Shown one piece after another: positions 1 to 64,000 of a stretch of 64,000 bases of DNA. Source of the DNA: Candidatus Nitrospira neomarina (GTDB lineage Bacteria; Nitrospirota; Nitrospiria; Nitrospirales; UBA8639); the NCBI RefSeq assembly GCF_032051675.1, contig NZ_CP116968.1, positions 372,001 through 436,000 of the forward strand, in the 5' to 3' direction. Positions within the stretch are counted from its first letter, which is position 1. Each line of letters begins with the position of its first letter. The notes beneath the pieces are model-generated. The model was not told the DNA's origin and searched no databases. It saw only the letters and a program-made list of their open reading frames with translations. The position numbers and the translations under genes are program-made.

Positions 1-128
1 TTTGCGCAGGATTAGATTACCCATCAAAGGCTACGGGTCGGTTCAAAAAAGTCCGTCCAGCAAGGCCGCAGCCGTTTTAACGCGCGGAGCGTACGCGTAG
101 TACGTGAGCACGGAAAAATGGCGAGAAC

Positions 129-146
129 GCCGCTGGCGGCTTTTTT
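129..146 (+). terminator. Hairpin plus T-run in left-end spacer
   Basis: A five-base inverted repeat (GCCGC/GCGGC, two bases between) is followed directly by six T residues, the form of a small intrinsic terminator. It would end transcription of a gene left of the window. The rest of positions 1-280 shows no gene; the stretch around 60-120 is rich in short GC-rich palindromic words and looks like a REP-type intergenic repeat, but I see no second copy here. Confidence 0.4.
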
Positions 147-292
147 CAACAGACCCTGAAATAGAGGCGGAAATCGTCAATTCATCAATAGTTCGATGTT
201 TTTCTGGAAGATGATATGATTTCGGTGCCTGGGAGGGATGGGCTTTCCCCGGATCCTGAAATAAAGCGACCAGCATAACCGGAGGACTGAGG

Positions 293-1672
293 ATGTTTAA
301 CACGATCATTGAACCCTTTCGTATCAAAATGGTCGAACGTATCCGGATGACGACAGAAACCGAACGTCGGGAATTAATTGCCAAAGCCGGTTACAACGTC
401 TTTCGACTGCACTCTGAGGATGTTCTGATCGATCTCCTGACCGATAGTGGCACCGGGGCCATGAGTGCCAAGCAGTGGGCGGCTATCATGCGGGGGGATG
501 AAAGTTATGCGGGAAGTCCATCGTTTTACCGGTTTGAATCTGCGGTACAGGAATTAATGGGATTTCCGCTCGTCATACCGACCCATCAGGGAAGGGCGGC
601 GGAACGCATCTTGTTTTCTACCATCTGCAAGGCCGGGGACGTGGTTCCCAATAATACGCACTTCGATACCACCAGGGCCAACGTGGAATTTTGTGGAGCC
701 CGGGCAGTAGATGTGCCCTGTCGCGAATTGGCCGATCTCTCCAGTGAGTTTCCCTTCAAGGGCAATATGGATGTTGAAAGTCTTCGCGCGGTTTTTCAAA
801 AAGAAGGGCGCGAGCGTATTCCGTTGGTGATGATCACCGTCACCAATAATTCCGGTGGAGGGCAACCGGTCTCGATGGCCAACATGAGAGAGGTGGCCGA
901 GGTCTGTCGCGCTTTTGACCGACCGTTATACCTGGATGCCTGCCGGATTGCAGAAAATGCCTATTTCATTAAACTGCGCGAACCGGGATATGGGGACAAA
1001 ATGGTCCGCGACATTGTTCGTGAAATGTGCGATCTGGCCGATGGCTGTACGATGTCCGCAAAAAAAGATGCCATTGTGAACATCGGCGGATTTCTCGCTA
1101 CACGCAACGCCGAGTTGGCCCAACAAGAGCAAAATCTGTTGATCTTAACCGAGGGGTTTCCCACTTATGGGGGATTGGCCGGACGTGATTTGGAAGCCAT
1201 GGCCGAAGGGTTAAAGGAAGGCGTGGAGGAAGATTATCTCCAGTATCGCATTACCTCCACTGGGTATCTGGGTAACCATTTGCATGAAGCCGGTGTGCCG
1301 ACCCTGCGGCCGCCCGGTGGACATGCCATCTACCTGGATGCGGCCCGCTTCGCACCGCATCTTCAACCGCTCGATCTGCCAGGTATTTCGCTCTGTGTGG
1401 AGTTATACGTGTTGGGAGGCATTCGAGCCGTGGAAATCGGCACCGCCATGTTTGGCAAGCGCAATGCCGAAACCGGGAAAGAAGAGGCGGGCCCTCGTGA
1501 ACTTGTTCGGTTGGCGATTCCCAGGCGGGTCTATACCCAAAGCCATGTAGATTATATCGTGGAAGTGGTGGAAGAAGCGTTCCGGCGGCGTGAGGGTTTG
1601 AAGCCGTTTCGATTTCTGGAACAAGCGCCCTTTCTCCGGCATTTCACTGCGCAATATGGAATGGTGAAATAA
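293..1672 (+). CDS. tnaA: Tryptophanase (L-tryptophan indole-lyase)
   Basis: A PLP-dependent beta-eliminating lyase of 459 residues, full length for the tryptophanase/tyrosine phenol-lyase family. Tryptophanase splits L-tryptophan to indole, pyruvate and ammonia in the cytoplasm. The PLP lysine is in MSAKKD (K258), and the family blocks TDSGTGAMS, PTHQGR, GGQPVSMANM and FPTYGGLAGRD are intact. Near residue 395 it reads GIRAVEIG as in tryptophanase, not the MERG of tyrosine phenol-lyase, and HFDTTR is also tryptophanase-like; FKGNMDV and NIGGF fit either. I therefore prefer tryptophanase, with tyrosine phenol-lyase as the alternative. The start is set by GGAGG at 281-285, seven bases before ATG. 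No tnaC-like leader or permease gene is adjacent. Confidence 0.9.
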   Translation: MFNTIIEPFRIKMVERIRMTTETERRELIAKAGYNVFRLHSEDVLIDLLTDSGTGAMSAKQWAAIMRGDESYAGSPSFYRFESAVQELMGFPLVIPTHQGRAAERILFSTICKAGDVVPNNTHFDTTRANVEFCGARAVDVPCRELADLSSEFPFKGNMDVESLRAVFQKEGRERIPLVMITVTNNSGGGQPVSMANMREVAEVCRAFDRPLYLDACRIAENAYFIKLREPGYGDKMVRDIVREMCDLADGCTMSAKKDAIVNIGGFLATRNAELAQQEQNLLILTEGFPTYGGLAGRDLEAMAEGLKEGVEEDYLQYRITSTGYLGNHLHEAGVPTLRPPGGHAIYLDAARFAPHLQPLDLPGISLCVELYVLGGIRAVEIGTAMFGKRNAETGKEEAGPRELVRLAIPRRVYTQSHVDYIVEVVEEAFRRREGLKPFRFLEQAPFLRHFTAQYGMVK

Positions 1673-1767
1673 CTTTACAAACGAACAATGCAGAAGTGGG
1701 GTAAGAGGCATAATTGCCAGTTGTTTCTTAGCGCTTTCGCCTGAGGTTTGATGCATCGCACAATTGA

Positions 1768-2136
1768 CAGGTATTGGTGAAAGACGAATTGTTTCAGTGG
1801 GATCAAAGAGTTCTTTATTTTCCCGGGACGCCAGTCCGGGAGGAAATAAAAAGAAAGGAGTACGGAGATGCGTTCCTTCATTCGCATGACAAGTTTCCCA
1901 AAACGAACGGCTGGGAATTTTTCTTTTTGGAAGTCTCCAAAGAAGGCACCAAGATTGCGGATCGGGGAGACAGCGTCGTCAATGTCTCGCAAGGGGTCAC
2001 GTGCTTAAGTTGTCATCAGCCGGCGGCCAGGTTCGACTTTGTTTGTGAAAAGGGGCACGGGTGCGCTCCAATCCCGTTCGATGATCAGAAGATCGCGGCC
2101 ATTCAAAAAGCAGACCCCCGCTGTACCCAAAATTAG
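1768..2136 (+). pseudogene. N-terminally truncated haem c protein fragment
   Basis: An open frame of about 122 codons runs from just after an in-frame TGA to a TAG. It has one c-type haem motif, CLSCH, preceded by a NGWEFFFLEVS block and followed by FDFVCEKGHGC and a C-terminal ADPRC. This resembles exported single-haem proteins of nitrifier-type bacteria. Haem c attachment needs export, but there is no signal peptide and no convincing start codon (a TTG at 1774 lacks a ribosome site), so I read it as the 3' part of a broken gene. It lies between tnaA and the decayed tnaA copy, so this stretch has been rearranged. Confidence 0.6.
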
Positions 2137-2218
2137 GGAGGATAGTTTTGAGGTGATGTATGGCTCAAAAGAGGTTTCGAGCCGAATAAGAAACCTCCCG
2201 CACCCCTTGGCTCATTTA

Positions 2219-2375
2219 TTTGAGAGCATTAGAGGGGGTGTAAATCGGCACGGCAATGTTTGGAAAATGCAACGTGGAAACCGGGAAAGAAGTGCGGGGT
2301 TCCCTAAAACTCATTTCGTTTTCTTAAGCAAATTCCCTTTCTCCGATATTTTGCGGGCATTAGGAAATGGTAGAA
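2219..2375 (+). pseudogene. Decayed, internally deleted copy of the tnaA 3' end
   Basis: Two blocks match the end of the upstream tnaA. Positions 2219-2300 follow tnaA 1417-1490 (the codons for GGIRAVEIGTAMFG and ETGKEE), and 2324-2375 follow tnaA 1621-1675 (AQ/PFLRHFTAQYGMVK and the stop). The roughly 130 bases between these blocks in tnaA are missing, and the reading frame is broken by substitutions and stops. This is the remnant of a second tryptophanase gene or a failed tandem duplication. The match was made by eye; identity is clear but imperfect, which implies old decay. Confidence 0.75.
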
Positions 2376-2604
2376 CGACCTCCAGGACGAAGGTTGGACA
2401 AATAAGGCAAAAGGAAAATTTTCCTGCTTTTAGGTAAGGCGATGTTAAATTGGAAGGCAAAATTCTTTATACAATTGCCACAACTTGGGGCACGGCCCTG
2501 TGAGGGTTGAGCCATCAGGTACAGTATGGGATGCTGGATATGCAAAAGCAGGTTAATGAAATTCCAAATTTTTTTCTCATATTTTATCTAAGGGACTTTC
2601 AAAC

Positions 2605-2622
2605 ACCCCTTTTTTAAGGGGT
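2605..2622 (-). terminator. Hairpin just after the minus-strand membrane gene
   Basis: A perfect seven-base inverted repeat (ACCCCTT/AAGGGGT, four-base loop) begins three bases beyond the stop codon of the minus-strand gene. On that strand it is followed by a weakly T-rich run, so it may be its terminator. Positions 2376-2604 hold no gene that I can support. Confidence 0.45.
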
Positions 2623-2625
2623 TCG

Positions 2626-4041
2626 TTAAAATGGCACGAATGTTACGGACGCCCCGCACGTTTCTGCGCTCTCAGCCAACCGTATGATTTGAAATTTTTC
2701 CTTTGCAAAAATATACCAACCTTGTGAACTGGCGATTTTTTGGGTGTATTTGTCGAGAGATTCAGTATGTTGCAGCGCGGGGTAAAACAGCTTAGCCAGA
2801 CACACTACAACATCCTCCCTACCTGAATCCCAGAGGGCTCTAATATAATATCGATCCCCTTCTACTGATCCGGTGGGGAATATAATCCTCGTCTTCATTC
2901 CAGCCTGAACTTTTTGTGCCAGGTCATTTAGCTCTGCCTCTGGTCTTGTTGTATGCGTTCGGTTTACCTCTAAAGCTTTCTCTAGAATTTCTTCTGCTCT
3001 CTTTTGCTCCACTCTGAACAATGTCTCTTTTGCTACTTGTCGCCTTGTCTGATCCGTTGAGAGAAGGTCCATGGCAACTATCCTATTGATATCAACTCGA
3101 CTAATGATTTGCTTGGCCTTGCTTGCTAGCTCACGATCCGTGTGTCGAGTTAGATCGAGCATGACCAAAACCCTGGATTCGGTAGGAATTAGAGCTTCAA
3201 AGTAGGCTTCAATTTCTTCGTCATTCCATTTTTTCAATTCGTCGAGAGCCGTGATTTTCTCTGCTACATGGCTTGATGGATTTTCGAGCTGTAAGATAGT
3301 GACCTTCGAGTCGGAATTGGTCAATGTAAAAAAGGTTGAGTTGAGTAACGTTAGCTCCCTATTCATGACAGGTTTCCAGCCGATTGGATTGAAGGCATAT
3401 GCTACATCCGTAAATGGATCTTCGGTAAATCTTGATTTCGCTTTCACCTCATAGAGGGGTTTAATGGCAGTTCTTTCAAGAGTTTCATCCCAGGTAATCG
3501 CATACTTGGGTTCGGGATCTGGGGTATACTTCAGCTCCAATATCTCTGGATCAGTTCCCCGAGGGTCCTTGCTGTAGTAGAGACTGAAGGTGTTCTGATC
3601 ATTGAAGGGCTTGTCTTTTATGATGAGAAAGTGCTGGTGGCGGAGTTGTCTGGCCTCTGGGTGTAGCTTTGGAATTAACTCTTGTCGTAGATAGAACTCT
3701 GTAGATGTTAGGCGTTCATAATCTTGAAGATTCTTAAAGACACCCTGGAAGACATGTGTAGAAGGTTTTTTGTCTCCGGGCCCACGAAAAAACCACCAAC
3801 CAATCGATACGACTACCAAAAGTATTCCGAACCATCCACTTAGCCAGAAATAGCTTCGGTAAGTATTTTTTTCAGTCTCCGTGGCGGGGGGATCGGTTCT
3901 CATACAAGCTTTTCTATAAATACTGTATGCCCAATTGGTGATAAACAAGTTAAACAAAAGGGCAAATAGAAAAGGGCCATACGAGAATGCGTCAGAGGCA
4001 ATGTTTCTCAACTCTGGAAAGGAAACAGTAAATTGGTTCAT
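2626..4041 (-). CDS. Membrane-anchored protein of unknown function
   Basis: I do not recognise this 471-residue protein. It has two hydrophobic segments near the N-terminus (about residues 20-40 and 66-88), separated by a short basic loop with KACMRTD. A large polar domain of about 380 residues follows. Residues 290-370 are rich in charged helical sequence, with patterns reminiscent of HEAT-like or coiled helices, but no catalytic motif is evident. The likely topology is two membrane helices with a large soluble domain on one side. It stands alone: its neighbour upstream on the same strand begins about 400 bases away. Base composition is more A+T-rich than the flanking ligase genes. Confidence 0.7.
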   Translation of the reverse strand: MNQFTVSFPELRNIASDAFSYGPFLFALLFNLFITNWAYSIYRKACMRTDPPATETEKNTYRSYFWLSGWFGILLVVVSIGWWFFRGPGDKKPSTHVFQGVFKNLQDYERLTSTEFYLRQELIPKLHPEARQLRHQHFLIIKDKPFNDQNTFSLYYSKDPRGTDPEILELKYTPDPEPKYAITWDETLERTAIKPLYEVKAKSRFTEDPFTDVAYAFNPIGWKPVMNRELTLLNSTFFTLTNSDSKVTILQLENPSSHVAEKITALDELKKWNDEEIEAYFEALIPTESRVLVMLDLTRHTDRELASKAKQIISRVDINRIVAMDLLSTDQTRRQVAKETLFRVEQKRAEEILEKALEVNRTHTTRPEAELNDLAQKVQAGMKTRIIFPTGSVEGDRYYIRALWDSGREDVVVCLAKLFYPALQHTESLDKYTQKIASSQGWYIFAKEKFQIIRLAESAETCGASVTFVPF

Positions 4042-4441
4042 ATCCCGTATTCTCTTTCTTGCAGTTATATTAATGAGAAGTACGAAAAATAGAGCGGGAT
4101 CCTCCCTTCCCTCTTTCTAAAAACCGTGTATGTCTAAACAGTAGGAATTTTCAGACAAGTCATAAATAGAGAATTTGGGAACATTATAATTCGTTGCAAG
4201 TAGTGTATTTAAACTTAGAAATACAATCAATTGATTGAGTCCTATCCTTTATAAGACTAAAAAACCTTTCAAAACTTCTGTTGAAGATAAATACGGTACC
4301 CCAAAAAAATCTGCCATACCCTCAAAGCAAGCCATCTTTGACAAAAATATTAACCTCTTAGTTGGGATCAGGAGCAAAAGTAATTTGAGACACAGGGATA
4401 GGACGTTACAACGCAAAGGCCTAATTGGAAAATTTTTGCAT
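4042..4441. other. AT-rich intergenic region, no gene seen
   Basis: About 400 bases separate two minus-strand genes. The sequence is A+T-rich with scattered stops in all frames. A weak open frame on the plus strand runs on into the antisense of the next gene and has no ribosome site. It presumably contains the promoter of the membrane-protein gene, but I cannot point to one. Confidence 0.5.
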
Positions 4442-5458
4442 TTACGAATCGGGGAGGATGTAGAAGAGGCAATCGCTTTGGGCGATTTCTGCGTTTGTCG
4501 TGACCATCATGAGCCGGCTGGGATGAGCCAATCGAAGTTCGCCGTTGTGCACGGAGAAAATCGCTTTGCTGACGTTTTGTCCCCTCGCATTCTTGGCCCA
4601 CAGGACATCCAGGCCCCGCGCTCCGACCCAACCCAGAGTCTCCTGTGGAGACCATAGTCCAAAATTCAATCGATCCACATCTGAAGGAAGGGTGAGATCC
4701 ACTTCGGAAACCGGTCCACCGTTAAAGGCCACGGTGGCCCCTTCCTGCAGTTCCACTCGAATGGGATGATGGAGCACGGTCACCGGTGACGAGATATCTG
4801 AAAAATTCTTGGCCATGGCATACCGTGTTAATCCGCGGAAGGCCAGCTCATCGGCCTGTGGATCTCGTGCCCAGCCTGCTTCGATGGTGACGGTCGGCCA
4901 GTCATATTCCGTCGCTTCCATTAATGTGCCTAACCGCAAATCGGTCACAATCAGATGATCACAAAAGACTCCCGTCAACGTTTCATGGGTTTCCCGGTTC
5001 AGGGTGGTCACACCATATGCCGGACTTCGGCCTGAAGTGTTATGAAAGTCAATCAAGGCTTCAGGTTGGGCCTGATGCAGTTCGTGGAGCATGGCTTGGG
5101 CGATGGTCCCTTCCTGTCCCTGAAACGGAGATCGAAAACACCGATTGAGATCTTTTCCTTCTGGTGGGTATCGATGAGAAAACATTGGTCTGGTCAAGGC
5201 CGCTCCGATGGATCCGATAAAACAGAGCATATTGACTTGGGGTTGTCGTCCTTCCCGGAACCATCGATGAAGGGCGCGCACGCCTGAGGGTTCATTCCCA
5301 TGTAATAAGGTACAGACGGCGCGCGTGCGCGTGGTATCCATGCCCGGAAGCCAAAGAAAGGTAGGCTCACCAAGCTTCATCAGGAAATCCTCGACCGTCG
5401 GCCCCACGTCTTGTGGTGTGGGTGCTTCCCATCTGGGTATAGGTCGTGCGGGGTTCAT
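4442..5458 (-). CDS. AspA/AstE-type zinc-dependent amidohydrolase
   Basis: A 338-residue member of the succinylglutamate desuccinylase/aspartoacylase branch of the M14 carboxypeptidase superfamily. These enzymes cleave N-acyl amino acids or related amide bonds. Visible zinc and substrate motifs are HGNEPSG (H53, E56), DLNR (103-106), DFHNTSG (H139) and the catalytic glutamate in IEAGW (E193). A beta-rich C-terminal domain follows, as in the family. No signal peptide is present, so it should be cytoplasmic. Its ATG overlaps the TGA of the GCS2-type ligase upstream, so the two are translationally coupled. A ligase that makes an amide beside a hydrolase that splits one suggests a shared small-molecule pathway; the substrate is unknown. 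Confidence 0.85.
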   Translation of the reverse strand: MNPARPIPRWEAPTPQDVGPTVEDFLMKLGEPTFLWLPGMDTTRTRAVCTLLHGNEPSGVRALHRWFREGRQPQVNMLCFIGSIGAALTRPMFSHRYPPEGKDLNRCFRSPFQGQEGTIAQAMLHELHQAQPEALIDFHNTSGRSPAYGVTTLNRETHETLTGVFCDHLIVTDLRLGTLMEATEYDWPTVTIEAGWARDPQADELAFRGLTRYAMAKNFSDISSPVTVLHHPIRVELQEGATVAFNGGPVSEVDLTLPSDVDRLNFGLWSPQETLGWVGARGLDVLWAKNARGQNVSKAIFSVHNGELRLAHPSRLMMVTTNAEIAQSDCLFYILPDS

Positions 5459-6948
5459 TCGGGATTCAGACTCCAGTGTGAAACAGGCGAGCCCGTATGG
5501 GCGGATCGCAGATAATCGTCGAGCATGTGCGTGAGAGCCGTGGGACGGTCATGCCCCCGGCTTTCATACTGTTCCAACCGATGGACCTGCCAACGAGCAC
5601 CATTCATCCGGGTCTCCAAGCGATGCCGGATCACATTCAGCATGGTGTGGATTTCTTCCTTCTCCACTCCGCTCTCCTCCAAGCCCTTCTCGGCTACCGG
5701 CAATAATTCCCCGGCCAGGTCACACACGGATATTTCGCGCAACCCATGCCCCGGCTGACCCGGCCATACTAACATGGCCTCCATCCCATATTCGGCAGCC
5801 CGATAGAAATTCCGGTGCGCATATTCAAACGGAAACTGATGGAGGAGCTGTTCGATCTGCTGTCGCATGCCTAAGGTCAGCCCTATCACAAACGCCGCAT
5901 TGGCTGCCATATCAATCGGCGTAGGTCCTGAGGGTAGGGATCGAAATTCGACGCGAAAATGTCCATTGGCACCAGCATCATAGATTGCCCGATTCCAACG
6001 CCAGACGGTTCCCTGGTGCAGGCGTAATTCCTCGAGCTGCGGCAGTTGCCCTCGACTGAGGCATTCCATCGGATCTTCGGAACTCATCACCGGCAACAAG
6101 GGGGAATGAAGCGCCACGGCTTCCGCAAATAACTCATACGCGCCTCGACGGACCCATCCATGGCCAAACGACACTCTGGCCGGTTGATGCCAATCACCTG
6201 GTTGGACTTTTCGACTGTCGATGGCTTGCTTGAACAAGGCCACGCGGGTTTCTTCCCACAGCCGATGCTGCAAAAAAATGGGACTATTCGCACTGAGAGC
6301 CAAAGCAACGGGTGTGACCAGTTGCGCCGCATTAAAGACCTGAGCAAAATCCTGAGGATTCACCCGAAGATGAATTTGAAAAGAGGTCGTGGCCCCTTCC
6401 AGCGTGACATCCGGACAGGTCACTGTTAAGGGCTCCGGTCCATTGATGTGTATCGCAAATGGACCTTCGCGCAACCGTCGAAGGCCGGCCGAGAGCGCAC
6501 GATAGCGTGGGAGATCCGACAGCACCGGCGAATCCAGTTCTTCGGCGCAGAGGGTCGGCAGGATGCCAATTGGCGCAATGCGTCCTCCCCATTTTTGCGC
6601 ACAATATTCCAATGATTGGATGGCGTTCGCTAATTGCGCCCGGACATGGGAAAAGGGATGGCCCGCCAAGGCGACGGGAGACAAATTATATTCTAAATTA
6701 AACCGGTCTAACTCGAGTTGGAGGTGTTCATCATGCGCGCAATTCAAAAGGGTCCGGTTAATGGGATAAGCCCGGCCTTCGCTATTGATAATTGAGAGTT
6801 CGAGTTCCGCCCCGATGGAGAGAGGACCGACACCAAATCCCGGCTGCTCCACCACATGCCTAAGAGCTTTCAAGCTTTGAATGAGCCGTTGCCCGAACCG
6901 GGTAAAATCCTCTTCGTTAAACTGGTCGCGATCAATACATAAACCCAT
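5455..6948 (-). CDS. GCS2-family carboxylate-amine ligase
   Basis: A 497-residue protein of the glutamate-cysteine ligase type 2 (GCS2/YbdK) family of ATP-grasp-like ligases, which join an amino group to a carboxylate with ATP. Motifs seen are GAELEL near residue 46 (the metal-binding glutamates), EGATTSFQIHLRV near 190, and EFRSLPSG near 345. It is longer than YbdK (about 370 residues), with an extra C-terminal helical part. It may make gamma-glutamylcysteine or another gamma-glutamyl compound; sequence alone does not settle this. It begins a two-gene operon with the AspA/AstE-type hydrolase, whose start codon overlaps its stop. Confidence 0.8.
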   Translation of the reverse strand: MGLCIDRDQFNEEDFTRFGQRLIQSLKALRHVVEQPGFGVGPLSIGAELELSIINSEGRAYPINRTLLNCAHDEHLQLELDRFNLEYNLSPVALAGHPFSHVRAQLANAIQSLEYCAQKWGGRIAPIGILPTLCAEELDSPVLSDLPRYRALSAGLRRLREGPFAIHINGPEPLTVTCPDVTLEGATTSFQIHLRVNPQDFAQVFNAAQLVTPVALALSANSPIFLQHRLWEETRVALFKQAIDSRKVQPGDWHQPARVSFGHGWVRRGAYELFAEAVALHSPLLPVMSSEDPMECLSRGQLPQLEELRLHQGTVWRWNRAIYDAGANGHFRVEFRSLPSGPTPIDMAANAAFVIGLTLGMRQQIEQLLHQFPFEYAHRNFYRAAEYGMEAMLVWPGQPGHGLREISVCDLAGELLPVAEKGLEESGVEKEEIHTMLNVIRHRLETRMNGARWQVHRLEQYESRGHDRPTALTHMLDDYLRSAHTGSPVSHWSLNPE

Positions 6949-7176
6949 AGGAGTGTTTCATACCTGATTTCCCGGGCAAGGTAAAGAAGCCCGCCTGGAC
7001 GAACCGTGTTCCGGCTCACGTGAGGGGGCCGGCTTTCTTGTAAGTTATATTCATGAAAGCAATGAATAGTTCCGAAATAGAGGCGAATAGGATTGTGTGA
7101 AGTCCCTCAGTGAGGCCTGCCAGTGCTCTGTCGTGAAAACAGGGGCCGGCAGAACAATGAAAAGGAGAACGGAAAA

Positions 7177-7851
7177 ATGAAGCCAGTATTATGGTTGAGG
7201 AAATCGGCTGGTGTCCTTTTCGTCCTCATGTGTGGGATCGGCATGGCCTACGGGATGGATCACAGCAGGACGCCTCTAGTGAAAATACGGGCATCCCCGG
7301 AGCGGGATGTCGCACCGAGCACTGTGAGCTTGAGGGTGTTTACGGATTCAGTCCCTGAAGTGGAACTGATAGCCTGGGATTATGAAGGCGATGGAAGATT
7401 TGACGCAGAGGGGCCTCATCTCCATTCTCAGACGGTCACCTTCTCAAGTGCCGGACACTTTTCCCCTCGGGTGATTGTAACCAATACACAGGGGCAAACC
7501 TTTGAAGCGACGACCGACGTCGTATTAGAGAATCCAGAAGACCTCCAGGCTGCCCTCAATGCCCGGTGGTCTGGCATGCTGGCGGCCTTAGCGAAGCAGG
7601 ATATTGAGGGGGCTGTCGCGTTTGTGGCTATCAGAAGACGTGATGCCATGCGACATGATTGGACCGTGCTGGCTGATCATTTAGGAGAGATCGCGAATCT
7701 ATTTTCCGTTCCCCTTCAACTGACAGATGGACAAGGATTTCGGGTGGTGGCCAAATCAATCGACCCATTGCCCATGGGGAAAATCCAATTTCCCTTAGAG
7801 GTAGAGTTTGTATGGGAAGCAGATCATCAATGGTATATCAAAAATTTTTAG
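7177..7851 (+). CDS. Exported PKD-like protein of unknown function
   Basis: The ATG at 7177 is chosen because AAGGAG (7163-7168) lies about eight bases before it and a signal peptide begins there: a basic start, a hydrophobic stretch, then a likely cut near GMAYGMD. The mature protein has about 200 residues. Residues 35-125 have the look of a PKD/Ig-like fold (IAWDYEGDGRFD, then VTFSSAGHFSPRVIVT). The C-terminal half, with a WSGMLAAL helix and a WYIKNF end, resembles small solute-binding or NTF2-like folds, but I cannot assign it. It probably sits in the periplasm. It stands alone, divergent from the ligase operon. Confidence 0.75.
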   Translation: MKPVLWLRKSAGVLFVLMCGIGMAYGMDHSRTPLVKIRASPERDVAPSTVSLRVFTDSVPEVELIAWDYEGDGRFDAEGPHLHSQTVTFSSAGHFSPRVIVTNTQGQTFEATTDVVLENPEDLQAALNARWSGMLAALAKQDIEGAVAFVAIRRRDAMRHDWTVLADHLGEIANLFSVPLQLTDGQGFRVVAKSIDPLPMGKIQFPLEVEFVWEADHQWYIKNF

Positions 7852-8387
7852 AATCCGGCGTTTTTTCTCAAATCCAATCCTGGCTGGAAATGATCTCTGA
7901 AAAATGTGTTGTGAGTTTTCTTTCTTATAGCTCAGCTTTTCGATAGTCGCCCATCGTGTCGGGATCGGCTCTTACCCTGTGAGCAGAGCTTATGGTGTAT
8001 AGGGCAAATTCACCTGGCTTAAGGCAGGAAAGATTTGCGATCCCTTTACTCTTTGAATTAAGACACCTCAAATCCCCTTCGCTATTTTCTCAGACCCCCC
8101 CCTGCAAATTTCCCGAAAAAGGGGCCCACTCAGGCTAGAATAGTCGCCACCCCAACAGACCTCCCATTCTTTCCCAATATTACCGTTAATTTATAATGCG
8201 TATCTCAGTCTGGCTGGTGCGGCTATTGGATTAGGTTAAGCAACGGATTTTTGCAACATGAAACCTGTTGGTTTTATTGAGTTTGGAAAATGGTTGTAAA
8301 AGGGATACTTTGCAACAAATACTCGATTCCACCATTTCACATTTAATAATTTCTAGCCACCACTGCCAAGGAGAGGCAAGTGCTGTT
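7852..8387. other. Intergenic region between convergent genes
   Basis: About 535 bases lie between a plus-strand gene and the end of the minus-strand hemopexin-PhoD gene. I found no open frame with a ribosome site, no strong hairpin with a T-run and no RNA gene. The middle is rich in short T and C runs. Confidence 0.5.
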
Positions 8388-10508
8388 TCAAAATGAAATT
8401 ATTAGTTCATTTTTAAGTTCTCTGGTTAAGAGGTTCCATTCCGTTCTACATTTTCCTAACAATGCAAATGACGAGTCTAAATCATCCAAAATTTTCCCGT
8501 TTTTGTCGTATGCTTCGATGGTAACGGACCCCAGAATCCCAGCTTGGGTCCAACCAAGAAAATTGATATCGATCACTGCAAAGGAATGATGGCGGGTAAA
8601 CCATAGGCGGTTCGTGTCCCCATCTGTTGGCGGATTAGAAATATCTCTTGCAGTTATCTTTCTTCCAAGTGCGGAGCTCGTGACCTCAAGAATTTTTGGC
8701 TTCAGGCTTTTCTCTGGATAGGGCTGGCATTCGCTGTGATGCACGTCACCGGAAAGCACAAGAACGGGCCCTGGGACTTTATTCATGATTGTATCGAGGA
8801 TCAGTGCCCGTTCACCCTCTGCTTTTTTTGAAAATCCTTCAAAAGCAGAATTCTTTGATGTAGTGCGGATTAATTGACTGCTAAAAACGACGAGCTTTAA
8901 TGGAGCCGGACTCTCCTTAAGCCCATCAAGCAACCATTGGCACTGTATGGGGCCAAGAATATGTCGTTCTTTTTTAGCTGCATTGCGATTGCTGTGATAC
9001 CGACCGTCCGTCATAAAAATGTGCAAAGGCCCCCATTGGAAATCATAGTAGATGTGATTGCCATCGGTTCGATAGGGATGATTCCACATTACCCGGTACA
9101 CCCCGGCGGCGTTGTCGCGACGAACCCATTCAGTGAGATCCTTATCGTAAAATCCGTCGCAGTTGTTGAAACTAAAGTCATGGTCATCCCATGTACTGAA
9201 AATTGGAAGAGAGCGAGCAACAGGCACAAACTGCGGGTGATTGCGCGCCTGGAGTTGCCGCTTTAGCATCTTGGTCACGGAAGCCCAGTCATGTGGATTG
9301 TCCGGAGGACCTGGCTCACCCGTTTTTATGGTTGACTTTTCATTAGTTCTGAAATAGTAGCAGTTGTCGCCACACAGGATGAGAAAATCAAGTTCTTTAG
9401 TTTGGAGTGCTGAAAAGGTGTCGAGGTCTGTTGCCTGGATATGGTTTGCACAAGAGCCTAGGCCGATGCGGATACGCGCGGGCGTAAGAGGTGATGGCGG
9501 AAGAGCGGTCTTGAAGGAAATCTGATCAATCACGCTTTGATCATCGGCTCGAGCCAACTCAACCTGATATTGGGTATTGCTTTCGAGGTGTTTAAAACGA
9601 AGGAGCTGGATCAGACTTTTGTCGTCAATACCATCAATGCCCTCACGAATCTCTCCAATTGCAGTGCCGGTTTCGGGTTTCTGGTAATCCGGATTCGTTA
9701 CCACTTTATGGTTGAGTTTCACAATAATGTCATCAGAGGTCTTCCCCCCTGTCAGCCACAGCCATATTGTGGCCGTATTGCATGCCACATCGCCGATAAA
9801 TGGTCCCCCGAGCAGAGTAGACAATCCCGGCCAACCTGGGACGCCTCCGTAGGATTCTCGATGCAATAAACCCAAACGCCTGGGGTAGTGAGGGGCAACT
9901 TCATTTTCATCCATATCCCAGCGGAGGTACTCCCGCTCCTTGAAGAAATAAATGTGTCCATCTGGCGGATAGTAAAGTGCCGAGTCGATCCCTTGCTTGA
10001 ATGCATCAGGGAAAGATTCCCAGCCTGTGATCCCAAGCTGACGAATCTTTTGACCATCCCTAGTCCTAACTACCCCTGCATCGGGTTTGTACATGATGTA
10101 GTATTGGCCCTTGAAAAAGTAGACATGTTCGGATTGTGGATCATACATTGCTGCATCAATTTTGTAATGAAACTCGTCTGGGAACGACACCCATCCGGTG
10201 ACGCCGATGGTGCGCATTTTTTGGCCGCCATAGGTCGGTTTAACACCCACACCTGGCTCCCATTTGACATACTGTCCTCCCTTAAAAAGATAGAAAAACC
10301 CGTTAGGGTAGCTTAATGCCGCATCGATGTCCGATTTAAACGGCTCCGGCAAGCCAATCCAGCCATCCACCCCAATCCGGCGTACCTTAGAACCGGCTAA
10401 TGTCTGTACGCCTCTGCCATCTACAAACTTCAAGTATTCATTTTTGCGGAAAAAGTACGTGGCATTATTGCCCGGAGAAAAGACGGCCGCATCGATTCGA
10501 TCGAACAT
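8388..10508 (-). CDS. Hemopexin-repeat / PhoD-like metallophosphatase fusion
   Basis: The N-terminal 230 residues are four hemopexin-like blades, each with an IDAA(L/V/M) motif, a YFFK-type strand and a closing WxxFP. The rest is a PhoD-like phosphatase: GLGSC, LCGDNCYY, TWDDHDF and SGDVHHSE carry the metal-binding Asp, Asn and His residues. PhoD enzymes hydrolyse phosphodiesters and phosphomonoesters and are normally exported by Tat, yet no signal peptide is present. Two ATGs are possible at the start; the inner one (10508) is preferred because GGAGG lies seven bases upstream, inside the first four codons of the longer form (10520). The propeller may bind a partner or metal. The domain order is unusual. 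Confidence 0.85.
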   Translation of the reverse strand: MFDRIDAAVFSPGNNATYFFRKNEYLKFVDGRGVQTLAGSKVRRIGVDGWIGLPEPFKSDIDAALSYPNGFFYLFKGGQYVKWEPGVGVKPTYGGQKMRTIGVTGWVSFPDEFHYKIDAAMYDPQSEHVYFFKGQYYIMYKPDAGVVRTRDGQKIRQLGITGWESFPDAFKQGIDSALYYPPDGHIYFFKEREYLRWDMDENEVAPHYPRRLGLLHRESYGGVPGWPGLSTLLGGPFIGDVACNTATIWLWLTGGKTSDDIIVKLNHKVVTNPDYQKPETGTAIGEIREGIDGIDDKSLIQLLRFKHLESNTQYQVELARADDQSVIDQISFKTALPPSPLTPARIRIGLGSCANHIQATDLDTFSALQTKELDFLILCGDNCYYFRTNEKSTIKTGEPGPPDNPHDWASVTKMLKRQLQARNHPQFVPVARSLPIFSTWDDHDFSFNNCDGFYDKDLTEWVRRDNAAGVYRVMWNHPYRTDGNHIYYDFQWGPLHIFMTDGRYHSNRNAAKKERHILGPIQCQWLLDGLKESPAPLKLVVFSSQLIRTTSKNSAFEGFSKKAEGERALILDTIMNKVPGPVLVLSGDVHHSECQPYPEKSLKPKILEVTSSALGRKITARDISNPPTDGDTNRLWFTRHHSFAVIDINFLGWTQAGILGSVTIEAYDKNGKILDDLDSSFALLGKCRTEWNLLTRELKNELIISF

Positions 10509-10676
10509 TTTCGCCTCCATTTTTTAAGGATTCGAAAATGAAATCGCTTCTCATACACTAGAGCCGATTGGAAGCTTAAACAAATCCGCAGTGCGCTGGT
10601 GTTCCGATTGCACTGCAATGCTTACCATGCTCGAAATTACGGGGATCTTCCTGTTTGATTTCACCAGGGTAAAGGT

Positions 10677-11219
10677 TTAAGGCGATGCCGCGCCGTACTG
10701 TAGGTTAGTAAGCCCGACGCTCTTCCAGCGACAGCGGCACAGGGTCAGGACGTAAAGGTTGTCATATTCGTTGCTGCCAATGGTGACGACCGGACCGCCA
10801 AACTGAGCGATGACCTGCGGTACGGTGTTACTGTGCCCCACCACCAAAACCTTCTGGCCATAACGGTTTGTGCGAATGGTGCTCACAAGGTTCGCCACGT
10901 CGGACGAGGCAGCCACTGCCGGCGTGATGCCAAGCAGGCTAGCGGTCGGCGCCGCAGTCTGCTGGGTACGAGCGGCCTCGCTGGTGTAGATCGCGCTAAT
11001 GCCTGATTTCTCCATAAGGTGCGCGAGCACCTGGGCACGGGCAGTTCCAGCTGCGGTAAGGGCATCCGCTCCGCTCTGCCGATCGGCGTGGCGCACCAGC
11101 AGCACAGTGGTTGGGATTCCCCAGCAGAAGTACCAGTAGACACCCGCGATGGCGACCAGAGTCCCGGCGATGATGATAGTATTGCGCCAGCTTAGATCCC
11201 GTGATTTCCAGTTGTTCAT
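10677..11219 (-). CDS. Membrane-anchored histidine phosphatase (SixA/PGM-like)
   Basis: A 180-residue protein of the histidine phosphatase superfamily. One N-terminal membrane helix (about residues 13-32) is followed by the LLVRHAD motif with the phosphohistidine, a YTSEAARTQQTA block and the second histidine in VVGHSNT. The short length and anchor fit SixA-like phosphohistidine phosphatases or small periplasmic phosphatases; the substrate is not clear. It begins ten bases after the M1-like peptidase gene on the same strand and is probably the last gene of that operon. GC content is high like that gene. Confidence 0.8.
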   Translation of the reverse strand: MNNWKSRDLSWRNTIIIAGTLVAIAGVYWYFCWGIPTTVLLVRHADRQSGADALTAAGTARAQVLAHLMEKSGISAIYTSEAARTQQTAAPTASLLGITPAVAASSDVANLVSTIRTNRYGQKVLVVGHSNTVPQVIAQFGGPVVTIGSNEYDNLYVLTLCRCRWKSVGLTNLQYGAASP

Positions 11220-11229
11220 GGCGACGGCC

Positions 11230-13545
11230 TCACCCCGTTTTTTCCAGCGGCTTCGCCACGTTGATCTGCACCGCTATCCCGCCAACAATGCGTTTGGCAG
11301 CAAGGCTGCGCTGGACAAAGTGTAACCGGATCACCTGGCCCGGCTTAGCGTCGCGCGACACCGAGATCTTAAGCCCTACCATCATCTGGTTGAAGGGCGG
11401 CAGGTCAAACGCGAGCCGTGCTGCGCCCTTTGTCGGGAAACCGGCTTCCCAGCTCTGTGGGAAGCGCGCTTGAATCAAGTCGGGCGTGGCTGAGGTAATG
11501 TTGCGATTGCGAGAGGCGTACTTGGCACCAGAGATGTGGCCGCCGCACTCCAGCACCACCTTCTCGGGCGTGTGGCCCGGCTGGCTGACGAATGGAGTAA
11601 ACGGCTTCGGCTTCACCCGGGCGTCGCGAAAGATCTCGGGCATGGTGTGGATCAAACTCGCCGTAAATGGCGCGGAATCGTGCACGCGAATCACCTCCAA
11701 CAAAAACTTCCGCTTGTAGCGCACATCCCAGTTAGCAATTACCACGGGTAGGATGAGGTAGGTGTTGGGGTGCAGGTCTACCACGGTGAGATTCTTCTGC
11801 GCCAGATTGTTGTGCTCCCATACATGACGGCTGGGGACCGGGTTGTCGAAGCGGCTGATCACTGAGGCCAACAGGCAGGTGTGGGTACCTTCGCCTGGCA
11901 CGAGCGCGCGCGGCCACCGCGCTGTGACAATGCGCGTGGTACCAGGCGCTAGGTCGAATTCCGCGCGCGCAGCGATGCACGGCAGGAAGTCCCCCGGATA
12001 TTGGAATTGGGTACCGGCGAAACCCTTCGCGTGGAAGGTTACGACGAAGTGCTGCGCCGCGCCTGCGCTGGCCTTGTTACGAACACGGGCGTGGAACCAG
12101 TTGTCCTGGCCGTACTCTGGCGACTGGTGGGTAGTGCCACCGTCCTCAGCGTTGCGGATCCACAGGTCCGGTGAGTTCCAGAAGGCACCACCCCATATGT
12201 CGGCGCCAGGGTCGGCCGGGTCATCGCGCAACCACAGGTCTGGGGCGGGTGACGGGTTGTCTAGTCCATAGACAAATCGGTGAAAAGCGTCCACAACCTG
12301 CGCATTGCCGGACTTACAAAGCAGGAACTCCTCGATCATGCCGGTTGAGAGCGGTTTCCCCTGGTGGGCAACGTAGATATCCTTCATCAGGGCGTTGAGC
12401 TGCGCCACGCCCAGCATCGCGGCCATGCCCCGCCAAAAGCGGGAGCCGTCCGAGTAGGAGTTTGTGGGGGTGTGGCGCTGCCAGGGGTCGCGTGAGCACA
12501 GAATCACCGGCACAGTGGTGAAGTCAAAGGGCAGGGCGTCGTCGGCGCCATCGTCGTGGAAACTGGTGAAGCCCTCGTCCCACCAGCCGTCGGCCTGGGC
12601 AGCGGGCTTGATCCCACGCGCGTACCAGCTGTGGAAGGTCTCGTGGAGCAGTGCGCTGGTAGAGGTGGTGGTGCCGCCCTCATACTCCATCCCGCCGCTG
12701 CCGTTGAAGAAGGCGACGAACCGGTTGCCGTGTAGATAGGGGCCATAGGCGTTCTCGTTTTCGGCGAGGAGGGTCTTGAGGGTGTTGAGTTGGGCGATGA
12801 GGTTCACAGCGCTGGCGACGGGCTTCCAGGCTTCTAAGGTAACGTTCTTGCCGGAGACTGGCAGCACCGTGGTGTCGATCTGCAGCTCCAGGTTTTCGCT
12901 GGCGTGGATCTCTAACAATGGTGAGAGTGCTGTGAAGCGCGCCGGGAAGTTGAGGCGCCAGTGGTTGGCTCCCACTATAGTGACGAGGCCGTTGGTGATG
13001 ACCGAGTGTGCGGCCACAGTGTTGACAAGCTGAATCTCCAATGAGAGGGCGAACTGGTCGAAGATCAGGTTGGCGGGGAGCCAAGCCTCAGTGTACCGAG
13101 CGCGGTTGAGATCCGAGAGGCCGAAAACGAACCGTAGTTTGGGGCCGGACGACCATTCGAACACCGGCAAATAGCTGCCGCCAAGCTGGGAGTTTGGGGT
13201 GGTGAGCGGGTATTGCACCCGCAGTGTATGGACGGAACCGGCGTTTTGTACCGACTGGACTATCCGCAGATCGGTGAAAGGACCTGTGCCAAAGCTGTGA
13301 TGCGCGAGCTGCACGGGGGGAAACAGGACGCCGTCGAGCCAGGCCGTGGTGATGTCTTGACGCAAGTCAAAGATTGGGTTGCCTGCGGTCGGCCCCACCG
13401 TGTAGGTGATGGTGGCGTCGGCAGTGGCCGAGGCCGTCGCTCCGTCGAAGACAAAAACTGCGTCGATGGTCTGAATATCAATGGGCACCGCCACCAGCCC
13501 ATCGACGGTCTTGGGTGGCGGCGCCAAGTGGAAATTGGTAGACAT
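11230..13545 (-). CDS. M1-like zinc metallopeptidase with C-terminal beta domain
   Basis: A 771-residue gluzincin. The motif HETFH (H301-H305), followed 18 residues later by the third ligand in WWDEGF (E324), matches the M1 pattern HEXXH-X18-E. GGMEYEG at 284-290 stands where M1 aminopeptidases have GAMEN. Residues 1-230 are beta-rich like the M1 N-terminal domain. Residues 460-640 form an Ig-like domain with NWFHARVRN, YPGDF and HTCLL, which recurs in the next upstream gene's product. No signal peptide is visible although the protein looks extracellular in kind. It lies 33 bases after the 1011-residue peptidase gene and ten before the histidine phosphatase gene, so the three probably form an operon. 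The gene is noticeably GC-rich. Confidence 0.8.
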   Translation of the reverse strand: MSTNFHLAPPPKTVDGLVAVPIDIQTIDAVFVFDGATASATADATITYTVGPTAGNPIFDLRQDITTAWLDGVLFPPVQLAHHSFGTGPFTDLRIVQSVQNAGSVHTLRVQYPLTTPNSQLGGSYLPVFEWSSGPKLRFVFGLSDLNRARYTEAWLPANLIFDQFALSLEIQLVNTVAAHSVITNGLVTIVGANHWRLNFPARFTALSPLLEIHASENLELQIDTTVLPVSGKNVTLEAWKPVASAVNLIAQLNTLKTLLAENENAYGPYLHGNRFVAFFNGSGGMEYEGGTTTSTSALLHETFHSWYARGIKPAAQADGWWDEGFTSFHDDGADDALPFDFTTVPVILCSRDPWQRHTPTNSYSDGSRFWRGMAAMLGVAQLNALMKDIYVAHQGKPLSTGMIEEFLLCKSGNAQVVDAFHRFVYGLDNPSPAPDLWLRDDPADPGADIWGGAFWNSPDLWIRNAEDGGTTHQSPEYGQDNWFHARVRNKASAGAAQHFVVTFHAKGFAGTQFQYPGDFLPCIAARAEFDLAPGTTRIVTARWPRALVPGEGTHTCLLASVISRFDNPVPSRHVWEHNNLAQKNLTVVDLHPNTYLILPVVIANWDVRYKRKFLLEVIRVHDSAPFTASLIHTMPEIFRDARVKPKPFTPFVSQPGHTPEKVVLECGGHISGAKYASRNRNITSATPDLIQARFPQSWEAGFPTKGAARLAFDLPPFNQMMVGLKISVSRDAKPGQVIRLHFVQRSLAAKRIVGGIAVQINVAKPLEKTG

Positions 13546-13578
13546 ATCCTTGCCTCACTTAAGCAGCTGGGGAAACCA

Positions 13579-16500
13579 TCAGCAGCAGTCGTCCTTTTTG
13601 ACCTTCAGGCTCACCACGATCTCCTTTACACAGACCTTTCCGATCTCCTGCTTGACTCCCAGACAATCTGCCAAACTTTGTGCCTCATCCAAGCAACCTT
13701 TGTCCTTTGGCCGATCAACGTTCCAAGGCCGTGAGAGGTCAGGATCAAGCCGGTATGTCATCCCGCCGATTAGGTTGTCGTTGGCCAGCACGTCGATTCG
13801 GATATCTCGGTTTTTGGTAGCCTCCACTGCATCGCGTTTAAAGGGCTTCCCAGGATGCAGTTTGATGAACACCTCACGCTTGGCGCCCGAGGCGAGTGTG
13901 AAGCCGCTTCCCACGTCGACAAGCTCCAACCGCCAGCCGAGCTTTGAAAGCAGCGAAGGAAGGGTGATATTAAAGGTCATCATCCCTCGCAGTGGGTTTG
14001 GATTGCCTACGCGGAAGCTCACCCCGTTGAGCCCGGCCAATAGCCCCTGCTCTCCGCCCCCGCCTGGCACCGGGTTCACATTGCGCTGGCCAACATTGTT
14101 GTCGTTCGGTACCAGCCGCCATTCGGGAATAGTCTCACCTGCCGTAAAATTGTCGACGTTCGATGCGTCCCCGTCTGCGGTGACTACCATCAGCATGCAG
14201 TCGTGGCCATAAGTATTAATGTTGGGTGTCCACTCGAATGGCCCAACCATGACCTCCTGCGTGTTATTGGCGTTGACCGTCCCCACGTTGATGGAGGGAG
14301 TAGTGAACGCGTCGAAGTCGCCGGGCCAGTTCAGCCCCGCGCCGGGCTTGGTGTGGTAACCGAACACAACAACGTTCTGCGCTTGCTGCGTACCGCGGTT
14401 CTTGATCTTGACGTAGGCGTAGTTGGTCGACCCCAACTCTGGCTCCTGGTGGGCATCAAGACCGTCGGGCACCCTGCGGTTCCAGATTGTGGTCGTGTGC
14501 CAGTGCACATGCTGAAAGGGGTACTCACCCGCACGTCCGTCATCGATGTACACATCTACCTCCGGCGGATCTCCCGCATTAGTGATCGTCCCATCCGGCG
14601 GGATGCCGTTGATTACAAGCGGTGTCTGGTACTCGCCCTGCTTCTCGAATACCCAGCGGATGACTTTGTGGTAGGCACCGCCGAACACGCCCTCGCTTGT
14701 CCAGTTGAGCGCGTCCGTTGCCATCAGTGCGGACGCGAAGTCCCGCGCGTACTGTGGGTCGGTTGCCGGTGTCAGATCCCCAATGGCCCGCAGGATCAGG
14801 TACATCGCCATGCGCGAGGCAAACTGCCGCCGTCCGAGGTTCGGGTGATCCCCTCCGATTGAACGGTAGAAATTGAAAAGCGTGGTCGCGAGGATTTCCT
14901 CAGAACCATATTGACCGTTGTCGCGAAGCCCGTTCCATGCCCAGCCATCAGCCACGTTCCGGTCACACCGACGGTTGAGAGATGGATGCCAGGGGACGTA
15001 GGTGAAACGAAGGTCTCCGGGTTTACCCAGCGGGGTGCCATCAACCCCCTTACATTGAGAATCCGGGTCGAAATAGATTAAAGACAGCGAATCGCCCGCG
15101 CTGTGGGTAAAGCCCATATTGGGGCTGTCCACGGCCTCGTAAAGGATTCCGTGGCCCAATACCTCATGTAGGTGAACCCGAGGGTCGCAGGCTCGGCCGA
15201 GGGGGTCCCCAGCGATGCTCGTATCCATGACACCGTAGCCCGCGTGGTCAATCCCGCCCATTCCGTCGCCTACACAGTGCGCATTGACAATATCGAAGCA
15301 GCGAATGTCCACTGGGACCGGAAATACAGTATTAGACATGTAGGTTCCCACATCAAAGCCCAAGTCCTGCAAGGTCCGGAAGATCCGATCGACATGAAAG
15401 TAGCCACTGACTGAGGCGAAATTGTTCGTGCGCACGTTGTAATAGAAATTGTTCCCCGCCGGTGGTGTCGGTGGTGGGATGTCTGGACCTTCGGCTTGCG
15501 TCACTACGGCGAAGGTCCCTGACAGGGACTGCGTGCCATTCGGTGGATCGAGGTTCTGCAGAATCACGTCGTCACGATGTGGGTTTAACGTCGCGTTGTT
15601 CGATGCGCTGGTTGGTGTAGTGCTCCCAGTCTTCGTGATCGGATCTTCCTCGTAGACGTAGCCGTTCACGTAAGCCGACATCGGCCGGAGGTAAAGGATT
15701 GAGTTGGTTTCGAGCTCTACCAGGACCCGCCACACGTGCCGGTCGGGACCTACCGCAGCCTCAAAGGTAATCTCGGCGACCATGAAGTAGGCGCCGTCCT
15801 TGATCTTGGAGTCGACCTCAGGGATATCGAAGGGTCGGGGCACGGAAAATCCAGGCATCTCCCGTCCGCTCCTCTTTCGACCACGGCGAGTTTTGGAGGA
15901 GGCTTGCTCCTTCACGACCGGCCCAACAGGCTCTTCATCCTCGGGTAAGCGCGCTGCGGAATCGTAACGGTATACCCAAAACCGTCCCCGGATCAGCCGT
16001 AAGTTAGCACGCTTTGCCTCGGACTCACTCCTGAAGGAGAACAGCTTGCGGACGAAGGCTTCCCCCTCGCGCTCGGCCTCGGTATTTTCGCCCGCTGTGG
16101 GCACGGTGGCCAGCAGGTCGGTCTGCTTCATGACCGCGCGGCGCTGGATTGTCGCGGTGTTGGAGTTGGTCAGTACCTTTCGGTATCGGTCGATAGCTCC
16201 CCTGCCCGGCATTTTGGCATCGACCCCCTGCTGAGTAGTGTCCTCTGAATGGATAACCCGAGTTGGACCTTGCTTAACCGACACCTTTAAGCCAGCACGC
16301 CAGACTGGAACGTTCAGAAATGTCTGATAGAAGCCGAAGGTCTCAGAATCAAACTGACGCCGTTCTTCCGACAACCTGTATTCCTCATCTTGCTCGCGCG
16401 GATCGAGAAAGCTCACCTTCGTCTCCAGCCGGTCCAACTTTGTCGTCGGAATTTCGTAAACGCTGGCAAATTGGCGCAAATAGGCAATGGCAGTCATTAG

Positions 16501-16614
16501 GCCGCCACCGGTTGGGCTTTCCCAATACTCTTGGGAATGTCGGATCGCGCGCACGTGGTTGGCCGTATCAGTCACCACATGCGCTTTCAGGTCTGGCCGA
16601 TAGCTTTCTTTCAT
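13579..16614 (-). CDS. Large gluzincin-like metallopeptidase with HEVLGH motif
   Basis: A 1011-residue protein. Residues 85-115 (FYQTFLNVPVWRAGLKV) resemble the FTP propeptide of thermolysin and fungalysin peptidases. The probable zinc site is HEVLGH (H483, E484, H488), one residue longer than HEXXH. It is followed by GFTHSAGDSLS and later GSEEILATTLFNFYRSIGGD, blocks I associate with M36-like bacterial peptidases. Residues 690-860 form an Ig-like domain (YVKIKNRG, WPGDF, HDCMLMV) similar to that in the M1-like protein. The C-terminus ends in DDCC. No signal peptide is present. AAAGGAGAG precedes the ATG, supporting this start. It heads the probable three-gene operon. Confidence 0.75.
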   Translation of the reverse strand: MKESYRPDLKAHVVTDTANHVRAIRHSQEYWESPTGGGLMTAIAYLRQFASVYEIPTTKLDRLETKVSFLDPREQDEEYRLSEERRQFDSETFGFYQTFLNVPVWRAGLKVSVKQGPTRVIHSEDTTQQGVDAKMPGRGAIDRYRKVLTNSNTATIQRRAVMKQTDLLATVPTAGENTEAEREGEAFVRKLFSFRSESEAKRANLRLIRGRFWVYRYDSAARLPEDEEPVGPVVKEQASSKTRRGRKRSGREMPGFSVPRPFDIPEVDSKIKDGAYFMVAEITFEAAVGPDRHVWRVLVELETNSILYLRPMSAYVNGYVYEEDPITKTGSTTPTSASNNATLNPHRDDVILQNLDPPNGTQSLSGTFAVVTQAEGPDIPPPTPPAGNNFYYNVRTNNFASVSGYFHVDRIFRTLQDLGFDVGTYMSNTVFPVPVDIRCFDIVNAHCVGDGMGGIDHAGYGVMDTSIAGDPLGRACDPRVHLHEVLGHGILYEAVDSPNMGFTHSAGDSLSLIYFDPDSQCKGVDGTPLGKPGDLRFTYVPWHPSLNRRCDRNVADGWAWNGLRDNGQYGSEEILATTLFNFYRSIGGDHPNLGRRQFASRMAMYLILRAIGDLTPATDPQYARDFASALMATDALNWTSEGVFGGAYHKVIRWVFEKQGEYQTPLVINGIPPDGTITNAGDPPEVDVYIDDGRAGEYPFQHVHWHTTTIWNRRVPDGLDAHQEPELGSTNYAYVKIKNRGTQQAQNVVVFGYHTKPGAGLNWPGDFDAFTTPSINVGTVNANNTQEVMVGPFEWTPNINTYGHDCMLMVVTADGDASNVDNFTAGETIPEWRLVPNDNNVGQRNVNPVPGGGGEQGLLAGLNGVSFRVGNPNPLRGMMTFNITLPSLLSKLGWRLELVDVGSGFTLASGAKREVFIKLHPGKPFKRDAVEATKNRDIRIDVLANDNLIGGMTYRLDPDLSRPWNVDRPKDKGCLDEAQSLADCLGVKQEIGKVCVKEIVVSLKVKKDDCC

Positions 16615-17063
16615 GACAGTCTCTCCTTTCCCTCCTTGGCTAAGAGTTTCAGTTACTTCAATATGGGAGATTTAGTCAAAACAAGACTTAGAATCTTTAT
16701 ACACCAGCAAATCTCATACGAGCATATATATTGTGAGGCCTATCTTAACCGTTAATTCTTGAACTTCAATTATTTCAACTACTTGTTATTTCAAGTAAAC
16801 ACCAGTGTTAGTTTTAACTAAAAAAGGTATTGTGAATGGAACGATGTGCGTTATCCAAATGGATACAGTTTGTATCCAAATAGATAACATTCTTTGTAAG
16901 TGCAAATGAACCTCCAGGGGCTTACACCCGTCTCTAAATTTCAAGCTTCGTTGGTCCGCTGTCCACTTGGCCTTGCTGTTCAATATATTTGGTATTTGCG
17001 GCTTACTGATTCTCCCCATTCCATCCACGGGCTCACGCCCGTGGTATTGCGGAGGTAAGAAAA
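16615..17063. other. AT-rich upstream region of the peptidase operon
   Basis: This stretch separates the divergent peptidase operon from the IS5-type element. It is A+T-rich next to the operon and should contain its promoter, but I see no convincing -35/-10 pair on the minus strand. The only clear structure is the perfect hairpin at 17025-17044, listed separately. Confidence 0.45.
17025..17044. repeat. Perfect inverted repeat beside the IS5-type element
   Basis: CCACGGGC and GCCCGTGG form an eight-base perfect stem with a four-base loop. No T-run follows on either strand. It may be a REP-type element or part of an older insertion end. Confidence 0.6.
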
Positions 17064-18312
17064 GGGCACCTCAAAAACTACTGACAATTCTCTCGACTTC
17101 TGGCATCAGTTTCCTCCAAGGAGGATGGCTCATGGACACACCTGGTCATCTTGGCTTCTTTGACTTATCTGATCGCTACGATGCCCTCACTCAGAAAGGG
17201 GATTCGTTAGAACAACTCGCCACACACATCCCCTGGGCCCGCTTTCGCAAGACGCTGGAGCAGAGTTTGGGTCGCTCCAAGTGTTTGAAGGGTGGCCGTC
17301 CACCGTTTGATGCGATGCTCATGTTCAAAGTCCTGGTCCTACAAGCCCTGTATAACTTGTCCGATGACCAAACGAAATATCAGTTTCGGGATTGGCTCTC
17401 CTTCATGCGCTTCTTAGGCCTCGACCTGCATCAGCGGATCCCCGATGCCAAGACCATCTGGTTGTTTCCTGAAACGTTGACTCAAGCCGGGGTTGTTGAA
17501 AAGCCATTCACCCAATTTGATACGTATCTGACAGGCCAGGGGTTACCAGCTCGTGGAGGTCAACTCATTGATGCCTCACTGATCCCTGTCCGGAAACAAC
17601 GAAATACCCGCGAAGAAAAGGTCACAGTGAGAGCGGGGGACTGTCCGGCGGACTGGGAAGGCTACGCCGCGAAGCGGCGGCAGAAAGACAGGGATGCGCG
17701 CTGGGCAAAAAAGCACGGGCCCAATCACTTTGGGTTTAAGAATCATGTGAACGTTGATAAGCCACACAAACTCATTTGGCGCTATAAAGATGACCGATGC
17801 CGGAGGGCCATGACAGTCAAGTCCTCGAGGAGGTGTTGCAGAACAAGGCCGCCGGTCGGGACGTGTGGGGCAATGCCGCCTATCGCTCGGAAGAAATCGA
17901 AATCCAACTCAAGAAACGGAAGCTCCGCTCGAAGATTCAGTACAAAGCGTATTGAGGCCCTTGACAGCCAAACAGATCCAAACCAATCAACACCGGAGCG
18001 ATATCCGCGCCCGCGTTGAACATGGCTTCGGCCATCAGGCTACGGCGATGGGCGGCAAACTGATTCGAACCATTGGCCTGGTTCGAACGTGTGCCAAGAT
18101 CGGACTGAAGAATCTCACGTACAACTTCCAGCTGTTTCTCGTGTTGAGGCCCGCGGTCGGGAAGCAATCCGCATAATCATGGGACTGGTGCCGCCCATGA
18201 AGCAAAAGCAGGATGAGCGCAAGCCCCTTTGGCTTCTGATTTTGATCCCGGCTTCCATGCCCGGACCGTTACGGCGAGTACGAACGAGCCAACCCGCACG
18301 TTGTTAGAGGCC
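17064..18312 (+). mobile_element. IS5-family insertion sequence, degraded
   Basis: The element is recognised by its transposase remnant (17132-18176). Its ends are tentative: GGGCACCTC at 17064 on the left and a weakly related inverted match ending near 18312 on the right, giving about 1.25 kb, normal for IS5-group elements. The terminal repeats are poor and I could not define a target duplication. The transposase is frameshifted, so the element is not autonomous. Confidence 0.6.
17132..18176 (+). pseudogene. IS5-family transposase, two frameshifts
   Basis: The start ATG at 17132 (MDTPGHLGFFDLSDRY) has AAGGAGG eight bases upstream. The IS5-type sequence runs through GGRPPFDAMLMFKVLVLQ, DWLSFMRFLGLDL, PDAKTIWLF and HFGFKNHVNVD. 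Near 17785 the frame shifts: the next family block, DSQVLEEVLQNKAAGRDVW, is in another frame and stops near 17955. The last block (RPLTAKQ, RVEHGFGHQATAMGGK, GLKNLTYNFQ) is in a third frame and ends at 18176. The DDE catalytic region is therefore split over three frames and no active transposase can be made. Confidence 0.85.
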
Positions 18313-18719
18313 AAAATTTAAACTCACGCTGGCTAGGTATAATAATTGCTCCTTGCAAAAACAATTGGTTCATTCATTTTTTTTTCGAGCAGAAGGAAAT
18401 TATTTTGCGAATACTTCAAACCTTCTCTGGTCATGCCGTTTGCTGGTAATCCAAGATTTATGGCTACAGCATGGATTAAGTTGACAATTTTGGTTTTGTT
18501 GAAATCCTAATCCTAGAGGGGGGATGCGTCGATTGAACCTATTTGAAATTATTTTCATTAATTGCACCCTGCTGTCGCGGACGACCATCCCCCTAACTAA
18601 ATGCTCTCAAGATGATTCAGGGTAAGGCTTCTTGGCAATTATCATGACGTCTATTAACCAATAATCATTCGTAGAATTATTTTATAATTGTGAGTTTAAC
18701 CTCAAAAAGGAGGTGGGAA
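18313..18719. other. Intergenic region, no gene seen
   Basis: About 400 A+T-rich bases lie between the IS5 element and the next gene. There are no open frames with ribosome sites. The last 60 bases should hold the promoter of the small exported protein gene; TATAAT-like words near 18680 are possible -10 boxes but have no clear -35 partner. Confidence 0.4.
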
Positions 18720-19289
18720 ATGAGTCTAGGGATTTCAATTATTCACTACCTGTTTATTATGGGTTCTTGTTTTTTATTTTTATTTGCAAATTCGAGAGTA
18801 TACGCTCAAATAAGTGACCCAGCGCTATTAAGTGAAACACCCAAGGTAAGGAGAATGATTTTGGCTACTGAATCGCCAAAGGCGAGGAGAATCTTTGCTG
18901 CTAGAGCACTTTTGTTTAATCTAGAGGATGAATTATCAACGGTGAATCCGGATGATATTAAAGAAATATCTAAGCTTGGAAGACGTCTCCAAGAGATAGC
19001 TGATCGCCGTCCTAGAGATTTAATGTTTATTCTTAGGGCATTTGGCAATTCTGGTTCAATGCAAAGACGTAATAAAGCGGTTGATAAAGCACGGGAAATT
19101 GGGTTTATACGAGCAGATGATCGAGACCCACAACCAATAATAGGTTGGATTCTTTTAGGCGCCCTAGCAATTTTGGCTGGCTCTGGTTGTGATGCTGATG
19201 AACCCTGTGGATGTGGCTCTAGTGGTCCCACCGACCCCGATAATCCAGATGTGGTTTGCACAACTGGAGGGGGAACAGATACAGATTAG
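18720..19289 (+). CDS. Small exported protein, Cys/Gly/Asp-rich tail
   Basis: The start ATG at 18720 is set by AAGGAGGT at 18707-18714. The protein has 189 residues: a signal peptide of about 30 residues ending near YAQISD, then an alpha-helical charged region (about 35-140) with repeated RR/KARR pairs. A hydrophobic stretch follows (PIIGWILLGALAILAGSG), and the tail is rich in Asp, Gly, Pro and Thr with CDADEPCGCG. I do not recognise the family. The second hydrophobic segment could anchor the protein, leaving the Cys-rich tail exposed. It lies 160 bases before the hemopexin metzincin gene on the same strand and may be co-transcribed with it. Confidence 0.65.
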   Translation: MSLGISIIHYLFIMGSCFLFLFANSRVYAQISDPALLSETPKVRRMILATESPKARRIFAARALLFNLEDELSTVNPDDIKEISKLGRRLQEIADRRPRDLMFILRAFGNSGSMQRRNKAVDKAREIGFIRADDRDPQPIIGWILLGALAILAGSGCDADEPCGCGSSGPTDPDNPDVVCTTGGGTDTD

Positions 19290-19323
19290 AGAAAATGTAT
19301 CATCACATAAGGAGCAGCCTTAA

Positions 19324-19425
19324 GTTCGAGCTTACCCCGAAGCCCAATACCAATTTTATAGGTTCTTCTCTATCTATGAGTTGACTCCAGATGGGAGACA
19401 ATTGGTCGATGAAGCTGAGGAGTAG
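19324..19425 (+). other. Possible orphan C-terminal coding fragment
   Basis: After an in-frame TAA, 33 codons read with protein-like composition (AQYQFYRFFSIYEL, then TPDGRQLVDEAEE) to a TAG just before the metzincin gene. There is no start codon or ribosome site, so at best this is the tail of a lost gene. Confidence 0.25.
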
Positions 19426-19449
19426 CTCATTCTAAAATGGAGAATTACC

Positions 19450-21816
19450 ATGAGTGAATCAATAGATCAGGCAATTTTTACAATCGACAATCAGTACGAT
19501 CCACAGGATATTATCATTCAACTTGCCGAGCGCGGTATCAATGTCCGTCTCCAACTTGATGATCGTACGCTTGTCCTCTACGACATCGGGGGAGATGTCG
19601 CTCTCCCTGTCGGCCTTCGGCAAATACAGGATGTCGAGTCCCTGGCAAACAATAAGAAGTCGCTTCTCCTAGATGCTTGGCGCTTTCGTCAAAGCAAGGA
19701 GTTTCTTGAATCCAAGCGTCACGTGCCTGAAGCCGACCTTGATTGGGATGACCCGCGAATAACCGGTGTTACTAATGATATTCCTGAACCGGATTTCGAG
19801 TTGGTCGAAAGCGCTTTTTTTGTTCCAGCCCTTGTCGCCCACACTGCACCGTCCACCCACACCAGTGAAAGAATGATCAATCGAGTCGCAGTCTCTATCA
19901 TCATTGTAGATGGGCCCGGCGACCTTGAGCTTGACGAAAACGATCAGAAAAAGATTGTCGCCGAAGTCCAAGAGGGCCTCGATTGGCTGGCCGATCAGGA
20001 ACCCAGTGCCAAACTAACATGGGTCACCACAGTGCAGTACGCCACGGTGGACATTGAGCCATGGCAAGGTTCCAGATGGCCGGTGCCCAATGAAACTTTC
20101 AATCGCGAAATTAGGGCTGCCTTTCAGCGGCCGAGCGACAACCGGATCTTCATGTTTTCGGGGTCTAATTATATCCGTATGAGTGCAAACGGTAATCTCG
20201 ATTATGGTTATCCAAAGGCAATTTCTGACAATTGGAAAGGCATGCCAGCCAACTTTAATTTAGGTATAGACGCCGCCTTGTGGAGGGAATCAAATGATAA
20301 ACTCTATTTGTTTAAGGGGGACGAGTATGTCCGATTCTCTGGTATCGATCAGAAGATGGATATCGGTTATCCAAAGAAGATAAAGGATAATTGGCCGGGA
20401 ATGCCCACTTCCTTTCAAGAGGGTATTGATGCCGCCCTCATGCGCAAACACAACGGGAAAATTTATTTTTTTAAAGGAGACGAGTATGTGCGATTCTCAA
20501 ACGTTTCCCAAGGGATTGATTCTGGCTATCCCCGAAAAATTGAAGAAGGTTGGCAAGTGCCTTCCAGCTTCGGAAAGGATATAACAGCCGCCCTTTATAG
20601 AATTACCAATGACAAGATCTATTTCTTCAAGAAAGGCAGAGTCAATGGTGGACGTTATATTCGTCGGCCAGGTGGGCGAGGTGACATTGATGAGGGGTAC
20701 CCAAAACCAATCGGGCTCAACAAAAATGAAGCAGAACGATTGTGGAGAGACAAGGCTTTCGCTCAACTTGGCCTTCCAGTTGACGACATCAAAGAATACG
20801 CACAGCAACTGCGAGCCAGCCATAACACTGACTGGGCTTTTATTGCAATTTTCACATCACATCCGATTACATGGTTTGCTTATGCCGGTACACCTCGCAC
20901 GACCATGAGATATGCCCCGAAATCAAACAACAGTTTCAACCGAGTATTCTCCCACGAGACCGGTCATATCTTTGGAGCCCCAGACGAGTATGCCAACAGT
21001 GGTTGCATCTGTGGTGCTCTCAAGGGCCGATTTTTCCGTGCGCCTAACGACAACTGCTCCAATTGTTCAGGGACAACCGTATCTTGCATAATGAAGAACA
21101 ACAGTCAAGCCATTTGTGAATACACACCGAAGCATTTAGGTTGGGGAGCCTTTATGAGATCGATTGATGCTGCGCTTTACCGTAAGTCTAACAATAAAGT
21201 ATATCTGTTCAGTGGGGATGAATATATTCGTTTTTCCAATGTCGGAGGGCTTAGGGACGATGGTTTCCCAACTCTGATCAAAAACAACTGGAAGGGGCTC
21301 CCTGCCTCCTTCAATGAAGGGATTGATGCGGCCTTCTGGCGGGAGTCAAACGGAAAAATCTACTTTTTTAAGGGTGCCCAATACGTTCGAATCACCAATC
21401 CGGCAGATGGCCCTGACTTCGGCTACCCAAAACCGATTGCGGACAACTGGCCCGGCCTCCCTGCCTCCTTCAATGAAGGGATTGATGCGGCCTTCTGGCG
21501 GGAGTCAAACGGAAAAATCTACTTTTTTAAGGGTGCCCAATACGTTCGAATCACCAATCCGGCAGATGGTCCTGACTTCGGCTACCCAAAACCGATTGCG
21601 GACAACTGGCCCGGCCTCCCCACTAGCTTTACCAGTGGAATCGATACCGCCCTGATGCGTTTCGACAGTCACCAGATCTATTTTTTTAAGGCAGGCCGTT
21701 ACGTACGCTATTCGAATGTATCCAATGGCATCGATCCCACATATCCACGGTGGATCAATTTAAATTGGATGCCCTTTCCCCGCCTCCTTGGTGGTTCGGT
21801 TATTGAGCTCGGATAA
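19450..21816 (+). CDS. Metzincin-like protease with two hemopexin propellers
   Basis: A 788-residue protein. The metal site is HETGHIFGAPD (H502, H506, D512), the HEXXHXXGXXD pattern known from snapalysin-type metzincins, with a candidate Met-turn at CIM (M548). Eight hemopexin-like blades are present: four (about 219-425) lie between the first strands of the protease domain (VAVSIIIVDG near 146) and its active-site helix; four more (about 570-786) form the C-terminus. Blades six and seven are near-identical at DNA level. No signal peptide is seen. Several cysteines around 515-560 (SGCICG, NCSNCSG, SCIM) may form disulfides. GGAG lies seven bases before the ATG. Matrix-metalloprotease-like design is an analogy, not proof of function. 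Confidence 0.85.
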   Translation: MSESIDQAIFTIDNQYDPQDIIIQLAERGINVRLQLDDRTLVLYDIGGDVALPVGLRQIQDVESLANNKKSLLLDAWRFRQSKEFLESKRHVPEADLDWDDPRITGVTNDIPEPDFELVESAFFVPALVAHTAPSTHTSERMINRVAVSIIIVDGPGDLELDENDQKKIVAEVQEGLDWLADQEPSAKLTWVTTVQYATVDIEPWQGSRWPVPNETFNREIRAAFQRPSDNRIFMFSGSNYIRMSANGNLDYGYPKAISDNWKGMPANFNLGIDAALWRESNDKLYLFKGDEYVRFSGIDQKMDIGYPKKIKDNWPGMPTSFQEGIDAALMRKHNGKIYFFKGDEYVRFSNVSQGIDSGYPRKIEEGWQVPSSFGKDITAALYRITNDKIYFFKKGRVNGGRYIRRPGGRGDIDEGYPKPIGLNKNEAERLWRDKAFAQLGLPVDDIKEYAQQLRASHNTDWAFIAIFTSHPITWFAYAGTPRTTMRYAPKSNNSFNRVFSHETGHIFGAPDEYANSGCICGALKGRFFRAPNDNCSNCSGTTVSCIMKNNSQAICEYTPKHLGWGAFMRSIDAALYRKSNNKVYLFSGDEYIRFSNVGGLRDDGFPTLIKNNWKGLPASFNEGIDAAFWRESNGKIYFFKGAQYVRITNPADGPDFGYPKPIADNWPGLPASFNEGIDAAFWRESNGKIYFFKGAQYVRITNPADGPDFGYPKPIADNWPGLPTSFTSGIDTALMRFDSHQIYFFKAGRYVRYSNVSNGIDPTYPRWINLNWMPFPRLLGGSVIELG
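21301..21618 (+). repeat. 159-bp tandem duplication of one hemopexin blade
   Basis: Two head-to-tail copies (21301-21459 and 21460-21618) are identical except for one synonymous change that I can see (GGCCCT versus GGTCCT). The unit is 53 codons, exactly one blade, so the frame is kept. The near-identity points to very recent duplication or gene conversion. Confidence 0.9.
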
Positions 21817-21835
21817 TTTATCAACGGTTCCCACT

Positions 21836-22547
21836 AAGTTATATTCGAAGGTAGTGCATGGAGTGAATTGAAACCATGCGGCGTCTCGGGTTGAAATGGT
21901 TGTTCTCACACATCCACCTTCAACCAAAAGGAGAGACGCCACGATGCAGGAGCGTACCAAAACAGGGGAAGAAAATCGAGAAAAGACCGATGCGCTGACG
22001 GACTTGATTCGGAGTGGAGCCCAACAGCTGCTCGCCCAAGCTCTAAAAGTGGAGGTGGATGAACTTTTAGCCACCTATGCAGACCAACGAGATGAGCAGG
22101 GGCATGCCCGAGTGGTCCTTAGCGGTCATCATCCGGCACGAGGCATTCAGACGGGTTCCGAAAAGGGTGCAACCAAAAGCCAAGCAGTCGTTACAAGAAA
22201 TCTGGCGGGCCGAGACCAAAGTGGAGGCGGAGCAGGCATTCGAAGGGTTCCTCAACACCTATGATACGAAATATCCCAAAGCCACTGCATGCTTGGAAAA
22301 AGATCGGGAGGAGCGGCTCATGTTCTATGCCTCTCCGACTGCCCGTTGGCCGAGCCTCCGGACACGAACCCCATGCACATGATATTTAAGTTGGGGCAGT
22401 GCCGAGAAAACCTGGAGACGATTACGAGGATTTAAGGAGTTGCCCAAAGCATCGCGGGCATCCAATTTACCGATGGGATAGAACTACCAACTACGGACTC
22501 AGTCGCCGCGTGAGCAACGCTCCATACACTACATTTGACAATAACTC
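21836..22547 (+). mobile_element. IS256-family element, internally deleted
   Basis: Imperfect terminal inverted repeats of about 28 bases flank a decayed mutator-type transposase: left 21836-21865 and right 22519-22547, sharing GTAGTG.ATGGAG as a core. The element is about 0.7 kb, whereas intact IS256 elements are about 1.3 kb, so roughly half is gone. It sits just beyond the stop of the metzincin gene. Confidence 0.75.
21944..22513 (+). pseudogene. IS256-family transposase remnant
   Basis: The N-terminal block (LIRSGAQQLLAQALKVEVDE, start ATG 21944 with AAAAGGAGAG upstream) is in one frame. The sequence then jumps, with most of the catalytic core missing, to the block RRVPKRVQPKAKQSLQEIW and FLNTYDTKYPKA in another frame. 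C-terminal pieces (KTWRRLRGFKELPK, then FTDGIELPTTDSVAA and stop) are spread over further frames. No functional product is possible. Confidence 0.8.
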
Positions 22548-22629
22548 TTCCCACTCTCCGTATGGCCAAAAAAATTAAGCTTACCCTAACCCGAGAAATA
22601 TTCAAGGATTTTCAAGGGTGGCTTTTCGA

Positions 22630-22755
22630 TTAGATAAGTTCGGTATTCGTCCCATCCACGCACCCCATTTCTTGCCTCACCTTTACTCTAGGCAGCCAGA
22701 AAATCGAAGAATTCTGGTCCTGGTTGGTCAATTCGAAAAGTTCTAAATCGTCCAT
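22630..22755 (-). CDS. Possible 41-residue protein
   Basis: A short minus-strand frame starts MDDLELFELTNQ and ends TNTELI, with a good ribosome site (AAAGGAGG about nine bases upstream). Family unknown. It lies in a debris-rich area, so it may be a chance frame or a relic. Confidence 0.25.
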   Translation of the reverse strand: MDDLELFELTNQDQNSSIFWLPRVKVRQEMGCVDGTNTELI

Positions 22756-23106
22756 TAGCCCCAGCCTCCTTTCCGTTTTTATTTGGGATTTGTAGCCAAA
22801 TTTGCGGAAGAAAGGGTTTTCTGACCTGCTAATTTCGTAACAGTTAAGTCTGAGTAGAGGTTTACCTGTGTTCCCCCAGAGATTGCGTCAGCAGCCCTTG
22901 CTGCAAGTTGGCACCTGGCGTCTCTACCTCCCCTTGCTATTGCCTGATGTGTCCGCAGGAACCGACCTCTACATACAAAGGAGGGGTTTTTTCTTGCAGA
23001 TTTGTGTTGTATGGACAACCACGGGATTTCCGAAAATGATTTGACCATTCGTTTGAAAAGGCCTTATCTTGCTTCGAGAGTATTTGAAAGGTCCTAAAAA
23101 AGTCAG
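22756..23106. other. Intergenic region partly duplicated upstream of 25643
   Basis: No gene seen. The part from about 22968 to 23060 (ACAAAGGAGGGGTTTTTTC... through ATGATTTGACC) resembles 25538-25606 upstream of the intact paralogue, so the duplication that produced the truncated gene at 23107 also carried its leader. Confidence 0.5.
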
Positions 23107-23367
23107 ATGAAGATTATGCGCCAGCCTATGCATAAAGTTTTCTTTAGCCACCTTCTTTCAAGATTGAGCTTATTTATTTTGGCTTTGACAATTTTCGTAC
23201 CTCCCACAGCCAGTGCGGCTGAAGATTCTGAGGAAGTGCCCCGGTTGCCATTGGCGATGGAGGTGTTCTTAAAGAAGCCCGGGAAATATCTGTATGAATT
23301 GCATGTTCATTTAACCAATATCAGTAATGAACGAGCTGCGGATTGGCGAGGTAAAATACTGACCTAA
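23107..23367 (+). pseudogene. Truncated paralogue of the exported protein at 25643
   Basis: The frame encodes a signal peptide and then RLPLAMEVFLKKPGK and LYELHVHLTNIS, almost identical to residues 35-62 of the 308-residue exported protein 2.5 kb downstream. After that the similarity stops and the frame ends within about ten codons (NERAADWRGKILT). It is the 5' quarter of a duplicated gene, cut by rearrangement. A short secreted peptide could in principle still be made. Confidence 0.75.
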
Positions 23368-23545
23368 TTAACTCCGTGGGACTTCTACAAACTTCAATTC
23401 GATTAACAATTAAAGGTGGGAAAATATAGTCGCGCGATATCTTGAAATTGCCAGACTATTTAACAGCTTCAATTCCCCTGTGGGTCTACGATGAAAGACT
23501 CTGGTGTTTGCAGTTGGAATTGAAACAGGGGCGGCGGTCGATAGC

Positions 23546-24157
23546 TCAGCGCTGACAGAAAGTGCGAAGCGTGTCTTTGCCTCCTCCAATGATAGGGTTC
23601 CCATGGGCGAACAGCAGATGATCGAAGGTCTCCTCCTGACAAATCCGGAGGAACGCGGCTTTCAGGCCACGCTTGACGGCGGATGGATTATCGCCAATCA
23701 GCGTGTCAGGGACAAAGCCGAGTTCGCCGTCTTCATTGATGATGGCATCACCAATAGATAGCACACCGCCGGCACTTGGGAGCAGCAGAGCCGTCTCTTC
23801 AGGGCAGAGTATGCCGATTTTAAGTGCACGGACACCGCCCGGCAATTCGTCGCCGAACCGGAACGCCGTAACGGCCAAGTTCCCGTCCGTAAACTCCTGC
23901 AGCCCCGCCTCATGGCACCAGACCATGACGCCAAAGTTTTTGATAAATTGTCGGCAGTGGCGGTCGTGGAGCCGATTGGTCAGATAAATGTGTTGCGGGG
24001 CCGGCCGTTCCCTGAACCAGTCGGTCCCTTCCTGAGGTACCAGCGGATCGATGAGAAAAGTCGGGTTCAGGCAGGAGACGTAATAGCTGTCGACTTCAAT
24101 TTGGATGTCGGGGTGAACAACTCGCCAATGAAAAATTCCAGGTAGTAGTTCGTCCAT
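23546..24157 (-). CDS. Metallo-beta-lactamase-fold protein, degenerate metal site
   Basis: A 203-residue protein with the strand order and spacing of small MBL-fold hydrolases: VDSYYV and FLIDPL at the start, IYLTNRLHDRHCRQF where the family has THxHxDH, GVLSIGDAII as the middle aspartate block, and LLFAHGNPI at the end. The first histidine of the HxHxDH motif is replaced (TNRLHDRH), so one metal site may be impaired. The role is unknown; close relatives of this shape are often annotated only as MBL-fold proteins. No signal peptide. No strong ribosome site precedes the ATG. It stands alone among gene debris yet keeps an intact frame. Confidence 0.65.
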   Translation of the reverse strand: MDELLPGIFHWRVVHPDIQIEVDSYYVSCLNPTFLIDPLVPQEGTDWFRERPAPQHIYLTNRLHDRHCRQFIKNFGVMVWCHEAGLQEFTDGNLAVTAFRFGDELPGGVRALKIGILCPEETALLLPSAGGVLSIGDAIINEDGELGFVPDTLIGDNPSAVKRGLKAAFLRICQEETFDHLLFAHGNPIIGGGKDTLRTFCQR

Positions 24158-24417
24158 GAGGTACCATCACCGGTTCGGTAAAATTACGTTCATGTCACCC
24201 GCCGTGTGTGTATGAGGTGTGATGCCAGAAATTTGGACATCGGCTCATTTCGACCTCACGCGGTGATGTTGACCATCCACTCAGTTATATGTGGACTGTC
24301 AGTTAGAATGGACAGTCTTGAGCCGCATTGAAATAATCTCACATCGTGAAATATAAACCAACCAATGCGAATCTCACAATTGCGCGTTAGGTACACGTAA
24401 TCCCACTGTAACCCTGG

Positions 24418-24666
24418 ATGGAAAAAATGACCCAACTTCATTTGCTGACCTCATTCCAATTAGGTGCCCTGCACCTGAAGAATCGGGTCATCTTAGCGCC
24501 GATGACCAGAGCGCGAGCCGGAAAGGCACGGTTGAGAAATGCCTTAATGGCTGAATATTACCGGCAGCGAAGTTCGGCGGTATTAATTTCCGAAGCCACC
24601 ACCATTTCCTCCCAGCGAATGGCTGGAATACACCCCCAGCATGTACACGGTGAAGTTGCGGCTTAA
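24418..24666 (+). pseudogene. Old Yellow Enzyme (NADH:flavin oxidoreductase) stub
   Basis: The 82 codons match the N-terminus of OYE/NemA-type flavin oxidoreductases: LLTSFQLGALHLKNRVILAP, MTRARA, ALMAEYYRQR and LISEATTIS. Intact enzymes have about 360 residues; here the FMN barrel is missing after the first two strands, and the frame ends after HVHGEVAA. It is a broken gene, not a functional enzyme. Confidence 0.8.
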
Positions 24667-24735
24667 TGCTGTGCTGATCGAGCCCGCTGATATGCAACAT
24701 TGGTATTCGCCCCTTGGGGCGAAAAGGGTATATAG

Positions 24736-24864
24736 ACTATCCCAGGCTATCAGAAAAAATGGGATGAACAGGATACCGTCAAATTACCTGGCTTTGCACG
24801 CATGTGTGTGGGGAGGAACTCACTGCCCATCGATTACATTGCAGGAGAGTGCTTGCCACCTTAA
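24736..24864 (+). other. Orphan protein-like fragment
   Basis: After an in-frame TAG, 42 codons read GYQKKWDEQDTVKLPGFAR, then MCVGRNSLPIDY and GECLPP, to a TAA. Composition is convincingly protein-like, but there is no start and I do not recognise the parent family. It is probably the tail of another lost gene, adjacent to the OYE stub. Confidence 0.35.
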
Positions 24865-24938
24865 GGGCCGCCATGATGAGGCATTCGCCATGCACACCTT
24901 CCTCCCTCAAGATGAGTTTCTCTACTTTATGAAATCAG

Positions 24939-25451
24939 CTATTGATCGGGGACTTGATTGGTTGCCCCCTGATTCAGCAGCTTCAGCTGCTGTTGAAGAT
25001 GACCCCAATGCGTACCTGCCCAATAGAGTTGGCCACAATTTGGGCAACCGGTAAAGTGCGTGTGATGTTTGGCGACAAAAGGAGGCACTCGTGGACCGGC
25101 TTGAGCAGGTGGGATATTTTCCAGAATGTGGTTGCAGGCAACGCAGCGACACACCGTCTCCTCGTCAATCGCGAGCCTGATCCCAAGTTCCGTTCGGATT
25201 TGCTGTAATTGTTCGGTCACGAAGTCGCTACGAATAAGCGTAAAACGGCCTCGAACGGCTTTCCGTTGGACCAGATATCGATCCCGGGTTAAAAGCCATC
25301 GATGTTCATTCAAGACTCGATCGACGATCGCGCCGTCGGCAATGTTCCGCTCATACGCGGTATCATACCCAAGGATACGAAGCCATCGGGCCTGCTTGCC
25401 TAGCATGGCATCAACGAAAAATTTCTGTTTCGGGATATGAGCTTGAGTCAT
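24939..25451 (-). CDS. Mut7-C RNase-domain protein with zinc ribbon
   Basis: A 170-residue protein of the Mut7-C family (PIN-like nuclease fold). The N-terminal acidic motif FFVDAMLGKQARWLRILGYD and LLTRDRYL supply the predicted catalytic aspartates. The C-terminal half carries a zinc ribbon, CVACN ... CPNCG, followed by the signature YWAGTHW. Members are predicted RNases of unknown substrate; some have an added ubiquitin-like domain, which is absent here. Cytoplasmic. Start MTQAHIP follows no strong ribosome site, but the conserved domain begins ten residues in, so the start is near correct. Confidence 0.85.
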   Translation of the reverse strand: MTQAHIPKQKFFVDAMLGKQARWLRILGYDTAYERNIADGAIVDRVLNEHRWLLTRDRYLVQRKAVRGRFTLIRSDFVTEQLQQIRTELGIRLAIDEETVCRCVACNHILENIPPAQAGPRVPPFVAKHHTHFTGCPNCGQLYWAGTHWGHLQQQLKLLNQGATNQVPDQ

Positions 25452-25642
25452 GATACAATGAGTTTTTGGAGCATTCCGACATTCGCATGGGTAAATTTAT
25501 AGGGTGATCGTTCCAGAGTCCCCCTCTTTACAAAGGAGAGGGATTTTCACGCAGATCTGTTTCGCCCGAATAATGTACACGATTTACCGCAGCACCAGAA
25601 ATGATTTGACCGATTTGGGGACGGCTTAGGGGAGGATAATAT

Positions 25643-26569
25643 TTGAACCGGTTTCTTTGTCTTGTCATAGGTTGTGGTTTTTGGGCTCTGAGCCATCTCA
25701 TGCTTCCCACACTCGTTGCGGCTGAAGATCCTGAGGAAGACCCTCGTCTGCCGTTGGCGATGGAGGTGTTTTTAAAGAAGCCCGGCAAACATCTGTATGA
25801 ATTGCATGTTCATTTAACCAATATCAGTGATGAGCCGGTCAGCGTCGATGTTCGGGATTTGCCGTGGAATCCGACGGAAGGTTCTACCTGGCTCTCGGCC
25901 ACCCGCTTGGATGCGAACAAGAGTCCTATCAAGCAGGACCTTCCTATCGGGAGGTTCGGGTCACAAATAGTTCGGCTTGTGCCGGGCGAATCGATTCAGA
26001 ATAGGGTCGCATTAAATCCCCGGATTCCTTCCTTGTTAGATGATATTGACCAAGCCGGGGTGCAATTGCAGTGGGATTGTCCTCCCTCTGACCTCAAGTT
26101 TGTGTGCAAACCCGGTTCGCCCAAAACCCTTATTATTCCCAAGGGGGATCCCGGCCACCCGGATGTGTATGCCATTGACCACCAAGCCTGTCTGGCTCTG
26201 GAACGCCGTATTGGTCTGATCGATATTCCTGAAGGCCATGATGTGCTGTTTCTACTCGGTTCCGAATCGCTTATGACGGATCTGGAAAGCATGAAATCTC
26301 TCCTTCTTGAGGTTGATGATTATGTTCAGCGTTGTCATCCAAGTTGGACGAACAGTTGGGCGGTGAGCTTTGTGACCGATAAGAAGTTCGCAGGATTCCT
26401 GAGTGAGGGAGAGAATCGGCGTTATTTTGCAGAAGGCCTTTGGCAAGAGGCGAATATCGGGCAGTACTCCAGTCAAATCCGCACGTTATTCCGATTTCAG
26501 TGGATTAAGAAGCGAGCGGATACCGTCTACCTTTCTCTTTTTCCCTTCCAACAACAGAACGATACCTAA
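25643..26569 (+). CDS. Exported protein of unknown function (308 aa)
   Basis: The start is TTG at 25643: GGAGG (25631-25635) lies seven bases upstream, and the signal peptide begins there (MNRFLCLVIGCGF..., cut likely after LVAA). The mature protein opens with EDPEEDPRLPLAMEVFLKK and has a beta-rich region to about residue 130 (LHVHLTNISDEPVSVDVRDL). A second part has two cysteines (WDCPPSD, FVCKPG) and a helical C-terminus. The family is unknown to me. A truncated copy lies at 23107 with matching upstream sequence. Probably periplasmic or extracellular. Confidence 0.75.
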   Translation: MNRFLCLVIGCGFWALSHLMLPTLVAAEDPEEDPRLPLAMEVFLKKPGKHLYELHVHLTNISDEPVSVDVRDLPWNPTEGSTWLSATRLDANKSPIKQDLPIGRFGSQIVRLVPGESIQNRVALNPRIPSLLDDIDQAGVQLQWDCPPSDLKFVCKPGSPKTLIIPKGDPGHPDVYAIDHQACLALERRIGLIDIPEGHDVLFLLGSESLMTDLESMKSLLLEVDDYVQRCHPSWTNSWAVSFVTDKKFAGFLSEGENRRYFAEGLWQEANIGQYSSQIRTLFRFQWIKKRADTVYLSLFPFQQQNDT

Positions 26570-26669
26570 ATAAGGTTAGAGCTCGATTCTTCTGTTGGCG
26601 GTTTGACTGCCCGTTCGCCCTCAGCCCGGCTCCGGACAAACCTTTTGACTGCCGGGATGGACGTTGACC

Positions 26670-27881
26670 TCAGGACGAACGGGTGCTAGTCAGTTTGTCC
26701 TGCCCATTTCCGTTTGAGGCTTCCTCGCTGAATTCCAAGAACCCAATTTCTGCAAGCAGGTCCTGAAGCCTTTCCTGATTTTTGGGGAGGGTAACATTGG
26801 TTCGGTGGAATTCCCGGCGGACGGGATAGTGTTTGCGAAGTTCATCAAAGCGACGAGGCCGGTCTTTCTGAGGCATCGCCAGCAGTTGTTTCATGCGATG
26901 ATAATCGGCCTCCAGATCATAGATTGTACTGACCATTTCTTGGATCAACTCTTCATCAGATTGCTCGTGGTAGTCGATGGTTAAAGACGGGACGAGTGGT
27001 GCGGGCAGTACCTGGACGGGATTCCATGTGGGGGAGATGCCCAGATGTTTGCACAGTGCTGCGTAGATCATGAAGGTGCCATTAGCTTTGCCATCGAGGG
27101 AGTGCCCGGCAATATGGGGTGTGCCGATCGTGGCGGCTTGAAAGAGGTCCCAGTTAATGGCGGGTTCGTCTTCCCACACATCGATGATGGTCGGGCCGAT
27201 ACGATTTTCTGTGATGGCATTCAGCAGCGCATGGGTCTCCACGACTTCCCCACGCGCGGCATTGATGAAGATCGCCGATGGATTCAGCCATTTGAGTGTC
27301 TGCTCATTGAGCATGTGATAGGTCGGGTAGGGGCCGTCAGTGGTCAAGGGCGTATGGAGCGTCACCACGTCACAACTGAGGGTTTCGGCTAATGAACGGT
27401 GCTCCACTTGGCCCGTTTCTGCCAGGGGAGGATCATGGAGGACCGGGAGCATCCCCAGCGCTTCCACTTTATGCTTGACCAGTTTGCCGATATTCCCGAC
27501 GCCGATAATGCCAATGGTTTTCCCTTTGAGTGAAAACCCCTGTTGCTTGCCCAGGAATAATAAGGACGCCAGGACGTATTCGGCCACCGAATTGGCATTC
27601 GAGCCGGCCGCTGAGGTAAAGCCGATATTTCGGGTTTTGAGGTAGGCTTCATCGATGTGGTCCACTCCTGCCGAGGCCGATCCGACAAATTCGACGGGAG
27701 TTCCTTCCAATAAGAAGTGATCAACCCTCGTGATCGATCGAATGAGGAGAACATTCGTATTGTGCAAATCGCTTGATTTGATGGATCGCCCGGGCAGAAG
27801 AGTCAGGTTTCCCAGGCTGGCAAACGCTTCGTTGATATAGGGAATATTTTCTCCGGCTACCATGTTGATCTTTTTTTTCAT
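26670..27881 (-). CDS. pdxB: Erythronate-4-phosphate dehydrogenase
   Basis: A 403-residue D-2-hydroxyacid dehydrogenase. PdxB oxidises 4-phosphoerythronate in the DXP-dependent route to pyridoxal phosphate. The NAD site is GVGNIG (127-132), the catalytic arginine is in NAARGEVV, and the catalytic histidine is in TPHIAGHSLDGK, a PdxB signature. SAGVDHID is the substrate-binding block. The C-terminal extension of about 120 residues corresponds to the PdxB dimerisation domain and is what sets PdxB apart from other family members. It stands alone here. The product pathway supplies PLP, which the tryptophanase at the left end requires, though the two are not linked in the sequence. Confidence 0.9.
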   Translation of the reverse strand: MKKKINMVAGENIPYINEAFASLGNLTLLPGRSIKSSDLHNTNVLLIRSITRVDHFLLEGTPVEFVGSASAGVDHIDEAYLKTRNIGFTSAAGSNANSVAEYVLASLLFLGKQQGFSLKGKTIGIIGVGNIGKLVKHKVEALGMLPVLHDPPLAETGQVEHRSLAETLSCDVVTLHTPLTTDGPYPTYHMLNEQTLKWLNPSAIFINAARGEVVETHALLNAITENRIGPTIIDVWEDEPAINWDLFQAATIGTPHIAGHSLDGKANGTFMIYAALCKHLGISPTWNPVQVLPAPLVPSLTIDYHEQSDEELIQEMVSTIYDLEADYHRMKQLLAMPQKDRPRRFDELRKHYPVRREFHRTNVTLPKNQERLQDLLAEIGFLEFSEEASNGNGQDKLTSTRSS

Positions 27882-28242
27882 ACCTTGTGCCTTTCAGACG
27901 ATGTTTTCCAAAACTGCAGACTATCGCAACGCGCCGGTTGGCGCTAGCCTTGCTTTTTTATTACATGGACCCGCCCGATGCTAGGGCAGGCAGGAATCAT
28001 AGGAGAGAGGGGAAAGGGGGGCGGGTCTTGTTTTTTAAGGAGGCGGGTTGAAAAGAATGGGGCCTGACGTATTCAGTCAGGCACTACACGCCGGGTTGAT
28101 TAGTCCAAGTGGATCCGTTAAGCACACACTTTAGAGATCATAGCTAACTGATCCGTTTATTCCAATCAAGCATATGCATCAACAGCCTTTTTTTCAGAAT
28201 TGGCGAGCAAGGTCCTTTCCAGGTCCTTCCATATATGCCGCA
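27882..28242. other. Intergenic region with one perfect hairpin
   Basis: A 360-base spacer between two minus-strand genes; it must hold the pdxB promoter and the end of the cupredoxin transcript. The clearest structure is a seven-base perfect inverted repeat at 28062-28082 (GCCTGAC/GTCAGGC, seven-base loop) without a T-run on either strand. Confidence 0.5.
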
Positions 28243-29211
28243 TCAATGCGTTGAATGCGTATTGGCGGTCTGCCCATGCTGGTCGCTCAGGATGTCTTGC
28301 GTCTCATGGGTTGCTTGAACATCATAGACCGCTCCTTCTTTTTCCAGGACCTCGGTGCCAAACCGATAATTAGAGAACATCGTATTGTGGGCCATGCGCC
28401 GGTCGATCGGATTCTGGAATTCCATTCTGGTCTTCAATGTTTCGTTGGCTAAGATCACCACCTCCATTTTAATAAATCCTCCCATGCCCGGGTGCCAGGC
28501 CAAGAGCGAGTAGACGCCTTCGGGGACATCAGGGAGTGTGAAATTTCCTTCTGCATCGGTAATGGCGTAATACGGGTTGTCCACTGCGACTCCCCAGCTT
28601 TGCATGTAGGTGTGAAATCCGCATTCCAAGTAGAGGATTCTGCGGCCCTTGGAGAATTCAACCGTGTCGAGCATCGCCTCTCCCGGGTTGTGTTGATGAT
28701 CCTTAATTCTGTTCTTGGGATGGAACGGATTGAGCCGGAGTGGGCGATGAAGCATGACTTTTGAGCCGAATGGTGCCGTTTCATAAATTTGCACATCATG
28801 AATAATGGGATCCATGTTGACGATGTGGAGCTGTTGTTCGTTTTGTACAACCGAGACCCAGGGCGTAAAAAGACAATCCTCCACCGTCACTTTGGCTGCA
28901 CCTGTCCGGGCAAAGGGTTTACCTTGAGCAATTCCTTCCAAAAAGACGACGGTATTCTGGAGACCACCATCCGGCGCCACGTGAAATTCATCGACGAGAC
29001 GCCATCCTGTTCCTGTGGAAATTCGCCCGCAAAAGTCCGTATCGGGATTGGTAATCAGGCTGTACGCCAATGCCGGGGGTTCTTTCCCCGCCAAGGACAC
29101 CTTTCCGGTAATAGTGCCTCCATTGGAGACCGTGATTTCCTCATAACTAAACGCGGGAGCGATCAGGACGATGTTGAGACCTAACGTGAGAACATACGAG
29201 ATGAATTTCAT
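28243..29211 (-). CDS. Exported cupredoxin-like protein
   Basis: A 322-residue protein with a signal peptide (cut near AFSYEE). A cupredoxin-like domain is suggested by NMDPIIHDV (H138) and CGFHTYM (C197, H200, M203), the His-Cys-His-Met set of a type 1 copper site. It is followed by a carboxypeptidase-regulatory-like beta domain (AITDAEGNFTLPDVPEGVYSL). The paralogue at 46502, behind the second multicopper oxidase, has the same ligands and layout, which argues for copper-dependent electron transfer in the periplasm linked to those oxidases. AAAGGAT lies seven bases before the ATG. A candidate sigma-54 promoter lies about 140 bases upstream. The copper assignment is inferred from motifs. Confidence 0.75.
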   Translation of the reverse strand: MKFISYVLTLGLNIVLIAPAFSYEEITVSNGGTITGKVSLAGKEPPALAYSLITNPDTDFCGRISTGTGWRLVDEFHVAPDGGLQNTVVFLEGIAQGKPFARTGAAKVTVEDCLFTPWVSVVQNEQQLHIVNMDPIIHDVQIYETAPFGSKVMLHRPLRLNPFHPKNRIKDHQHNPGEAMLDTVEFSKGRRILYLECGFHTYMQSWGVAVDNPYYAITDAEGNFTLPDVPEGVYSLLAWHPGMGGFIKMEVVILANETLKTRMEFQNPIDRRMAHNTMFSNYRFGTEVLEKEGAVYDVQATHETQDILSDQHGQTANTHSTH

Positions 29212-29245
29212 GGAACGATCCTTTGGTCAATGAGTTCATACGGAT

Positions 29246-29275
29246 GAAGGTGTCAAATCCGAAGGTGTCAAATCC
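29246..29275. repeat. 15-base tandem direct repeat
   Basis: GAAGGTGTCAAATCC occurs twice head to tail in the 5' untranslated region of the minus-strand cupredoxin gene. It could be a binding site or a slippage product. Confidence 0.7.
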
Positions 29276-29353
29276 ATTGATAAATTGGTCTAAAGAAGTA
29301 GCTTAAAAACATTTCCCGATTCCTGAAAAAAAGATGCACGGTCATGAGGATAT

Positions 29354-29368
29354 GCTGGTTTCATGCCA
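29354..29368 (-). promoter_or_regulatory. Candidate sigma-54 promoter of cupredoxin gene
   Basis: On the minus strand TGGCATG is followed with exact GG-N10-GC spacing by CAGCAT. The -24 element is good; the -12 element keeps only GC of the TTGC consensus. It would give a leader of about 130 bases. Weaker than the two oxidase promoters. Confidence 0.4.
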
Positions 29369-29375
29369 AAGGTTG

Positions 29376-29881
29376 GTGCCCCGAGGCCTCTAATATGCAA
29401 TGTGCCTGTGGGTCGATATGCCCTTGGAAATTATTATTTTCCAACACTCCCTTGGTGTATTGCGGTCAGGGCGGACTGAGCGATGTAACTGGGAGCTTTT
29501 TTGTCAACGACATTTCTATTACAGGATTGTAAGGCATAAGTTTAAAGTACTGGCATGTCGTAATCACGACAGAGCAACAGTGGCCGGGAAATTTTTCTTG
29601 ACAAACCATGAAGGTCGACGCCTTCAGCCTGTTGGGTTCCGCACATTTCTGGTTCTCAGGGCTTCGAGGGAAAGTTAGGAAAATCAACGAATTAAGTGAT
29701 CTTCTGATTCTGGCCTTTCAATTGCTTCCCTTTCCATTAATTGTCCGAAATGCAATATTAAGCACTATCTCCCCCCCTGTTATCTGAAAGTCAGTGTTCG
29801 GTGTCTGGAAACACGAGTATGAGTGTTGCTTTATCGGGCATGTTCCATTAGCAACGTTTTTCAATTTCCAGGAGGTTCATT
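29376..29881. other. Intergenic region, no supported gene
   Basis: About 500 bases between divergent genes. A 62-codon frame starting at 29344 has many cysteines but no ribosome site or family resemblance, so I do not call it. The stretch just before 29882 supplies AGGAGG for the nucleotidyltransferase. Confidence 0.45.
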
Positions 29882-30883
29882 ATGGCTGTTCAGACCCTAC
29901 AGTCCTCCGTGTGGTCCATCGTGTTGGCAGGTGGTGAAGGGGAACGTATCCGTCCCTCAATACAGCAGTGGCTCGGGTATCCGGTTCCGAAACAATACTG
30001 CACCTTTGTCGGCACTCGTTCTATGTTGCAACATACGTGGGACCGGGCCGACCAAATCGGGCTGCCCAGGAAAAAAGTGACGGTTGTTGGTCGAACACAT
30101 CAGCAGAGTTTGGAACATCATTGCACGAGGCAAGATGAAGGCACCTTGATCTTTCAGCCGCGAAATTGTGACACGGCCCCGGGCGTGTTTCTTCCTCTTA
30201 CGTACGTGAAAGCCTGGGATCCTCACGCGGTCGTGGTCCTCTTGCCCGCTGATCATTTTATCTGTCCCGAAGATCGCTTTGTGTCCGCAGTGCGCCGGGC
30301 TGTGCGAGCGGTAGAATTTCTCTCTGATCGAATGATTCTCATGGGCGTTCGTCCGTCTCATCTAGAGCTTGATTATGGATGGATGTCCGTCGGAGGAGTG
30401 CTCGGATGGAGTGGAGGGACCTCTATTCGTCGCATTCAATCGTTTGTAGAAAAGCCGGCGGCTGGTGATGGCAAGCGAATGATGTCCGAGGGAGCCTTGT
30501 GGAACACCCTGGTGCTGGTGACCAAAGTCGAGACGCTGTGGAAATCCGGATGGTTGTGCTTTCCTGATATGATGGATCGTTTTGAAGGGCTACGTAGGCA
30601 GATCGGGACTCCGGCCGAAGGATCGACCCTCCAGGCGATGTATCGGGATATGCCTACACGAAATTTTTCCCGTGATGTCTTGCAACCTCTTGCCGGTCAA
30701 TTAGGTGTCATGGAACTTCATGATGTCACGTGGAGCGACTGGGGTCGGCCGGAACGAATTGTGGAGACATTGCGATCAATAGGGAAAAAGCCTGCCTTTC
30801 CCATGGAGGCCTTTATGGGAGCGGGTGCGCCATCCAATCCCCACATACCAAAGGACATGGGTTATCCCTATCTGAGCTGCTGA
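29882..30883 (+). CDS. Sugar-1-phosphate nucleotidyltransferase (ManC-like)
   Basis: A 333-residue GT-A-fold nucleotidyltransferase most like mannose-1-phosphate guanylyltransferases. It shows SIVLAGGEGERIRP near the N-terminus (nucleotide binding; the usual G-x-G-T/S-R-L is modified to GEGERI), a PVPKQYC lysine block, LLPADHFI (metal-binding Asp) and SFVEKPAA. It lacks the C-terminal left-handed helix or isomerase domain of bifunctional ManC proteins. The product would be GDP-mannose or a related sugar nucleotide for surface polysaccharide; the sugar is uncertain. AGGAGG lies before the ATG. It stands alone, with no glycosyltransferases near. Confidence 0.75.
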   Translation: MAVQTLQSSVWSIVLAGGEGERIRPSIQQWLGYPVPKQYCTFVGTRSMLQHTWDRADQIGLPRKKVTVVGRTHQQSLEHHCTRQDEGTLIFQPRNCDTAPGVFLPLTYVKAWDPHAVVVLLPADHFICPEDRFVSAVRRAVRAVEFLSDRMILMGVRPSHLELDYGWMSVGGVLGWSGGTSIRRIQSFVEKPAAGDGKRMMSEGALWNTLVLVTKVETLWKSGWLCFPDMMDRFEGLRRQIGTPAEGSTLQAMYRDMPTRNFSRDVLQPLAGQLGVMELHDVTWSDWGRPERIVETLRSIGKKPAFPMEAFMGAGAPSNPHIPKDMGYPYLSC

Positions 30884-31396
30884 AGAGATTTTTCTTGGCT
30901 GTCTCGAGGATTTTTCTTCTCTAAGCAGTCATACGAGTGTGCAAACATTCAACGCAGTCCATCCCAACAGGATGTTCCAGGGCTCTGTTTCAAACTAACT
31001 TCCCATACCCTTGTTTGGCCCCTTTCCCCCTGAGTTGTCTCTCCTTTCCCCGCTTTATCTTTTTCCCAAAATCCTCTTCTTTTTTTCTCTTATTTAGGTC
31101 TATCAGTCTGTCATGGCGGCCAATTTTTCTTCCTGTTCTCCACTCGCTTGTGAGGCAAAAATCAACAAATTGACTGTCTGGGGGTGGTGCGTTTTTCGTC
31201 AATGGCCTGGTCGGTGACGGGAGTTATTTACCGCTTCTCCTTTAAATCGCTTCGCGGCCGTATAGGGTCTATTGGCACAGAGGTCGCAAGAGACCTCATG
31301 TGAGCCAAAGATCATGATACGGCTCGGTGTCATGTTTTGGAGAATGAGGTGTGGGTTTCTTGAAGGTTAAAAAATCCAGGTGTTAAACAGCAAAGG
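30884..31396. other. Pyrimidine-rich intergenic region
   Basis: About 510 bases without a gene. Positions 31010-31140 are strongly C/T-rich on the plus strand, creating a lysine-rich chance frame on the minus strand. A six-base inverted repeat (GAGGTC/GACCTC) sits at 31280-31297. Confidence 0.5.
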
Positions 31397-31867
31397 ATGG
31401 AAGGCATGAGTGAGCCAGGAGATCCCGAACGAATTATCTGGGAGGGCTATCCCTCGTGGGGACAATTTACGTGGCTGTATTTTTTTAGCCTGTGGACAGG
31501 ATTGCGAGGTTTCTTCCTTCTACAAATAGGATTTTCAGGATGGGAAATATGGGTTGTCGGTGCAGGAATCTTATTAGGGCTGGTGGTGGTGCTTCGATAT
31601 TGGGCCAAATATCTGCTCACGTCCAAGCGAGTGGTACTGAGGAATGGGTATTCGGGAAAAGAAATGGCGAGCGTGGAATTCGGGATATTCAAATCTGTCG
31701 AAGTTATGCAGGGACCAATAGCCAGAATGTTGGGAATTGGTACTCTTGTTATTCACTCCAAGGATTCAGGCCGGAGTGTTCGGTTCCGTGGCATCAAGGA
31801 TCCTGAGATCATTGAAACTAAATTACGGGCGCTCCTCCCTCCTTCTTCTCCCGTGTTGACTCACTAG
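31397..31867 (+). CDS. Membrane protein with bacterial PH-like domain
   Basis: A 156-residue protein. After a short polar start come two hydrophobic segments (about 25-45 and 48-66), then a compact domain beginning YLLTSKRVVLRNGYSGKE and continuing through GIGTLVIHSKDSG and the closing IKDPE, the pattern of YdbS-like bacterial PH domains (bPH2). Such proteins are membrane-anchored and of unknown role. Two ATGs are possible, 31397 and 31406; AAAGGA is better placed for the second, which would shorten the protein by three residues. It precedes the cytochrome b-like gene by about 50 bases. Confidence 0.75.
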   Translation: MEGMSEPGDPERIIWEGYPSWGQFTWLYFFSLWTGLRGFFLLQIGFSGWEIWVVGAGILLGLVVVLRYWAKYLLTSKRVVLRNGYSGKEMASVEFGIFKSVEVMQGPIARMLGIGTLVIHSKDSGRSVRFRGIKDPEIIETKLRALLPPSSPVLTH

Positions 31868-31920
31868 CCTTTCTGAATGATGAATACACCTGCTGTGATG
31901 AGAGATGAGAATAATTCTTT

Positions 31921-32508
31921 ATGATCCCGTCTCTTTCCCGTCGAACATCTCTGGTGCTCGGTTTGACTGTTCTCACCGTAGCCGGTGCCCTTTTTCTTGA
32001 ATTTCTCTTAAGTGTCAGAGCAGACAGGCCCTTCGGTCATACGCAAGTGGCGCACCTGGTTGGGTGGACCGGCCTGGTCTTCATTGGACTGACCTTTGTG
32101 TATCCACTGAAACGGTGGTTGTATCCTAATCAGGTCTGGTCACACGGATGGTTTCAGGTACACATCGTGTTTGGCATTATTGGACCCCTGATAATTTTTG
32201 TCCATGCCGGTGTGCATTTCCATGCCCTGGTGCCGATCATCGCCCTTATCAGCATGGTCCTGGTGGTGATGAGTGGAATCACCGGGCAGGCCTTGCATTA
32301 TCTGGCGTTTCGAGCATTGTACGAACGACGGCATGAACTGGCGTTTGAAGGGATGACCGAGGATGCGATTGAAGCGCATCTGCATGGTCTTGCGTTACAA
32401 GAGGAGACCCTTCGATGGTGGAAATGTATTCACGGCCCCCTGACGTGGTCATTTGTCTCTTTCACGCTGCTGCACATCGGGGGAGCCCTCTTTTTCGGGG
32501 GCCTCTAA
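31921..32508 (+). CDS. Cytochrome b561/ferric-reductase-like membrane protein
   Basis: A 195-residue integral membrane protein with about five hydrophobic helices. Histidines suited to bind haem b occur in HGWFQVHIVFG, FVHAGVHFHAL and near the C-terminus in WKCIHGPLTW and LLHIGGALFF. A cytoplasmic or periplasmic loop with ALYERRHELAFEG separates the last helices. The next gene, three bases downstream, encodes a pentahaem c-type cytochrome, so the pair probably passes electrons across the membrane between a quinone pool and periplasmic haems. This is an inference from gene pairing and haem ligands. Confidence 0.75.
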   Translation: MIPSLSRRTSLVLGLTVLTVAGALFLEFLLSVRADRPFGHTQVAHLVGWTGLVFIGLTFVYPLKRWLYPNQVWSHGWFQVHIVFGIIGPLIIFVHAGVHFHALVPIIALISMVLVVMSGITGQALHYLAFRALYERRHELAFEGMTEDAIEAHLHGLALQEETLRWWKCIHGPLTWSFVSFTLLHIGGALFFGGL

Positions 32509-32511
32509 ATC

Positions 32512-33099
32512 ATGGGATGTCGTCGACCATGGGTGGCGCCCTGTATCTGGGCTCTGACAGGTCTGGTCATTGCGACTCTGGCCTGGGCTTCTCCCATCTA
32601 CACTGAAGCCTTGTGGGCCCCTGGAGATCTTAGCCGGCATCACACTGACATTGCGGGATGTCTGTCCTGTCATGAACCTTTTAGAGGAGCTACACCCCAA
32701 AAGTGCCTGGCCTGTCATACGTTGGAAACATTTCAATCTCGATCCGAACCGGATGTTCGCCAATTGCATCAAGAGGCGAATCAATCCGGCCAAGCTTGTC
32801 TGGTTTGTCACACGGAACATCGGGGTGTGTTAACGGCCATAACTATCGGTAGGGTCAAAAATCCACATGGAGAATTGATTTTTCGGGCCACAGGCGCGAC
32901 GTCCTGCTCTGATTGCCACGTGATAAAAGGCGGCACCGGACAACAGGATGGCACATTACTACACAATTCGTATGTTGAACGGTTAATCCTGAAAGGCGAG
33001 GGTGCTCATCGACCCGGGCATTTTGCTAAATGTCTGAAGTGCCATCGTGGGGGACAGTTGGAGGTTGACGATGAGGACAAGGATGATGAGGACGATTAG
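32512..33099 (+). CDS. Exported pentahaem c-type cytochrome
   Basis: A 195-residue protein with an N-terminal hydrophobic segment (about 10-27) serving as signal peptide or anchor and five haem-binding motifs: CLSCH, CLACH, CLVCH, CSDCH and CLKCH. Extra histidines (RHH, TLLHN, GAHRPGH) can serve as distal ligands, as in class III-type multihaem cytochromes. The C-terminus is a strongly acidic tail (EVDDEDKDDEDD). It is coupled to the cytochrome b-like gene three bases upstream and is probably a periplasmic electron-transfer partner. Confidence 0.85.
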   Translation: MGCRRPWVAPCIWALTGLVIATLAWASPIYTEALWAPGDLSRHHTDIAGCLSCHEPFRGATPQKCLACHTLETFQSRSEPDVRQLHQEANQSGQACLVCHTEHRGVLTAITIGRVKNPHGELIFRATGATSCSDCHVIKGGTGQQDGTLLHNSYVERLILKGEGAHRPGHFAKCLKCHRGGQLEVDDEDKDDEDD

Positions 33100-33105
33100 T
33101 TTGAA

Positions 33106-33125
33106 AATGGAATCAATTTTCCATT
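33106..33125 (+). terminator. Weak hairpin after the cytochrome pair
   Basis: AATGGAA and TTCCATT form a seven-base stem with a six-base loop just after the cytochrome stop. No clear T-run follows, so termination is uncertain. Confidence 0.3.
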
Positions 33126-33349
33126 GTATTCTCTAACTCATAGGCATGAAAAATCAGATTTCCCTCAGGTTGCTTTAAAAATCCTCAATCAAGTGTAGAA
33201 AAAATACACAGGATGATCTCCCCAAGAGTCTTTTTTAAGGCCAAAAGTGGCCATTTTATGCACGAATCATGTTTATGCGGGAGGCCCAGAATTTGCTCAG
33301 TATATGTGTATATAAGCATTTTTATAGTTGGCCGCCCGGGAGGTGTGTC

Positions 33350-33397
33350 ATGGTTCCTAGGAGGGTGCGGCAATGTCCACAAATACCGCGCCGGTAA
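33350..33397 (+). CDS. Possible 15-residue leader peptide before the receiver gene
   Basis: ATG at 33350, preceded by GGGAGGTG, opens the frame MVPRRVRQCPQIPRR and ends inside the next gene in a different frame. It overlaps the AGGAGG of the receiver gene, so its translation would affect access to that ribosome site. It may be a coupling or control device, or chance. Confidence 0.3.
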   Translation: MVPRRVRQCPQIPRR

Positions 33398-33795
33398 AAT
33401 ACAGCGGGCCATCATGTACCATTCTGGTCGTGGATGATGATGAAGCAATGCGGACCCTCCTTGTGGACGCCCTTCAAGAAAAAGGGTGCCGCGTGATCGA
33501 GTCAGAGAATGGGACAGATGCCTTGAATATCCTAAAGGCCGTGGTGCCAAATGTAATTGTGACGGACTTGAAAATGCCGGATGGCGGATTTCCCTATTTG
33601 CGGCGCCTCCAGGAAGGAGCCCCGGATTGTCCGATTGTCGTCATGACGGCGTATGGAGACAGTCAGTCCAAAGCGAAAGCGTTAGATTGTGGTGTCAAGG
33701 GATATTTCGAAAAACCTCTTCGTATTTCTGATTTGAAGGCATGGATTTGTCAAATGTGTTTGGTGAATCCCTGCGGGAACCTTCCGTTTTATTGA
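33373..33795 (+). CDS. Single-domain response regulator (receiver)
   Basis: A 140-residue CheY-like receiver without an output domain. The acidic pocket is VVDDDE, the phosphoacceptor is D65 in VTDLKMPDGG, the threonine is in VVMTAYG and the lysine in GYFEKPL. Standalone receivers act in phosphorelays or bind partners. The sigma-54 activator gene starts 40 bases downstream and lacks a receiver, so this protein may serve as its missing receiver in trans. No histidine kinase lies nearby. AGGAGG precedes the ATG. Confidence 0.85.
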   Translation: MSTNTAPVKYSGPSCTILVVDDDEAMRTLLVDALQEKGCRVIESENGTDALNILKAVVPNVIVTDLKMPDGGFPYLRRLQEGAPDCPIVVMTAYGDSQSKAKALDCGVKGYFEKPLRISDLKAWICQMCLVNPCGNLPFY

Positions 33796-33834
33796 GGCAG
33801 TACACGAGATAATGAAATAAAGAAAGGGTAAACG

Positions 33835-35256
33835 ATGGCCGGATCGTTAGATTCTGATTCCGATGTGTCTTGGAGTGCGCGGATCGAAGGATTAAAGTTT
33901 CTGGCGCAGCATGTGGATGAGCCGGTTGTGATTTTCAATCCCCGGAAGGAATTGGTGTATGCTAATCCTTCAGCCAATAAAATAGCCAAAGACTGTCCAT
34001 TAACCCTTTCATCATCCATTTCTTCTTCTTCCGATTCTTCCAACTCACAGGCTTCCAATCAGCCACCTTGTGACCCCTGTCACGCCATGGAACTGTTTCG
34101 GTCTGACAGACAAGTTCAGGATACATTTCCCTGTCCTTCCCCTTCAGCTGTCGCCACGCCTGGATGTCCGTTTCCACGTGCGGTGCCCTTGAAAAGCAGG
34201 ACCGGTATGACCCATGTTGCGATATTGATGGGGGCTCGGGGAAGTGAGAGCATTATGATGGTTCCACAGGAGGAGGATTCATCTGACCCGCCTGCATTGG
34301 CTGGGGATTCCTTTCCGGAGACCGTGCCTCCCACCATCATCGGAGATAGTGAGCCGATTCAACAACTGGTGGAAATGGTTCGATTGATCGCCGCGAGTGA
34401 GGCAACGGTGCTCATTCAAGGGGAAAGTGGAACGGGCAAGGAATTGGTGGCAAAGACCATTCATGCCTTGAGTCGGCGACGCCTCCGGCCATTTATTGTG
34501 GTGGAATGCAGTGCAATGCCCGAAACCTTGCTGGAAAGCGAATTATTTGGTCATGTACGTGGGTCCTTTACCGGAGCGGTCGCTGATCGCAAAGGCTTGT
34601 TTGAAGAAGCCGAAGGCGGCACGATTTTTTTGGATGAAATAACTGATACCACTCCTGCATTCCAAGCCCGCTTACTTCGTGTCCTGCAGGAAGGCGAAAT
34701 CAAGCCCGTGGGGAGCAATGGATCCATCAAGGTGAATGTGAGGGTCATCTCTGCCGGGAATAAATCTCTGGAACATCTTGTGGCAAACAAGTCGTTTCGT
34801 GCGGATTTATACTATCGGCTCGCCGTCCTCCCGCTCACCGTCCCGCCCTTGAGGGAGCGGAAAGAAGATATTCTATTATTGGTGAAATATTTTTTGGAGC
34901 AATGCGCCAGAAAGCACGGGCGTGAGCCAATGCATCTCAGCCCCGATGCCCAAACGGCTCTCGTGCACCATTCGTGGCCTGGGAATGTCCGGGAATTAGA
35001 AAATTTGATTGAACGGGTGGTGGTCACTTGCCCGCATTCCACAATTGAAGTGAAAGACTTTTTTGCGGATCATTCGTTGCAACCTGACAAAAGCGATTTG
35101 AGTTCGATCGGGAAAATCGCTCGCCAGGAAGCGGAACGGTCAAGAATCCTCCAAGCCCTCCGGGATGCGAAGGGAGATAAGACCCGCGCAGCGCGGGCCT
35201 TGAATATCAGTCGATCCAGCCTTTACAACAAATTGCGGGACTATCATATTTCCTAA
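33835..35256 (+). CDS. Sigma-54-dependent activator (PAS-AAA+-Fis HTH)
   Basis: A 473-residue NtrC-family activator without a receiver. Residues 15-140 form a PAS-like sensor containing a Ser-rich insert (59-75) and cysteines in CDPCHAMEL, FPCPSP and PGCPFP. The AAA+ domain has Walker A GESGTGKE (196-203), the sigma-54 contact loop GSFTGA (243-248; the common form is GAFTGA) and Walker B GGTIFLDE. The C-terminal Fis-type helix-turn-helix ends in YNKLRDYHIS. Both downstream oxidase genes carry sigma-54 promoters with upstream inverted repeats, so these are its likely targets. The cysteines may bind metal or sense redox, by analogy with other PAS proteins. A remnant of its 3' end recurs at 40977. 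Confidence 0.9.
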   Translation: MAGSLDSDSDVSWSARIEGLKFLAQHVDEPVVIFNPRKELVYANPSANKIAKDCPLTLSSSISSSSDSSNSQASNQPPCDPCHAMELFRSDRQVQDTFPCPSPSAVATPGCPFPRAVPLKSRTGMTHVAILMGARGSESIMMVPQEEDSSDPPALAGDSFPETVPPTIIGDSEPIQQLVEMVRLIAASEATVLIQGESGTGKELVAKTIHALSRRRLRPFIVVECSAMPETLLESELFGHVRGSFTGAVADRKGLFEEAEGGTIFLDEITDTTPAFQARLLRVLQEGEIKPVGSNGSIKVNVRVISAGNKSLEHLVANKSFRADLYYRLAVLPLTVPPLRERKEDILLLVKYFLEQCARKHGREPMHLSPDAQTALVHHSWPGNVRELENLIERVVVTCPHSTIEVKDFFADHSLQPDKSDLSSIGKIARQEAERSRILQALRDAKGDKTRAARALNISRSSLYNKLRDYHIS

Positions 35257-35304
35257 ACGGCTCCCCTTTTTTTGCCCCTAAAATCCTCATTTTCTCATTT
35301 CAAT

Positions 35305-35322
35305 TGTCCAGTTTTTTAGACG
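35305..35322. promoter_or_regulatory. Likely activator binding site (UAS), copy 1
   Basis: TGTCCA-N6-TAGACG is a partly degenerate inverted repeat about 180 bases upstream of the promoter, a usual distance for sigma-54 enhancer sites. The second copy (41083) is a perfect TGTCCA-N6-TGGACA. The sequence around it, beginning TTCAATTGTCCA, is conserved in both copies. Confidence 0.5.
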
Positions 35323-35484
35323 GGCAACTGATTGATTTCTCGTCGAAATTTTTCGTGCATTGAAAAGCCTGTCCAAGATTCTGGAATTTCTCACCATTCT
35401 TCCGTTGTCTCTTCTCACCTGATTGTGCCCTGAAATTCTTTCCAGTATTGGTTGTTGTGATTTGGAGCATTGATAGGTGTTCTT

Positions 35485-35500
35485 TGGCACTGTTGTTGCT
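35485..35500 (+). promoter_or_regulatory. Sigma-54 (-24/-12) promoter, copy 1
   Basis: TGGCAC-N5-TTGCT matches the sigma-54 consensus TGGCAC-N5-TTGCW, with exact GG-N10-GC spacing. Transcription should start near 35511, giving a leader of about 205 bases. It lies directly downstream of a sigma-54 activator gene. Confidence 0.8.
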
Positions 35501-35513
35501 CAGGCATTCAATC

Positions 35514-35587
35514 GCCGACGCTGGATAGGGTGTGATGGACCGGCCTCCGGAATGCCCGACCTCCCACAAGGGGCGCCTTGCGTCGGC
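35514..35587 (+). ncRNA. Conserved folded mRNA leader, copy 1
   Basis: A closing stem (GCCGACGC 35514-35521 with GCGTCGGC 35580-35587) encloses a core that is identical for about 36 bases in the second copy, followed by a hairpin (CCTC/GGGG). A CCGG-CCT-CCGG hairpin lies in the core. The element begins about three bases after the predicted transcription start. I do not recognise it as a known riboswitch. It could sense a metal or control transcript stability. Confidence 0.5.
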
Positions 35588-35716
35588 ACAAAAAAAATAC
35601 GGGGCCGGGCCATTCATTGAAGAGACGAACATCTTGAAATGATTGAGGCGAGTGAGTCGATGGAGTGCCAAAAATGAGGGTTTTTTATTCACAACTTAAA
35701 TTTAGGAGGCCGGAAA

Positions 35717-38700
35717 ATGTATCCAGGCAAGAGTAGATTTCTAACCGCGTCGATGTTCTTGGCGTTGATGGGAGGAGCGAGCTTTTGGCTTGGCCCATCT
35801 GTTGTCGGCGCCGAAAATGCCTCTGCTCCACACGTTCATCAAACGGGCATGGCTCATCAGGAATCCTCAGGTTGGGCTGAACAACTGAAAGGACAAACCC
35901 GTGTGGAGGATGCATTGGAAGGGCGGGCAGGTCTTTCTGAAAAAATCGAAGTGCAACATCACCGAATCATGCGGAGACTTGAAGAGCAGGGACAACAGGA
36001 TGCGCAAGTCCAAGCGAACTCCGGAGTATTTAATAATGTCTCGATGATGCATCAGTACATGGGGCAGGATGGATCCAGCTATTTGTTAGCGGTGGATCCT
36101 GATGCGGCTCTGTCCACCGGGTCGGGTGCAAAATGCCCGGCTGGCGTGCCCACCAAACATTACGATATCTCCATGATCGATACGGAGATTACCCTCAATC
36201 GATGGCTGGATTATTATGTCGGTTACATGTATGTGTTAACGGACAACATTGATAAAGTCCGCGCTGAAGAGGCCCAAAACAAAGCCGCCCGGGATAAAGA
36301 TGGGTGGGATCCCGGGGCGGTGACGACGGGATTACAAGGGGATTACATCCAGCCTCTTGCCATCCGGGCCAATCAAGGGGATTGTTTGAAAATCACCCTT
36401 CGGAACCAAATGGAGATTGAAAGTGGAAGTCTCCATGTGAACGGTGGAAGCATGGTGATGTCCACGACGGGGAAAGCGGCATCCACTAGCAATCCCGAGA
36501 CGGTTGTGGAGCCGGGAAATAGTGTGGAGATGGAGTGGTACATTCACCCTCAAACACAAGAAGGAGTGAGAAGATTTCACTCCTATAGCAATGCGCGTGA
36601 ATTGACGGTCATGGGGCTTTTTGGTGCCTTGATCGTTGAACCGGCCGGATCGAAGTACCTGGATCCGTTAGGAACAGGGCCTGCCCCGGAACTGCAATCA
36701 GGATGGCAGGCGATCATCGACAATGGATCCGGTCATGACTTCCGCGAATACATCATTTTCTATCACGAAGTCGGAGACGAAGCATTCCGGCCGGTGAACA
36801 AGAAAGGGGACTTTTTACCTCAACGCGATCCATTGACGGATGCCTATCGTCCGGGCGGTCGTGCGCTCAATTATCGTAGTGAGCCTTTCGGAATCGATGA
36901 AATGCATGTCCAGCACGAATATTTCGGATTCGAAGATGAATCGTTAGCTTACAGCGCTTATACCTTCGGCGATGCGCCGACGACTATTCCCCGGGGGTAC
37001 CTTGGTGATCCCATGAAATACCGAATTGTTCACGGGGGATCCGAAGTGTTTCATTCGCACCATCCGCACAGTGGGTCGATCCGGTGGCAACGAAGCCCTC
37101 GTGCAGACCAACAAGAGCATTGGTATTTGGGAAAAGACGGCCCGGTGAAATATCCCGTCGTCCGCACAAAATCAGACCGTGTGGATGTGGAAGTGATCGG
37201 ACCGTCCGAAGCCTTGGATCTTGAACCCGAATGCGGGTCGGGGGGATGTCAACACTTGGCGGGAGACTTTTTATTCCACTGCCATGTCGCCCACCACTAT
37301 GTGGCGGGAATGTGGGGATACGGTCGGGTATATAACACCCTACAGGTTGGTGATGTCCGGACTGACATTATGGCGGACTTACGTGAATTGCCTGATCGTC
37401 AAGGGCGGGTCAAAGTCGGTGTCAGTTCCGATAAATTAATCGGGACCACCGTCGATTGGTTCGGTAAGCAGTTCAAGATTGTTGATAAGAGCCAGAAATC
37501 AAACTGGAAATCCAATCCAGCCGTTGTGAACATTAAAGACTGGGTGGAAATGTACCTGCCCGCCATGGGCAAACCCGGCCACACGGATGACGAAAAGGGC
37601 CAGGTTATGGCCTATGACGGCACTGTGTGGGATTGGAAATGGGACGGGAATGTGGCGAAAGGGGAGCGGGAAAGTACGACTCCGCATCCGAAATACCCGA
37701 CTGCTGTGAAGTGGGATGACAGTACTCGGCCCGATATTCTTTTTGATCCGACCACGGGTAAAGTTGCCTGGCCGGTCTTGAAGCCTCATTTTGGAAAGCG
37801 TGTGCCATTCTCTGCCAACCATAGCGGGGCTCCCTGGCTGGAGCCGATCCACCAGGATGAAAATGGAGAGCGGACGTCTGAACCCGCTAAGCCGGGTGAG
37901 CAAGGGCGCTGGAGTCTCTGTCCGGAAGGTGCCAATGTTCCGAGATTGAATAATATTCACTTCATTCGGCTTCCCATAGAACTGACGCCGAAACAGGGGA
38001 ACCAGGAATCGATTGTCGACCAAGACGGTCTGATCTATGTGCTTCACGAAGAAGAGCGTTTGACGAGGGCCGACAACAATCTGAAATACCCGGCGGTTCT
38101 TCGTGCCAACGTCTATGATTGCGTCGATACCATTCTGACAAGCGAATGGGATGACGATGATTACACCAATTTTCAGTCGTCGAAGATCAATATTCATCCT
38201 CATTTCTTCCAGTTCGATACCGGAGCCTCTGACGGTGTGATCTCGGGGATGGAATGGGAAATGTCCGTTAGGCCGTTTACCATGTTCTCGAAGCCGAAGA
38301 AGGCCGGTTTGCCGGTTCCGATGAATAGCAAGTTGACCAAGGCCGTCAAGGCAGGGGCCAAATCCATCACCATCAAGATGGCCGAAGGGGCCAGCAAATA
38401 TCATGTCAATACCGAGTTGTTGGTGGGTGCGGATTGTTTGCAAGCCGACAACGACCCGACGACGTCGTTGAAGCGTGATCGGAGTTGTTCGGAAATCGCC
38501 CGGATCAAGGAGATTAAGGGCGAGACGATCACGTTTGTGAAACCACTTAAGCATGATCATCCGACCGGAGATATCGTAACGCCGGAATTTGTCCGGTACC
38601 GGTATTGGGTGGATTCGGATACCGGAACGGTGTTCTGGCATGATCATGCGTTCGGGGCAACCACCTGGCCGCACGGCGGGTTCGGTGCCACGATTGTGGA

Positions 38701-40648
38701 GCCGTTTGGATCCACCTATCATGACCCGAAGAACGGGAAGTTGGTGTATAGCGGTCCAATCGCGGACATTCATACCAACGAACCGGTGGGCTTCGGGGTG
38801 AGCGGAAGTTTCCGTGAGTTGATGGTGTCCATCCACGATACCGTGCCTCATACGGTCAACGTCATTCAGGCGGGGAATCCTCCAGGGCAGCCCATCGAGG
38901 TGGCGTTGGAAGCCGGGAAAACGGTGTCGTTCCAAATGCCTGAAAAAATCCAAAATGCTCCCAACCCCTTCTTGAACGGGGGAACGCATACCACCGGGAG
39001 CGGATTTAACTTCCGGGCTGAGCCGTTTGCGTTGAGATTGAACAATAATCCCGATACCTCGAAATTGTTCAGCAGCGCGATTCATGGCGATCCGGATACG
39101 CCGTTGCTTCAAAGTTATGTCGGAGACACCATTGTGTTCCGGTTGTTGCATCAGTTGATGAATGAGTCGCATGTCTGGACGCTGTCGGGCCATACCTTCC
39201 TGACGGAACGGTATGCGGGCGACGCCAATCGGAAGTACTCCATCCATGTGGGGATCGCCGAGCGGTATGACCTCGTGACCAAGGCAGGCGGTTTCCAAGG
39301 TATGCCCGGTGATTACATTCACTTCAACGGACGGAGTTCGCACTTCGCCGAAGGTGGATGGGGAATCATTCGGGTGTTGGACAAGAAAGTGCCTGATCTG
39401 CAGGTGCTCCCGATGGGAACGAATCCGCTCGGAATTCCTCCGGTGCCGAGTTCGTTGTGTCCAGCAGATGCGCCGGTGAAATCTTTCAACGTCGTATCTT
39501 TGGATCGCCCGTTGAAGTTGCATCCCAATGCCCCGGACACCATCGAAGTGGACTTTGAGCGAAAGATTGAAATGACCGTACCGGACGGAAAGATTTTTGC
39601 ACTCGAAGAGGAAGCCACCAAGGTGGCGGGCAACGTGATGCCGAATCCACTGACCTTACGTGTGAATCTCGGCGATTGCATCAAGGTGAATCTGAAGAAC
39701 AAGATGGCCAAGAGCCGGGCGTCCTTCTTCGCCCCTGGTCTGGCATTCGATCCAAGGGATTCTCATGGACTCAACGTGGGGAATAATCCTGGGGATCAGA
39801 CGGTGGCGCCAGGTGAAAGCCGGACATACACCTTCTATGCCCATCCCGACAACAAAGAAACCACGTCGTTGGTGTGGGATGGCGGGAATATTATTCTCAA
39901 TCCGCGAAACGGATTGTACGGCGCCGTGATCGTCGGCCCTAAGGGCTCGCAATATCGGGATCCTGTGACAGGCGAAGATCTCTCACAAAAGAACGCCTGG
40001 CGGGCGGACGTGATTATCGATCATACGTTGGTCGAGAACGCCGGTAAGCAGAACTATCGGGATGTCGCCTTGTTTTTCCAGGATGAGGACAACATTATCG
40101 GTACCTCATTCATGCCCTACGTGCAGAACGTGGCCGGATTATCTTCCGTGAATTATCGTGCAGAACCGGATAAATTCCGGGAGGAGCAGGGCTGTACGTT
40201 GGATAAGATGTTCCAACCCTGTGCGGTCGACAAGCCCGTTGATCCCGTCACGCCTTTAATCGAGGCGCATGCCGGTGATGTGGTCCGGATACACGTAATC
40301 GGGGCGAACAGCGAGCAAAACGGCATGTTCCAGGTCGAAGGCCACGAATGGCCAATCGAACCCTACATGCCGGGTGCCGATATGATCAGCGTGGTGGAAT
40401 TCGGTGGATCTGAGACTCTGGATGTGTTCCTCCGCCAGGGGGCGGGCGGACCTGCAAACATTCCCGGGGATTATATTTGGGCCAATGCCCGTCTGAACTA
40501 TCAGCAGGCTGGTCAGTGGGGATATTTGCGAGTCCTGCCGACAGGTGATCAGAGAATTCTTCCGTTGGGAGCCACGATGTCGAACGCCAAGCGGGTAGAA
40601 TCTCAACCTGAGCCAAAAGTTCTGCCAACCGCGATGGTAAGGCCCTAA
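35717..40648 (+). CDS. Giant exported multicopper oxidase (McoA/MnxG-size), copy 1
   Basis: A 1643-residue protein with a signal peptide (cut near VVGAEN) and many cupredoxin domains. Copper motifs include HSHHPH (446-451), HCHVAHHYVAGM (521-532, with the type 1 Cys522, His527 and Met532), HPHFF (827-831) and WHDHAFG (H975, H977). Such length is unlike laccases (about 500 residues) but like the Mn(II)-oxidising McoA and MnxG of Pseudomonas. The N-terminal part also repeats YDISMIDTEITLNRW-type blocks in later domains. It should act in the periplasm or outside the cell; Mn(II), Fe(II) or Cu(I) could be the substrate. AGGAGG precedes the ATG. The tandem copy lies 837 bases downstream. Confidence 0.85.
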   Translation: MYPGKSRFLTASMFLALMGGASFWLGPSVVGAENASAPHVHQTGMAHQESSGWAEQLKGQTRVEDALEGRAGLSEKIEVQHHRIMRRLEEQGQQDAQVQANSGVFNNVSMMHQYMGQDGSSYLLAVDPDAALSTGSGAKCPAGVPTKHYDISMIDTEITLNRWLDYYVGYMYVLTDNIDKVRAEEAQNKAARDKDGWDPGAVTTGLQGDYIQPLAIRANQGDCLKITLRNQMEIESGSLHVNGGSMVMSTTGKAASTSNPETVVEPGNSVEMEWYIHPQTQEGVRRFHSYSNARELTVMGLFGALIVEPAGSKYLDPLGTGPAPELQSGWQAIIDNGSGHDFREYIIFYHEVGDEAFRPVNKKGDFLPQRDPLTDAYRPGGRALNYRSEPFGIDEMHVQHEYFGFEDESLAYSAYTFGDAPTTIPRGYLGDPMKYRIVHGGSEVFHSHHPHSGSIRWQRSPRADQQEHWYLGKDGPVKYPVVRTKSDRVDVEVIGPSEALDLEPECGSGGCQHLAGDFLFHCHVAHHYVAGMWGYGRVYNTLQVGDVRTDIMADLRELPDRQGRVKVGVSSDKLIGTTVDWFGKQFKIVDKSQKSNWKSNPAVVNIKDWVEMYLPAMGKPGHTDDEKGQVMAYDGTVWDWKWDGNVAKGERESTTPHPKYPTAVKWDDSTRPDILFDPTTGKVAWPVLKPHFGKRVPFSANHSGAPWLEPIHQDENGERTSEPAKPGEQGRWSLCPEGANVPRLNNIHFIRLPIELTPKQGNQESIVDQDGLIYVLHEEERLTRADNNLKYPAVLRANVYDCVDTILTSEWDDDDYTNFQSSKINIHPHFFQFDTGASDGVISGMEWEMSVRPFTMFSKPKKAGLPVPMNSKLTKAVKAGAKSITIKMAEGASKYHVNTELLVGADCLQADNDPTTSLKRDRSCSEIARIKEIKGETITFVKPLKHDHPTGDIVTPEFVRYRYWVDSDTGTVFWHDHAFGATTWPHGGFGATIVEPFGSTYHDPKNGKLVYSGPIADIHTNEPVGFGVSGSFRELMVSIHDTVPHTVNVIQAGNPPGQPIEVALEAGKTVSFQMPEKIQNAPNPFLNGGTHTTGSGFNFRAEPFALRLNNNPDTSKLFSSAIHGDPDTPLLQSYVGDTIVFRLLHQLMNESHVWTLSGHTFLTERYAGDANRKYSIHVGIAERYDLVTKAGGFQGMPGDYIHFNGRSSHFAEGGWGIIRVLDKKVPDLQVLPMGTNPLGIPPVPSSLCPADAPVKSFNVVSLDRPLKLHPNAPDTIEVDFERKIEMTVPDGKIFALEEEATKVAGNVMPNPLTLRVNLGDCIKVNLKNKMAKSRASFFAPGLAFDPRDSHGLNVGNNPGDQTVAPGESRTYTFYAHPDNKETTSLVWDGGNIILNPRNGLYGAVIVGPKGSQYRDPVTGEDLSQKNAWRADVIIDHTLVENAGKQNYRDVALFFQDEDNIIGTSFMPYVQNVAGLSSVNYRAEPDKFREEQGCTLDKMFQPCAVDKPVDPVTPLIEAHAGDVVRIHVIGANSEQNGMFQVEGHEWPIEPYMPGADMISVVEFGGSETLDVFLRQGAGGPANIPGDYIWANARLNYQQAGQWGYLRVLPTGDQRILPLGATMSNAKRVESQPEPKVLPTAMVRP

Positions 40649-40680
40649 TCATCGTTAAGGGAAGAACGGTCGAATTTGTC

Positions 40681-40710
40681 GGGAGAGCTGCACAAATGGT
40701 GCGGCTCCCC
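40681..40710 (+). terminator. Imperfect stem-loop after the first oxidase
   Basis: GGGAGAGCTGCAC and GTGCGGCTCCC pair with two mismatches around a short AAAT-containing loop. No T-run follows, so it may be a processing or attenuating structure rather than a strong terminator. Confidence 0.4.
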
Positions 40711-40976
40711 CGGCTCATTTGAGAAAGAGGACATGTCTGAGTGCATCAAAAAGAGCCAGGGTTGGATTGAGAATTCGGGGTATTTCTTTTCGATGGACAC
40801 GTCCTCCTTTTGCAGTGCATAAGGATTGAAATCCATTCAGGAAAATTTGAGTGAGATCCTCAATGATTCACCCACGCATCTTGGAGGATAGGGAAGGAAG
40901 GATTGTCGTGGAGATGAAGAAATCCCAAGAAGTATCGAGCAAGAGTCGATAGTTCAGATCATTCCTGGCCGCTCAT

Positions 40977-41036
40977 GCCTTGAGTCCCGGTTGCTCCTGC
41001 CGCTACCACAAATTGCCGGGTTATCATATTTCCTAA
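40977..41036 (+). pseudogene. Remnant of the activator's Fis helix-turn-helix
   Basis: Nineteen codons and the stop, in frame, read ALSPGCSCRYHKLPGYHIS. The end of the intact activator reads ALNISRSSLYNKLRDYHIS. The match extends at DNA level through the stop and into the following spacer. It marks the left part of a duplicated unit. Confidence 0.85.
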
Positions 41037-41082
41037 TCTGCCCAATTTAATGCCCCAAAAATCCCCATTCCAAGCGTTCAAT

Positions 41083-41100
41083 TGTCCAATTTTATGGACA
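41083..41100. promoter_or_regulatory. Likely activator binding site (UAS), copy 2
   Basis: A perfect inverted repeat TGTCCA-N6-TGGACA lies about 180 bases before the second sigma-54 promoter, at the same relative place as copy 1. A dimeric Fis-type activator would suit such a site. Confidence 0.55.
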
Positions 41101-41262
41101 CACAACTGCTTGATTTTTAGTTGAAATTACAAAGGTTCGGAAATGTTGGTCCAAGGTGTTGGACATTCTGCCCCGTTGTGCATTTTTCCATTCCTTCCTG
41201 ACAGTCTCCTGAAGTCCCCCCCAATAAAGCTTTTGCGGTTAGGAGCATGGATGAGTGTTCAT

Positions 41263-41278
41263 TGGCATCGATGTTGCG
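41263..41278 (+). promoter_or_regulatory. Sigma-54 (-24/-12) promoter, copy 2
   Basis: TGGCAT-N5-TTGCG keeps exact GG-N10-GC spacing. Start of transcription is expected near 41289, one or two bases before the closing stem of the leader element. Confidence 0.75.
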
Positions 41279-41289
41279 GAACAGGTTGA

Positions 41290-41365
41290 TGCCGACGCTG
41301 GTTTGGGTGTGATGGACCGGCCTCCGGAATGCCCGACCTCTCCAAGAGGATTTCTGGCGTCGGCA
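41290..41365 (+). ncRNA. Conserved folded mRNA leader, copy 2
   Basis: The closing stem is nine bases (TGCCGACGC with GCGTCGGCA). The core is identical to copy 1 for about 36 bases, and the second hairpin is CCTCT/AGAGG where copy 1 has CCTC/GGGG, so pairing is kept although the bases differ. This supports a selected RNA fold. Confidence 0.5.
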
Positions 41366-41485
41366 CTTAACAATCAAGTATCCGGCCGGGCTGTTTTTCG
41401 AGAACTTGAGATGCTGGAAACAAGTTGTCTGGTTGAGAGTAAAACATTTGATCTTTATTCACCCCATATGTAAGGAGGCCGGAGC

Positions 41486-44400
41486 ATGTATCACGGCAAG
41501 AGTAGATTTTTAACTGCGTCTATATTGTTGGCGCTGATGGGGGGGGTAGCCTTCTGGGTTACCCCAGCCTTTGTCAGTGCTGAAAATGCATCTCCCCCCC
41601 ACGCCCATCAGACGGGGATGCCGGCGCAATCTCCTGGTTGGGCCGAACAGCTCAAGGGCCAGACGATTGTGGAAGATGCCATAGAAGGGCGGGCCGAACG
41701 GGCGGCCCTGGTCGAGCAGCAGCATCACCGCATGATGGAGCAAATGCAGAAGGATATGGAGCATAAAGGTGCCGATACGGGTGCCTTTGATTCCATGTCG
41801 ATGATTCACCAATATGGAGCGGGGCCGGCGAATGGCCTCCTGGCAAGTACTCCAGGTGTGGAGCCGGTGTCCATGAAAGGAGGGTTATGTCCCAAGACAG
41901 CGCCCGTCCGAAGTTACGATGTGTCAGCCATTGATGTGGAAATCAGCCTGAATCAATGGCTGGATTATTATCCCGGGTACATGTATGCCTTGACTGAAAA
42001 TATTGACAAGATTCGTGAGGAGGAAGCCAAAAATGCCGAGGCTCGTGAGAAGGAAGGGCATGCCGATCCGGGGGCTGTGAAAAACGGCATTCAGGATCAG
42101 TGGATACAACCATTGGTGATTCGCGGCAATCAAGGAGATTGCGTCAAGGTTACGTTGCGTAACCAATTGGAATTCGGCGAAGAAGTCAGTTTCCATATCA
42201 ATGGGTCTGACATGGTGATGAGCAAGACCGGCCAGCCGGCGACGACGACCAATCCAGACACGGTAGCGGCTGAAGGCCAGACCATTGAGATGGAATGGTA
42301 CATCCATCCCGACACGCAGGAAGGTGGGAAACAATTTCATACCTACAGCAATGACCGGGAACTGACGGTTATGGGACTCTTCGGCGTCTTCGTTGTGGAG
42401 CCCCGCGGATCGAATTATTACGAGCCCTTGGGTACGGGGCCGGCCACGGAAGCCACGAGTGGCTGGCAGGTGATGATTGATAATGGGGATGGTCCAGACT
42501 TTCGGGAATTTGTCTTGATTTATCATGAAGTCGGGGATGAAGCGTTTCGTCCCGTAAATAAGCATGGAGACTTTCTCCCTCAACGGGATCCACTCACCGA
42601 TGCCTATCGTCCGGGTGCCCGGGCTCTCAATTATCGGAGTGAGCCGTTCGGTATCAACAATATGCACGTGCAACATGAATATTTTGGATTTGAGGATGAG
42701 TCAATGGCGTATAGTTCCTATACCTTTGGTGATGCCGCCCCAACGATTCCCCGAAGTTATTTAGGTGACCCGGCTAAATTCCGTATTGTCCATGGTGGAT
42801 CGGAAGTTTTCCATTCGCATCATCCTCACGGCGGGTCGATTCGGTGGCAACGAAGTCCACGTGCGACGCAGATGCCGGTCTGGAGTACGGGGCAAAACGG
42901 CCCTGTGAAATATCCGGTGATTCGGACGAAGTCGGACCGGGTCGATGTGGAAGTGATTGGGCCATCTGAGGCGTTAGATCTGGAGACCGAATGCGGCTCG
43001 GGGCTTTGCCAATGGTTGGCGGGAGATTTTCTCTTTCACTGTCATGTGGCGCATCACTATGTGGCCGGTATGTGGGGCTACTGGCGTGTGTATAACAGCC
43101 TGCAAGAGCCAGGTGTGCAAAATGACGTCATGGCGCCTTTGCGGGAATTACCGGACCGGTTAGGCCGAATTCACAAGCCTGTGACTTCCGATCAACTAGT
43201 GGGCAAGACCGTCAATTGGTTTGGCAAGCAATTCAAAATTGTGGGTAAAGGCAAAAGTGATTGGAAAGCCGAGCCCGCCGTCGTCAATATCAAAGACTGG
43301 GTGGAAATGCAGCTCAGCAATCAAGGCAAGCCTGGCCATAAAGATGACGAGGCCGGTCAAATGAAGGCCTATGATGCGACCGTCATGGATTGGGTCTGGG
43401 ATGGTTCGAAGGCCATGAGCGAGAAAGAACCGACGCTTGGGGAAAATCCCAAATATCGGCCCGAGTGGCAGGGATATACAGCCGGTGAACGGCGTGCCAT
43501 TTGGTTTGAACCGTCAACCGGAAAAGTGGCGTGGCCGTGGCTCACGCCACATTTCGGAAAACGGGTACCGTTTTCCAATGATCATAATCCGGCTCCATGG
43601 TTGGAAATGATCCGGTTGAATCCGGATGGAACACGGTCGGTCGAACCGGCCAAGGCCGGCGAAAATGGCTCATGGAGTCTGTGTCCGGATCGAGCCGGAT
43701 CACAGGATTACAAGGTGCATTTTATTAAGTTGCCGATAGAATTGTCGGCTGCCGAAGGAAAAGAGCCGGCGATTGTCGACCCCAATGGGCTTCTCTATGT
43801 TGTGCATGAAGAAGAGGAAGAGGTGCGAGCCAACAACGACAAAAAATTCCCGTTAGTGGTTCGGGCGAATGTCTATGATTGCATCGATTGGACGCTGACC
43901 AGTGAATGGTTGGATGACGATATCACGAATTTCCAGTCGTCCAAGATCAACACCCATTTCCATTTCTTCCAGTTCGATAATCAGGCATCCGATGGGGTGA
44001 TTTCAGGATTTTCGTATGAACAGTCTATGCGACCGTTTACCCAATTCGAGAAAAAGTCGGATAAAGGGTTACCGGTGCCGATGAATGCGAAGGTGACGAA
44101 GGCCGCCAAGAAAGGTGACAAAACCTTGGAGGTTTCGAATGCCAAACAATATCACGTGGGCATTCCCATATTGATTGGGGCGGATAATGTCAAAGGCCAG
44201 GAGGTGCGACGGATTGTCAAAATTAATGGTAATACGTTGACCTTTGCCCAGCCCTTGAAGAATGCGCATCCCGTCAAGGACATTGTCACCGTGGAATATG
44301 TGCGGCAGCGGTTCTGGGTGGATGCGGATGTCGGGAGTGTGTTCTGGCATGACCATGCCTTTGGTGGTACGACGTGGCCACATGGGGCGGTCGGAACCAT

Positions 44401-46369
44401 GATTGCCGAACCCTTCGGCTCCACGTGGCACGATCCGAAGACCGGGAAGCGGATTCGTTCGGGTCCGGTCGCCGATATTCATGCGGTCGAGCGTGTGGGA
44501 CATGATGTGGCCGGCAGCTTCCGTGAATTAATGGTGCATATCATGGATACCGTGCCGCACACGGTGAACATCGTGACCGCGGGCAATCCTCCGGGGCAAC
44601 CGGTGGATGTGGCGTTGGAAGCGGGTCGGACAGTGTCGTTCATCATGCCGCCGAACGACAAAATTAAAATGACGCCTATGCCATTCCTGAATGGCGGTAC
44701 GCATACCACCGGGGGAGCGTTGAATTTCCGGTCCGAGCCGTTTGCACAACGATTGGCCAATAACCCGGAGCCGTCGCAAATATTCAGCAGTGTGGTGCAT
44801 GGTGATCCGAGTACGGCTATGGTCAGGGCTTACCTTGGCGATGCCATTGTGTTCCGGCTGTTGGATGTGACAATGAATGAAAGTAATGTGTTCACATTGT
44901 CCGGCCATACGTTCTGGTCAGAACGCTATGCGCAGGAAGCCAATCGCAAACATTCGCTGCATATCGGTATTGCCGAACGGTATGACCTGGTCATTCCGGA
45001 AGCGGGTGGCCCGCGTCATCAAGCCGGCGATTATATGTTCTTTAATGGCCGGAGCTCGAAGTTTTCGGAAGGCTCCTGGGGGCTGATTCGGGTCTTAGAT
45101 AAGCCGGTGAGTGATCTGCAGCCCTTGCCGAATAAAGCCTATGGCAAAGAAGGCATGCCGGAGCGATTGCCGGTTTGTCCGAAAGAGGCTCCGGTGAAGA
45201 GCTTCAATGTCGTGGCCCTGGACCATCCGGGGATGAGCTTTAATAGCAATGCTCCGGAAACGATTGAAGTGGACTTTGAACGCAAAATTGAATTGCGTAA
45301 TCCTGAAGCCAAGATCTATGTCCTCGAAGATGAGGTGCAAAAGGTCGGAAGTGATGTGCAACCCATGCCGTTAACGTTACGGGCGAACGTGGGTGACTGC
45401 CTCCAAGTCAAATTGACGAATAAGCTCAAAGAAGGGCGAGCGTCGTTCTCGGCCTTCGGACTGGCTTTCGATCCCAAAGATTCCCAAGGCCTCAATTTGG
45501 GGAACAATCCCGGAGACCAAACTGTGGCGCCCGGTGAATCCCGGATGTACACCTATTATGCGGATCCCTTCAATGGCGAAACGCAAACCTTGGTGTGGGA
45601 TTGGGGAAATGTGTCCATGAATCCCCGCAACGGTTTGTACGGGGGAATCATTATCGGTCCCAAGGGATCACAGTACCGTGATCCCAAAACGGGGGAAGAT
45701 ATTTCCCTGAAAAGTAGTTGGAATGCCGATGTGATTGTGGATCGGACTATTCAGGGCAATGAGAACCGGGTGAGCTACCGGGATGTTGCCTTGTATTTCC
45801 AGGACGAGGATAACATCATCGGAACCAGTTTCATGCCCTATGTGCAAAATGTGGCAGGGCTGACCGGCGTCAACTATCGCGCCGAACCCTATCTCCATCG
45901 GGAAGAAGCCGGTTGTTCATTGGGCCGTATGTTCCAACCGTGTCAGGTTGACGAGCCGCAGGATCCTGCGACACCGTTGATTGAAGCCCATGCGGGCGAC
46001 AAAGTACGGATTCACGTCTTTGGCGCCAGCAGTGAGCAGAACGGGATGTTCACGGTGGAGAAGCATGAATGGCCGATCGAACCCTTTCTGCCTGGCGCGG
46101 ATATGATCAGCACCGTGGAGTTCTCGGGTTCGGAAGGTTTGGATGTCTTCCTGCCCTCGGCTGGAGGCAAATGGTCCCTGGCCGGAGATTACGTGTGGAG
46201 CAATGGCCGGTTACCCTATTCCCAATCGGGGCAATGGGGATATCTCCGGGTGTTGCCGAACACGGATCAACGGATTCAGCCATTAGATGGTTCGGCCATG
46301 TCTTCCAAACAGGCAACTCTTGATGAACCCAGTGGCGAGCCGCGAATCATTTCTACCGTCACGAAATAA
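41486..46369 (+). CDS. Giant exported multicopper oxidase, copy 2
   Basis: A 1627-residue paralogue of the first oxidase, similar along its whole length, with a signal peptide (cut near FVSAEN). Copper motifs are HSHHPH, HCHVAHHYVAGM (518-529; Cys519, His524, Met529), HFHFF (824-828) and WHDHAFG (H955, H957). Relative to copy 1 it lacks a stretch near residues 895-915 that in copy 1 contains two cysteines (ADCLQ, RSCSE); this loop difference may matter for function. GGAGG precedes the ATG. A strong terminator follows at 46400. Role as for copy 1: periplasmic or outer-surface metal oxidation is likely, substrate unproven. Confidence 0.85.
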   Translation: MYHGKSRFLTASILLALMGGVAFWVTPAFVSAENASPPHAHQTGMPAQSPGWAEQLKGQTIVEDAIEGRAERAALVEQQHHRMMEQMQKDMEHKGADTGAFDSMSMIHQYGAGPANGLLASTPGVEPVSMKGGLCPKTAPVRSYDVSAIDVEISLNQWLDYYPGYMYALTENIDKIREEEAKNAEAREKEGHADPGAVKNGIQDQWIQPLVIRGNQGDCVKVTLRNQLEFGEEVSFHINGSDMVMSKTGQPATTTNPDTVAAEGQTIEMEWYIHPDTQEGGKQFHTYSNDRELTVMGLFGVFVVEPRGSNYYEPLGTGPATEATSGWQVMIDNGDGPDFREFVLIYHEVGDEAFRPVNKHGDFLPQRDPLTDAYRPGARALNYRSEPFGINNMHVQHEYFGFEDESMAYSSYTFGDAAPTIPRSYLGDPAKFRIVHGGSEVFHSHHPHGGSIRWQRSPRATQMPVWSTGQNGPVKYPVIRTKSDRVDVEVIGPSEALDLETECGSGLCQWLAGDFLFHCHVAHHYVAGMWGYWRVYNSLQEPGVQNDVMAPLRELPDRLGRIHKPVTSDQLVGKTVNWFGKQFKIVGKGKSDWKAEPAVVNIKDWVEMQLSNQGKPGHKDDEAGQMKAYDATVMDWVWDGSKAMSEKEPTLGENPKYRPEWQGYTAGERRAIWFEPSTGKVAWPWLTPHFGKRVPFSNDHNPAPWLEMIRLNPDGTRSVEPAKAGENGSWSLCPDRAGSQDYKVHFIKLPIELSAAEGKEPAIVDPNGLLYVVHEEEEEVRANNDKKFPLVVRANVYDCIDWTLTSEWLDDDITNFQSSKINTHFHFFQFDNQASDGVISGFSYEQSMRPFTQFEKKSDKGLPVPMNAKVTKAAKKGDKTLEVSNAKQYHVGIPILIGADNVKGQEVRRIVKINGNTLTFAQPLKNAHPVKDIVTVEYVRQRFWVDADVGSVFWHDHAFGGTTWPHGAVGTMIAEPFGSTWHDPKTGKRIRSGPVADIHAVERVGHDVAGSFRELMVHIMDTVPHTVNIVTAGNPPGQPVDVALEAGRTVSFIMPPNDKIKMTPMPFLNGGTHTTGGALNFRSEPFAQRLANNPEPSQIFSSVVHGDPSTAMVRAYLGDAIVFRLLDVTMNESNVFTLSGHTFWSERYAQEANRKHSLHIGIAERYDLVIPEAGGPRHQAGDYMFFNGRSSKFSEGSWGLIRVLDKPVSDLQPLPNKAYGKEGMPERLPVCPKEAPVKSFNVVALDHPGMSFNSNAPETIEVDFERKIELRNPEAKIYVLEDEVQKVGSDVQPMPLTLRANVGDCLQVKLTNKLKEGRASFSAFGLAFDPKDSQGLNLGNNPGDQTVAPGESRMYTYYADPFNGETQTLVWDWGNVSMNPRNGLYGGIIIGPKGSQYRDPKTGEDISLKSSWNADVIVDRTIQGNENRVSYRDVALYFQDEDNIIGTSFMPYVQNVAGLTGVNYRAEPYLHREEAGCSLGRMFQPCQVDEPQDPATPLIEAHAGDKVRIHVFGASSEQNGMFTVEKHEWPIEPFLPGADMISTVEFSGSEGLDVFLPSAGGKWSLAGDYVWSNGRLPYSQSGQWGYLRVLPNTDQRIQPLDGSAMSSKQATLDEPSGEPRIISTVTK

Positions 46370-46399
46370 GCCAGATCCTCATTCCGAGGGTTAGCGAAT

Positions 46400-46436
46400 G
46401 CGGGGAAGCCACTCTTCGGCTTCCCCGCTTTTTTTT
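46400..46436 (+). terminator. Strong intrinsic terminator after second oxidase
   Basis: An 11-base perfect stem (GCGGGGAAGCC/GGCTTCCCCGC, seven-base loop) is followed by eight T residues. It lies 30 bases after the oxidase stop and separates it from the cupredoxin gene. Confidence 0.95.
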
Positions 46437-46501
46437 GAGTGGGTGGTTCGATAGAATGTCCATAAGGATGACAATCATTTTATTTTTTGTGGGAGGAGAG
46501 A

Positions 46502-47422
46502 ATGAAGGGCCGAAAAGTATGGAAAGGGATCGTAGGGGTTGGGCTTCTAGCGCTGTTCGCGCAAACCGCATGGTCCTACGATGAAATAACCGTGACTGAT
46601 GGGGGAACCATTCAAGGGAAAGTGACCATTAGGGGCGATAAGCCAAGACCCATGGCCTTTAATCTGGTGACGATCCCCGATCCGGTGTTTTGTGGAACCA
46701 TCTCTACGGGAACGGGTTGGCGCATTGTTGAGGATTTTATTATCGGGCCTGATCAAAGCCTTAAGGATGTGGTGGTGTTTCTCAAAGATATCGAAAAAGG
46801 GAAACCGTTTCACATGCCGAAGGTCAGGATCGAATCAGTCGACTGTGAATTTATTCCCTTTGTAAATGTCTTGCGCGATGGGGATGAACTGACCGTAGTC
46901 AACATGGATCCGGTCGAGCATGATATTCAGGCCTATGAAACGGCCAGAGAGCGAGGGGCCAGGGTCTTGTTCAATCGTCCCCTCCCGATGAATCCGTATC
47001 ACAACGTGGCGGGAATATTCGGCAAGAAACACCTTCCCGGTGAACCCATGGTGGAAAAAATACATTTACGAAAAGGACGGAATGTGTTTGTCATGCAGTG
47101 CGGGTTCCATCCCTATATGTTTTCCTGGGGACTCGTGTTGGAGAGCCCCTATTATGCGATTACTCCCGAGGATGGAACCTTTGCAATTACCGACGTGCCT
47201 CCTGGAAATTATATGCTGACTGCCTGGCATCCCGGAATGAAGGAGTTTGTGGAACAACCCATCACGGTGACGGCTCAGAAGGCCACGGTGGCGAATTTTC
47301 AGTATGAGGCTCCCCAAGGCCGTCGTAGTACGCATGAAATAGAGGAGAATCCCCGGTTTGGATTGGAGTTATTGGAAGAAGGCCTGGAAATTGTACCTTC
47401 GATTAGACGCCAGATTCCCTAA
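46502..47422 (+). CDS. Exported cupredoxin-like protein, paralogue of 28243
   Basis: The start ATG at 46502 is set by GGAGGAGA just upstream; a signal peptide follows (cut near TAWSYDE). The 306-residue protein has NMDPVEHDI (H140) and CGFHPYM (C200, H203, M206) as a probable type 1 copper site, then the beta domain AITPEDGTFAITDVPPGNYML. It shares this layout, and FCGTISTGTGWR, with the protein at 28243. Position directly behind the oxidase suggests it accepts or donates electrons in the same periplasmic chain, but it has its own transcription unit because of the terminator between them. Confidence 0.75.
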   Translation: MKGRKVWKGIVGVGLLALFAQTAWSYDEITVTDGGTIQGKVTIRGDKPRPMAFNLVTIPDPVFCGTISTGTGWRIVEDFIIGPDQSLKDVVVFLKDIEKGKPFHMPKVRIESVDCEFIPFVNVLRDGDELTVVNMDPVEHDIQAYETARERGARVLFNRPLPMNPYHNVAGIFGKKHLPGEPMVEKIHLRKGRNVFVMQCGFHPYMFSWGLVLESPYYAITPEDGTFAITDVPPGNYMLTAWHPGMKEFVEQPITVTAQKATVANFQYEAPQGRRSTHEIEENPRFGLELLEEGLEIVPSIRRQIP

Positions 47423-47599
47423 CGGGCTGTCATGCGTGCCACGCCCCAAGGACCATGGCGAGTGGTCACGCGGCAGACGAGGGAAACTCATGACGGAAAG
47501 TCCAAGAACAGGAGACGTCTCCTGAGGTAGCCCGCTCGAAGCAAGGCAACAGGATGTTGGTTCATTCACTGAAGTATGACGGATGAAAGGAGGGCGACC

Positions 47600-48232
47600 A
47601 TGGGTTTACGGATATTGTCCATAGGAATCGTGCTTGGGGCAATGGTGTGCACGGGCGGTTGGGAGAGCGCACACGCCGCGGGAGAGGAGGAATCTGAAGT
47701 CCGGATGGCACCAGGGACTGAAGTGAATTTCTCTCCAGAGGTTGTGGCCGGGTATATCCATACGGTGATTGCCGCAGACAGAGCGCTCTATACGACACAT
47801 GTAGTGGATCGCATGCAGGAGAATCGAATTGTCATTGCCGCAGAAGCCTGGAAGCAGCGGAAGGCGCTTCCGCTCCCCGCGCAAATGCTTTTGATGAGTG
47901 GACGAGTGGCCGAAATGGGGGGGTCCGGCCTGCGATATCGTCTGGCCAGTCTGTGGCCTATTTATGAGGAAAATGGGCCGAGCACCGCCTTTGAGGAGGC
48001 CGGATTAAAAGTCGTGGCCGAGAATCCCGATGAGGTCTATAGTGGAATTATCAAGAGAGGGGATCAACGGTTTTTCAAAGCCATTTATGCGGATCGGGCT
48101 GTTTCCAAAGCCTGTGTGGACTGCCACAACGGGCATTTGTTGAGTTCAAAGCGTGATTTTAAAATGGGCGATGTGATGGGTGCAATTATCATCTCGTTTC
48201 CGCTGCCTACAGAAAAAAAGGAAACTCCCTGA
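47600..48232 (+). CDS. Exported Tll0287-like single-haem protein
   Basis: The ATG at 47600 has AAAGGAGGG six bases upstream and opens a signal peptide (cut near AHAAGEE). The 210-residue protein has the Tll0287-like fold features: a long helical N-terminal half (VAGYIHTVIAAD..., RYRLASLWPIYEENGPSTAFE) and a C-terminal haem motif CVDCH (C172-H176) in ACVDCHNGHLLSSKRDFKMG. Such domains occur as haem-containing sensors and electron carriers. It lies 180 bases after the cupredoxin gene, and could belong to the oxidase-associated electron chain. Confidence 0.8.
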   Translation: MGLRILSIGIVLGAMVCTGGWESAHAAGEEESEVRMAPGTEVNFSPEVVAGYIHTVIAADRALYTTHVVDRMQENRIVIAAEAWKQRKALPLPAQMLLMSGRVAEMGGSGLRYRLASLWPIYEENGPSTAFEEAGLKVVAENPDEVYSGIIKRGDQRFFKAIYADRAVSKACVDCHNGHLLSSKRDFKMGDVMGAIIISFPLPTEKKETP

Positions 48233-48330
48233 ACGAGCAAAGACCTTCTGTCCATTTTTGAATCCGAAATCAGGAAGGTGGCTGTGGATGTTGAACCCGC
48301 AGTCACCTTCAGTCTGCTGTTCGATATATT

Positions 48331-49140
48331 TCATGATAGTCCTTGGGAAGTCTGTTCTTTCACATCCAACCGATCTCTTAACCAATCTCCCAGCATGTTG
48401 GCCGCGAGAACGACCGCCATAAGAGCCAAGCCCGGAAAGACGACCAGGTGGGGAGCTACCAACATGTAGCGGGTTCCGTCGCGAATCATGCTTCCCCATG
48501 ACGCGGCAGGAGGTTGAACCCCCAGTCCCAAAAAGGAGAGGCCGGCTTCGGCTATGATGGCGCCGGCAATACCAAAGCTGGCTTCAACAATAAGCGGAGC
48601 CATGATTAACGGCAGAAGGTGCCGGAGAATAATACGCCAAGGCGGTGCGCCGATGGCTTGGGCAGCCAGCACGTGATCGGCGTGCTTGAGGGCGAGAACC
48701 TGTCCTCTCGCCAGTCTGGCGTATCCCACCCATCCCACGATTCCCAACGCCAGAATCACATTGCCGATTCCCGGTCCCAAGGCCCCGGCGAGGGCGATAG
48801 CAAGCAGTAGTCCAGGAAAGGCGAGCATGACATCCACAATTCGCACAAAGCCTGCATCGACCCACCCGCTGAGATAGGCACTGGAGACGCCGAGAAGGCT
48901 TCCTAGACTCACCCCCAGGGCGACCACGCACAGCGAAACAAAAAACGACGTGTGTGCGCCGCTGATGAGACGGTCGGCAACCGGTCGACCTAATTCATCA
49001 TGCCCCAACCAGTGTTCCAGGCTTGGCGGGGAAAGAATTTTGGTGAGATCAATCGCATCAGGGGTTAAGGAAAAGATGAAATTGAAGATGGCCAGAAAGG
49101 CCCATGCGGCGATGATGGAGAGTGGCAGCCAAAGACGCAT
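48331..49140 (-). CDS. Peptide ABC transporter permease (DppC/OppC type)
   Basis: A 269-residue permease with an N-terminal helix, the periplasmic block HWLGHDELGRPVADRLISGA typical of DppC/OppC, and the cytoplasmic coupling motif near QAIGAPPWRIILRHLLP. About six membrane helices. It starts two bases after the stop of the partner permease, in the order binding protein, DppB-type, DppC-type. No ATPase genes follow in this window, so ATPases must be encoded elsewhere. Substrate is probably a peptide or a nickel-type complex; this cannot be told apart from sequence. Confidence 0.9.
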   Translation of the reverse strand: MRLWLPLSIIAAWAFLAIFNFIFSLTPDAIDLTKILSPPSLEHWLGHDELGRPVADRLISGAHTSFFVSLCVVALGVSLGSLLGVSSAYLSGWVDAGFVRIVDVMLAFPGLLLAIALAGALGPGIGNVILALGIVGWVGYARLARGQVLALKHADHVLAAQAIGAPPWRIILRHLLPLIMAPLIVEASFGIAGAIIAEAGLSFLGLGVQPPAASWGSMIRDGTRYMLVAPHLVVFPGLALMAVVLAANMLGDWLRDRLDVKEQTSQGLS

Positions 49141-49142
49141 CG

Positions 49143-50069
49143 TTAATCAGTGGTGAATTGAATGCGAGGGTCCAGCCAGGCATATAGCAGATCCGTGAGC
49201 AGATTCACCACGATATAGGTCATGCTGATACACAGCACTGCCGCTTGCACGACCGGATAATCGCGCTGTTGAATGGCTTCAATCATCAGCAGTCCTAATC
49301 CCGGCCAGGCAAAAACCGTTTCAGTGATCACCGCTCCACCAAGCAAGCCTCCGAGCTGCAGGCCCAAAAGTGTTAAGATGGGTAAGAAGGCATTGGGCAG
49401 TGCATGACGCAAGACCGCCCGGGTTGAGGAGAGACCTTTGGCGCGGGCGGTCCGCATGAAGTCCTCCCCCAATACCTCAAGGACGCTGCTCCGAATCATT
49501 CTGGCCAGGATGGCCGCCATGGCTGTACCGAGCGTGAGGGCAGGCAGCACGACGGCGTTCCAACCTTCCCGACCACTCACGGGAAACCAGCCAAGCCAGA
49601 GCGCGCCGACTAAAATGAGTACAGGACCCATCCAGAAATTGGGAATCGACATTCCAAACAACGCAAACCCCATGGCGCCATAATCCAGAGGTGTGTGTTG
49701 GCGGACGGCCGCGACGAGGCCAAGAGGAAGCGCCAACCCGATTGCCACAATCAGGGAGACGAGGCTGAGATAGAGGGTGGCGGGAATGCGTTCAATGAGC
49801 AGATCCACAATCGCCCGACCCGAAAAAAGGGATGTGCCCAAATCCAGATGTAAAAGCCCCTTGAAATACATCCACCACTGTTGATGGAGGGGGAGGTCCA
49901 AGCCTAAGGCATGGCGAAGGGTTTCTTTGTCTGCCGGTTGAGCTGATTCACCCAGCATCACTTCCACGGGGTCGCCTGGAATAAGGTGAATCAACAGAAA
50001 CACCAGGCAAATCACTCCCAGGAGGGCGAGCATCGCGCTCAAAATTCTTGTCACCAGGAAATGGGTCAT
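49143..50069 (-). CDS. Peptide ABC transporter permease (DppB/OppB type)
   Basis: A 308-residue permease. The N-terminus (RILSAMLALLGVICLVFLLIHLIPGDPVE) is the DppB/OppB signature, followed by the periplasmic LGLDLPLHQQW block and the coupling motif near RAKGLSSTRAVLRHALP. Six membrane helices. It is translated between the binding-protein gene (70 bases upstream) and the DppC-type permease gene (two bases downstream). Confidence 0.9.
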   Translation of the reverse strand: MTHFLVTRILSAMLALLGVICLVFLLIHLIPGDPVEVMLGESAQPADKETLRHALGLDLPLHQQWWMYFKGLLHLDLGTSLFSGRAIVDLLIERIPATLYLSLVSLIVAIGLALPLGLVAAVRQHTPLDYGAMGFALFGMSIPNFWMGPVLILVGALWLGWFPVSGREGWNAVVLPALTLGTAMAAILARMIRSSVLEVLGEDFMRTARAKGLSSTRAVLRHALPNAFLPILTLLGLQLGGLLGGAVITETVFAWPGLGLLMIEAIQQRDYPVVQAAVLCISMTYIVVNLLTDLLYAWLDPRIQFTTD

Positions 50070-50139
50070 GACGAGACTGGAGATAACGGTGATTGAAAAA
50101 AAAGAGCCTGCCTGCCCCGGACATAGTCGCGTGGCATGG

Positions 50140-51765
50140 TCATGGGTAGAACCGTGCGATGTGTTTGGGGGGAACTGAAGGAGGTCTCATCCACCGGACC
50201 TGACTGAGTCCGTCAAAATTGCCATCGGCACTCAATTGATATCCGGTGATAGTGGCGGACGTCAGAGCATAATGGTCTTCAAACCAGAGAGGCACATACG
50301 GAAGGGTATCCTGGAGACGAGCTTGAAGGGTGCGATATAAGGCCTGCTGCTCCTGCCTGTTCAGGGTCCGTTCGGCTTGCATCATGAGACGATCCGCCAC
50401 CACATCGGCAAAGTGACCACGATTGGCGCCGACAGGAGGGATGGCGTCACTATGAAAGGCATACCGGAAAATATCCGGAGATTTCACACCGACCCACGCC
50501 AGGCTATACATTTGGAATCGACCGGATTTGATGTCACCGTAAAATGTGCCCCAATCGTGGCTTTGGATGGAGACATCAATTCCAACCTGGTCGAGTTGGT
50601 ATTGAATGATTGTCGCCAAGCGCAATCGAAAGGGGTCAGTTGAGGTTTTATAGGTGATGGTCGGCCGATGGTCATGATCATAGCCGGCTTCCTTCAATAA
50701 GCGTTTGGCCGCCTCCGGATCGTAGGCGTACCCTGATAAGGTGGCATGTCCAGCCCAATGCTCCGGAGGAAAGAGCGCTTGCGCGACCCTGGCTCGTCCT
50801 CTCAACACGAATTGAATAATGTGCTCACGATCGATGGCATGGGCAATAGCCTTCCGCACCAGTTCTTGACCGACCACAGGATCTAACTGATTGAATCCCA
50901 GGTAGGCAAAATTTGCCCCCTCACGCTGTTGCAAGGTGATGCCTTTGTGGGCGGACAAATACGTGACAAGCTCAGGGGCGAGATCATTTTGTAGGAGATG
51001 AATCTCGTTTGCCAAAAGCTTAAGGGTTCGAACGGTCGGATCGGGAATTCTTAAAAATTCAACACGTTGACCATCTGCTCGTCGCTCGATTACAAGCCGG
51101 GTGTCATCGGGGCGTTCAAGAAATTGAAAGGGCCCGCTCCCTATGGGATCGTCATGGAAGGGGTGCCCCTTGGCAATAAGGTTTGCGGGGAGAATGCCGA
51201 TAACTAAATAGCCGGGAAATAATGAATCGGGCTGCTTCAGAAAGAAATCAACCGTATTCTCCGTCGGCGTGTCGATCCGGGTGATAATTTGCAAAATACC
51301 GCGATGAGGAGATGCCGTGGCAGGATTCAAAATGGAGGCATAGGTGGCTTTGACATCGTTGGCGGAGAGTCGTGCCCCATTGTGGAAGAGTGGTGTCGGT
51401 TCCTGCAACTCGAATCGATAATGGATGGGAGAGAGTTCACGCCACCTGGCCAAAGCTGGAATCGGGATTGTGCCCTCGCCGAAGTCCACTAGGCGCGAAT
51501 ACAGCAGCCGATTGAGTCGAGCCGAAGTGGCATCAGTGGCAAAACGCGGATCTAAATTCGTCGGCGAATTGGCTAACCCAAAACGAAGCGTGTCATCGGG
51601 AAGCGCTTCGGTGCAGCCAACAATGGAAATGAGGCCCAACACCATCAGCCATAATCGCCAGTTCACCTGAAAGCCATGAAGGATTCTTTTGGCAGAACCG
51701 ATAGGGGAACACACAGGGGATCGATGATGGCTGAGATGGCGATGTTCATGGAAAGAAATCCTCAT
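50140..51765 (-). CDS. Peptide-binding lipoprotein (SBP_bac_5 / DppA type)
   Basis: A 541-residue family 5 solute-binding protein. A long N-terminal basic region precedes a hydrophobic core ending in the lipobox SIVGC, so it should be a lipid-anchored periplasmic protein. Family blocks include LRFGLANSPTNLDPRF, LYSRLVDF, ANDVKATYASI and VRKAIAHAIDREHII. The start at 51765 has AAGG five bases upstream; a shorter GTG start nearer the hydrophobic core is possible. It leads the operon with two permeases and is divergent from the AAA ATPase gene. Confidence 0.9.
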   Translation of the reverse strand: MRISFHEHRHLSHHRSPVCSPIGSAKRILHGFQVNWRLWLMVLGLISIVGCTEALPDDTLRFGLANSPTNLDPRFATDATSARLNRLLYSRLVDFGEGTIPIPALARWRELSPIHYRFELQEPTPLFHNGARLSANDVKATYASILNPATASPHRGILQIITRIDTPTENTVDFFLKQPDSLFPGYLVIGILPANLIAKGHPFHDDPIGSGPFQFLERPDDTRLVIERRADGQRVEFLRIPDPTVRTLKLLANEIHLLQNDLAPELVTYLSAHKGITLQQREGANFAYLGFNQLDPVVGQELVRKAIAHAIDREHIIQFVLRGRARVAQALFPPEHWAGHATLSGYAYDPEAAKRLLKEAGYDHDHRPTITYKTSTDPFRLRLATIIQYQLDQVGIDVSIQSHDWGTFYGDIKSGRFQMYSLAWVGVKSPDIFRYAFHSDAIPPVGANRGHFADVVADRLMMQAERTLNRQEQQALYRTLQARLQDTLPYVPLWFEDHYALTSATITGYQLSADGNFDGLSQVRWMRPPSVPPKHIARFYP

Positions 51766-51951
51766 GCAACCTTAGGAAATCGGCGTGTAAGCAAGATGGG
51801 AAAATAGCGTGGGGATCTATGCATGGCGATGTTTTTTTAATTTTACAGGGATTATCCCAATTGTAAAAGGGCGAAAGTTGAGGACTCGAAGAACCTCTCC
51901 CTCGCCATATCCCCCTTATTCAAGAAATAGACTAATCAAAGGAGATTACGA

Positions 51952-53322
51952 ATGAGTTCGGCTGCCACGATGACATCTCATGGAAATGCGACGACCCAAC
52001 CTTTGAACGCTCGCTCCTTAACGGCTCCGACAACGATTGAAGAGACCGGATTACCGGAGGAATTGCTTGTCCAGCTTCTGGTCAGAACCCTCTACACCCA
52101 AGGAGAACTCACCGAGCGATCGGCTGGAGAGATTATGAAATTGCCTTATGGGGTCATGAGGGAACTGTTCATCCTTATTCAGCGGGAGAAGTTGTGCGAG
52201 GTCAAGGGACATGGCGAGTCGCTTGGGGTGTTACTCCGGTATGTGTTGACGGAAGCAGGTCGTCAGCGTGCCACGGCTTTTATGGATCTGTGTAGATATG
52301 TGGGACCGGCTCCGGTACCCCTCAATCAGTATATCAACATGATCAAAAGTCAGCCCGTGAATAGTTTAACCATTGACCGGCGAACGGTGACAGCGGCGAC
52401 CGAACATCTGGTGTTGACTCCTGGCACCGTCGATCAACTCGGGGAAGCCGTCAATTCCGGTTGGGCCATTTTTTTGTATGGGCCTCCTGGAAACGGGAAA
52501 ACGGTCCTGGCTGAAGCCATTGGGAAGATGTTGGAAGCGGTAGGCGGGGGAGAAGTTTATATCCCCTATGCCATGGAGGTCGATGGTCAAATCATTCAAG
52601 TGTTTGATCCGATCACTCATGTCAAAGTCGACGCTCCACAAGAAGCGGCCAGATCCCTCATTGAAGCCAAAGTGGAAAAAGATACCCGCTGGGTACTGTG
52701 TAAGCGTCCGATCGAGTTTGCCGGCGGTGAGTTGACGATGGCCACGCTGGATCTCTCTTTTAATGCGTCCGCGAAATATTACAAAGCGCCTCCTCATATT
52801 AAAGCCAATGGCGGGGTGTTTCTGATTGACGACTTCGGACGACAATTGGTCCGTCCCCGAGATTTGCTCAACCGATGGATTGTGCCGTTGGAAAAGCGGG
52901 TGGATTATTTGACATTGCATACGGGTAAGGTGTTCCAAATTCCCTTCGATACGATTGTCTTGTTCGCCACGAATCTGGAACCGGCCAAGCTGGCCGATGA
53001 AGCGTTCCTTCGTCGGATCAGAAATAAAATCTACATTGCCGATCCGACCCCCGAACGGTTTACACAGATTTTTGAAGAAGTCTGCAAGAAAAAAGGGGTG
53101 CCGTATGATCCGGAAGCGGTGCAGTATTTATTGGATGGTGTGTATGTCAAGTATCAATTGAATATGCGGAGTTGCCATCCCCGGGATTTGATCGAGCAGA
53201 TCGTCAGTATTGCAAAATTTAACGGAGTGCCGCCGACCCTCTCCAAAACGTTTATCGATCGGGCTTGCCATACCTATTTCTTTGTAGAGGCCGCCGAGTA
53301 CGATCAGAACACGAGTCAGTAA
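51952..53322 (+). CDS. AAA+ ATPase with N-terminal winged-helix-like domain
   Basis: A 456-residue protein. Residues 30-115 look like a winged helix (LLVRTLYTQGELTERSAGEIM, LTEAGRQRA), and residues 150-400 form an AAA+ module with Walker A GPPGNGKT (177-184), Walker B GGVFLIDDFGR and a sensor-like LFATNL. The rest is helical. Similar proteins are conserved in several phyla as ATPases of unknown partner. AAAGGAGA precedes the ATG. The neighbouring genes do not hint at a complex, so the role remains open. Confidence 0.8.
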   Translation: MSSAATMTSHGNATTQPLNARSLTAPTTIEETGLPEELLVQLLVRTLYTQGELTERSAGEIMKLPYGVMRELFILIQREKLCEVKGHGESLGVLLRYVLTEAGRQRATAFMDLCRYVGPAPVPLNQYINMIKSQPVNSLTIDRRTVTAATEHLVLTPGTVDQLGEAVNSGWAIFLYGPPGNGKTVLAEAIGKMLEAVGGGEVYIPYAMEVDGQIIQVFDPITHVKVDAPQEAARSLIEAKVEKDTRWVLCKRPIEFAGGELTMATLDLSFNASAKYYKAPPHIKANGGVFLIDDFGRQLVRPRDLLNRWIVPLEKRVDYLTLHTGKVFQIPFDTIVLFATNLEPAKLADEAFLRRIRNKIYIADPTPERFTQIFEEVCKKKGVPYDPEAVQYLLDGVYVKYQLNMRSCHPRDLIEQIVSIAKFNGVPPTLSKTFIDRACHTYFFVEAAEYDQNTSQ

Positions 53323-53685
53323 CGTTTACCCTACCGATGCTGTTCGCTATGATGGCCTAACTTTCCAGGGAGGGAGAGTTGGTGTCCCATCTCGCCGTCC
53401 GTTCCTCCCATTCGTACCTCACGCATTGACATTTCTCATCAATTGACCAAGAATTTGCCTGGATTCCTACAGATCCGTGGCTGGTGTCGGCGCCAATCTT
53501 CTGTGTGTGGAGTGCGCCCGGTTTCCTTCGGGTTCGGGTCTGTGGACTCCACCCTCCAGTAACGGCTTGTACCGCATCCGGCTTCGAATGCAGTAGAGGC
53601 TCTTGCCGGGGAGAGCGTTTACGCGCTGGTGTTGCATACATAGGGGAGAGGTGTCGAGGGCGAAAACCAAAAGGAGAGGCTGGAC
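53323..53685. other. Intergenic region, no gene seen
   Basis: A 360-base GC-rich spacer. Open frames on both strands cross it but lack ribosome sites or family resemblance. It supplies AAAAGGAGAGG for rpiB. No strong hairpin with T-run. Confidence 0.45.
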
Positions 53686-54159
53686 ATGAAGATTGGAGTC
53701 GGAGCAGATCCCTTTGGCCTGGAACTGAAAGAGGCAGTGAAGCGACATGTCCTGGCACTCGGTCATGTATGCGTGGATGTGGGCGGGACCACGGATGAAG
53801 CACGTCCCTATTATGAAGTCGCGCATGAAGTCGCCGGAAAAGTGGGTTCAGGTGAGTGTGATCGCGGTATCCTGGTGTGCGGGACAGGGATGGGCATGGC
53901 GATCATTGCGAACAAACATCCGAACGTCTATGCCGCGGTGTGTGAGGATCCTTCGGCGGCGACCAAGGCCCGATCGATCAACAATGCCAACGTACTCACC
54001 ATGGGTGGCATGGTTACGGCATTTTACAAAGGCAAGGAGATCCTTGATGCGTTTCTCACGACTGAATTCAAAAGCGGATGGGATGAGGAGATCCAAGCTT
54101 TTCTTGACCGTTCAATGATCGATATCCAGCGGATTGAGTCCGAGGAATTCAAGAATTGA
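53686..54159 (+). CDS. rpiB: Ribose-5-phosphate isomerase B (RpiB/LacAB family)
   Basis: A 157-residue cytoplasmic isomerase converting ribose 5-phosphate and ribulose 5-phosphate in the pentose phosphate cycle. The catalytic cysteine is C65 in ILVCGTGMGMAI; the phosphate and dimer block ARSINNANVLTMGG is intact. The first motif reads GADPFG, where most members have G(S/C)DHAG, so the usual histidine is a proline. This may mark a subfamily with a different sugar phosphate. AAAAGGAGAGG lies before the ATG. Confidence 0.85.
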   Translation: MKIGVGADPFGLELKEAVKRHVLALGHVCVDVGGTTDEARPYYEVAHEVAGKVGSGECDRGILVCGTGMGMAIIANKHPNVYAAVCEDPSAATKARSINNANVLTMGGMVTAFYKGKEILDAFLTTEFKSGWDEEIQAFLDRSMIDIQRIESEEFKN

Positions 54160-54300
54160 AATCGGATAAAGGGGCCAGGGCGCGTAAAAATGCTTTTGCC
54201 AAAAAATCCCTTCGATTCGTGAGGTGCAAAATCTCACCGATACCTCATTGCATGAACCGCAATTATCTATTTACACCATCAACACACCTGGAGCTTCATC

Positions 54301-55311
54301 ATGAAAGCCGTTGCCTACAAAACACCTGGTCCGATTGAGCGTGAAGACGCCCTGCAGGACATTACTCTTGAGACACCCAAAGCTGAAGGCCGTGATCTGC
54401 TCGTCAAGATCATCGCTGTGTCGGTCAACCCCGTGGACACCAAATTGCGCCTCCGTGCTGCTCCCGAAGGCGATTGGGGCGTACTTGGATTTGATGCTTC
54501 CGGCGTTGTCGAGGCTGTGGGGCCTGAGGTGCGGAATTTCAAACCGGGCGATGCCGTTTTTTATGCCGGGTCTATTGCGCGACCTGGCACCAACAGCGAG
54601 TATCACCTTGTTGATGAACGCATCGTGGGCGGCAAACCTTCCAGCTTGAGCGATGCGGAGGCCGCAGCTCTTCCGCTCACGGCCATTACCGCCTGGGAAA
54701 TGTTGTTTGACCGGCTCGACGTCAAACGCCCGACTCCGGAGGGAGGCAACGCCATTTTAATCATTGGTGGCGCAGGTGGCGTCGGCTCAATCACCATTCA
54801 GCTTCTGCGGGCATTGACCGCTCTCACGGTGATCGCTACCGCCTCGCGTCCTGAAACGCAGGATTGGGTGCGCGAATGCGGCGCCCATCACGTGATCGAC
54901 CACCGCCAGCCTTTAGCACCTCAGGTTGAGACACTGGGTCTCAGCGCTCCCGGGTTTGTGTTCTCAACGACCCAGACCGGCCAGCATGTAACGGATATCG
55001 TCAAACTGATTGCGCCGCAGGGCCGTTTTGGCGTGATCGATGACCCGAACGTGCTCAACGTCATGCCCTTCAAGCTCAAGGCCGTGTCAATTCATTGGGA
55101 AATGATGTTCACGCGTTCGCTCTTTGGCACACCGGATATGGCGGAACAGGGGAAGCTGTTGAACGAAGTGGCCGCGCTGGTCGATGCGGGGCGCATCCGT
55201 TCCACCGTGACCGAAACCGCGGGCAAGATCGATGCGGCGACGCTGCGCGCGGTGCATGCGCAACTCGAAAGCGGCTCGGCGCGGGGCAAGATTGTGCTTG
55301 AAGGGTTTTGA
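54301..55311 (+). CDS. Zinc-independent alcohol dehydrogenase / quinone oxidoreductase-like
   Basis: A 336-residue medium-chain dehydrogenase/reductase. It has LGFDASGVVEAVGP, FKPGDAVFYAG, the NAD(P) motif GGAGGVGSI near 155-163, and AHHVIDHRQ. The cysteine cluster that binds structural zinc in true alcohol dehydrogenases is absent, as in quinone oxidoreductases of the YogA/ZADH group. It may reduce quinones or enones. GGAG lies eight bases before the ATG. The gene is more GC-rich at its 3' end than the surroundings and stands next to a long empty spacer, which is compatible with transfer. Confidence 0.8.
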   Translation: MKAVAYKTPGPIEREDALQDITLETPKAEGRDLLVKIIAVSVNPVDTKLRLRAAPEGDWGVLGFDASGVVEAVGPEVRNFKPGDAVFYAGSIARPGTNSEYHLVDERIVGGKPSSLSDAEAAALPLTAITAWEMLFDRLDVKRPTPEGGNAILIIGGAGGVGSITIQLLRALTALTVIATASRPETQDWVRECGAHHVIDHRQPLAPQVETLGLSAPGFVFSTTQTGQHVTDIVKLIAPQGRFGVIDDPNVLNVMPFKLKAVSIHWEMMFTRSLFGTPDMAEQGKLLNEVAALVDAGRIRSTVTETAGKIDAATLRAVHAQLESGSARGKIVLEGF

Positions 55312-56248
55312 TTCGGTGCGTAGCACAAGAAGATTGAGTTCGTGGGTGCGGTAGCCGAGGGAGATCTCGTCGCCTTACACACTTATTAGACGTAGCCAAA
55401 CAACGAAGAATCCGTCACGATGGATTTCGTTGGGTTTGATTAGAACGGAAAGATCCTTGATCATTGGGATAACATTCAAAAAGTTCCAACTGAAACAAGG
55501 GACGGAAATATGAGTGCAAGGGGCACTTCTGCTCAAAATCACAGGTAACGATCTTATAGCCTGCAGGGGAACGAAAAGATTCTCAAATCCGTGGGAGCGT
55601 TTATTGTCTGAGGTGTTTGAAAAATTGGCGAATATATGAACAAACGGATTTGGTTAAAAACCCAATTCCAACTTCCCAATACATAAATTGAAATCCTCCT
55701 CTGATTATGAGATAAGGGCCTCAACCGGAATGATTAGGGAGAAAGTTTCGGCTTCTATTCTTCATTTGATGAAGGGAAGTGTAATAGCCGGAAGTTGCCG
55801 GAAGGTTAGGCGTCGATCACATCTATGTAAACAAGGCGGAGAATGATGGTGTTTCCGGAGGACTCCAAGGAGGATTGCAGGGGTATTGAGGGTTATGAGG
55901 TTGACCCAGATGACTTAGTTTTTAATAAATGTCCATCTGAACCAACGGCGAGGACCGGTGTCCCGGTCGTTCCTCTCATGGCTTACCGAGATTCTTCGTG
56001 GAACTGGTCCTGAGGGTGCCGAAGGGCTCGAGATGACATCCTTTCCCAGAACTTGATGAGGTCGTGACAACGTCAGTATTTATAAGGCATTGTCAGGTAC
56101 ATGCCGCTTGGATTTGACCTGAACTCCGACTCATCTTTTCCCTTTTCATTCTGCTCTGCCTTTCGTTTCTATTGTGCTAGTATTGGTAATAACAATGAAC
56201 GCAAAATTGCCCCACATGTGAACTGACTGTTTCGTTCTCTTCTTCTCT
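55312..56248. other. Long intergenic region, no supported gene
   Basis: About 940 bases without a convincing gene. A 55-codon frame at 55846-56013 with AAGGCGGAG upstream is the best candidate but resembles nothing I know. The part 55980-56040 contains words such as GATTCTTCG and CCGAAGGGCTCGAGATGACA that resemble dispersed intergenic repeats of many bacteria. The rest looks like decayed sequence. Confidence 0.45.
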
Positions 56249-57739
56249 ATGGCCCGGCAACGAGTCACCGCTCAAGACCTCTATAACTACACCAAGTGTT
56301 TGCATCGCGTGTATCTGGATAGCCACGGCGATCCCTCCGAAAAGTCCGAGGTCAGCTCATTTGTGAAATTGTTGTGGGAAGTGGGGTTGCAGACTGAACG
56401 TGACTATATTACTTCCCTCGGCGATCAGGAGATCGTAGACCTGCAAAATCTTGCCGTAGAACCGGCATTCCAGGAAACCCTGGTGGCCATGGAGCATGGA
56501 GCCGCTGTGATTTACCAAGGCTGTTTGATCCATGAGCACTTTGTGGGGCGACCGGATTTGTTGGTGAAACGTGAGGATGGAGCGTCTCGCTTTGGCAAAT
56601 ATCTTTATGAGCCGATTGATATTAAGGCTGGAAAGGGTTGGGAAGAGGCGGACGGCAAGAAACCCAAGTTTAAAGAACATTACGCCTTCCAGATTTTGTT
56701 TTATCGGTTGTTACTTGAGAAGATTCAGGGAACAGTTCCAGCGGGTGGGCGGATCATTAATGTAGACAAACAGCTTGAACAATTTGATCCGGCTCCATTT
56801 GAAGAACGGTTTAACCAGGCCATGCGGGACGTTCAGCAACTGGTGTCCGGGAAGGAGACTTCGGAACCGGTGATGGGAAGTCACTGTACCATGTGCGGAT
56901 GGTTTAGCCGATGTTACCGATGGGTGAAAAAGGAGTCCGATCCCACCGGCTTATTTTTTGTGGGTAAACAAAAATTTGCGCTCAGGGAGCAGGGGATTCG
57001 GACGATTCAAGATATTGCTCACATGGATGTGCAAACTTATCTCAAGCCCCCTCATAAGATTCCGCGAATGGGAAAAGTCTCCCTGACACGGATGAAAGAG
57101 CGGGCGCAGGTTCTGTTAGAGGGAAAGCCGAAGATCCGCTCCGGCTATAGGTTTCCGGAGGTTGATCGGGAGATCTATTTTGATATTGAAGATGACCCGA
57201 CCCGTGGCGTCACCTATTTGTTCGGAATGGTCATTCAGGATGGAAAGAGGCCCTCTCATTTTACCTATTTTTTGGCTAAAAGGCCCGAAGACGAAGAGCA
57301 GGCGGTCAGGGACTTCTGGCAATTTATTCAATCGACGGAACAAGCTGTGTACTATGTGTATTCCCATAAGGAGCGATCGACGCTGAAACGTCTGATGGAA
57401 AAATATGATCTGGATGCCGAGACGTTTGAAAAATATAAGGCCTGTGAATTTGATTTGTATCAAGACCTCATTGTGGAATATTCTGATTGGCCGACATTTT
57501 CTTATGGGATTAAACATATCGCCAAGTTTATCGGGTTTCAGTGGAGAGACGTGGACCCGTCCGGCGCCAACTCCATTGCCTGGTATAACGATTATCTAGC
57601 CAATCCGGCTCATGAAGCGCTGCTGAATAGAATTTTGGAATATAACGAGGATGATTGCTATGCCATGGCAGCCATCACACGATATTTTGTACATCACGCC
57701 CACAAGACTCAGGGTATGCCTAAAAAGCTGGCGCCTTGA
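56249..57739 (+). CDS. TM0106-family RecB-like nuclease
   Basis: A 496-residue predicted nuclease. The N-terminal half has a RecB/Cas4-like core: YNYTKCLHRVYLD, GRPDLLVK and YEPIDIKAGK (catalytic Asp and Lys), and a Cys group CTMCGWFSRC that with the early cysteine could hold a metal cluster. The C-terminal half is an RNase-H-like exonuclease (EIYFDIEDDPTRGVTYLFG through YNEDDCYAM, the 3'-5' exonuclease DEDD pattern). The family is thought to act in DNA repair or defence; its function is not established. No ribosome site is obvious before the ATG. The phoB gene follows after 25 bases. Confidence 0.85.
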   Translation: MARQRVTAQDLYNYTKCLHRVYLDSHGDPSEKSEVSSFVKLLWEVGLQTERDYITSLGDQEIVDLQNLAVEPAFQETLVAMEHGAAVIYQGCLIHEHFVGRPDLLVKREDGASRFGKYLYEPIDIKAGKGWEEADGKKPKFKEHYAFQILFYRLLLEKIQGTVPAGGRIINVDKQLEQFDPAPFEERFNQAMRDVQQLVSGKETSEPVMGSHCTMCGWFSRCYRWVKKESDPTGLFFVGKQKFALREQGIRTIQDIAHMDVQTYLKPPHKIPRMGKVSLTRMKERAQVLLEGKPKIRSGYRFPEVDREIYFDIEDDPTRGVTYLFGMVIQDGKRPSHFTYFLAKRPEDEEQAVRDFWQFIQSTEQAVYYVYSHKERSTLKRLMEKYDLDAETFEKYKACEFDLYQDLIVEYSDWPTFSYGIKHIAKFIGFQWRDVDPSGANSIAWYNDYLANPAHEALLNRILEYNEDDCYAMAAITRYFVHHAHKTQGMPKKLAP

Positions 57740-57764
57740 GACGCACTGTTGAGGAGATTGGACT

Positions 57765-58457
57765 ATGGCTGCAACGGTATTAGTCGTTGATGATGAAAAG
57801 GATCTGGTGGAGTTGGTCAAGTATCACTTGGAAAAGGAAGGTCTCAAGTGCCTGGAAGCGCGTGATGGGGAGACGGCCCTGCAGATGGCAAGGGAACGTA
57901 CTCCGGATCTTATAGTCCTGGATCTCATGTTGCCGGGTGTGGATGGGTTAGAGGTCTGCCGGAAGTTGAGGAAAGACCCGAAAACGTCTTCGATCGCCAT
58001 TATTATGTTGACGGCGAAGGCCGAAGAGGTCGATCGGATTGTCGGGTTGGAAATGGGGGCGGACGACTATATGGTGAAACCCTTTAGCCCAAGGGAACTC
58101 CTCGCCAGAGTGAAAGCGGTGTTGCGGCGGGGACAGGGGCAGGACATGCCGGCGCTTAAACGGGTTGGAACGCTCGAGGTCGATGAAGGCAAACACCAGG
58201 TGACGGTGGACGGGACCGTGGTGGAGTTAACTGTCAAGGAATTCGATCTGCTCTGTGCGTTGATGCGGGCGAACGGCCGGGTCCTGAACCGGGAGCAAAT
58301 ATTGGAAACGGTCTGGGGTTATTCCAATGCCGTGGATATAGAATCGCGAACGGTGGATGTGCACATCCGGCGGCTCCGGGAAAAGTTAGGACGCGAATGC
58401 GCACGCATTGTGACGGTCAAAGGTGTGGGCTATCGTTTTGAGTCGGGGTCGGTCTAA
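57765..58457 (+). CDS. phoB: Phosphate regulon response regulator PhoB
   Basis: A 230-residue OmpR/PhoB-type regulator. The receiver has VVDDEK, phosphoacceptor D53 in LDLMLPGVDG, and the lysine in MVKPFSPREL. The C-terminal winged helix ends in RTVDVHIRRLREKLG and VKGVGYRF. PhoB activates phosphate-uptake genes when phosphate is scarce. GAGGAGA lies before the ATG. The histidine kinase phoR follows after 29 bases and the pst genes 2 kb later, which supports the assignment. Confidence 0.9.
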   Translation: MAATVLVVDDEKDLVELVKYHLEKEGLKCLEARDGETALQMARERTPDLIVLDLMLPGVDGLEVCRKLRKDPKTSSIAIIMLTAKAEEVDRIVGLEMGADDYMVKPFSPRELLARVKAVLRRGQGQDMPALKRVGTLEVDEGKHQVTVDGTVVELTVKEFDLLCALMRANGRVLNREQILETVWGYSNAVDIESRTVDVHIRRLREKLGRECARIVTVKGVGYRFESGSV

Positions 58458-58467
58458 GGTGAGCATA

Positions 58468-58494
58468 ATGAACCTGACATTGATCAATGCGTAA
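58468..58494 (+). CDS. Possible 8-residue peptide overlapping phoR start
   Basis: AAGGTGAG is followed six bases later by ATG and the frame MNLTLINA, whose TAA overlaps the first codons of phoR. phoR has no ribosome site of its own, so termination of this mini-frame could let ribosomes restart on phoR. Confidence 0.35.
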   Translation: MNLTLINA

Positions 58495-59869
58495 ACCTTC
58501 GCTCATTCTTGTTGGTTGGATGGTGGCCTCCATGATCGGTGTGGGTGTGGCGGTTGCCTGGGCATGGCCTTTCTGGGCGATAGTGTTGTTGGGGGCTGGT
58601 TTGGTCGGCGTGGCGGTGTTGCTGACCCGGGACATCTGGGATCAGACGAGAGAAAACCATGAAGAGGTCATGACAGGCGTTCGTCAACTTGAACAACTCA
58701 GCGGGATTGATGAGGCGAGGACTTCTCGTGTGTTGGACTCCGATGCCTTTGGAGGCTATATCCAGCGCCTGGTGGAAAACGTGAAGAAACGTATGACCGG
58801 CCTCGAGGAAGAACGCACGAAAATTATCGCCATCATGGAAAATCTGGTGGAAGGGGTGGTGGCCTTTGATCCAAAGGGAAAGGTGTTGTTCACCAATTCC
58901 AGCGCCCATCGCATATTGGGATTGGACGCTCAAGCGCTTCAAGGGCGATCGCTGTGGGAAATCATCAGAAATCAAGAACTGGCAGGTCTGGTTGAAGGCT
59001 GCCAGGAATTGGCGTGGCATGAGCGACGACAGGCAGAGGTAGAATTGCATCCTCCCGTCTCCATGGTGTTAGAGGTCTATGCGCTCCCTTTTCCCTTTTC
59101 CAATCAGAAGAAGGGGAGCGTGCTGGTGTTGCACGATGTTACCCAATTACGTCGCTTGGAACAGGTACGGACGGAGTTTGTTGAGAACGTGTCCCATGAA
59201 CTGCGCACCCCGCTGACGGCCATTGTCGGATATTTGGAAACGCTTGTGGATGAACCGTCATTGGAAACTCCGAACAATCGGAAATTTGTGCAGGTTGCCC
59301 ACCAACATGCGGTGCGGCTCAGTCGGTTAGTAGAAGACTTACGCAGCCTCTCGGAAATTGAATCGGGAAAAGTCGTATTGCGTTGTGAATCGGTGCCGTT
59401 GTGTGAAGTGGCGCAGGATGTCTGTGAGATGTTTCAACATCAACTCTCGAAAAAAAATCTGCAGATCTCCAATACGATCGGAATGGAACTTAATGGCTGG
59501 GTTGATAGAGACCGCTTGATTCAGATTCTGGTAAATCTCGTGGATAATGCAATTAAATATACGTCTGATGGAGGCACCATATCGTTTCAGGCCATACCGT
59601 TGGGAGATGAGCGGATCTCACTGCAGATTAAAGATACAGGCCAGGGTATTCCTTCAACGGATCTTCCGAGGATTACCGAACGATTTTATCGGGTGGATCG
59701 AGCGCGGTCCCGTGAAGAAGGTGGGACGGGTCTTGGGCTCTCCATCGTCAAGCATCTACTTCAACTGCTCGATGGCAAACTTCGCATACAAAGTGAATTG
59801 GGAAAAGGGACCACCGTGGAGGTGATCCTGCCTGTATCCAGGCCAACTCCCTCAAGTCAATCTTTGTGA
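58487..59869 (+). CDS. phoR: Phosphate regulon sensor kinase PhoR
   Basis: A 460-residue membrane histidine kinase. Two N-terminal helices (about 6-27 and 30-47) with almost no periplasmic loop, as in PhoR. A PAS domain spans about 110-215. The phosphoacceptor is H237 in NVSHELRTPLTA, followed by the ATPase blocks LVNLVDNAIKYT, IKDTGQGIP and GGTGLGLSIVKH. It should autophosphorylate and control PhoB in concert with the Pst transporter. The start lacks its own ribosome site (see the overlapping mini-frame). Confidence 0.9.
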   Translation: MRKPSLILVGWMVASMIGVGVAVAWAWPFWAIVLLGAGLVGVAVLLTRDIWDQTRENHEEVMTGVRQLEQLSGIDEARTSRVLDSDAFGGYIQRLVENVKKRMTGLEEERTKIIAIMENLVEGVVAFDPKGKVLFTNSSAHRILGLDAQALQGRSLWEIIRNQELAGLVEGCQELAWHERRQAEVELHPPVSMVLEVYALPFPFSNQKKGSVLVLHDVTQLRRLEQVRTEFVENVSHELRTPLTAIVGYLETLVDEPSLETPNNRKFVQVAHQHAVRLSRLVEDLRSLSEIESGKVVLRCESVPLCEVAQDVCEMFQHQLSKKNLQISNTIGMELNGWVDRDRLIQILVNLVDNAIKYTSDGGTISFQAIPLGDERISLQIKDTGQGIPSTDLPRITERFYRVDRARSREEGGTGLGLSIVKHLLQLLDGKLRIQSELGKGTTVEVILPVSRPTPSSQSL

Positions 59870-59934
59870 GATTTGGTGTTCTCTCCCGGGTCACCCCCTT
59901 CCTTTAGTTTTTTCACCCAACCCCTCCCAAAAAC

Positions 59935-59952
59935 GTTACACAGTTGTAACCC
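59935..59952 (+). promoter_or_regulatory. Possible PHO-box-like element 1
   Basis: GTTACAC-AGTT-GTAACCC has the 7-4-7 layout of a PHO box, and also contains a six-base perfect inverted repeat (GTTACA/TGTAAC). It lies about 115 bases before the small gene at 60067. Confidence 0.4.
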
Positions 59953-60066
59953 GAACCTCACAAAGGTGAAATAGTCATTCGCTAGGATTCGATGGCAGGG
60001 TTAAATAATCAGACTGGCGAGGTTTGGAGCTGTCTCAACGTGAGACGAGAATGTGGGGAGAGGCCC

Positions 60067-60390
60067 ATGAGAACAAAAAGCACAGAATGGAATGCTCCCG
60101 TTGATGTGGAACGGAAAGATCATGATCAGGTGTTAGCGGTCATTTCTGCCAGTCCGGGGGTGACGATAGAAGCACTATTGGAACATTTGCCTTGGATGCG
60201 GTGGGGGCATTTATTTTCCATCCTGGGGGAATGCCTGCAAGAAGGGTCCGTCATCTTGTGCCAAAAGGAGTTTCAATTTGAAGTTCGGGCCATCCATTCG
60301 TCGTCGTCAAGCGGAAACGAAGAGAACGAGGAGGATGTCTTGACGGGCTATATGCCGTCAAAGCCGGGAGACCGGTGGTTGGGTATTTAA
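60067..60390 (+). CDS. Small winged-helix-like protein in the pho locus
   Basis: The ATG at 60067 is preferred (GGGGAGAGG just upstream); longer frames have no ribosome site. The 107-residue protein has a compact helical core (VLAVISASPGVTIEALLEHL, then LFSILGECLQEGSVILCQKE) that resembles a small winged helix, followed by a Ser/Glu-rich stretch and a short basic end. I do not recognise the family. Its place between phoR and pstS, with PHO-box-like repeats on both sides, suggests a role in phosphate control. Confidence 0.6.
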   Translation: MRTKSTEWNAPVDVERKDHDQVLAVISASPGVTIEALLEHLPWMRWGHLFSILGECLQEGSVILCQKEFQFEVRAIHSSSSSGNEENEEDVLTGYMPSKPGDRWLGI

Positions 60391-60397
60391 CACGTTC

Positions 60398-60415
60398 GTA
60401 ACATTGCCGTTACAT
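60398..60415 (+). promoter_or_regulatory. Possible PHO-box-like element 2 (pstS)
   Basis: GTAACAT-TGCC-GTTACAT consists of two seven-base direct repeats with one mismatch and a four-base spacer, the exact geometry of a PHO box (11-base period) though the bases differ from the E. coli CTGTCAT. It lies 52 bases before pstS; TACACT at 60435 could be the -10. Confidence 0.5.
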
Positions 60416-60467
60416 AGAAGAAACCTGTTGGACCTACACTATTTATTCACATGAGGAGGCACGATTG

Positions 60468-61481
60468 ATGAAACACAGTCAGAAACGAAGGCGAGTGTGG
60501 GTGTTGGGCTTGGGGATAGGGCTGCTCCTGGGCTGGACCGGGATCGCAATGCTTGGGGCCTCTACTGTTTGGGCTAAAGATGAGATGGAAGATCCTAATT
60601 GGGTGAATTATGCCAAGGTGAGTGGCGTATCCGGAAACCTTAATAGCATTGGCTCGGATACCCTGAATAATCTTATGACGCTATGGGCTGAAGGATTCCG
60701 GAGGCAATACCCCAATGTCAAAATTCAGATTGAGGGAAAAGGATCAAGCACCGCTCCCCCTGCTCTCATTGAAGGAACGGCTCAATTGGGGCCGATGTCC
60801 CGTAAGATGAAGGGGAAAGAAATCGATGCCTTTGAGTCGAAGTTCGGTTATAAACCTACCCCCTTTCCCGTTGCGATTGATGCGTTGGCGGTCTATGTCA
60901 ATAAGGACAATCCCATTCAAGGGATGACGATTGAGCAAGTCGACGCGGTATTTTCTAAGACCCGGCAGCACGGATATAAGGAAAACCTCTCCAGTTGGGG
61001 CCAATTGGGGTTAACCGGCATGTTTGCCGATATGCCGATCAGTATCTATGGCCGGAATTCGGCATCGGGGACCTATGGGTTTTTCAAAGAAGTGGTGCTG
61101 GAAAATGGTGATTATAAAGATGAAGTGAAGGAACAGCCCGGTTCGGCTTCTGTCGTGCAAGGGGTAACTGAAGATCAGGCAGGGATCGGATATAGCGGTA
61201 TTGGATATCGAACCTCTAGTGTCCATGCGCTTCCTCTTTCCATGAAGGCAGGGCAACCCTTTGTGGAGCCCAATTATGAAAATGCCATCAAGGGGGAGTA
61301 CCCCTTGTCACGGTATTTGTTTGTGTATGTGAACAAAGCTCCCAATCAACCGTTGTCGCCGATTGTTCGAGAATTTTTGAAATATGTGTATAGCCGTGAA
61401 GGACAGAAGGTCGTCATTAAAGATGGCTATTTCCCCATCCCGGAAAAGATTATCGGGAAACAGTCGGAGCACCTCAAATAG
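60468..61481 (+). CDS. pstS: Phosphate-binding protein PstS
   Basis: A 337-residue periplasmic phosphate-binding protein. GAGGAGG at 60453-60459 selects the ATG at 60468. The signal peptide is long with a RRR start (cut near VWAKDE). Phosphate-binding blocks are [22 protein letters not shown] (the SST loop), GPMSRKM and [12 protein letters not shown]. The protein delivers phosphate to the PstC/PstA channel. It is followed after 54 bases by pstC. Confidence 0.9.
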
Positions 61482-61535
61482 GAATATCTTAAGAAACATC
61501 CTGACCGCCTCCCGGAGAAACCTTTTGGAGAGCGG

Positions 61536-63908
61536 TTGGGTGTTCTAATATCATTTCAACCCTGTTTCTCGTTTCTCATTTCCCCTTCCCAACAACCACA
61601 CATGATGCCACCCGTATCTTCCTCCTCCTCCTCTTTGGAATCGAATAAACAATTATTGTCCGGCGTTTCCCGCACGGGCACTCGAAGGCGGATCCGTCAC
61701 CTGATTGATCGTGTGGCCAAGTATATCGTTGGGGCGGGAGGCCTGGCGACGATTGTCAGTATTCTTGGGATTTTTGTGTATCTGGTGTGGGAAGTCATTC
61801 CTTTGTTTCAACCCGCGACCGTCTCTCTTGAACTGACTCTGCCTGTGGCAATTCCCGGGGCTCAAGTTTCCGAACGGACTCACATGTTGGTGGGGATTGA
61901 TGAATACCGTGAAGTTCCGTTTATTTTTGAAGGGAAACAGCTCAAATTTCTTTCCTTACCCAATGGCACGCCAATACCGGAGGCGGGCGGGGAGTTGTCG
62001 ATCGAAGGTGAGCCGACGTCTGTGGTGCGTGTCGGGTTAAAAGGCCATACCCTTAGCGTCGGGACCGATCGGGGACTCGTCTATCTGGTCAAGATCATGT
62101 ATCGCTCGGATTTCCAAGGGGACCAACGGACCATTCTCCCGAGTGTGAAGGTCAACGATCCTGTGCGGGTGGTGCCTGACGGAACGGGGATCATTCTCCA
62201 TGCGCATGTCACTCGAGGAGATGAAATTCAAACAGTCGTGGCTCTCACCGGAAGCGGGGAGCTTTGGGTGACCAGGATTGAAGAACCAGGGGATTTTTCC
62301 TTTTCGGATGACGTCGTTGTCACAACCAATCGGCTGGTCCTTCCGCCGGATGCTCATCTGAGGGCTTTGGCCCTGGATAGTGTGGGAAAACGATTGGTAG
62401 CCGGGACGAACGATGGGCATCTCCTCGCATGGGAATGGGAACGGCAGGGATTTGATGCCCTGCCTCAATCCGTGCCTGTAGGTGCTGCCGGGGATGGCGT
62501 GACTGCTCTCTCATATGTGTTAGGTGAACGAACGTTGGTGGCTGGCACCACTTCGGGCACCGTGAGTACATGGGCGTTCTCAGCCGATCAGTCAGGGCCG
62601 TCCGGAAAAATCCTGAGAAAAGTCCATACCTTTACCCCTCATGCCCGGGCGGTGACAAGTCTCTCCGTGTCCCAACGGGATAAAGGATTTCTCACTGCCG
62701 ACGAGCAGGGAACCGTGATGCTGCATTATTCCACAACTGGAGAAACGATTTTAGAAATTCCTGGTAGGGGCAAAGCCATCGAATCTCTGCGCTATGCTCC
62801 AAAAGCCGATGGCGTGGTGTGGTTGGAGGAAGGTGGCACGCTTCAGACCTATGCTATTGATAATCCCCATCCGGAGGTGACGTTCCAATCCTTATTTTTT
62901 CCGGTGACCTATGAAGGCTATGACCGTCCGGAGATGATTTGGCAATCCTCCAGCGGGTCGGATGAGTTTGAGCCGAAATTGGGACTCATCCCACTTATGT
63001 TTGGGACGTTGAAGGGGACGTTGTATGCCATGGTGTTGGCCATCCCTCTCGCCGTTATGGGAGCCATTTATACGGGGATGTTCATGCATCCCCATCTTCG
63101 ATCTGTGGTGAAGCCGTCTCTGGAATTAATGGCGGCTCTCCCGTCGGTGGTTTTGGGCTTTCTCGCGGGCCTCTGGTTTGCTCCTCTCTTAGAAAAGATT
63201 TTCCCTGCGGTGGTGGCTATTGTAGGATTGCTGCCTCTGGTAATTGCCGTCTGTTGTCTGGCTTGGCAATTTCTCCCTATTCGGGTCAAGCGCTTTGAGG
63301 CGTATGGCCTTGATCTGATGGTCATGATGGTCGCCATTGTTCTCACGGTGAGTGCCTGTTTGATGGCCAATCAGTCGATTGAGGGCTGGTTGTTTGGAGG
63401 AAATTTCAAACAATGGTTAATACAAAATTTGGGGTTAACGTATGATCAGCGTAATGCCATTGTTATTAGTTTTGCGATGGGCTTTGCGGTGATTCCGATT
63501 ATTTTCAGTATTGCTGAAGATGCCATTGCCAATGTGCCGAAGCAACTTGTCGCCGGATCTCTGGCCCTGGGAGCGACACGTTGGCAGACCTTGACCCGGT
63601 TAGTTCTCATCTCGGCCAGTCCGGGGATCTTCTCGGCATTGATGATCGGATTTGGGCGTGCGATAGGCGAAACGATGATTGTCCTGATGGCCACCGGAAA
63701 TACCCCGATCATGGATTGGAGTATGTTCAATGGATTTCGTACGCTCTCGGCCAACATTGCAGTGGAAATGCCTGAAGCTCCTCACGGCGGGACCTTGTAT
63801 CGTGTGTTGTTCCTGTCCGGTCTGATTTTGTTTGGCTTCACCTTTACGGTTAATACGATTGCCGAAATCGTCCGGCAACGCCTCCGTCAAAAATATTCTC
63901 AGTTTTAA
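61536..63908 (+). CDS. pstC: Phosphate permease PstC with large N-terminal insertion
   Basis: A 790-residue permease. After a first helix (about 65-90) comes a region of about 400 residues, mainly beta-strands with repeated (V/L)VAGT-type and DRG/DGH turns (GTDRGLVYLVK, AGTNDGHLLAWEWE, AGTTSGTVSTWAF, TADEQGTVMLHYS), which looks like a WD40-type propeller in the periplasm. The last 270 residues are a normal PstC permease with the coupling block ALGATRWQTLTRLVL. Large PstC forms are also found in Pseudomonas. Start: TTG 61536 has GGAGAG five bases upstream; ATG 61602 is the alternative without a ribosome site but with a more natural N-terminus. Confidence 0.85.
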   Translation: MGVLISFQPCFSFLISPSQQPHMMPPVSSSSSSLESNKQLLSGVSRTGTRRRIRHLIDRVAKYIVGAGGLATIVSILGIFVYLVWEVIPLFQPATVSLELTLPVAIPGAQVSERTHMLVGIDEYREVPFIFEGKQLKFLSLPNGTPIPEAGGELSIEGEPTSVVRVGLKGHTLSVGTDRGLVYLVKIMYRSDFQGDQRTILPSVKVNDPVRVVPDGTGIILHAHVTRGDEIQTVVALTGSGELWVTRIEEPGDFSFSDDVVVTTNRLVLPPDAHLRALALDSVGKRLVAGTNDGHLLAWEWERQGFDALPQSVPVGAAGDGVTALSYVLGERTLVAGTTSGTVSTWAFSADQSGPSGKILRKVHTFTPHARAVTSLSVSQRDKGFLTADEQGTVMLHYSTTGETILEIPGRGKAIESLRYAPKADGVVWLEEGGTLQTYAIDNPHPEVTFQSLFFPVTYEGYDRPEMIWQSSSGSDEFEPKLGLIPLMFGTLKGTLYAMVLAIPLAVMGAIYTGMFMHPHLRSVVKPSLELMAALPSVVLGFLAGLWFAPLLEKIFPAVVAIVGLLPLVIAVCCLAWQFLPIRVKRFEAYGLDLMVMMVAIVLTVSACLMANQSIEGWLFGGNFKQWLIQNLGLTYDQRNAIVISFAMGFAVIPIIFSIAEDAIANVPKQLVAGSLALGATRWQTLTRLVLISASPGIFSALMIGFGRAIGETMIVLMATGNTPIMDWSMFNGFRTLSANIAVEMPEAPHGGTLYRVLFLSGLILFGFTFTVNTIAEIVRQRLRQKYSQF

Positions 63909-63919
63909 GTCGAGCAGCC

Positions 63920-64000
63920 ATGAAATTTTTCCAACGGTTTTTTGCATCCGGCACATTATTTATCTGGTTGGCAGGTGGTGCCTTAGCCTGTTCTCTGCTT
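63920..64000 (+). CDS. pstA: Start of phosphate permease PstA (partial)
   Basis: The frame from ATG 63920 is open to the window end (27 codons). It begins MKFFQRFFASGTLFIWLAGG, a basic start and first membrane helix, and lies 11 bases after pstC. From gene order (pstS, pstC, pstA) it should be the second permease. Only the first helix is visible, so identity rests on position. Confidence 0.55.
   Translation, partial: MKFFQRFFASGTLFIWLAGGALACSLL

Follow-up and report, generated by a model that had tools for sequence, protein, structure and literature searches.

The locus described here raises the question of what two neighbouring giant multicopper oxidases (MCOs), each placed behind its own sigma-54 promoter, are made for, and how a cell would decide when to make them. 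Members of Nitrospira, which drive both nitrite oxidation and complete nitrification, have respiratory genes in multiple near-duplicate versions. The window analysed, meaning the whole 64-kb stretch of DNA, corresponds to positions 372001-436000 of a single-contig, complete Nitrospira-type genome of 4.80 Mb, and the original prediction made for it was that of a possible Mn(II)-oxidation locus.

Organization of the locus and its sigma-54 control

On the forward strand of the window, a stand-alone receiver domain of 140 aa (33373..33795; Pfam Response_reg, 1e-24), which stands beside the activator in relatives too, is followed by a sigma-54 activator of 473 aa (33835..35256) with a Cys-containing N-terminal domain, an AAA+ domain (Pfam Sigma54_activat, 6e-67) and a Fis HTH (1.6e-11), then by the giant oxidases MCO1 (1643 aa; 35717..40648; Cu-oxidase_3, 7.9e-16) and MCO2 (1627 aa; 41486..46369), by an exported plastocyanin-fold protein of 311 aa (46487..47422) and by a Tll0287-like CxxCH haem protein (47576..48232; Pfam, 1.2e-14), the last being kept in close relatives only (L005, L055, L061). 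The arrangement originally predicted, with a receiver, a sigma-54 activator and two giant exported oxidases each behind a -24/-12 site, is confirmed by open reading frames, Pfam matches and site scores; both oxidase frames are open and have hydrophobic N-termini, and the receiver and activator genes lie just upstream of 35257-46369, the interval to which the prediction had been assigned. Of the PAS-AAA+-Fis description of the activator, the AAA+ and Fis parts stand on Pfam evidence; for the N-terminus, which looks PAS-like to the eye, there was no match to a PAS model. Elsewhere in the window, 8388-10520 and 19450-21816 encode two large proteins with hemopexin-like repeats (YFFKG.EY.R pattern), recognised by eye only.

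The -24/-12 site of MCO1, TTGGCACTGTTGTTGCT (35484..35500), is the top-scoring one of the whole window and that of MCO2, TTGGCATCGATGTTGCG (41262..41278), also scores high, which places both among the best such sites in 64 kb; the former is conserved in position and sequence in relatives. The motif itself is conserved, its TTGC being present in 44 of 44 loci with a fixed spacing to the leader element described below. Sites scoring at least 13 precede 24 of the 42 MCO1-type genes of relatives, as compared to 2% in shuffles, and only 4 of 45 MCO2-type genes, the MCO2 of the window being among these four. Further upstream, inverted repeats resembling activator-binding sites precede MCO1 (35304..35385, with TTGTCCAGTTTTTTAGACGG at 35304-35323 and TGTCCAAGATTCTGGA at 35370-35385) and MCO2 (41082..41164, with TTGTCCAATTTTATGGACAC at 41082-41101 and GTCCAAGGTGTTGGAC at 41149-41164). 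Sites of the form TGTCYA-N4-6-TRGA are found 107-129 nt before the promoter in 29 of 41 relatives and at a frequency of 0.2% in shuffles, and the loci with TGTCYA-N6-TGGA sites are largely those with an activator gene nearby. Among 19 activator homologues encoded upstream of MCO genes, Cys79, Cys82 and Cys111 are invariant. A -24/-12 promoter, an AAA+ activator and upstream sites hence occur together as a sigma-54-controlled unit, and the predicted control by a resident activator is conserved in relatives. The activator, which probably takes its information from the adjacent receiver and from a Cys-containing sensor domain of its own, would bind the TGTCYA-N6-TGGA sites and, to judge from the conserved sites, fire the sigma-54 promoter. 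A fair sigma-54-like site, TTGGCACAGAGGTCGCA, is also present at 31272, upstream of PH-domain, membrane and multihaem genes (31397-33099).

R1, a structured RNA in the oxidase leaders

Beginning at the putative sigma-54 start site, the leaders of both oxidases contain a structured RNA of about 90 nt, here called R1, whose RNA nature is well supported and which would open the transcript at once. The R1 element of MCO1 occupies 35510..35599 (P1 stem 35514 to 35587; loop GGACCGGCCTCC at 35537-35548; covariance model 66.5 bits, E 5.6e-13 over the whole genome) and that of MCO2 occupies 41287..41376 (P1 stem 41291 to 41364; loop at 41314-41325; 73.5 bits, E 8.8e-15 over the whole genome). Its fold, derived from covariation, consists of an 11-bp stem around a hairpin with the near-invariant loop GGACCGGCCUCC. 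The -12 element and the R1 loop are separated by 34-38 nt in 44 of 44 loci, and the distance from the loop to the ATG is variable. In the relative L020 and others, extra GGAGGCCGG copies lie between R1 and the ATG and could compete for the R1 loop (anti-anti-SD).

In an alignment of 42 sequences that was not fitted to the structure, 97% of the pairs are kept and 55 double-change cells are counted versus 12 in shuffles; in an alignment of 67 model matches that was fitted to the structure, 97.7% of the pairs are kept, 16 of 21 pairs show double changes, and 93 double-change cells compare with 18 after shuffling and with no more than 17 after sliding. R1 thus has covarying helices in the leader of one gene family, and the RNA claim rests on this covariation, since the folding of single leaders is unremarkable (z -0.7 and -1.3). 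Adjoining the sigma-54 promoter as it does, the conserved block could in principle act as DNA, being an activator or IHF site. This is highly improbable and was rejected, given that the block lies downstream of the promoter, that its nested stems covary with G-U intermediates and that distinct activator-like sites are present upstream.

Within its own genome the R1 covariance model detects the two MCO copies of the window only, and among 296 Nitrospirota genomes it detects R1 in 82, every one in the order Nitrospirales. An MCO match lies less than 800 nt downstream of at least 48 of 63 R1 hits compared, an MCO follows in 14 of the 14 loci inspected with no counter-example seen, and in every case that could be checked the gene downstream of R1 encodes a giant MCO. 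On the MCO tree, whose root means nothing because its single MnxG-like outgroup (G024) sits on a very long branch, R1 is confined to the clade of MCO1 and the different clade of the window MCO2; just two changes are needed for this distribution, so that the same leader is carried by two MCO clades. A scan of the window and relatives with Rfam 15 gave no match at the gathering score, for R1 or otherwise, and the names that appeared below it (mir-184, bxd_2, narK and uc_338) were dismissed as chance.

Complementarity of the R1 loop to oxidase start sites

The R1 loop is the exact complement of GGAGGCCGGUCC-AUG, the ribosome-binding site of paralogous MCO genes without R1, including the third copy of this genome. 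The 12-nt loop sequence is the same in all 42 sequences of the alignment, for whose collection this very string had been used, and only a few remote copies detected by the model have it in altered form. The reverse complement of the loop, GGAGGCCGGTCC, directly precedes the ATG in 25 MCO genes without R1, copy 3 again included. The corresponding 15-mer GGAGGCCGGTCCATG, comprising the 12-mer and the ATG, occurs at 51 places in the 296 genomes, of which at least 45 are MCO starts, as compared to one place for the reversed control. The loop is hence specifically complementary to the ribosome-binding site of a target, as an antisense element is. In this genome, the 12-mer is found at four places, namely the two R1 loops, the copy-3 start and one other. 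The latter (C1:4578182; L094 ~1440-1512), which adjoins a perfect 12-bp inverted repeat, GTAGGGTGAAGG/CCTTCACCCTAC, is possibly a separate small RNA sharing the seed.

A shorter match links the loop to the genes that carry it. The ribosome-binding site AGGAGGCCGG is present at 35704..35713 before MCO1, where 9 nt are complementary to the R1 loop, and at 41473..41482 before MCO2; GGAGGCC is found at the start of 36 of 43 MCO genes with R1 versus 34 of 202 other genes with GGAGG (p 6e-17). By duplex energy with the loop region, the copy-3 start ranks 2nd of 582, and the cis sites, with matches of just 7-9 nt, are unexceptional at ranks 117 and 54 of 582. A long match to the sister gene combined with a short match to its own gene would be expected if trans pairing is tight and cis pairing reversible. 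The copy-4 start, in which the 12-mer is absent, suits neither pairing in cis nor pairing in trans.

In four R1-bearing relatives (L025, L033, L051 and L062) the sister start reads GGAGGTCGGTCC, with a G-U pair to the loop retained, and in one genome (L021/L072) a change in the target leaves one position unpaired. Some R1 genomes lack the exact 15-mer, several of them having a G-U-compatible variant, and in a few Nitrospirales genomes the 15-mer is present with R1 undetected. No compensatory changes between loop and target were found, because the loop hardly varies. The 12-mer at the start could be an ancestral relic of the MCO family; against this, the 45 nt preceding it have drifted to 42% majority identity in a set picked with a relaxed form of the 12-mer pattern.

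A compact covarying structure at the 5' end of a single mRNA type, with a near-invariant core and an SD-complementary segment, could also be a riboswitch binding a metal, a redox metabolite or another ligand, in which the loop would form the aptamer core, the own gene alone would be controlled and the match to the sister would be secondary; the further GGAGGCCGG copies between R1 and the ATG in several relatives would suit such a device. This is unlikely, however, since the 12 most conserved nucleotides coincide precisely with the complement of the sister MCO start, a property not required of an aptamer, and since no known riboswitch family in Rfam matched. R1 does resemble 5'-leader riboswitches and small RNAs with anti-SD loops in being a structured 5' RNA with an SD-complementary loop, but differs from them in having been detected solely with giant MCO genes of Nitrospirales, in its absence from Rfam 15 and in a match of 12 nt to where a paralogous gene starts.

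The oxidase family and the question of Mn(II) oxidation

The homology to MnxG assumed in the original prediction holds: Bacillus MnxG (9bxa) is the sole PDB match of MCO1 by sequence (E 2.5e-84) and by far the best one of MCO2 (E 9e-77). Judged by sequence, the window MCOs are distant relatives of this enzyme of the MnxEFG complex, with homologous domains and one-to-one His-rich copper motifs. They differ from it in retaining the His of the type-1 motif HCHxxxH, a residue replaced by Ala in the aligned block of Bacillus MnxG, in being longer and in having a cupredoxin partner adjacent. The copper-ligand motifs H446-x2-H449-x-H451, H521-C-H-x3-H527-x4-M532, H827-x-H829 and H975-x-H977 are intact in MCO1 and MCO2, and all four are also intact in the two further paralogues at C1:2639455 and C1:2939367 (63-68% identity to MCO1), which bring the number of MCO copies in this genome to four. 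An AlphaFold model of MCO1 residues 141-1000 was poor (pLDDT 57).

Both oxidases lie far from the Pseudomonas-type MnxG model, MCO1 and MCO2 scoring 106.6 and 126.8 bits against the NCBIfam NF041487 equivalog cut-off of 3100, which was reached in none of 41 genomes searched. In another genome of the same family, Nitrospiraceae, an additional MnxG-like MCO of 1920 aa scores 649 bits, and a closer MnxG relative therefore exists apart from the window MCO family; it is encoded on the minus strand (L137 5828-11590) and has a lipoprotein-like N-terminus. The nearest named relative of MCO1, at 95%, is from a Nitrospirales MAG. With class membership taken from kinship labels, MCO2-like proteins (E<=1e-60) are found in 114 of 296 Nitrospirota genomes, which are 114 of 114 sampled members of the class Nitrospiria and none of 182 others.

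Each of the four copies in this genome has a cupredoxin-type gene in its vicinity, and in relatives such a gene follows most MCO genes. The AlphaFold model of the window protein (pLDDT 79.7) resembles plastocyanins between residues 112 and 218 (88 residues at rmsd 2.4 A; Z 10.5), and its four type-1 copper ligands, H145/C205/H208/M211, are invariant across 37 sequences. Encoded on the other strand and located 4 kb upstream from the receiver, a second cupredoxin-type paralogue stands alone at 28243-29211 of the window. MCO copy 4 and its cupredoxin partner are flanked by two nxrA-like/receiver/nxrB-like operons, which argues for a respiratory setting. This cluster spans L090 1009-19830, and the small receiver between its alpha and beta genes is unusual.

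It is quite possible that the MCOs serve nitrite-oxidation electron transport or ROS defence at the NXR system, the window pair being an inducible isoform (for example at low copper or low oxygen). The location of copy 4 and its partner between two nxr operons, the blue-copper fold of the partner of a class-wide family and such an MCO in the NXR cluster of N. gracilis (PMC3578206) all point in this direction. NXR alpha (E<=1e-150) is encoded in most Nitrospirales genomes sampled, its lack from some being set aside as possible collapsed multicopy assembly. However, 15 of 15 sampled Nitrospiria genomes outside this order have the MCO and none of them has an NXR alpha match at the same threshold, and the family is hence not tied to NXR alone.

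The possibility originally predicted, namely a dedicated Mn(II)-oxidation locus comparable to mnxG/mcoA in Pseudomonas putida GB-1, would agree with the MnxG homology of both oxidases, with a Cys-containing regulator and with sigma-54 control, as reported for P. putida promoters (PMC11930936); a giant MCO behind a sigma-54 promoter is common to the window and the MnxG/McoA system with MnxS/MnxR. In contrast to that system, the window MCOs remain far under the MnxG equivalog cut-off (107/127 bits), and the locus has the receiver and AAA+ activator as separate proteins plus an RNA leader. The proposal is further weakened by the four copies in this genome, the universal presence of the MCO in a class where most sampled members encode NXR, copy 4 inside an NXR cluster and the plastocyanin-fold partner, and has become improbable. 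The window family appears to carry out copper chemistry of a core respiratory or periplasmic kind; the metal-oxidation label is unproven and now less likely, with oxidation of Mn(II), Fe(II) or Cu(I) still conceivable. Most likely, the MCO would transfer electrons between O2 and a donor in the periplasm, possibly a respiratory carrier or a reduced metal, and the plastocyanin-like protein encoded downstream would be its partner.

A model for the control of oxidase copies

MnxG-like MCOs in nitrite oxidisers are already known. An MCO similar to MnxG of Bacillus SG-1 was described in Nitrospina gracilis and Ca. Nitrospira defluvii by Lucker et al. in 2013, with Mn(III)-based ROS protection as the idea for its function (PMC3578206), and two 'novel MCOs' are known from Ca. 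Manganitrophaceae (PMC9040806). The former, giant, periplasmic, MnxG-like and NXR-linked in one locus, very likely belongs to the same family as the window MCOs. L020 of Ca. N. defluvii is 78% identical to MCO1 and has R1 and a sigma-54 promoter; it would be the N. defluvii gene named in the passages on this oxidase in PMC3578206, which describe no sigma-54 unit, RNA leader, cupredoxin partner or complementarity between paralogues. The R1 leader is the new part, and was also unmentioned in the original prediction.

Overall, the best explanation, and a probable one on comparative grounds, is that a sigma-54-made leader regulates the translation of MCO genes through base pairing, which would take place in cis and possibly also in trans. 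Each of the two copies of this giant periplasmic MCO, whose family is class-wide, would have a special regulatory unit of its own, in which the R1 loop would act as an anti-Shine-Dalgarno sequence. In cis, it would pair with GGAGGCC(G) at the start of its own gene, throttling translation. In trans, the 12-nt loop would pair perfectly with the start of R1-less sister MCOs such as copy 3 (C1:2644321), and given this perfect match, sigma-54 induction of an MCO could turn down its sister. A leader of a sigma-54-induced MCO mRNA that doubles as an antisense RNA silencing a paralogous start, so that one isoform is made and another is off, is put forward tentatively, and equally tentative is the part of this antisense reading by which the complementarity of loop and start has been kept across an order of nitrifiers. 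The pattern suggests that the cell may choose between MCO copies at the RNA level.

As a conserved, uncatalogued RNA tied to a single giant copper-enzyme family, R1 offers a direct handle on isoform control. The loop-target match, if true, would provide a compact case of an mRNA leader that switches between paralogues, and the trigger of R1 would show the purpose of the MnxG-like oxidase, a question dating from 2013.
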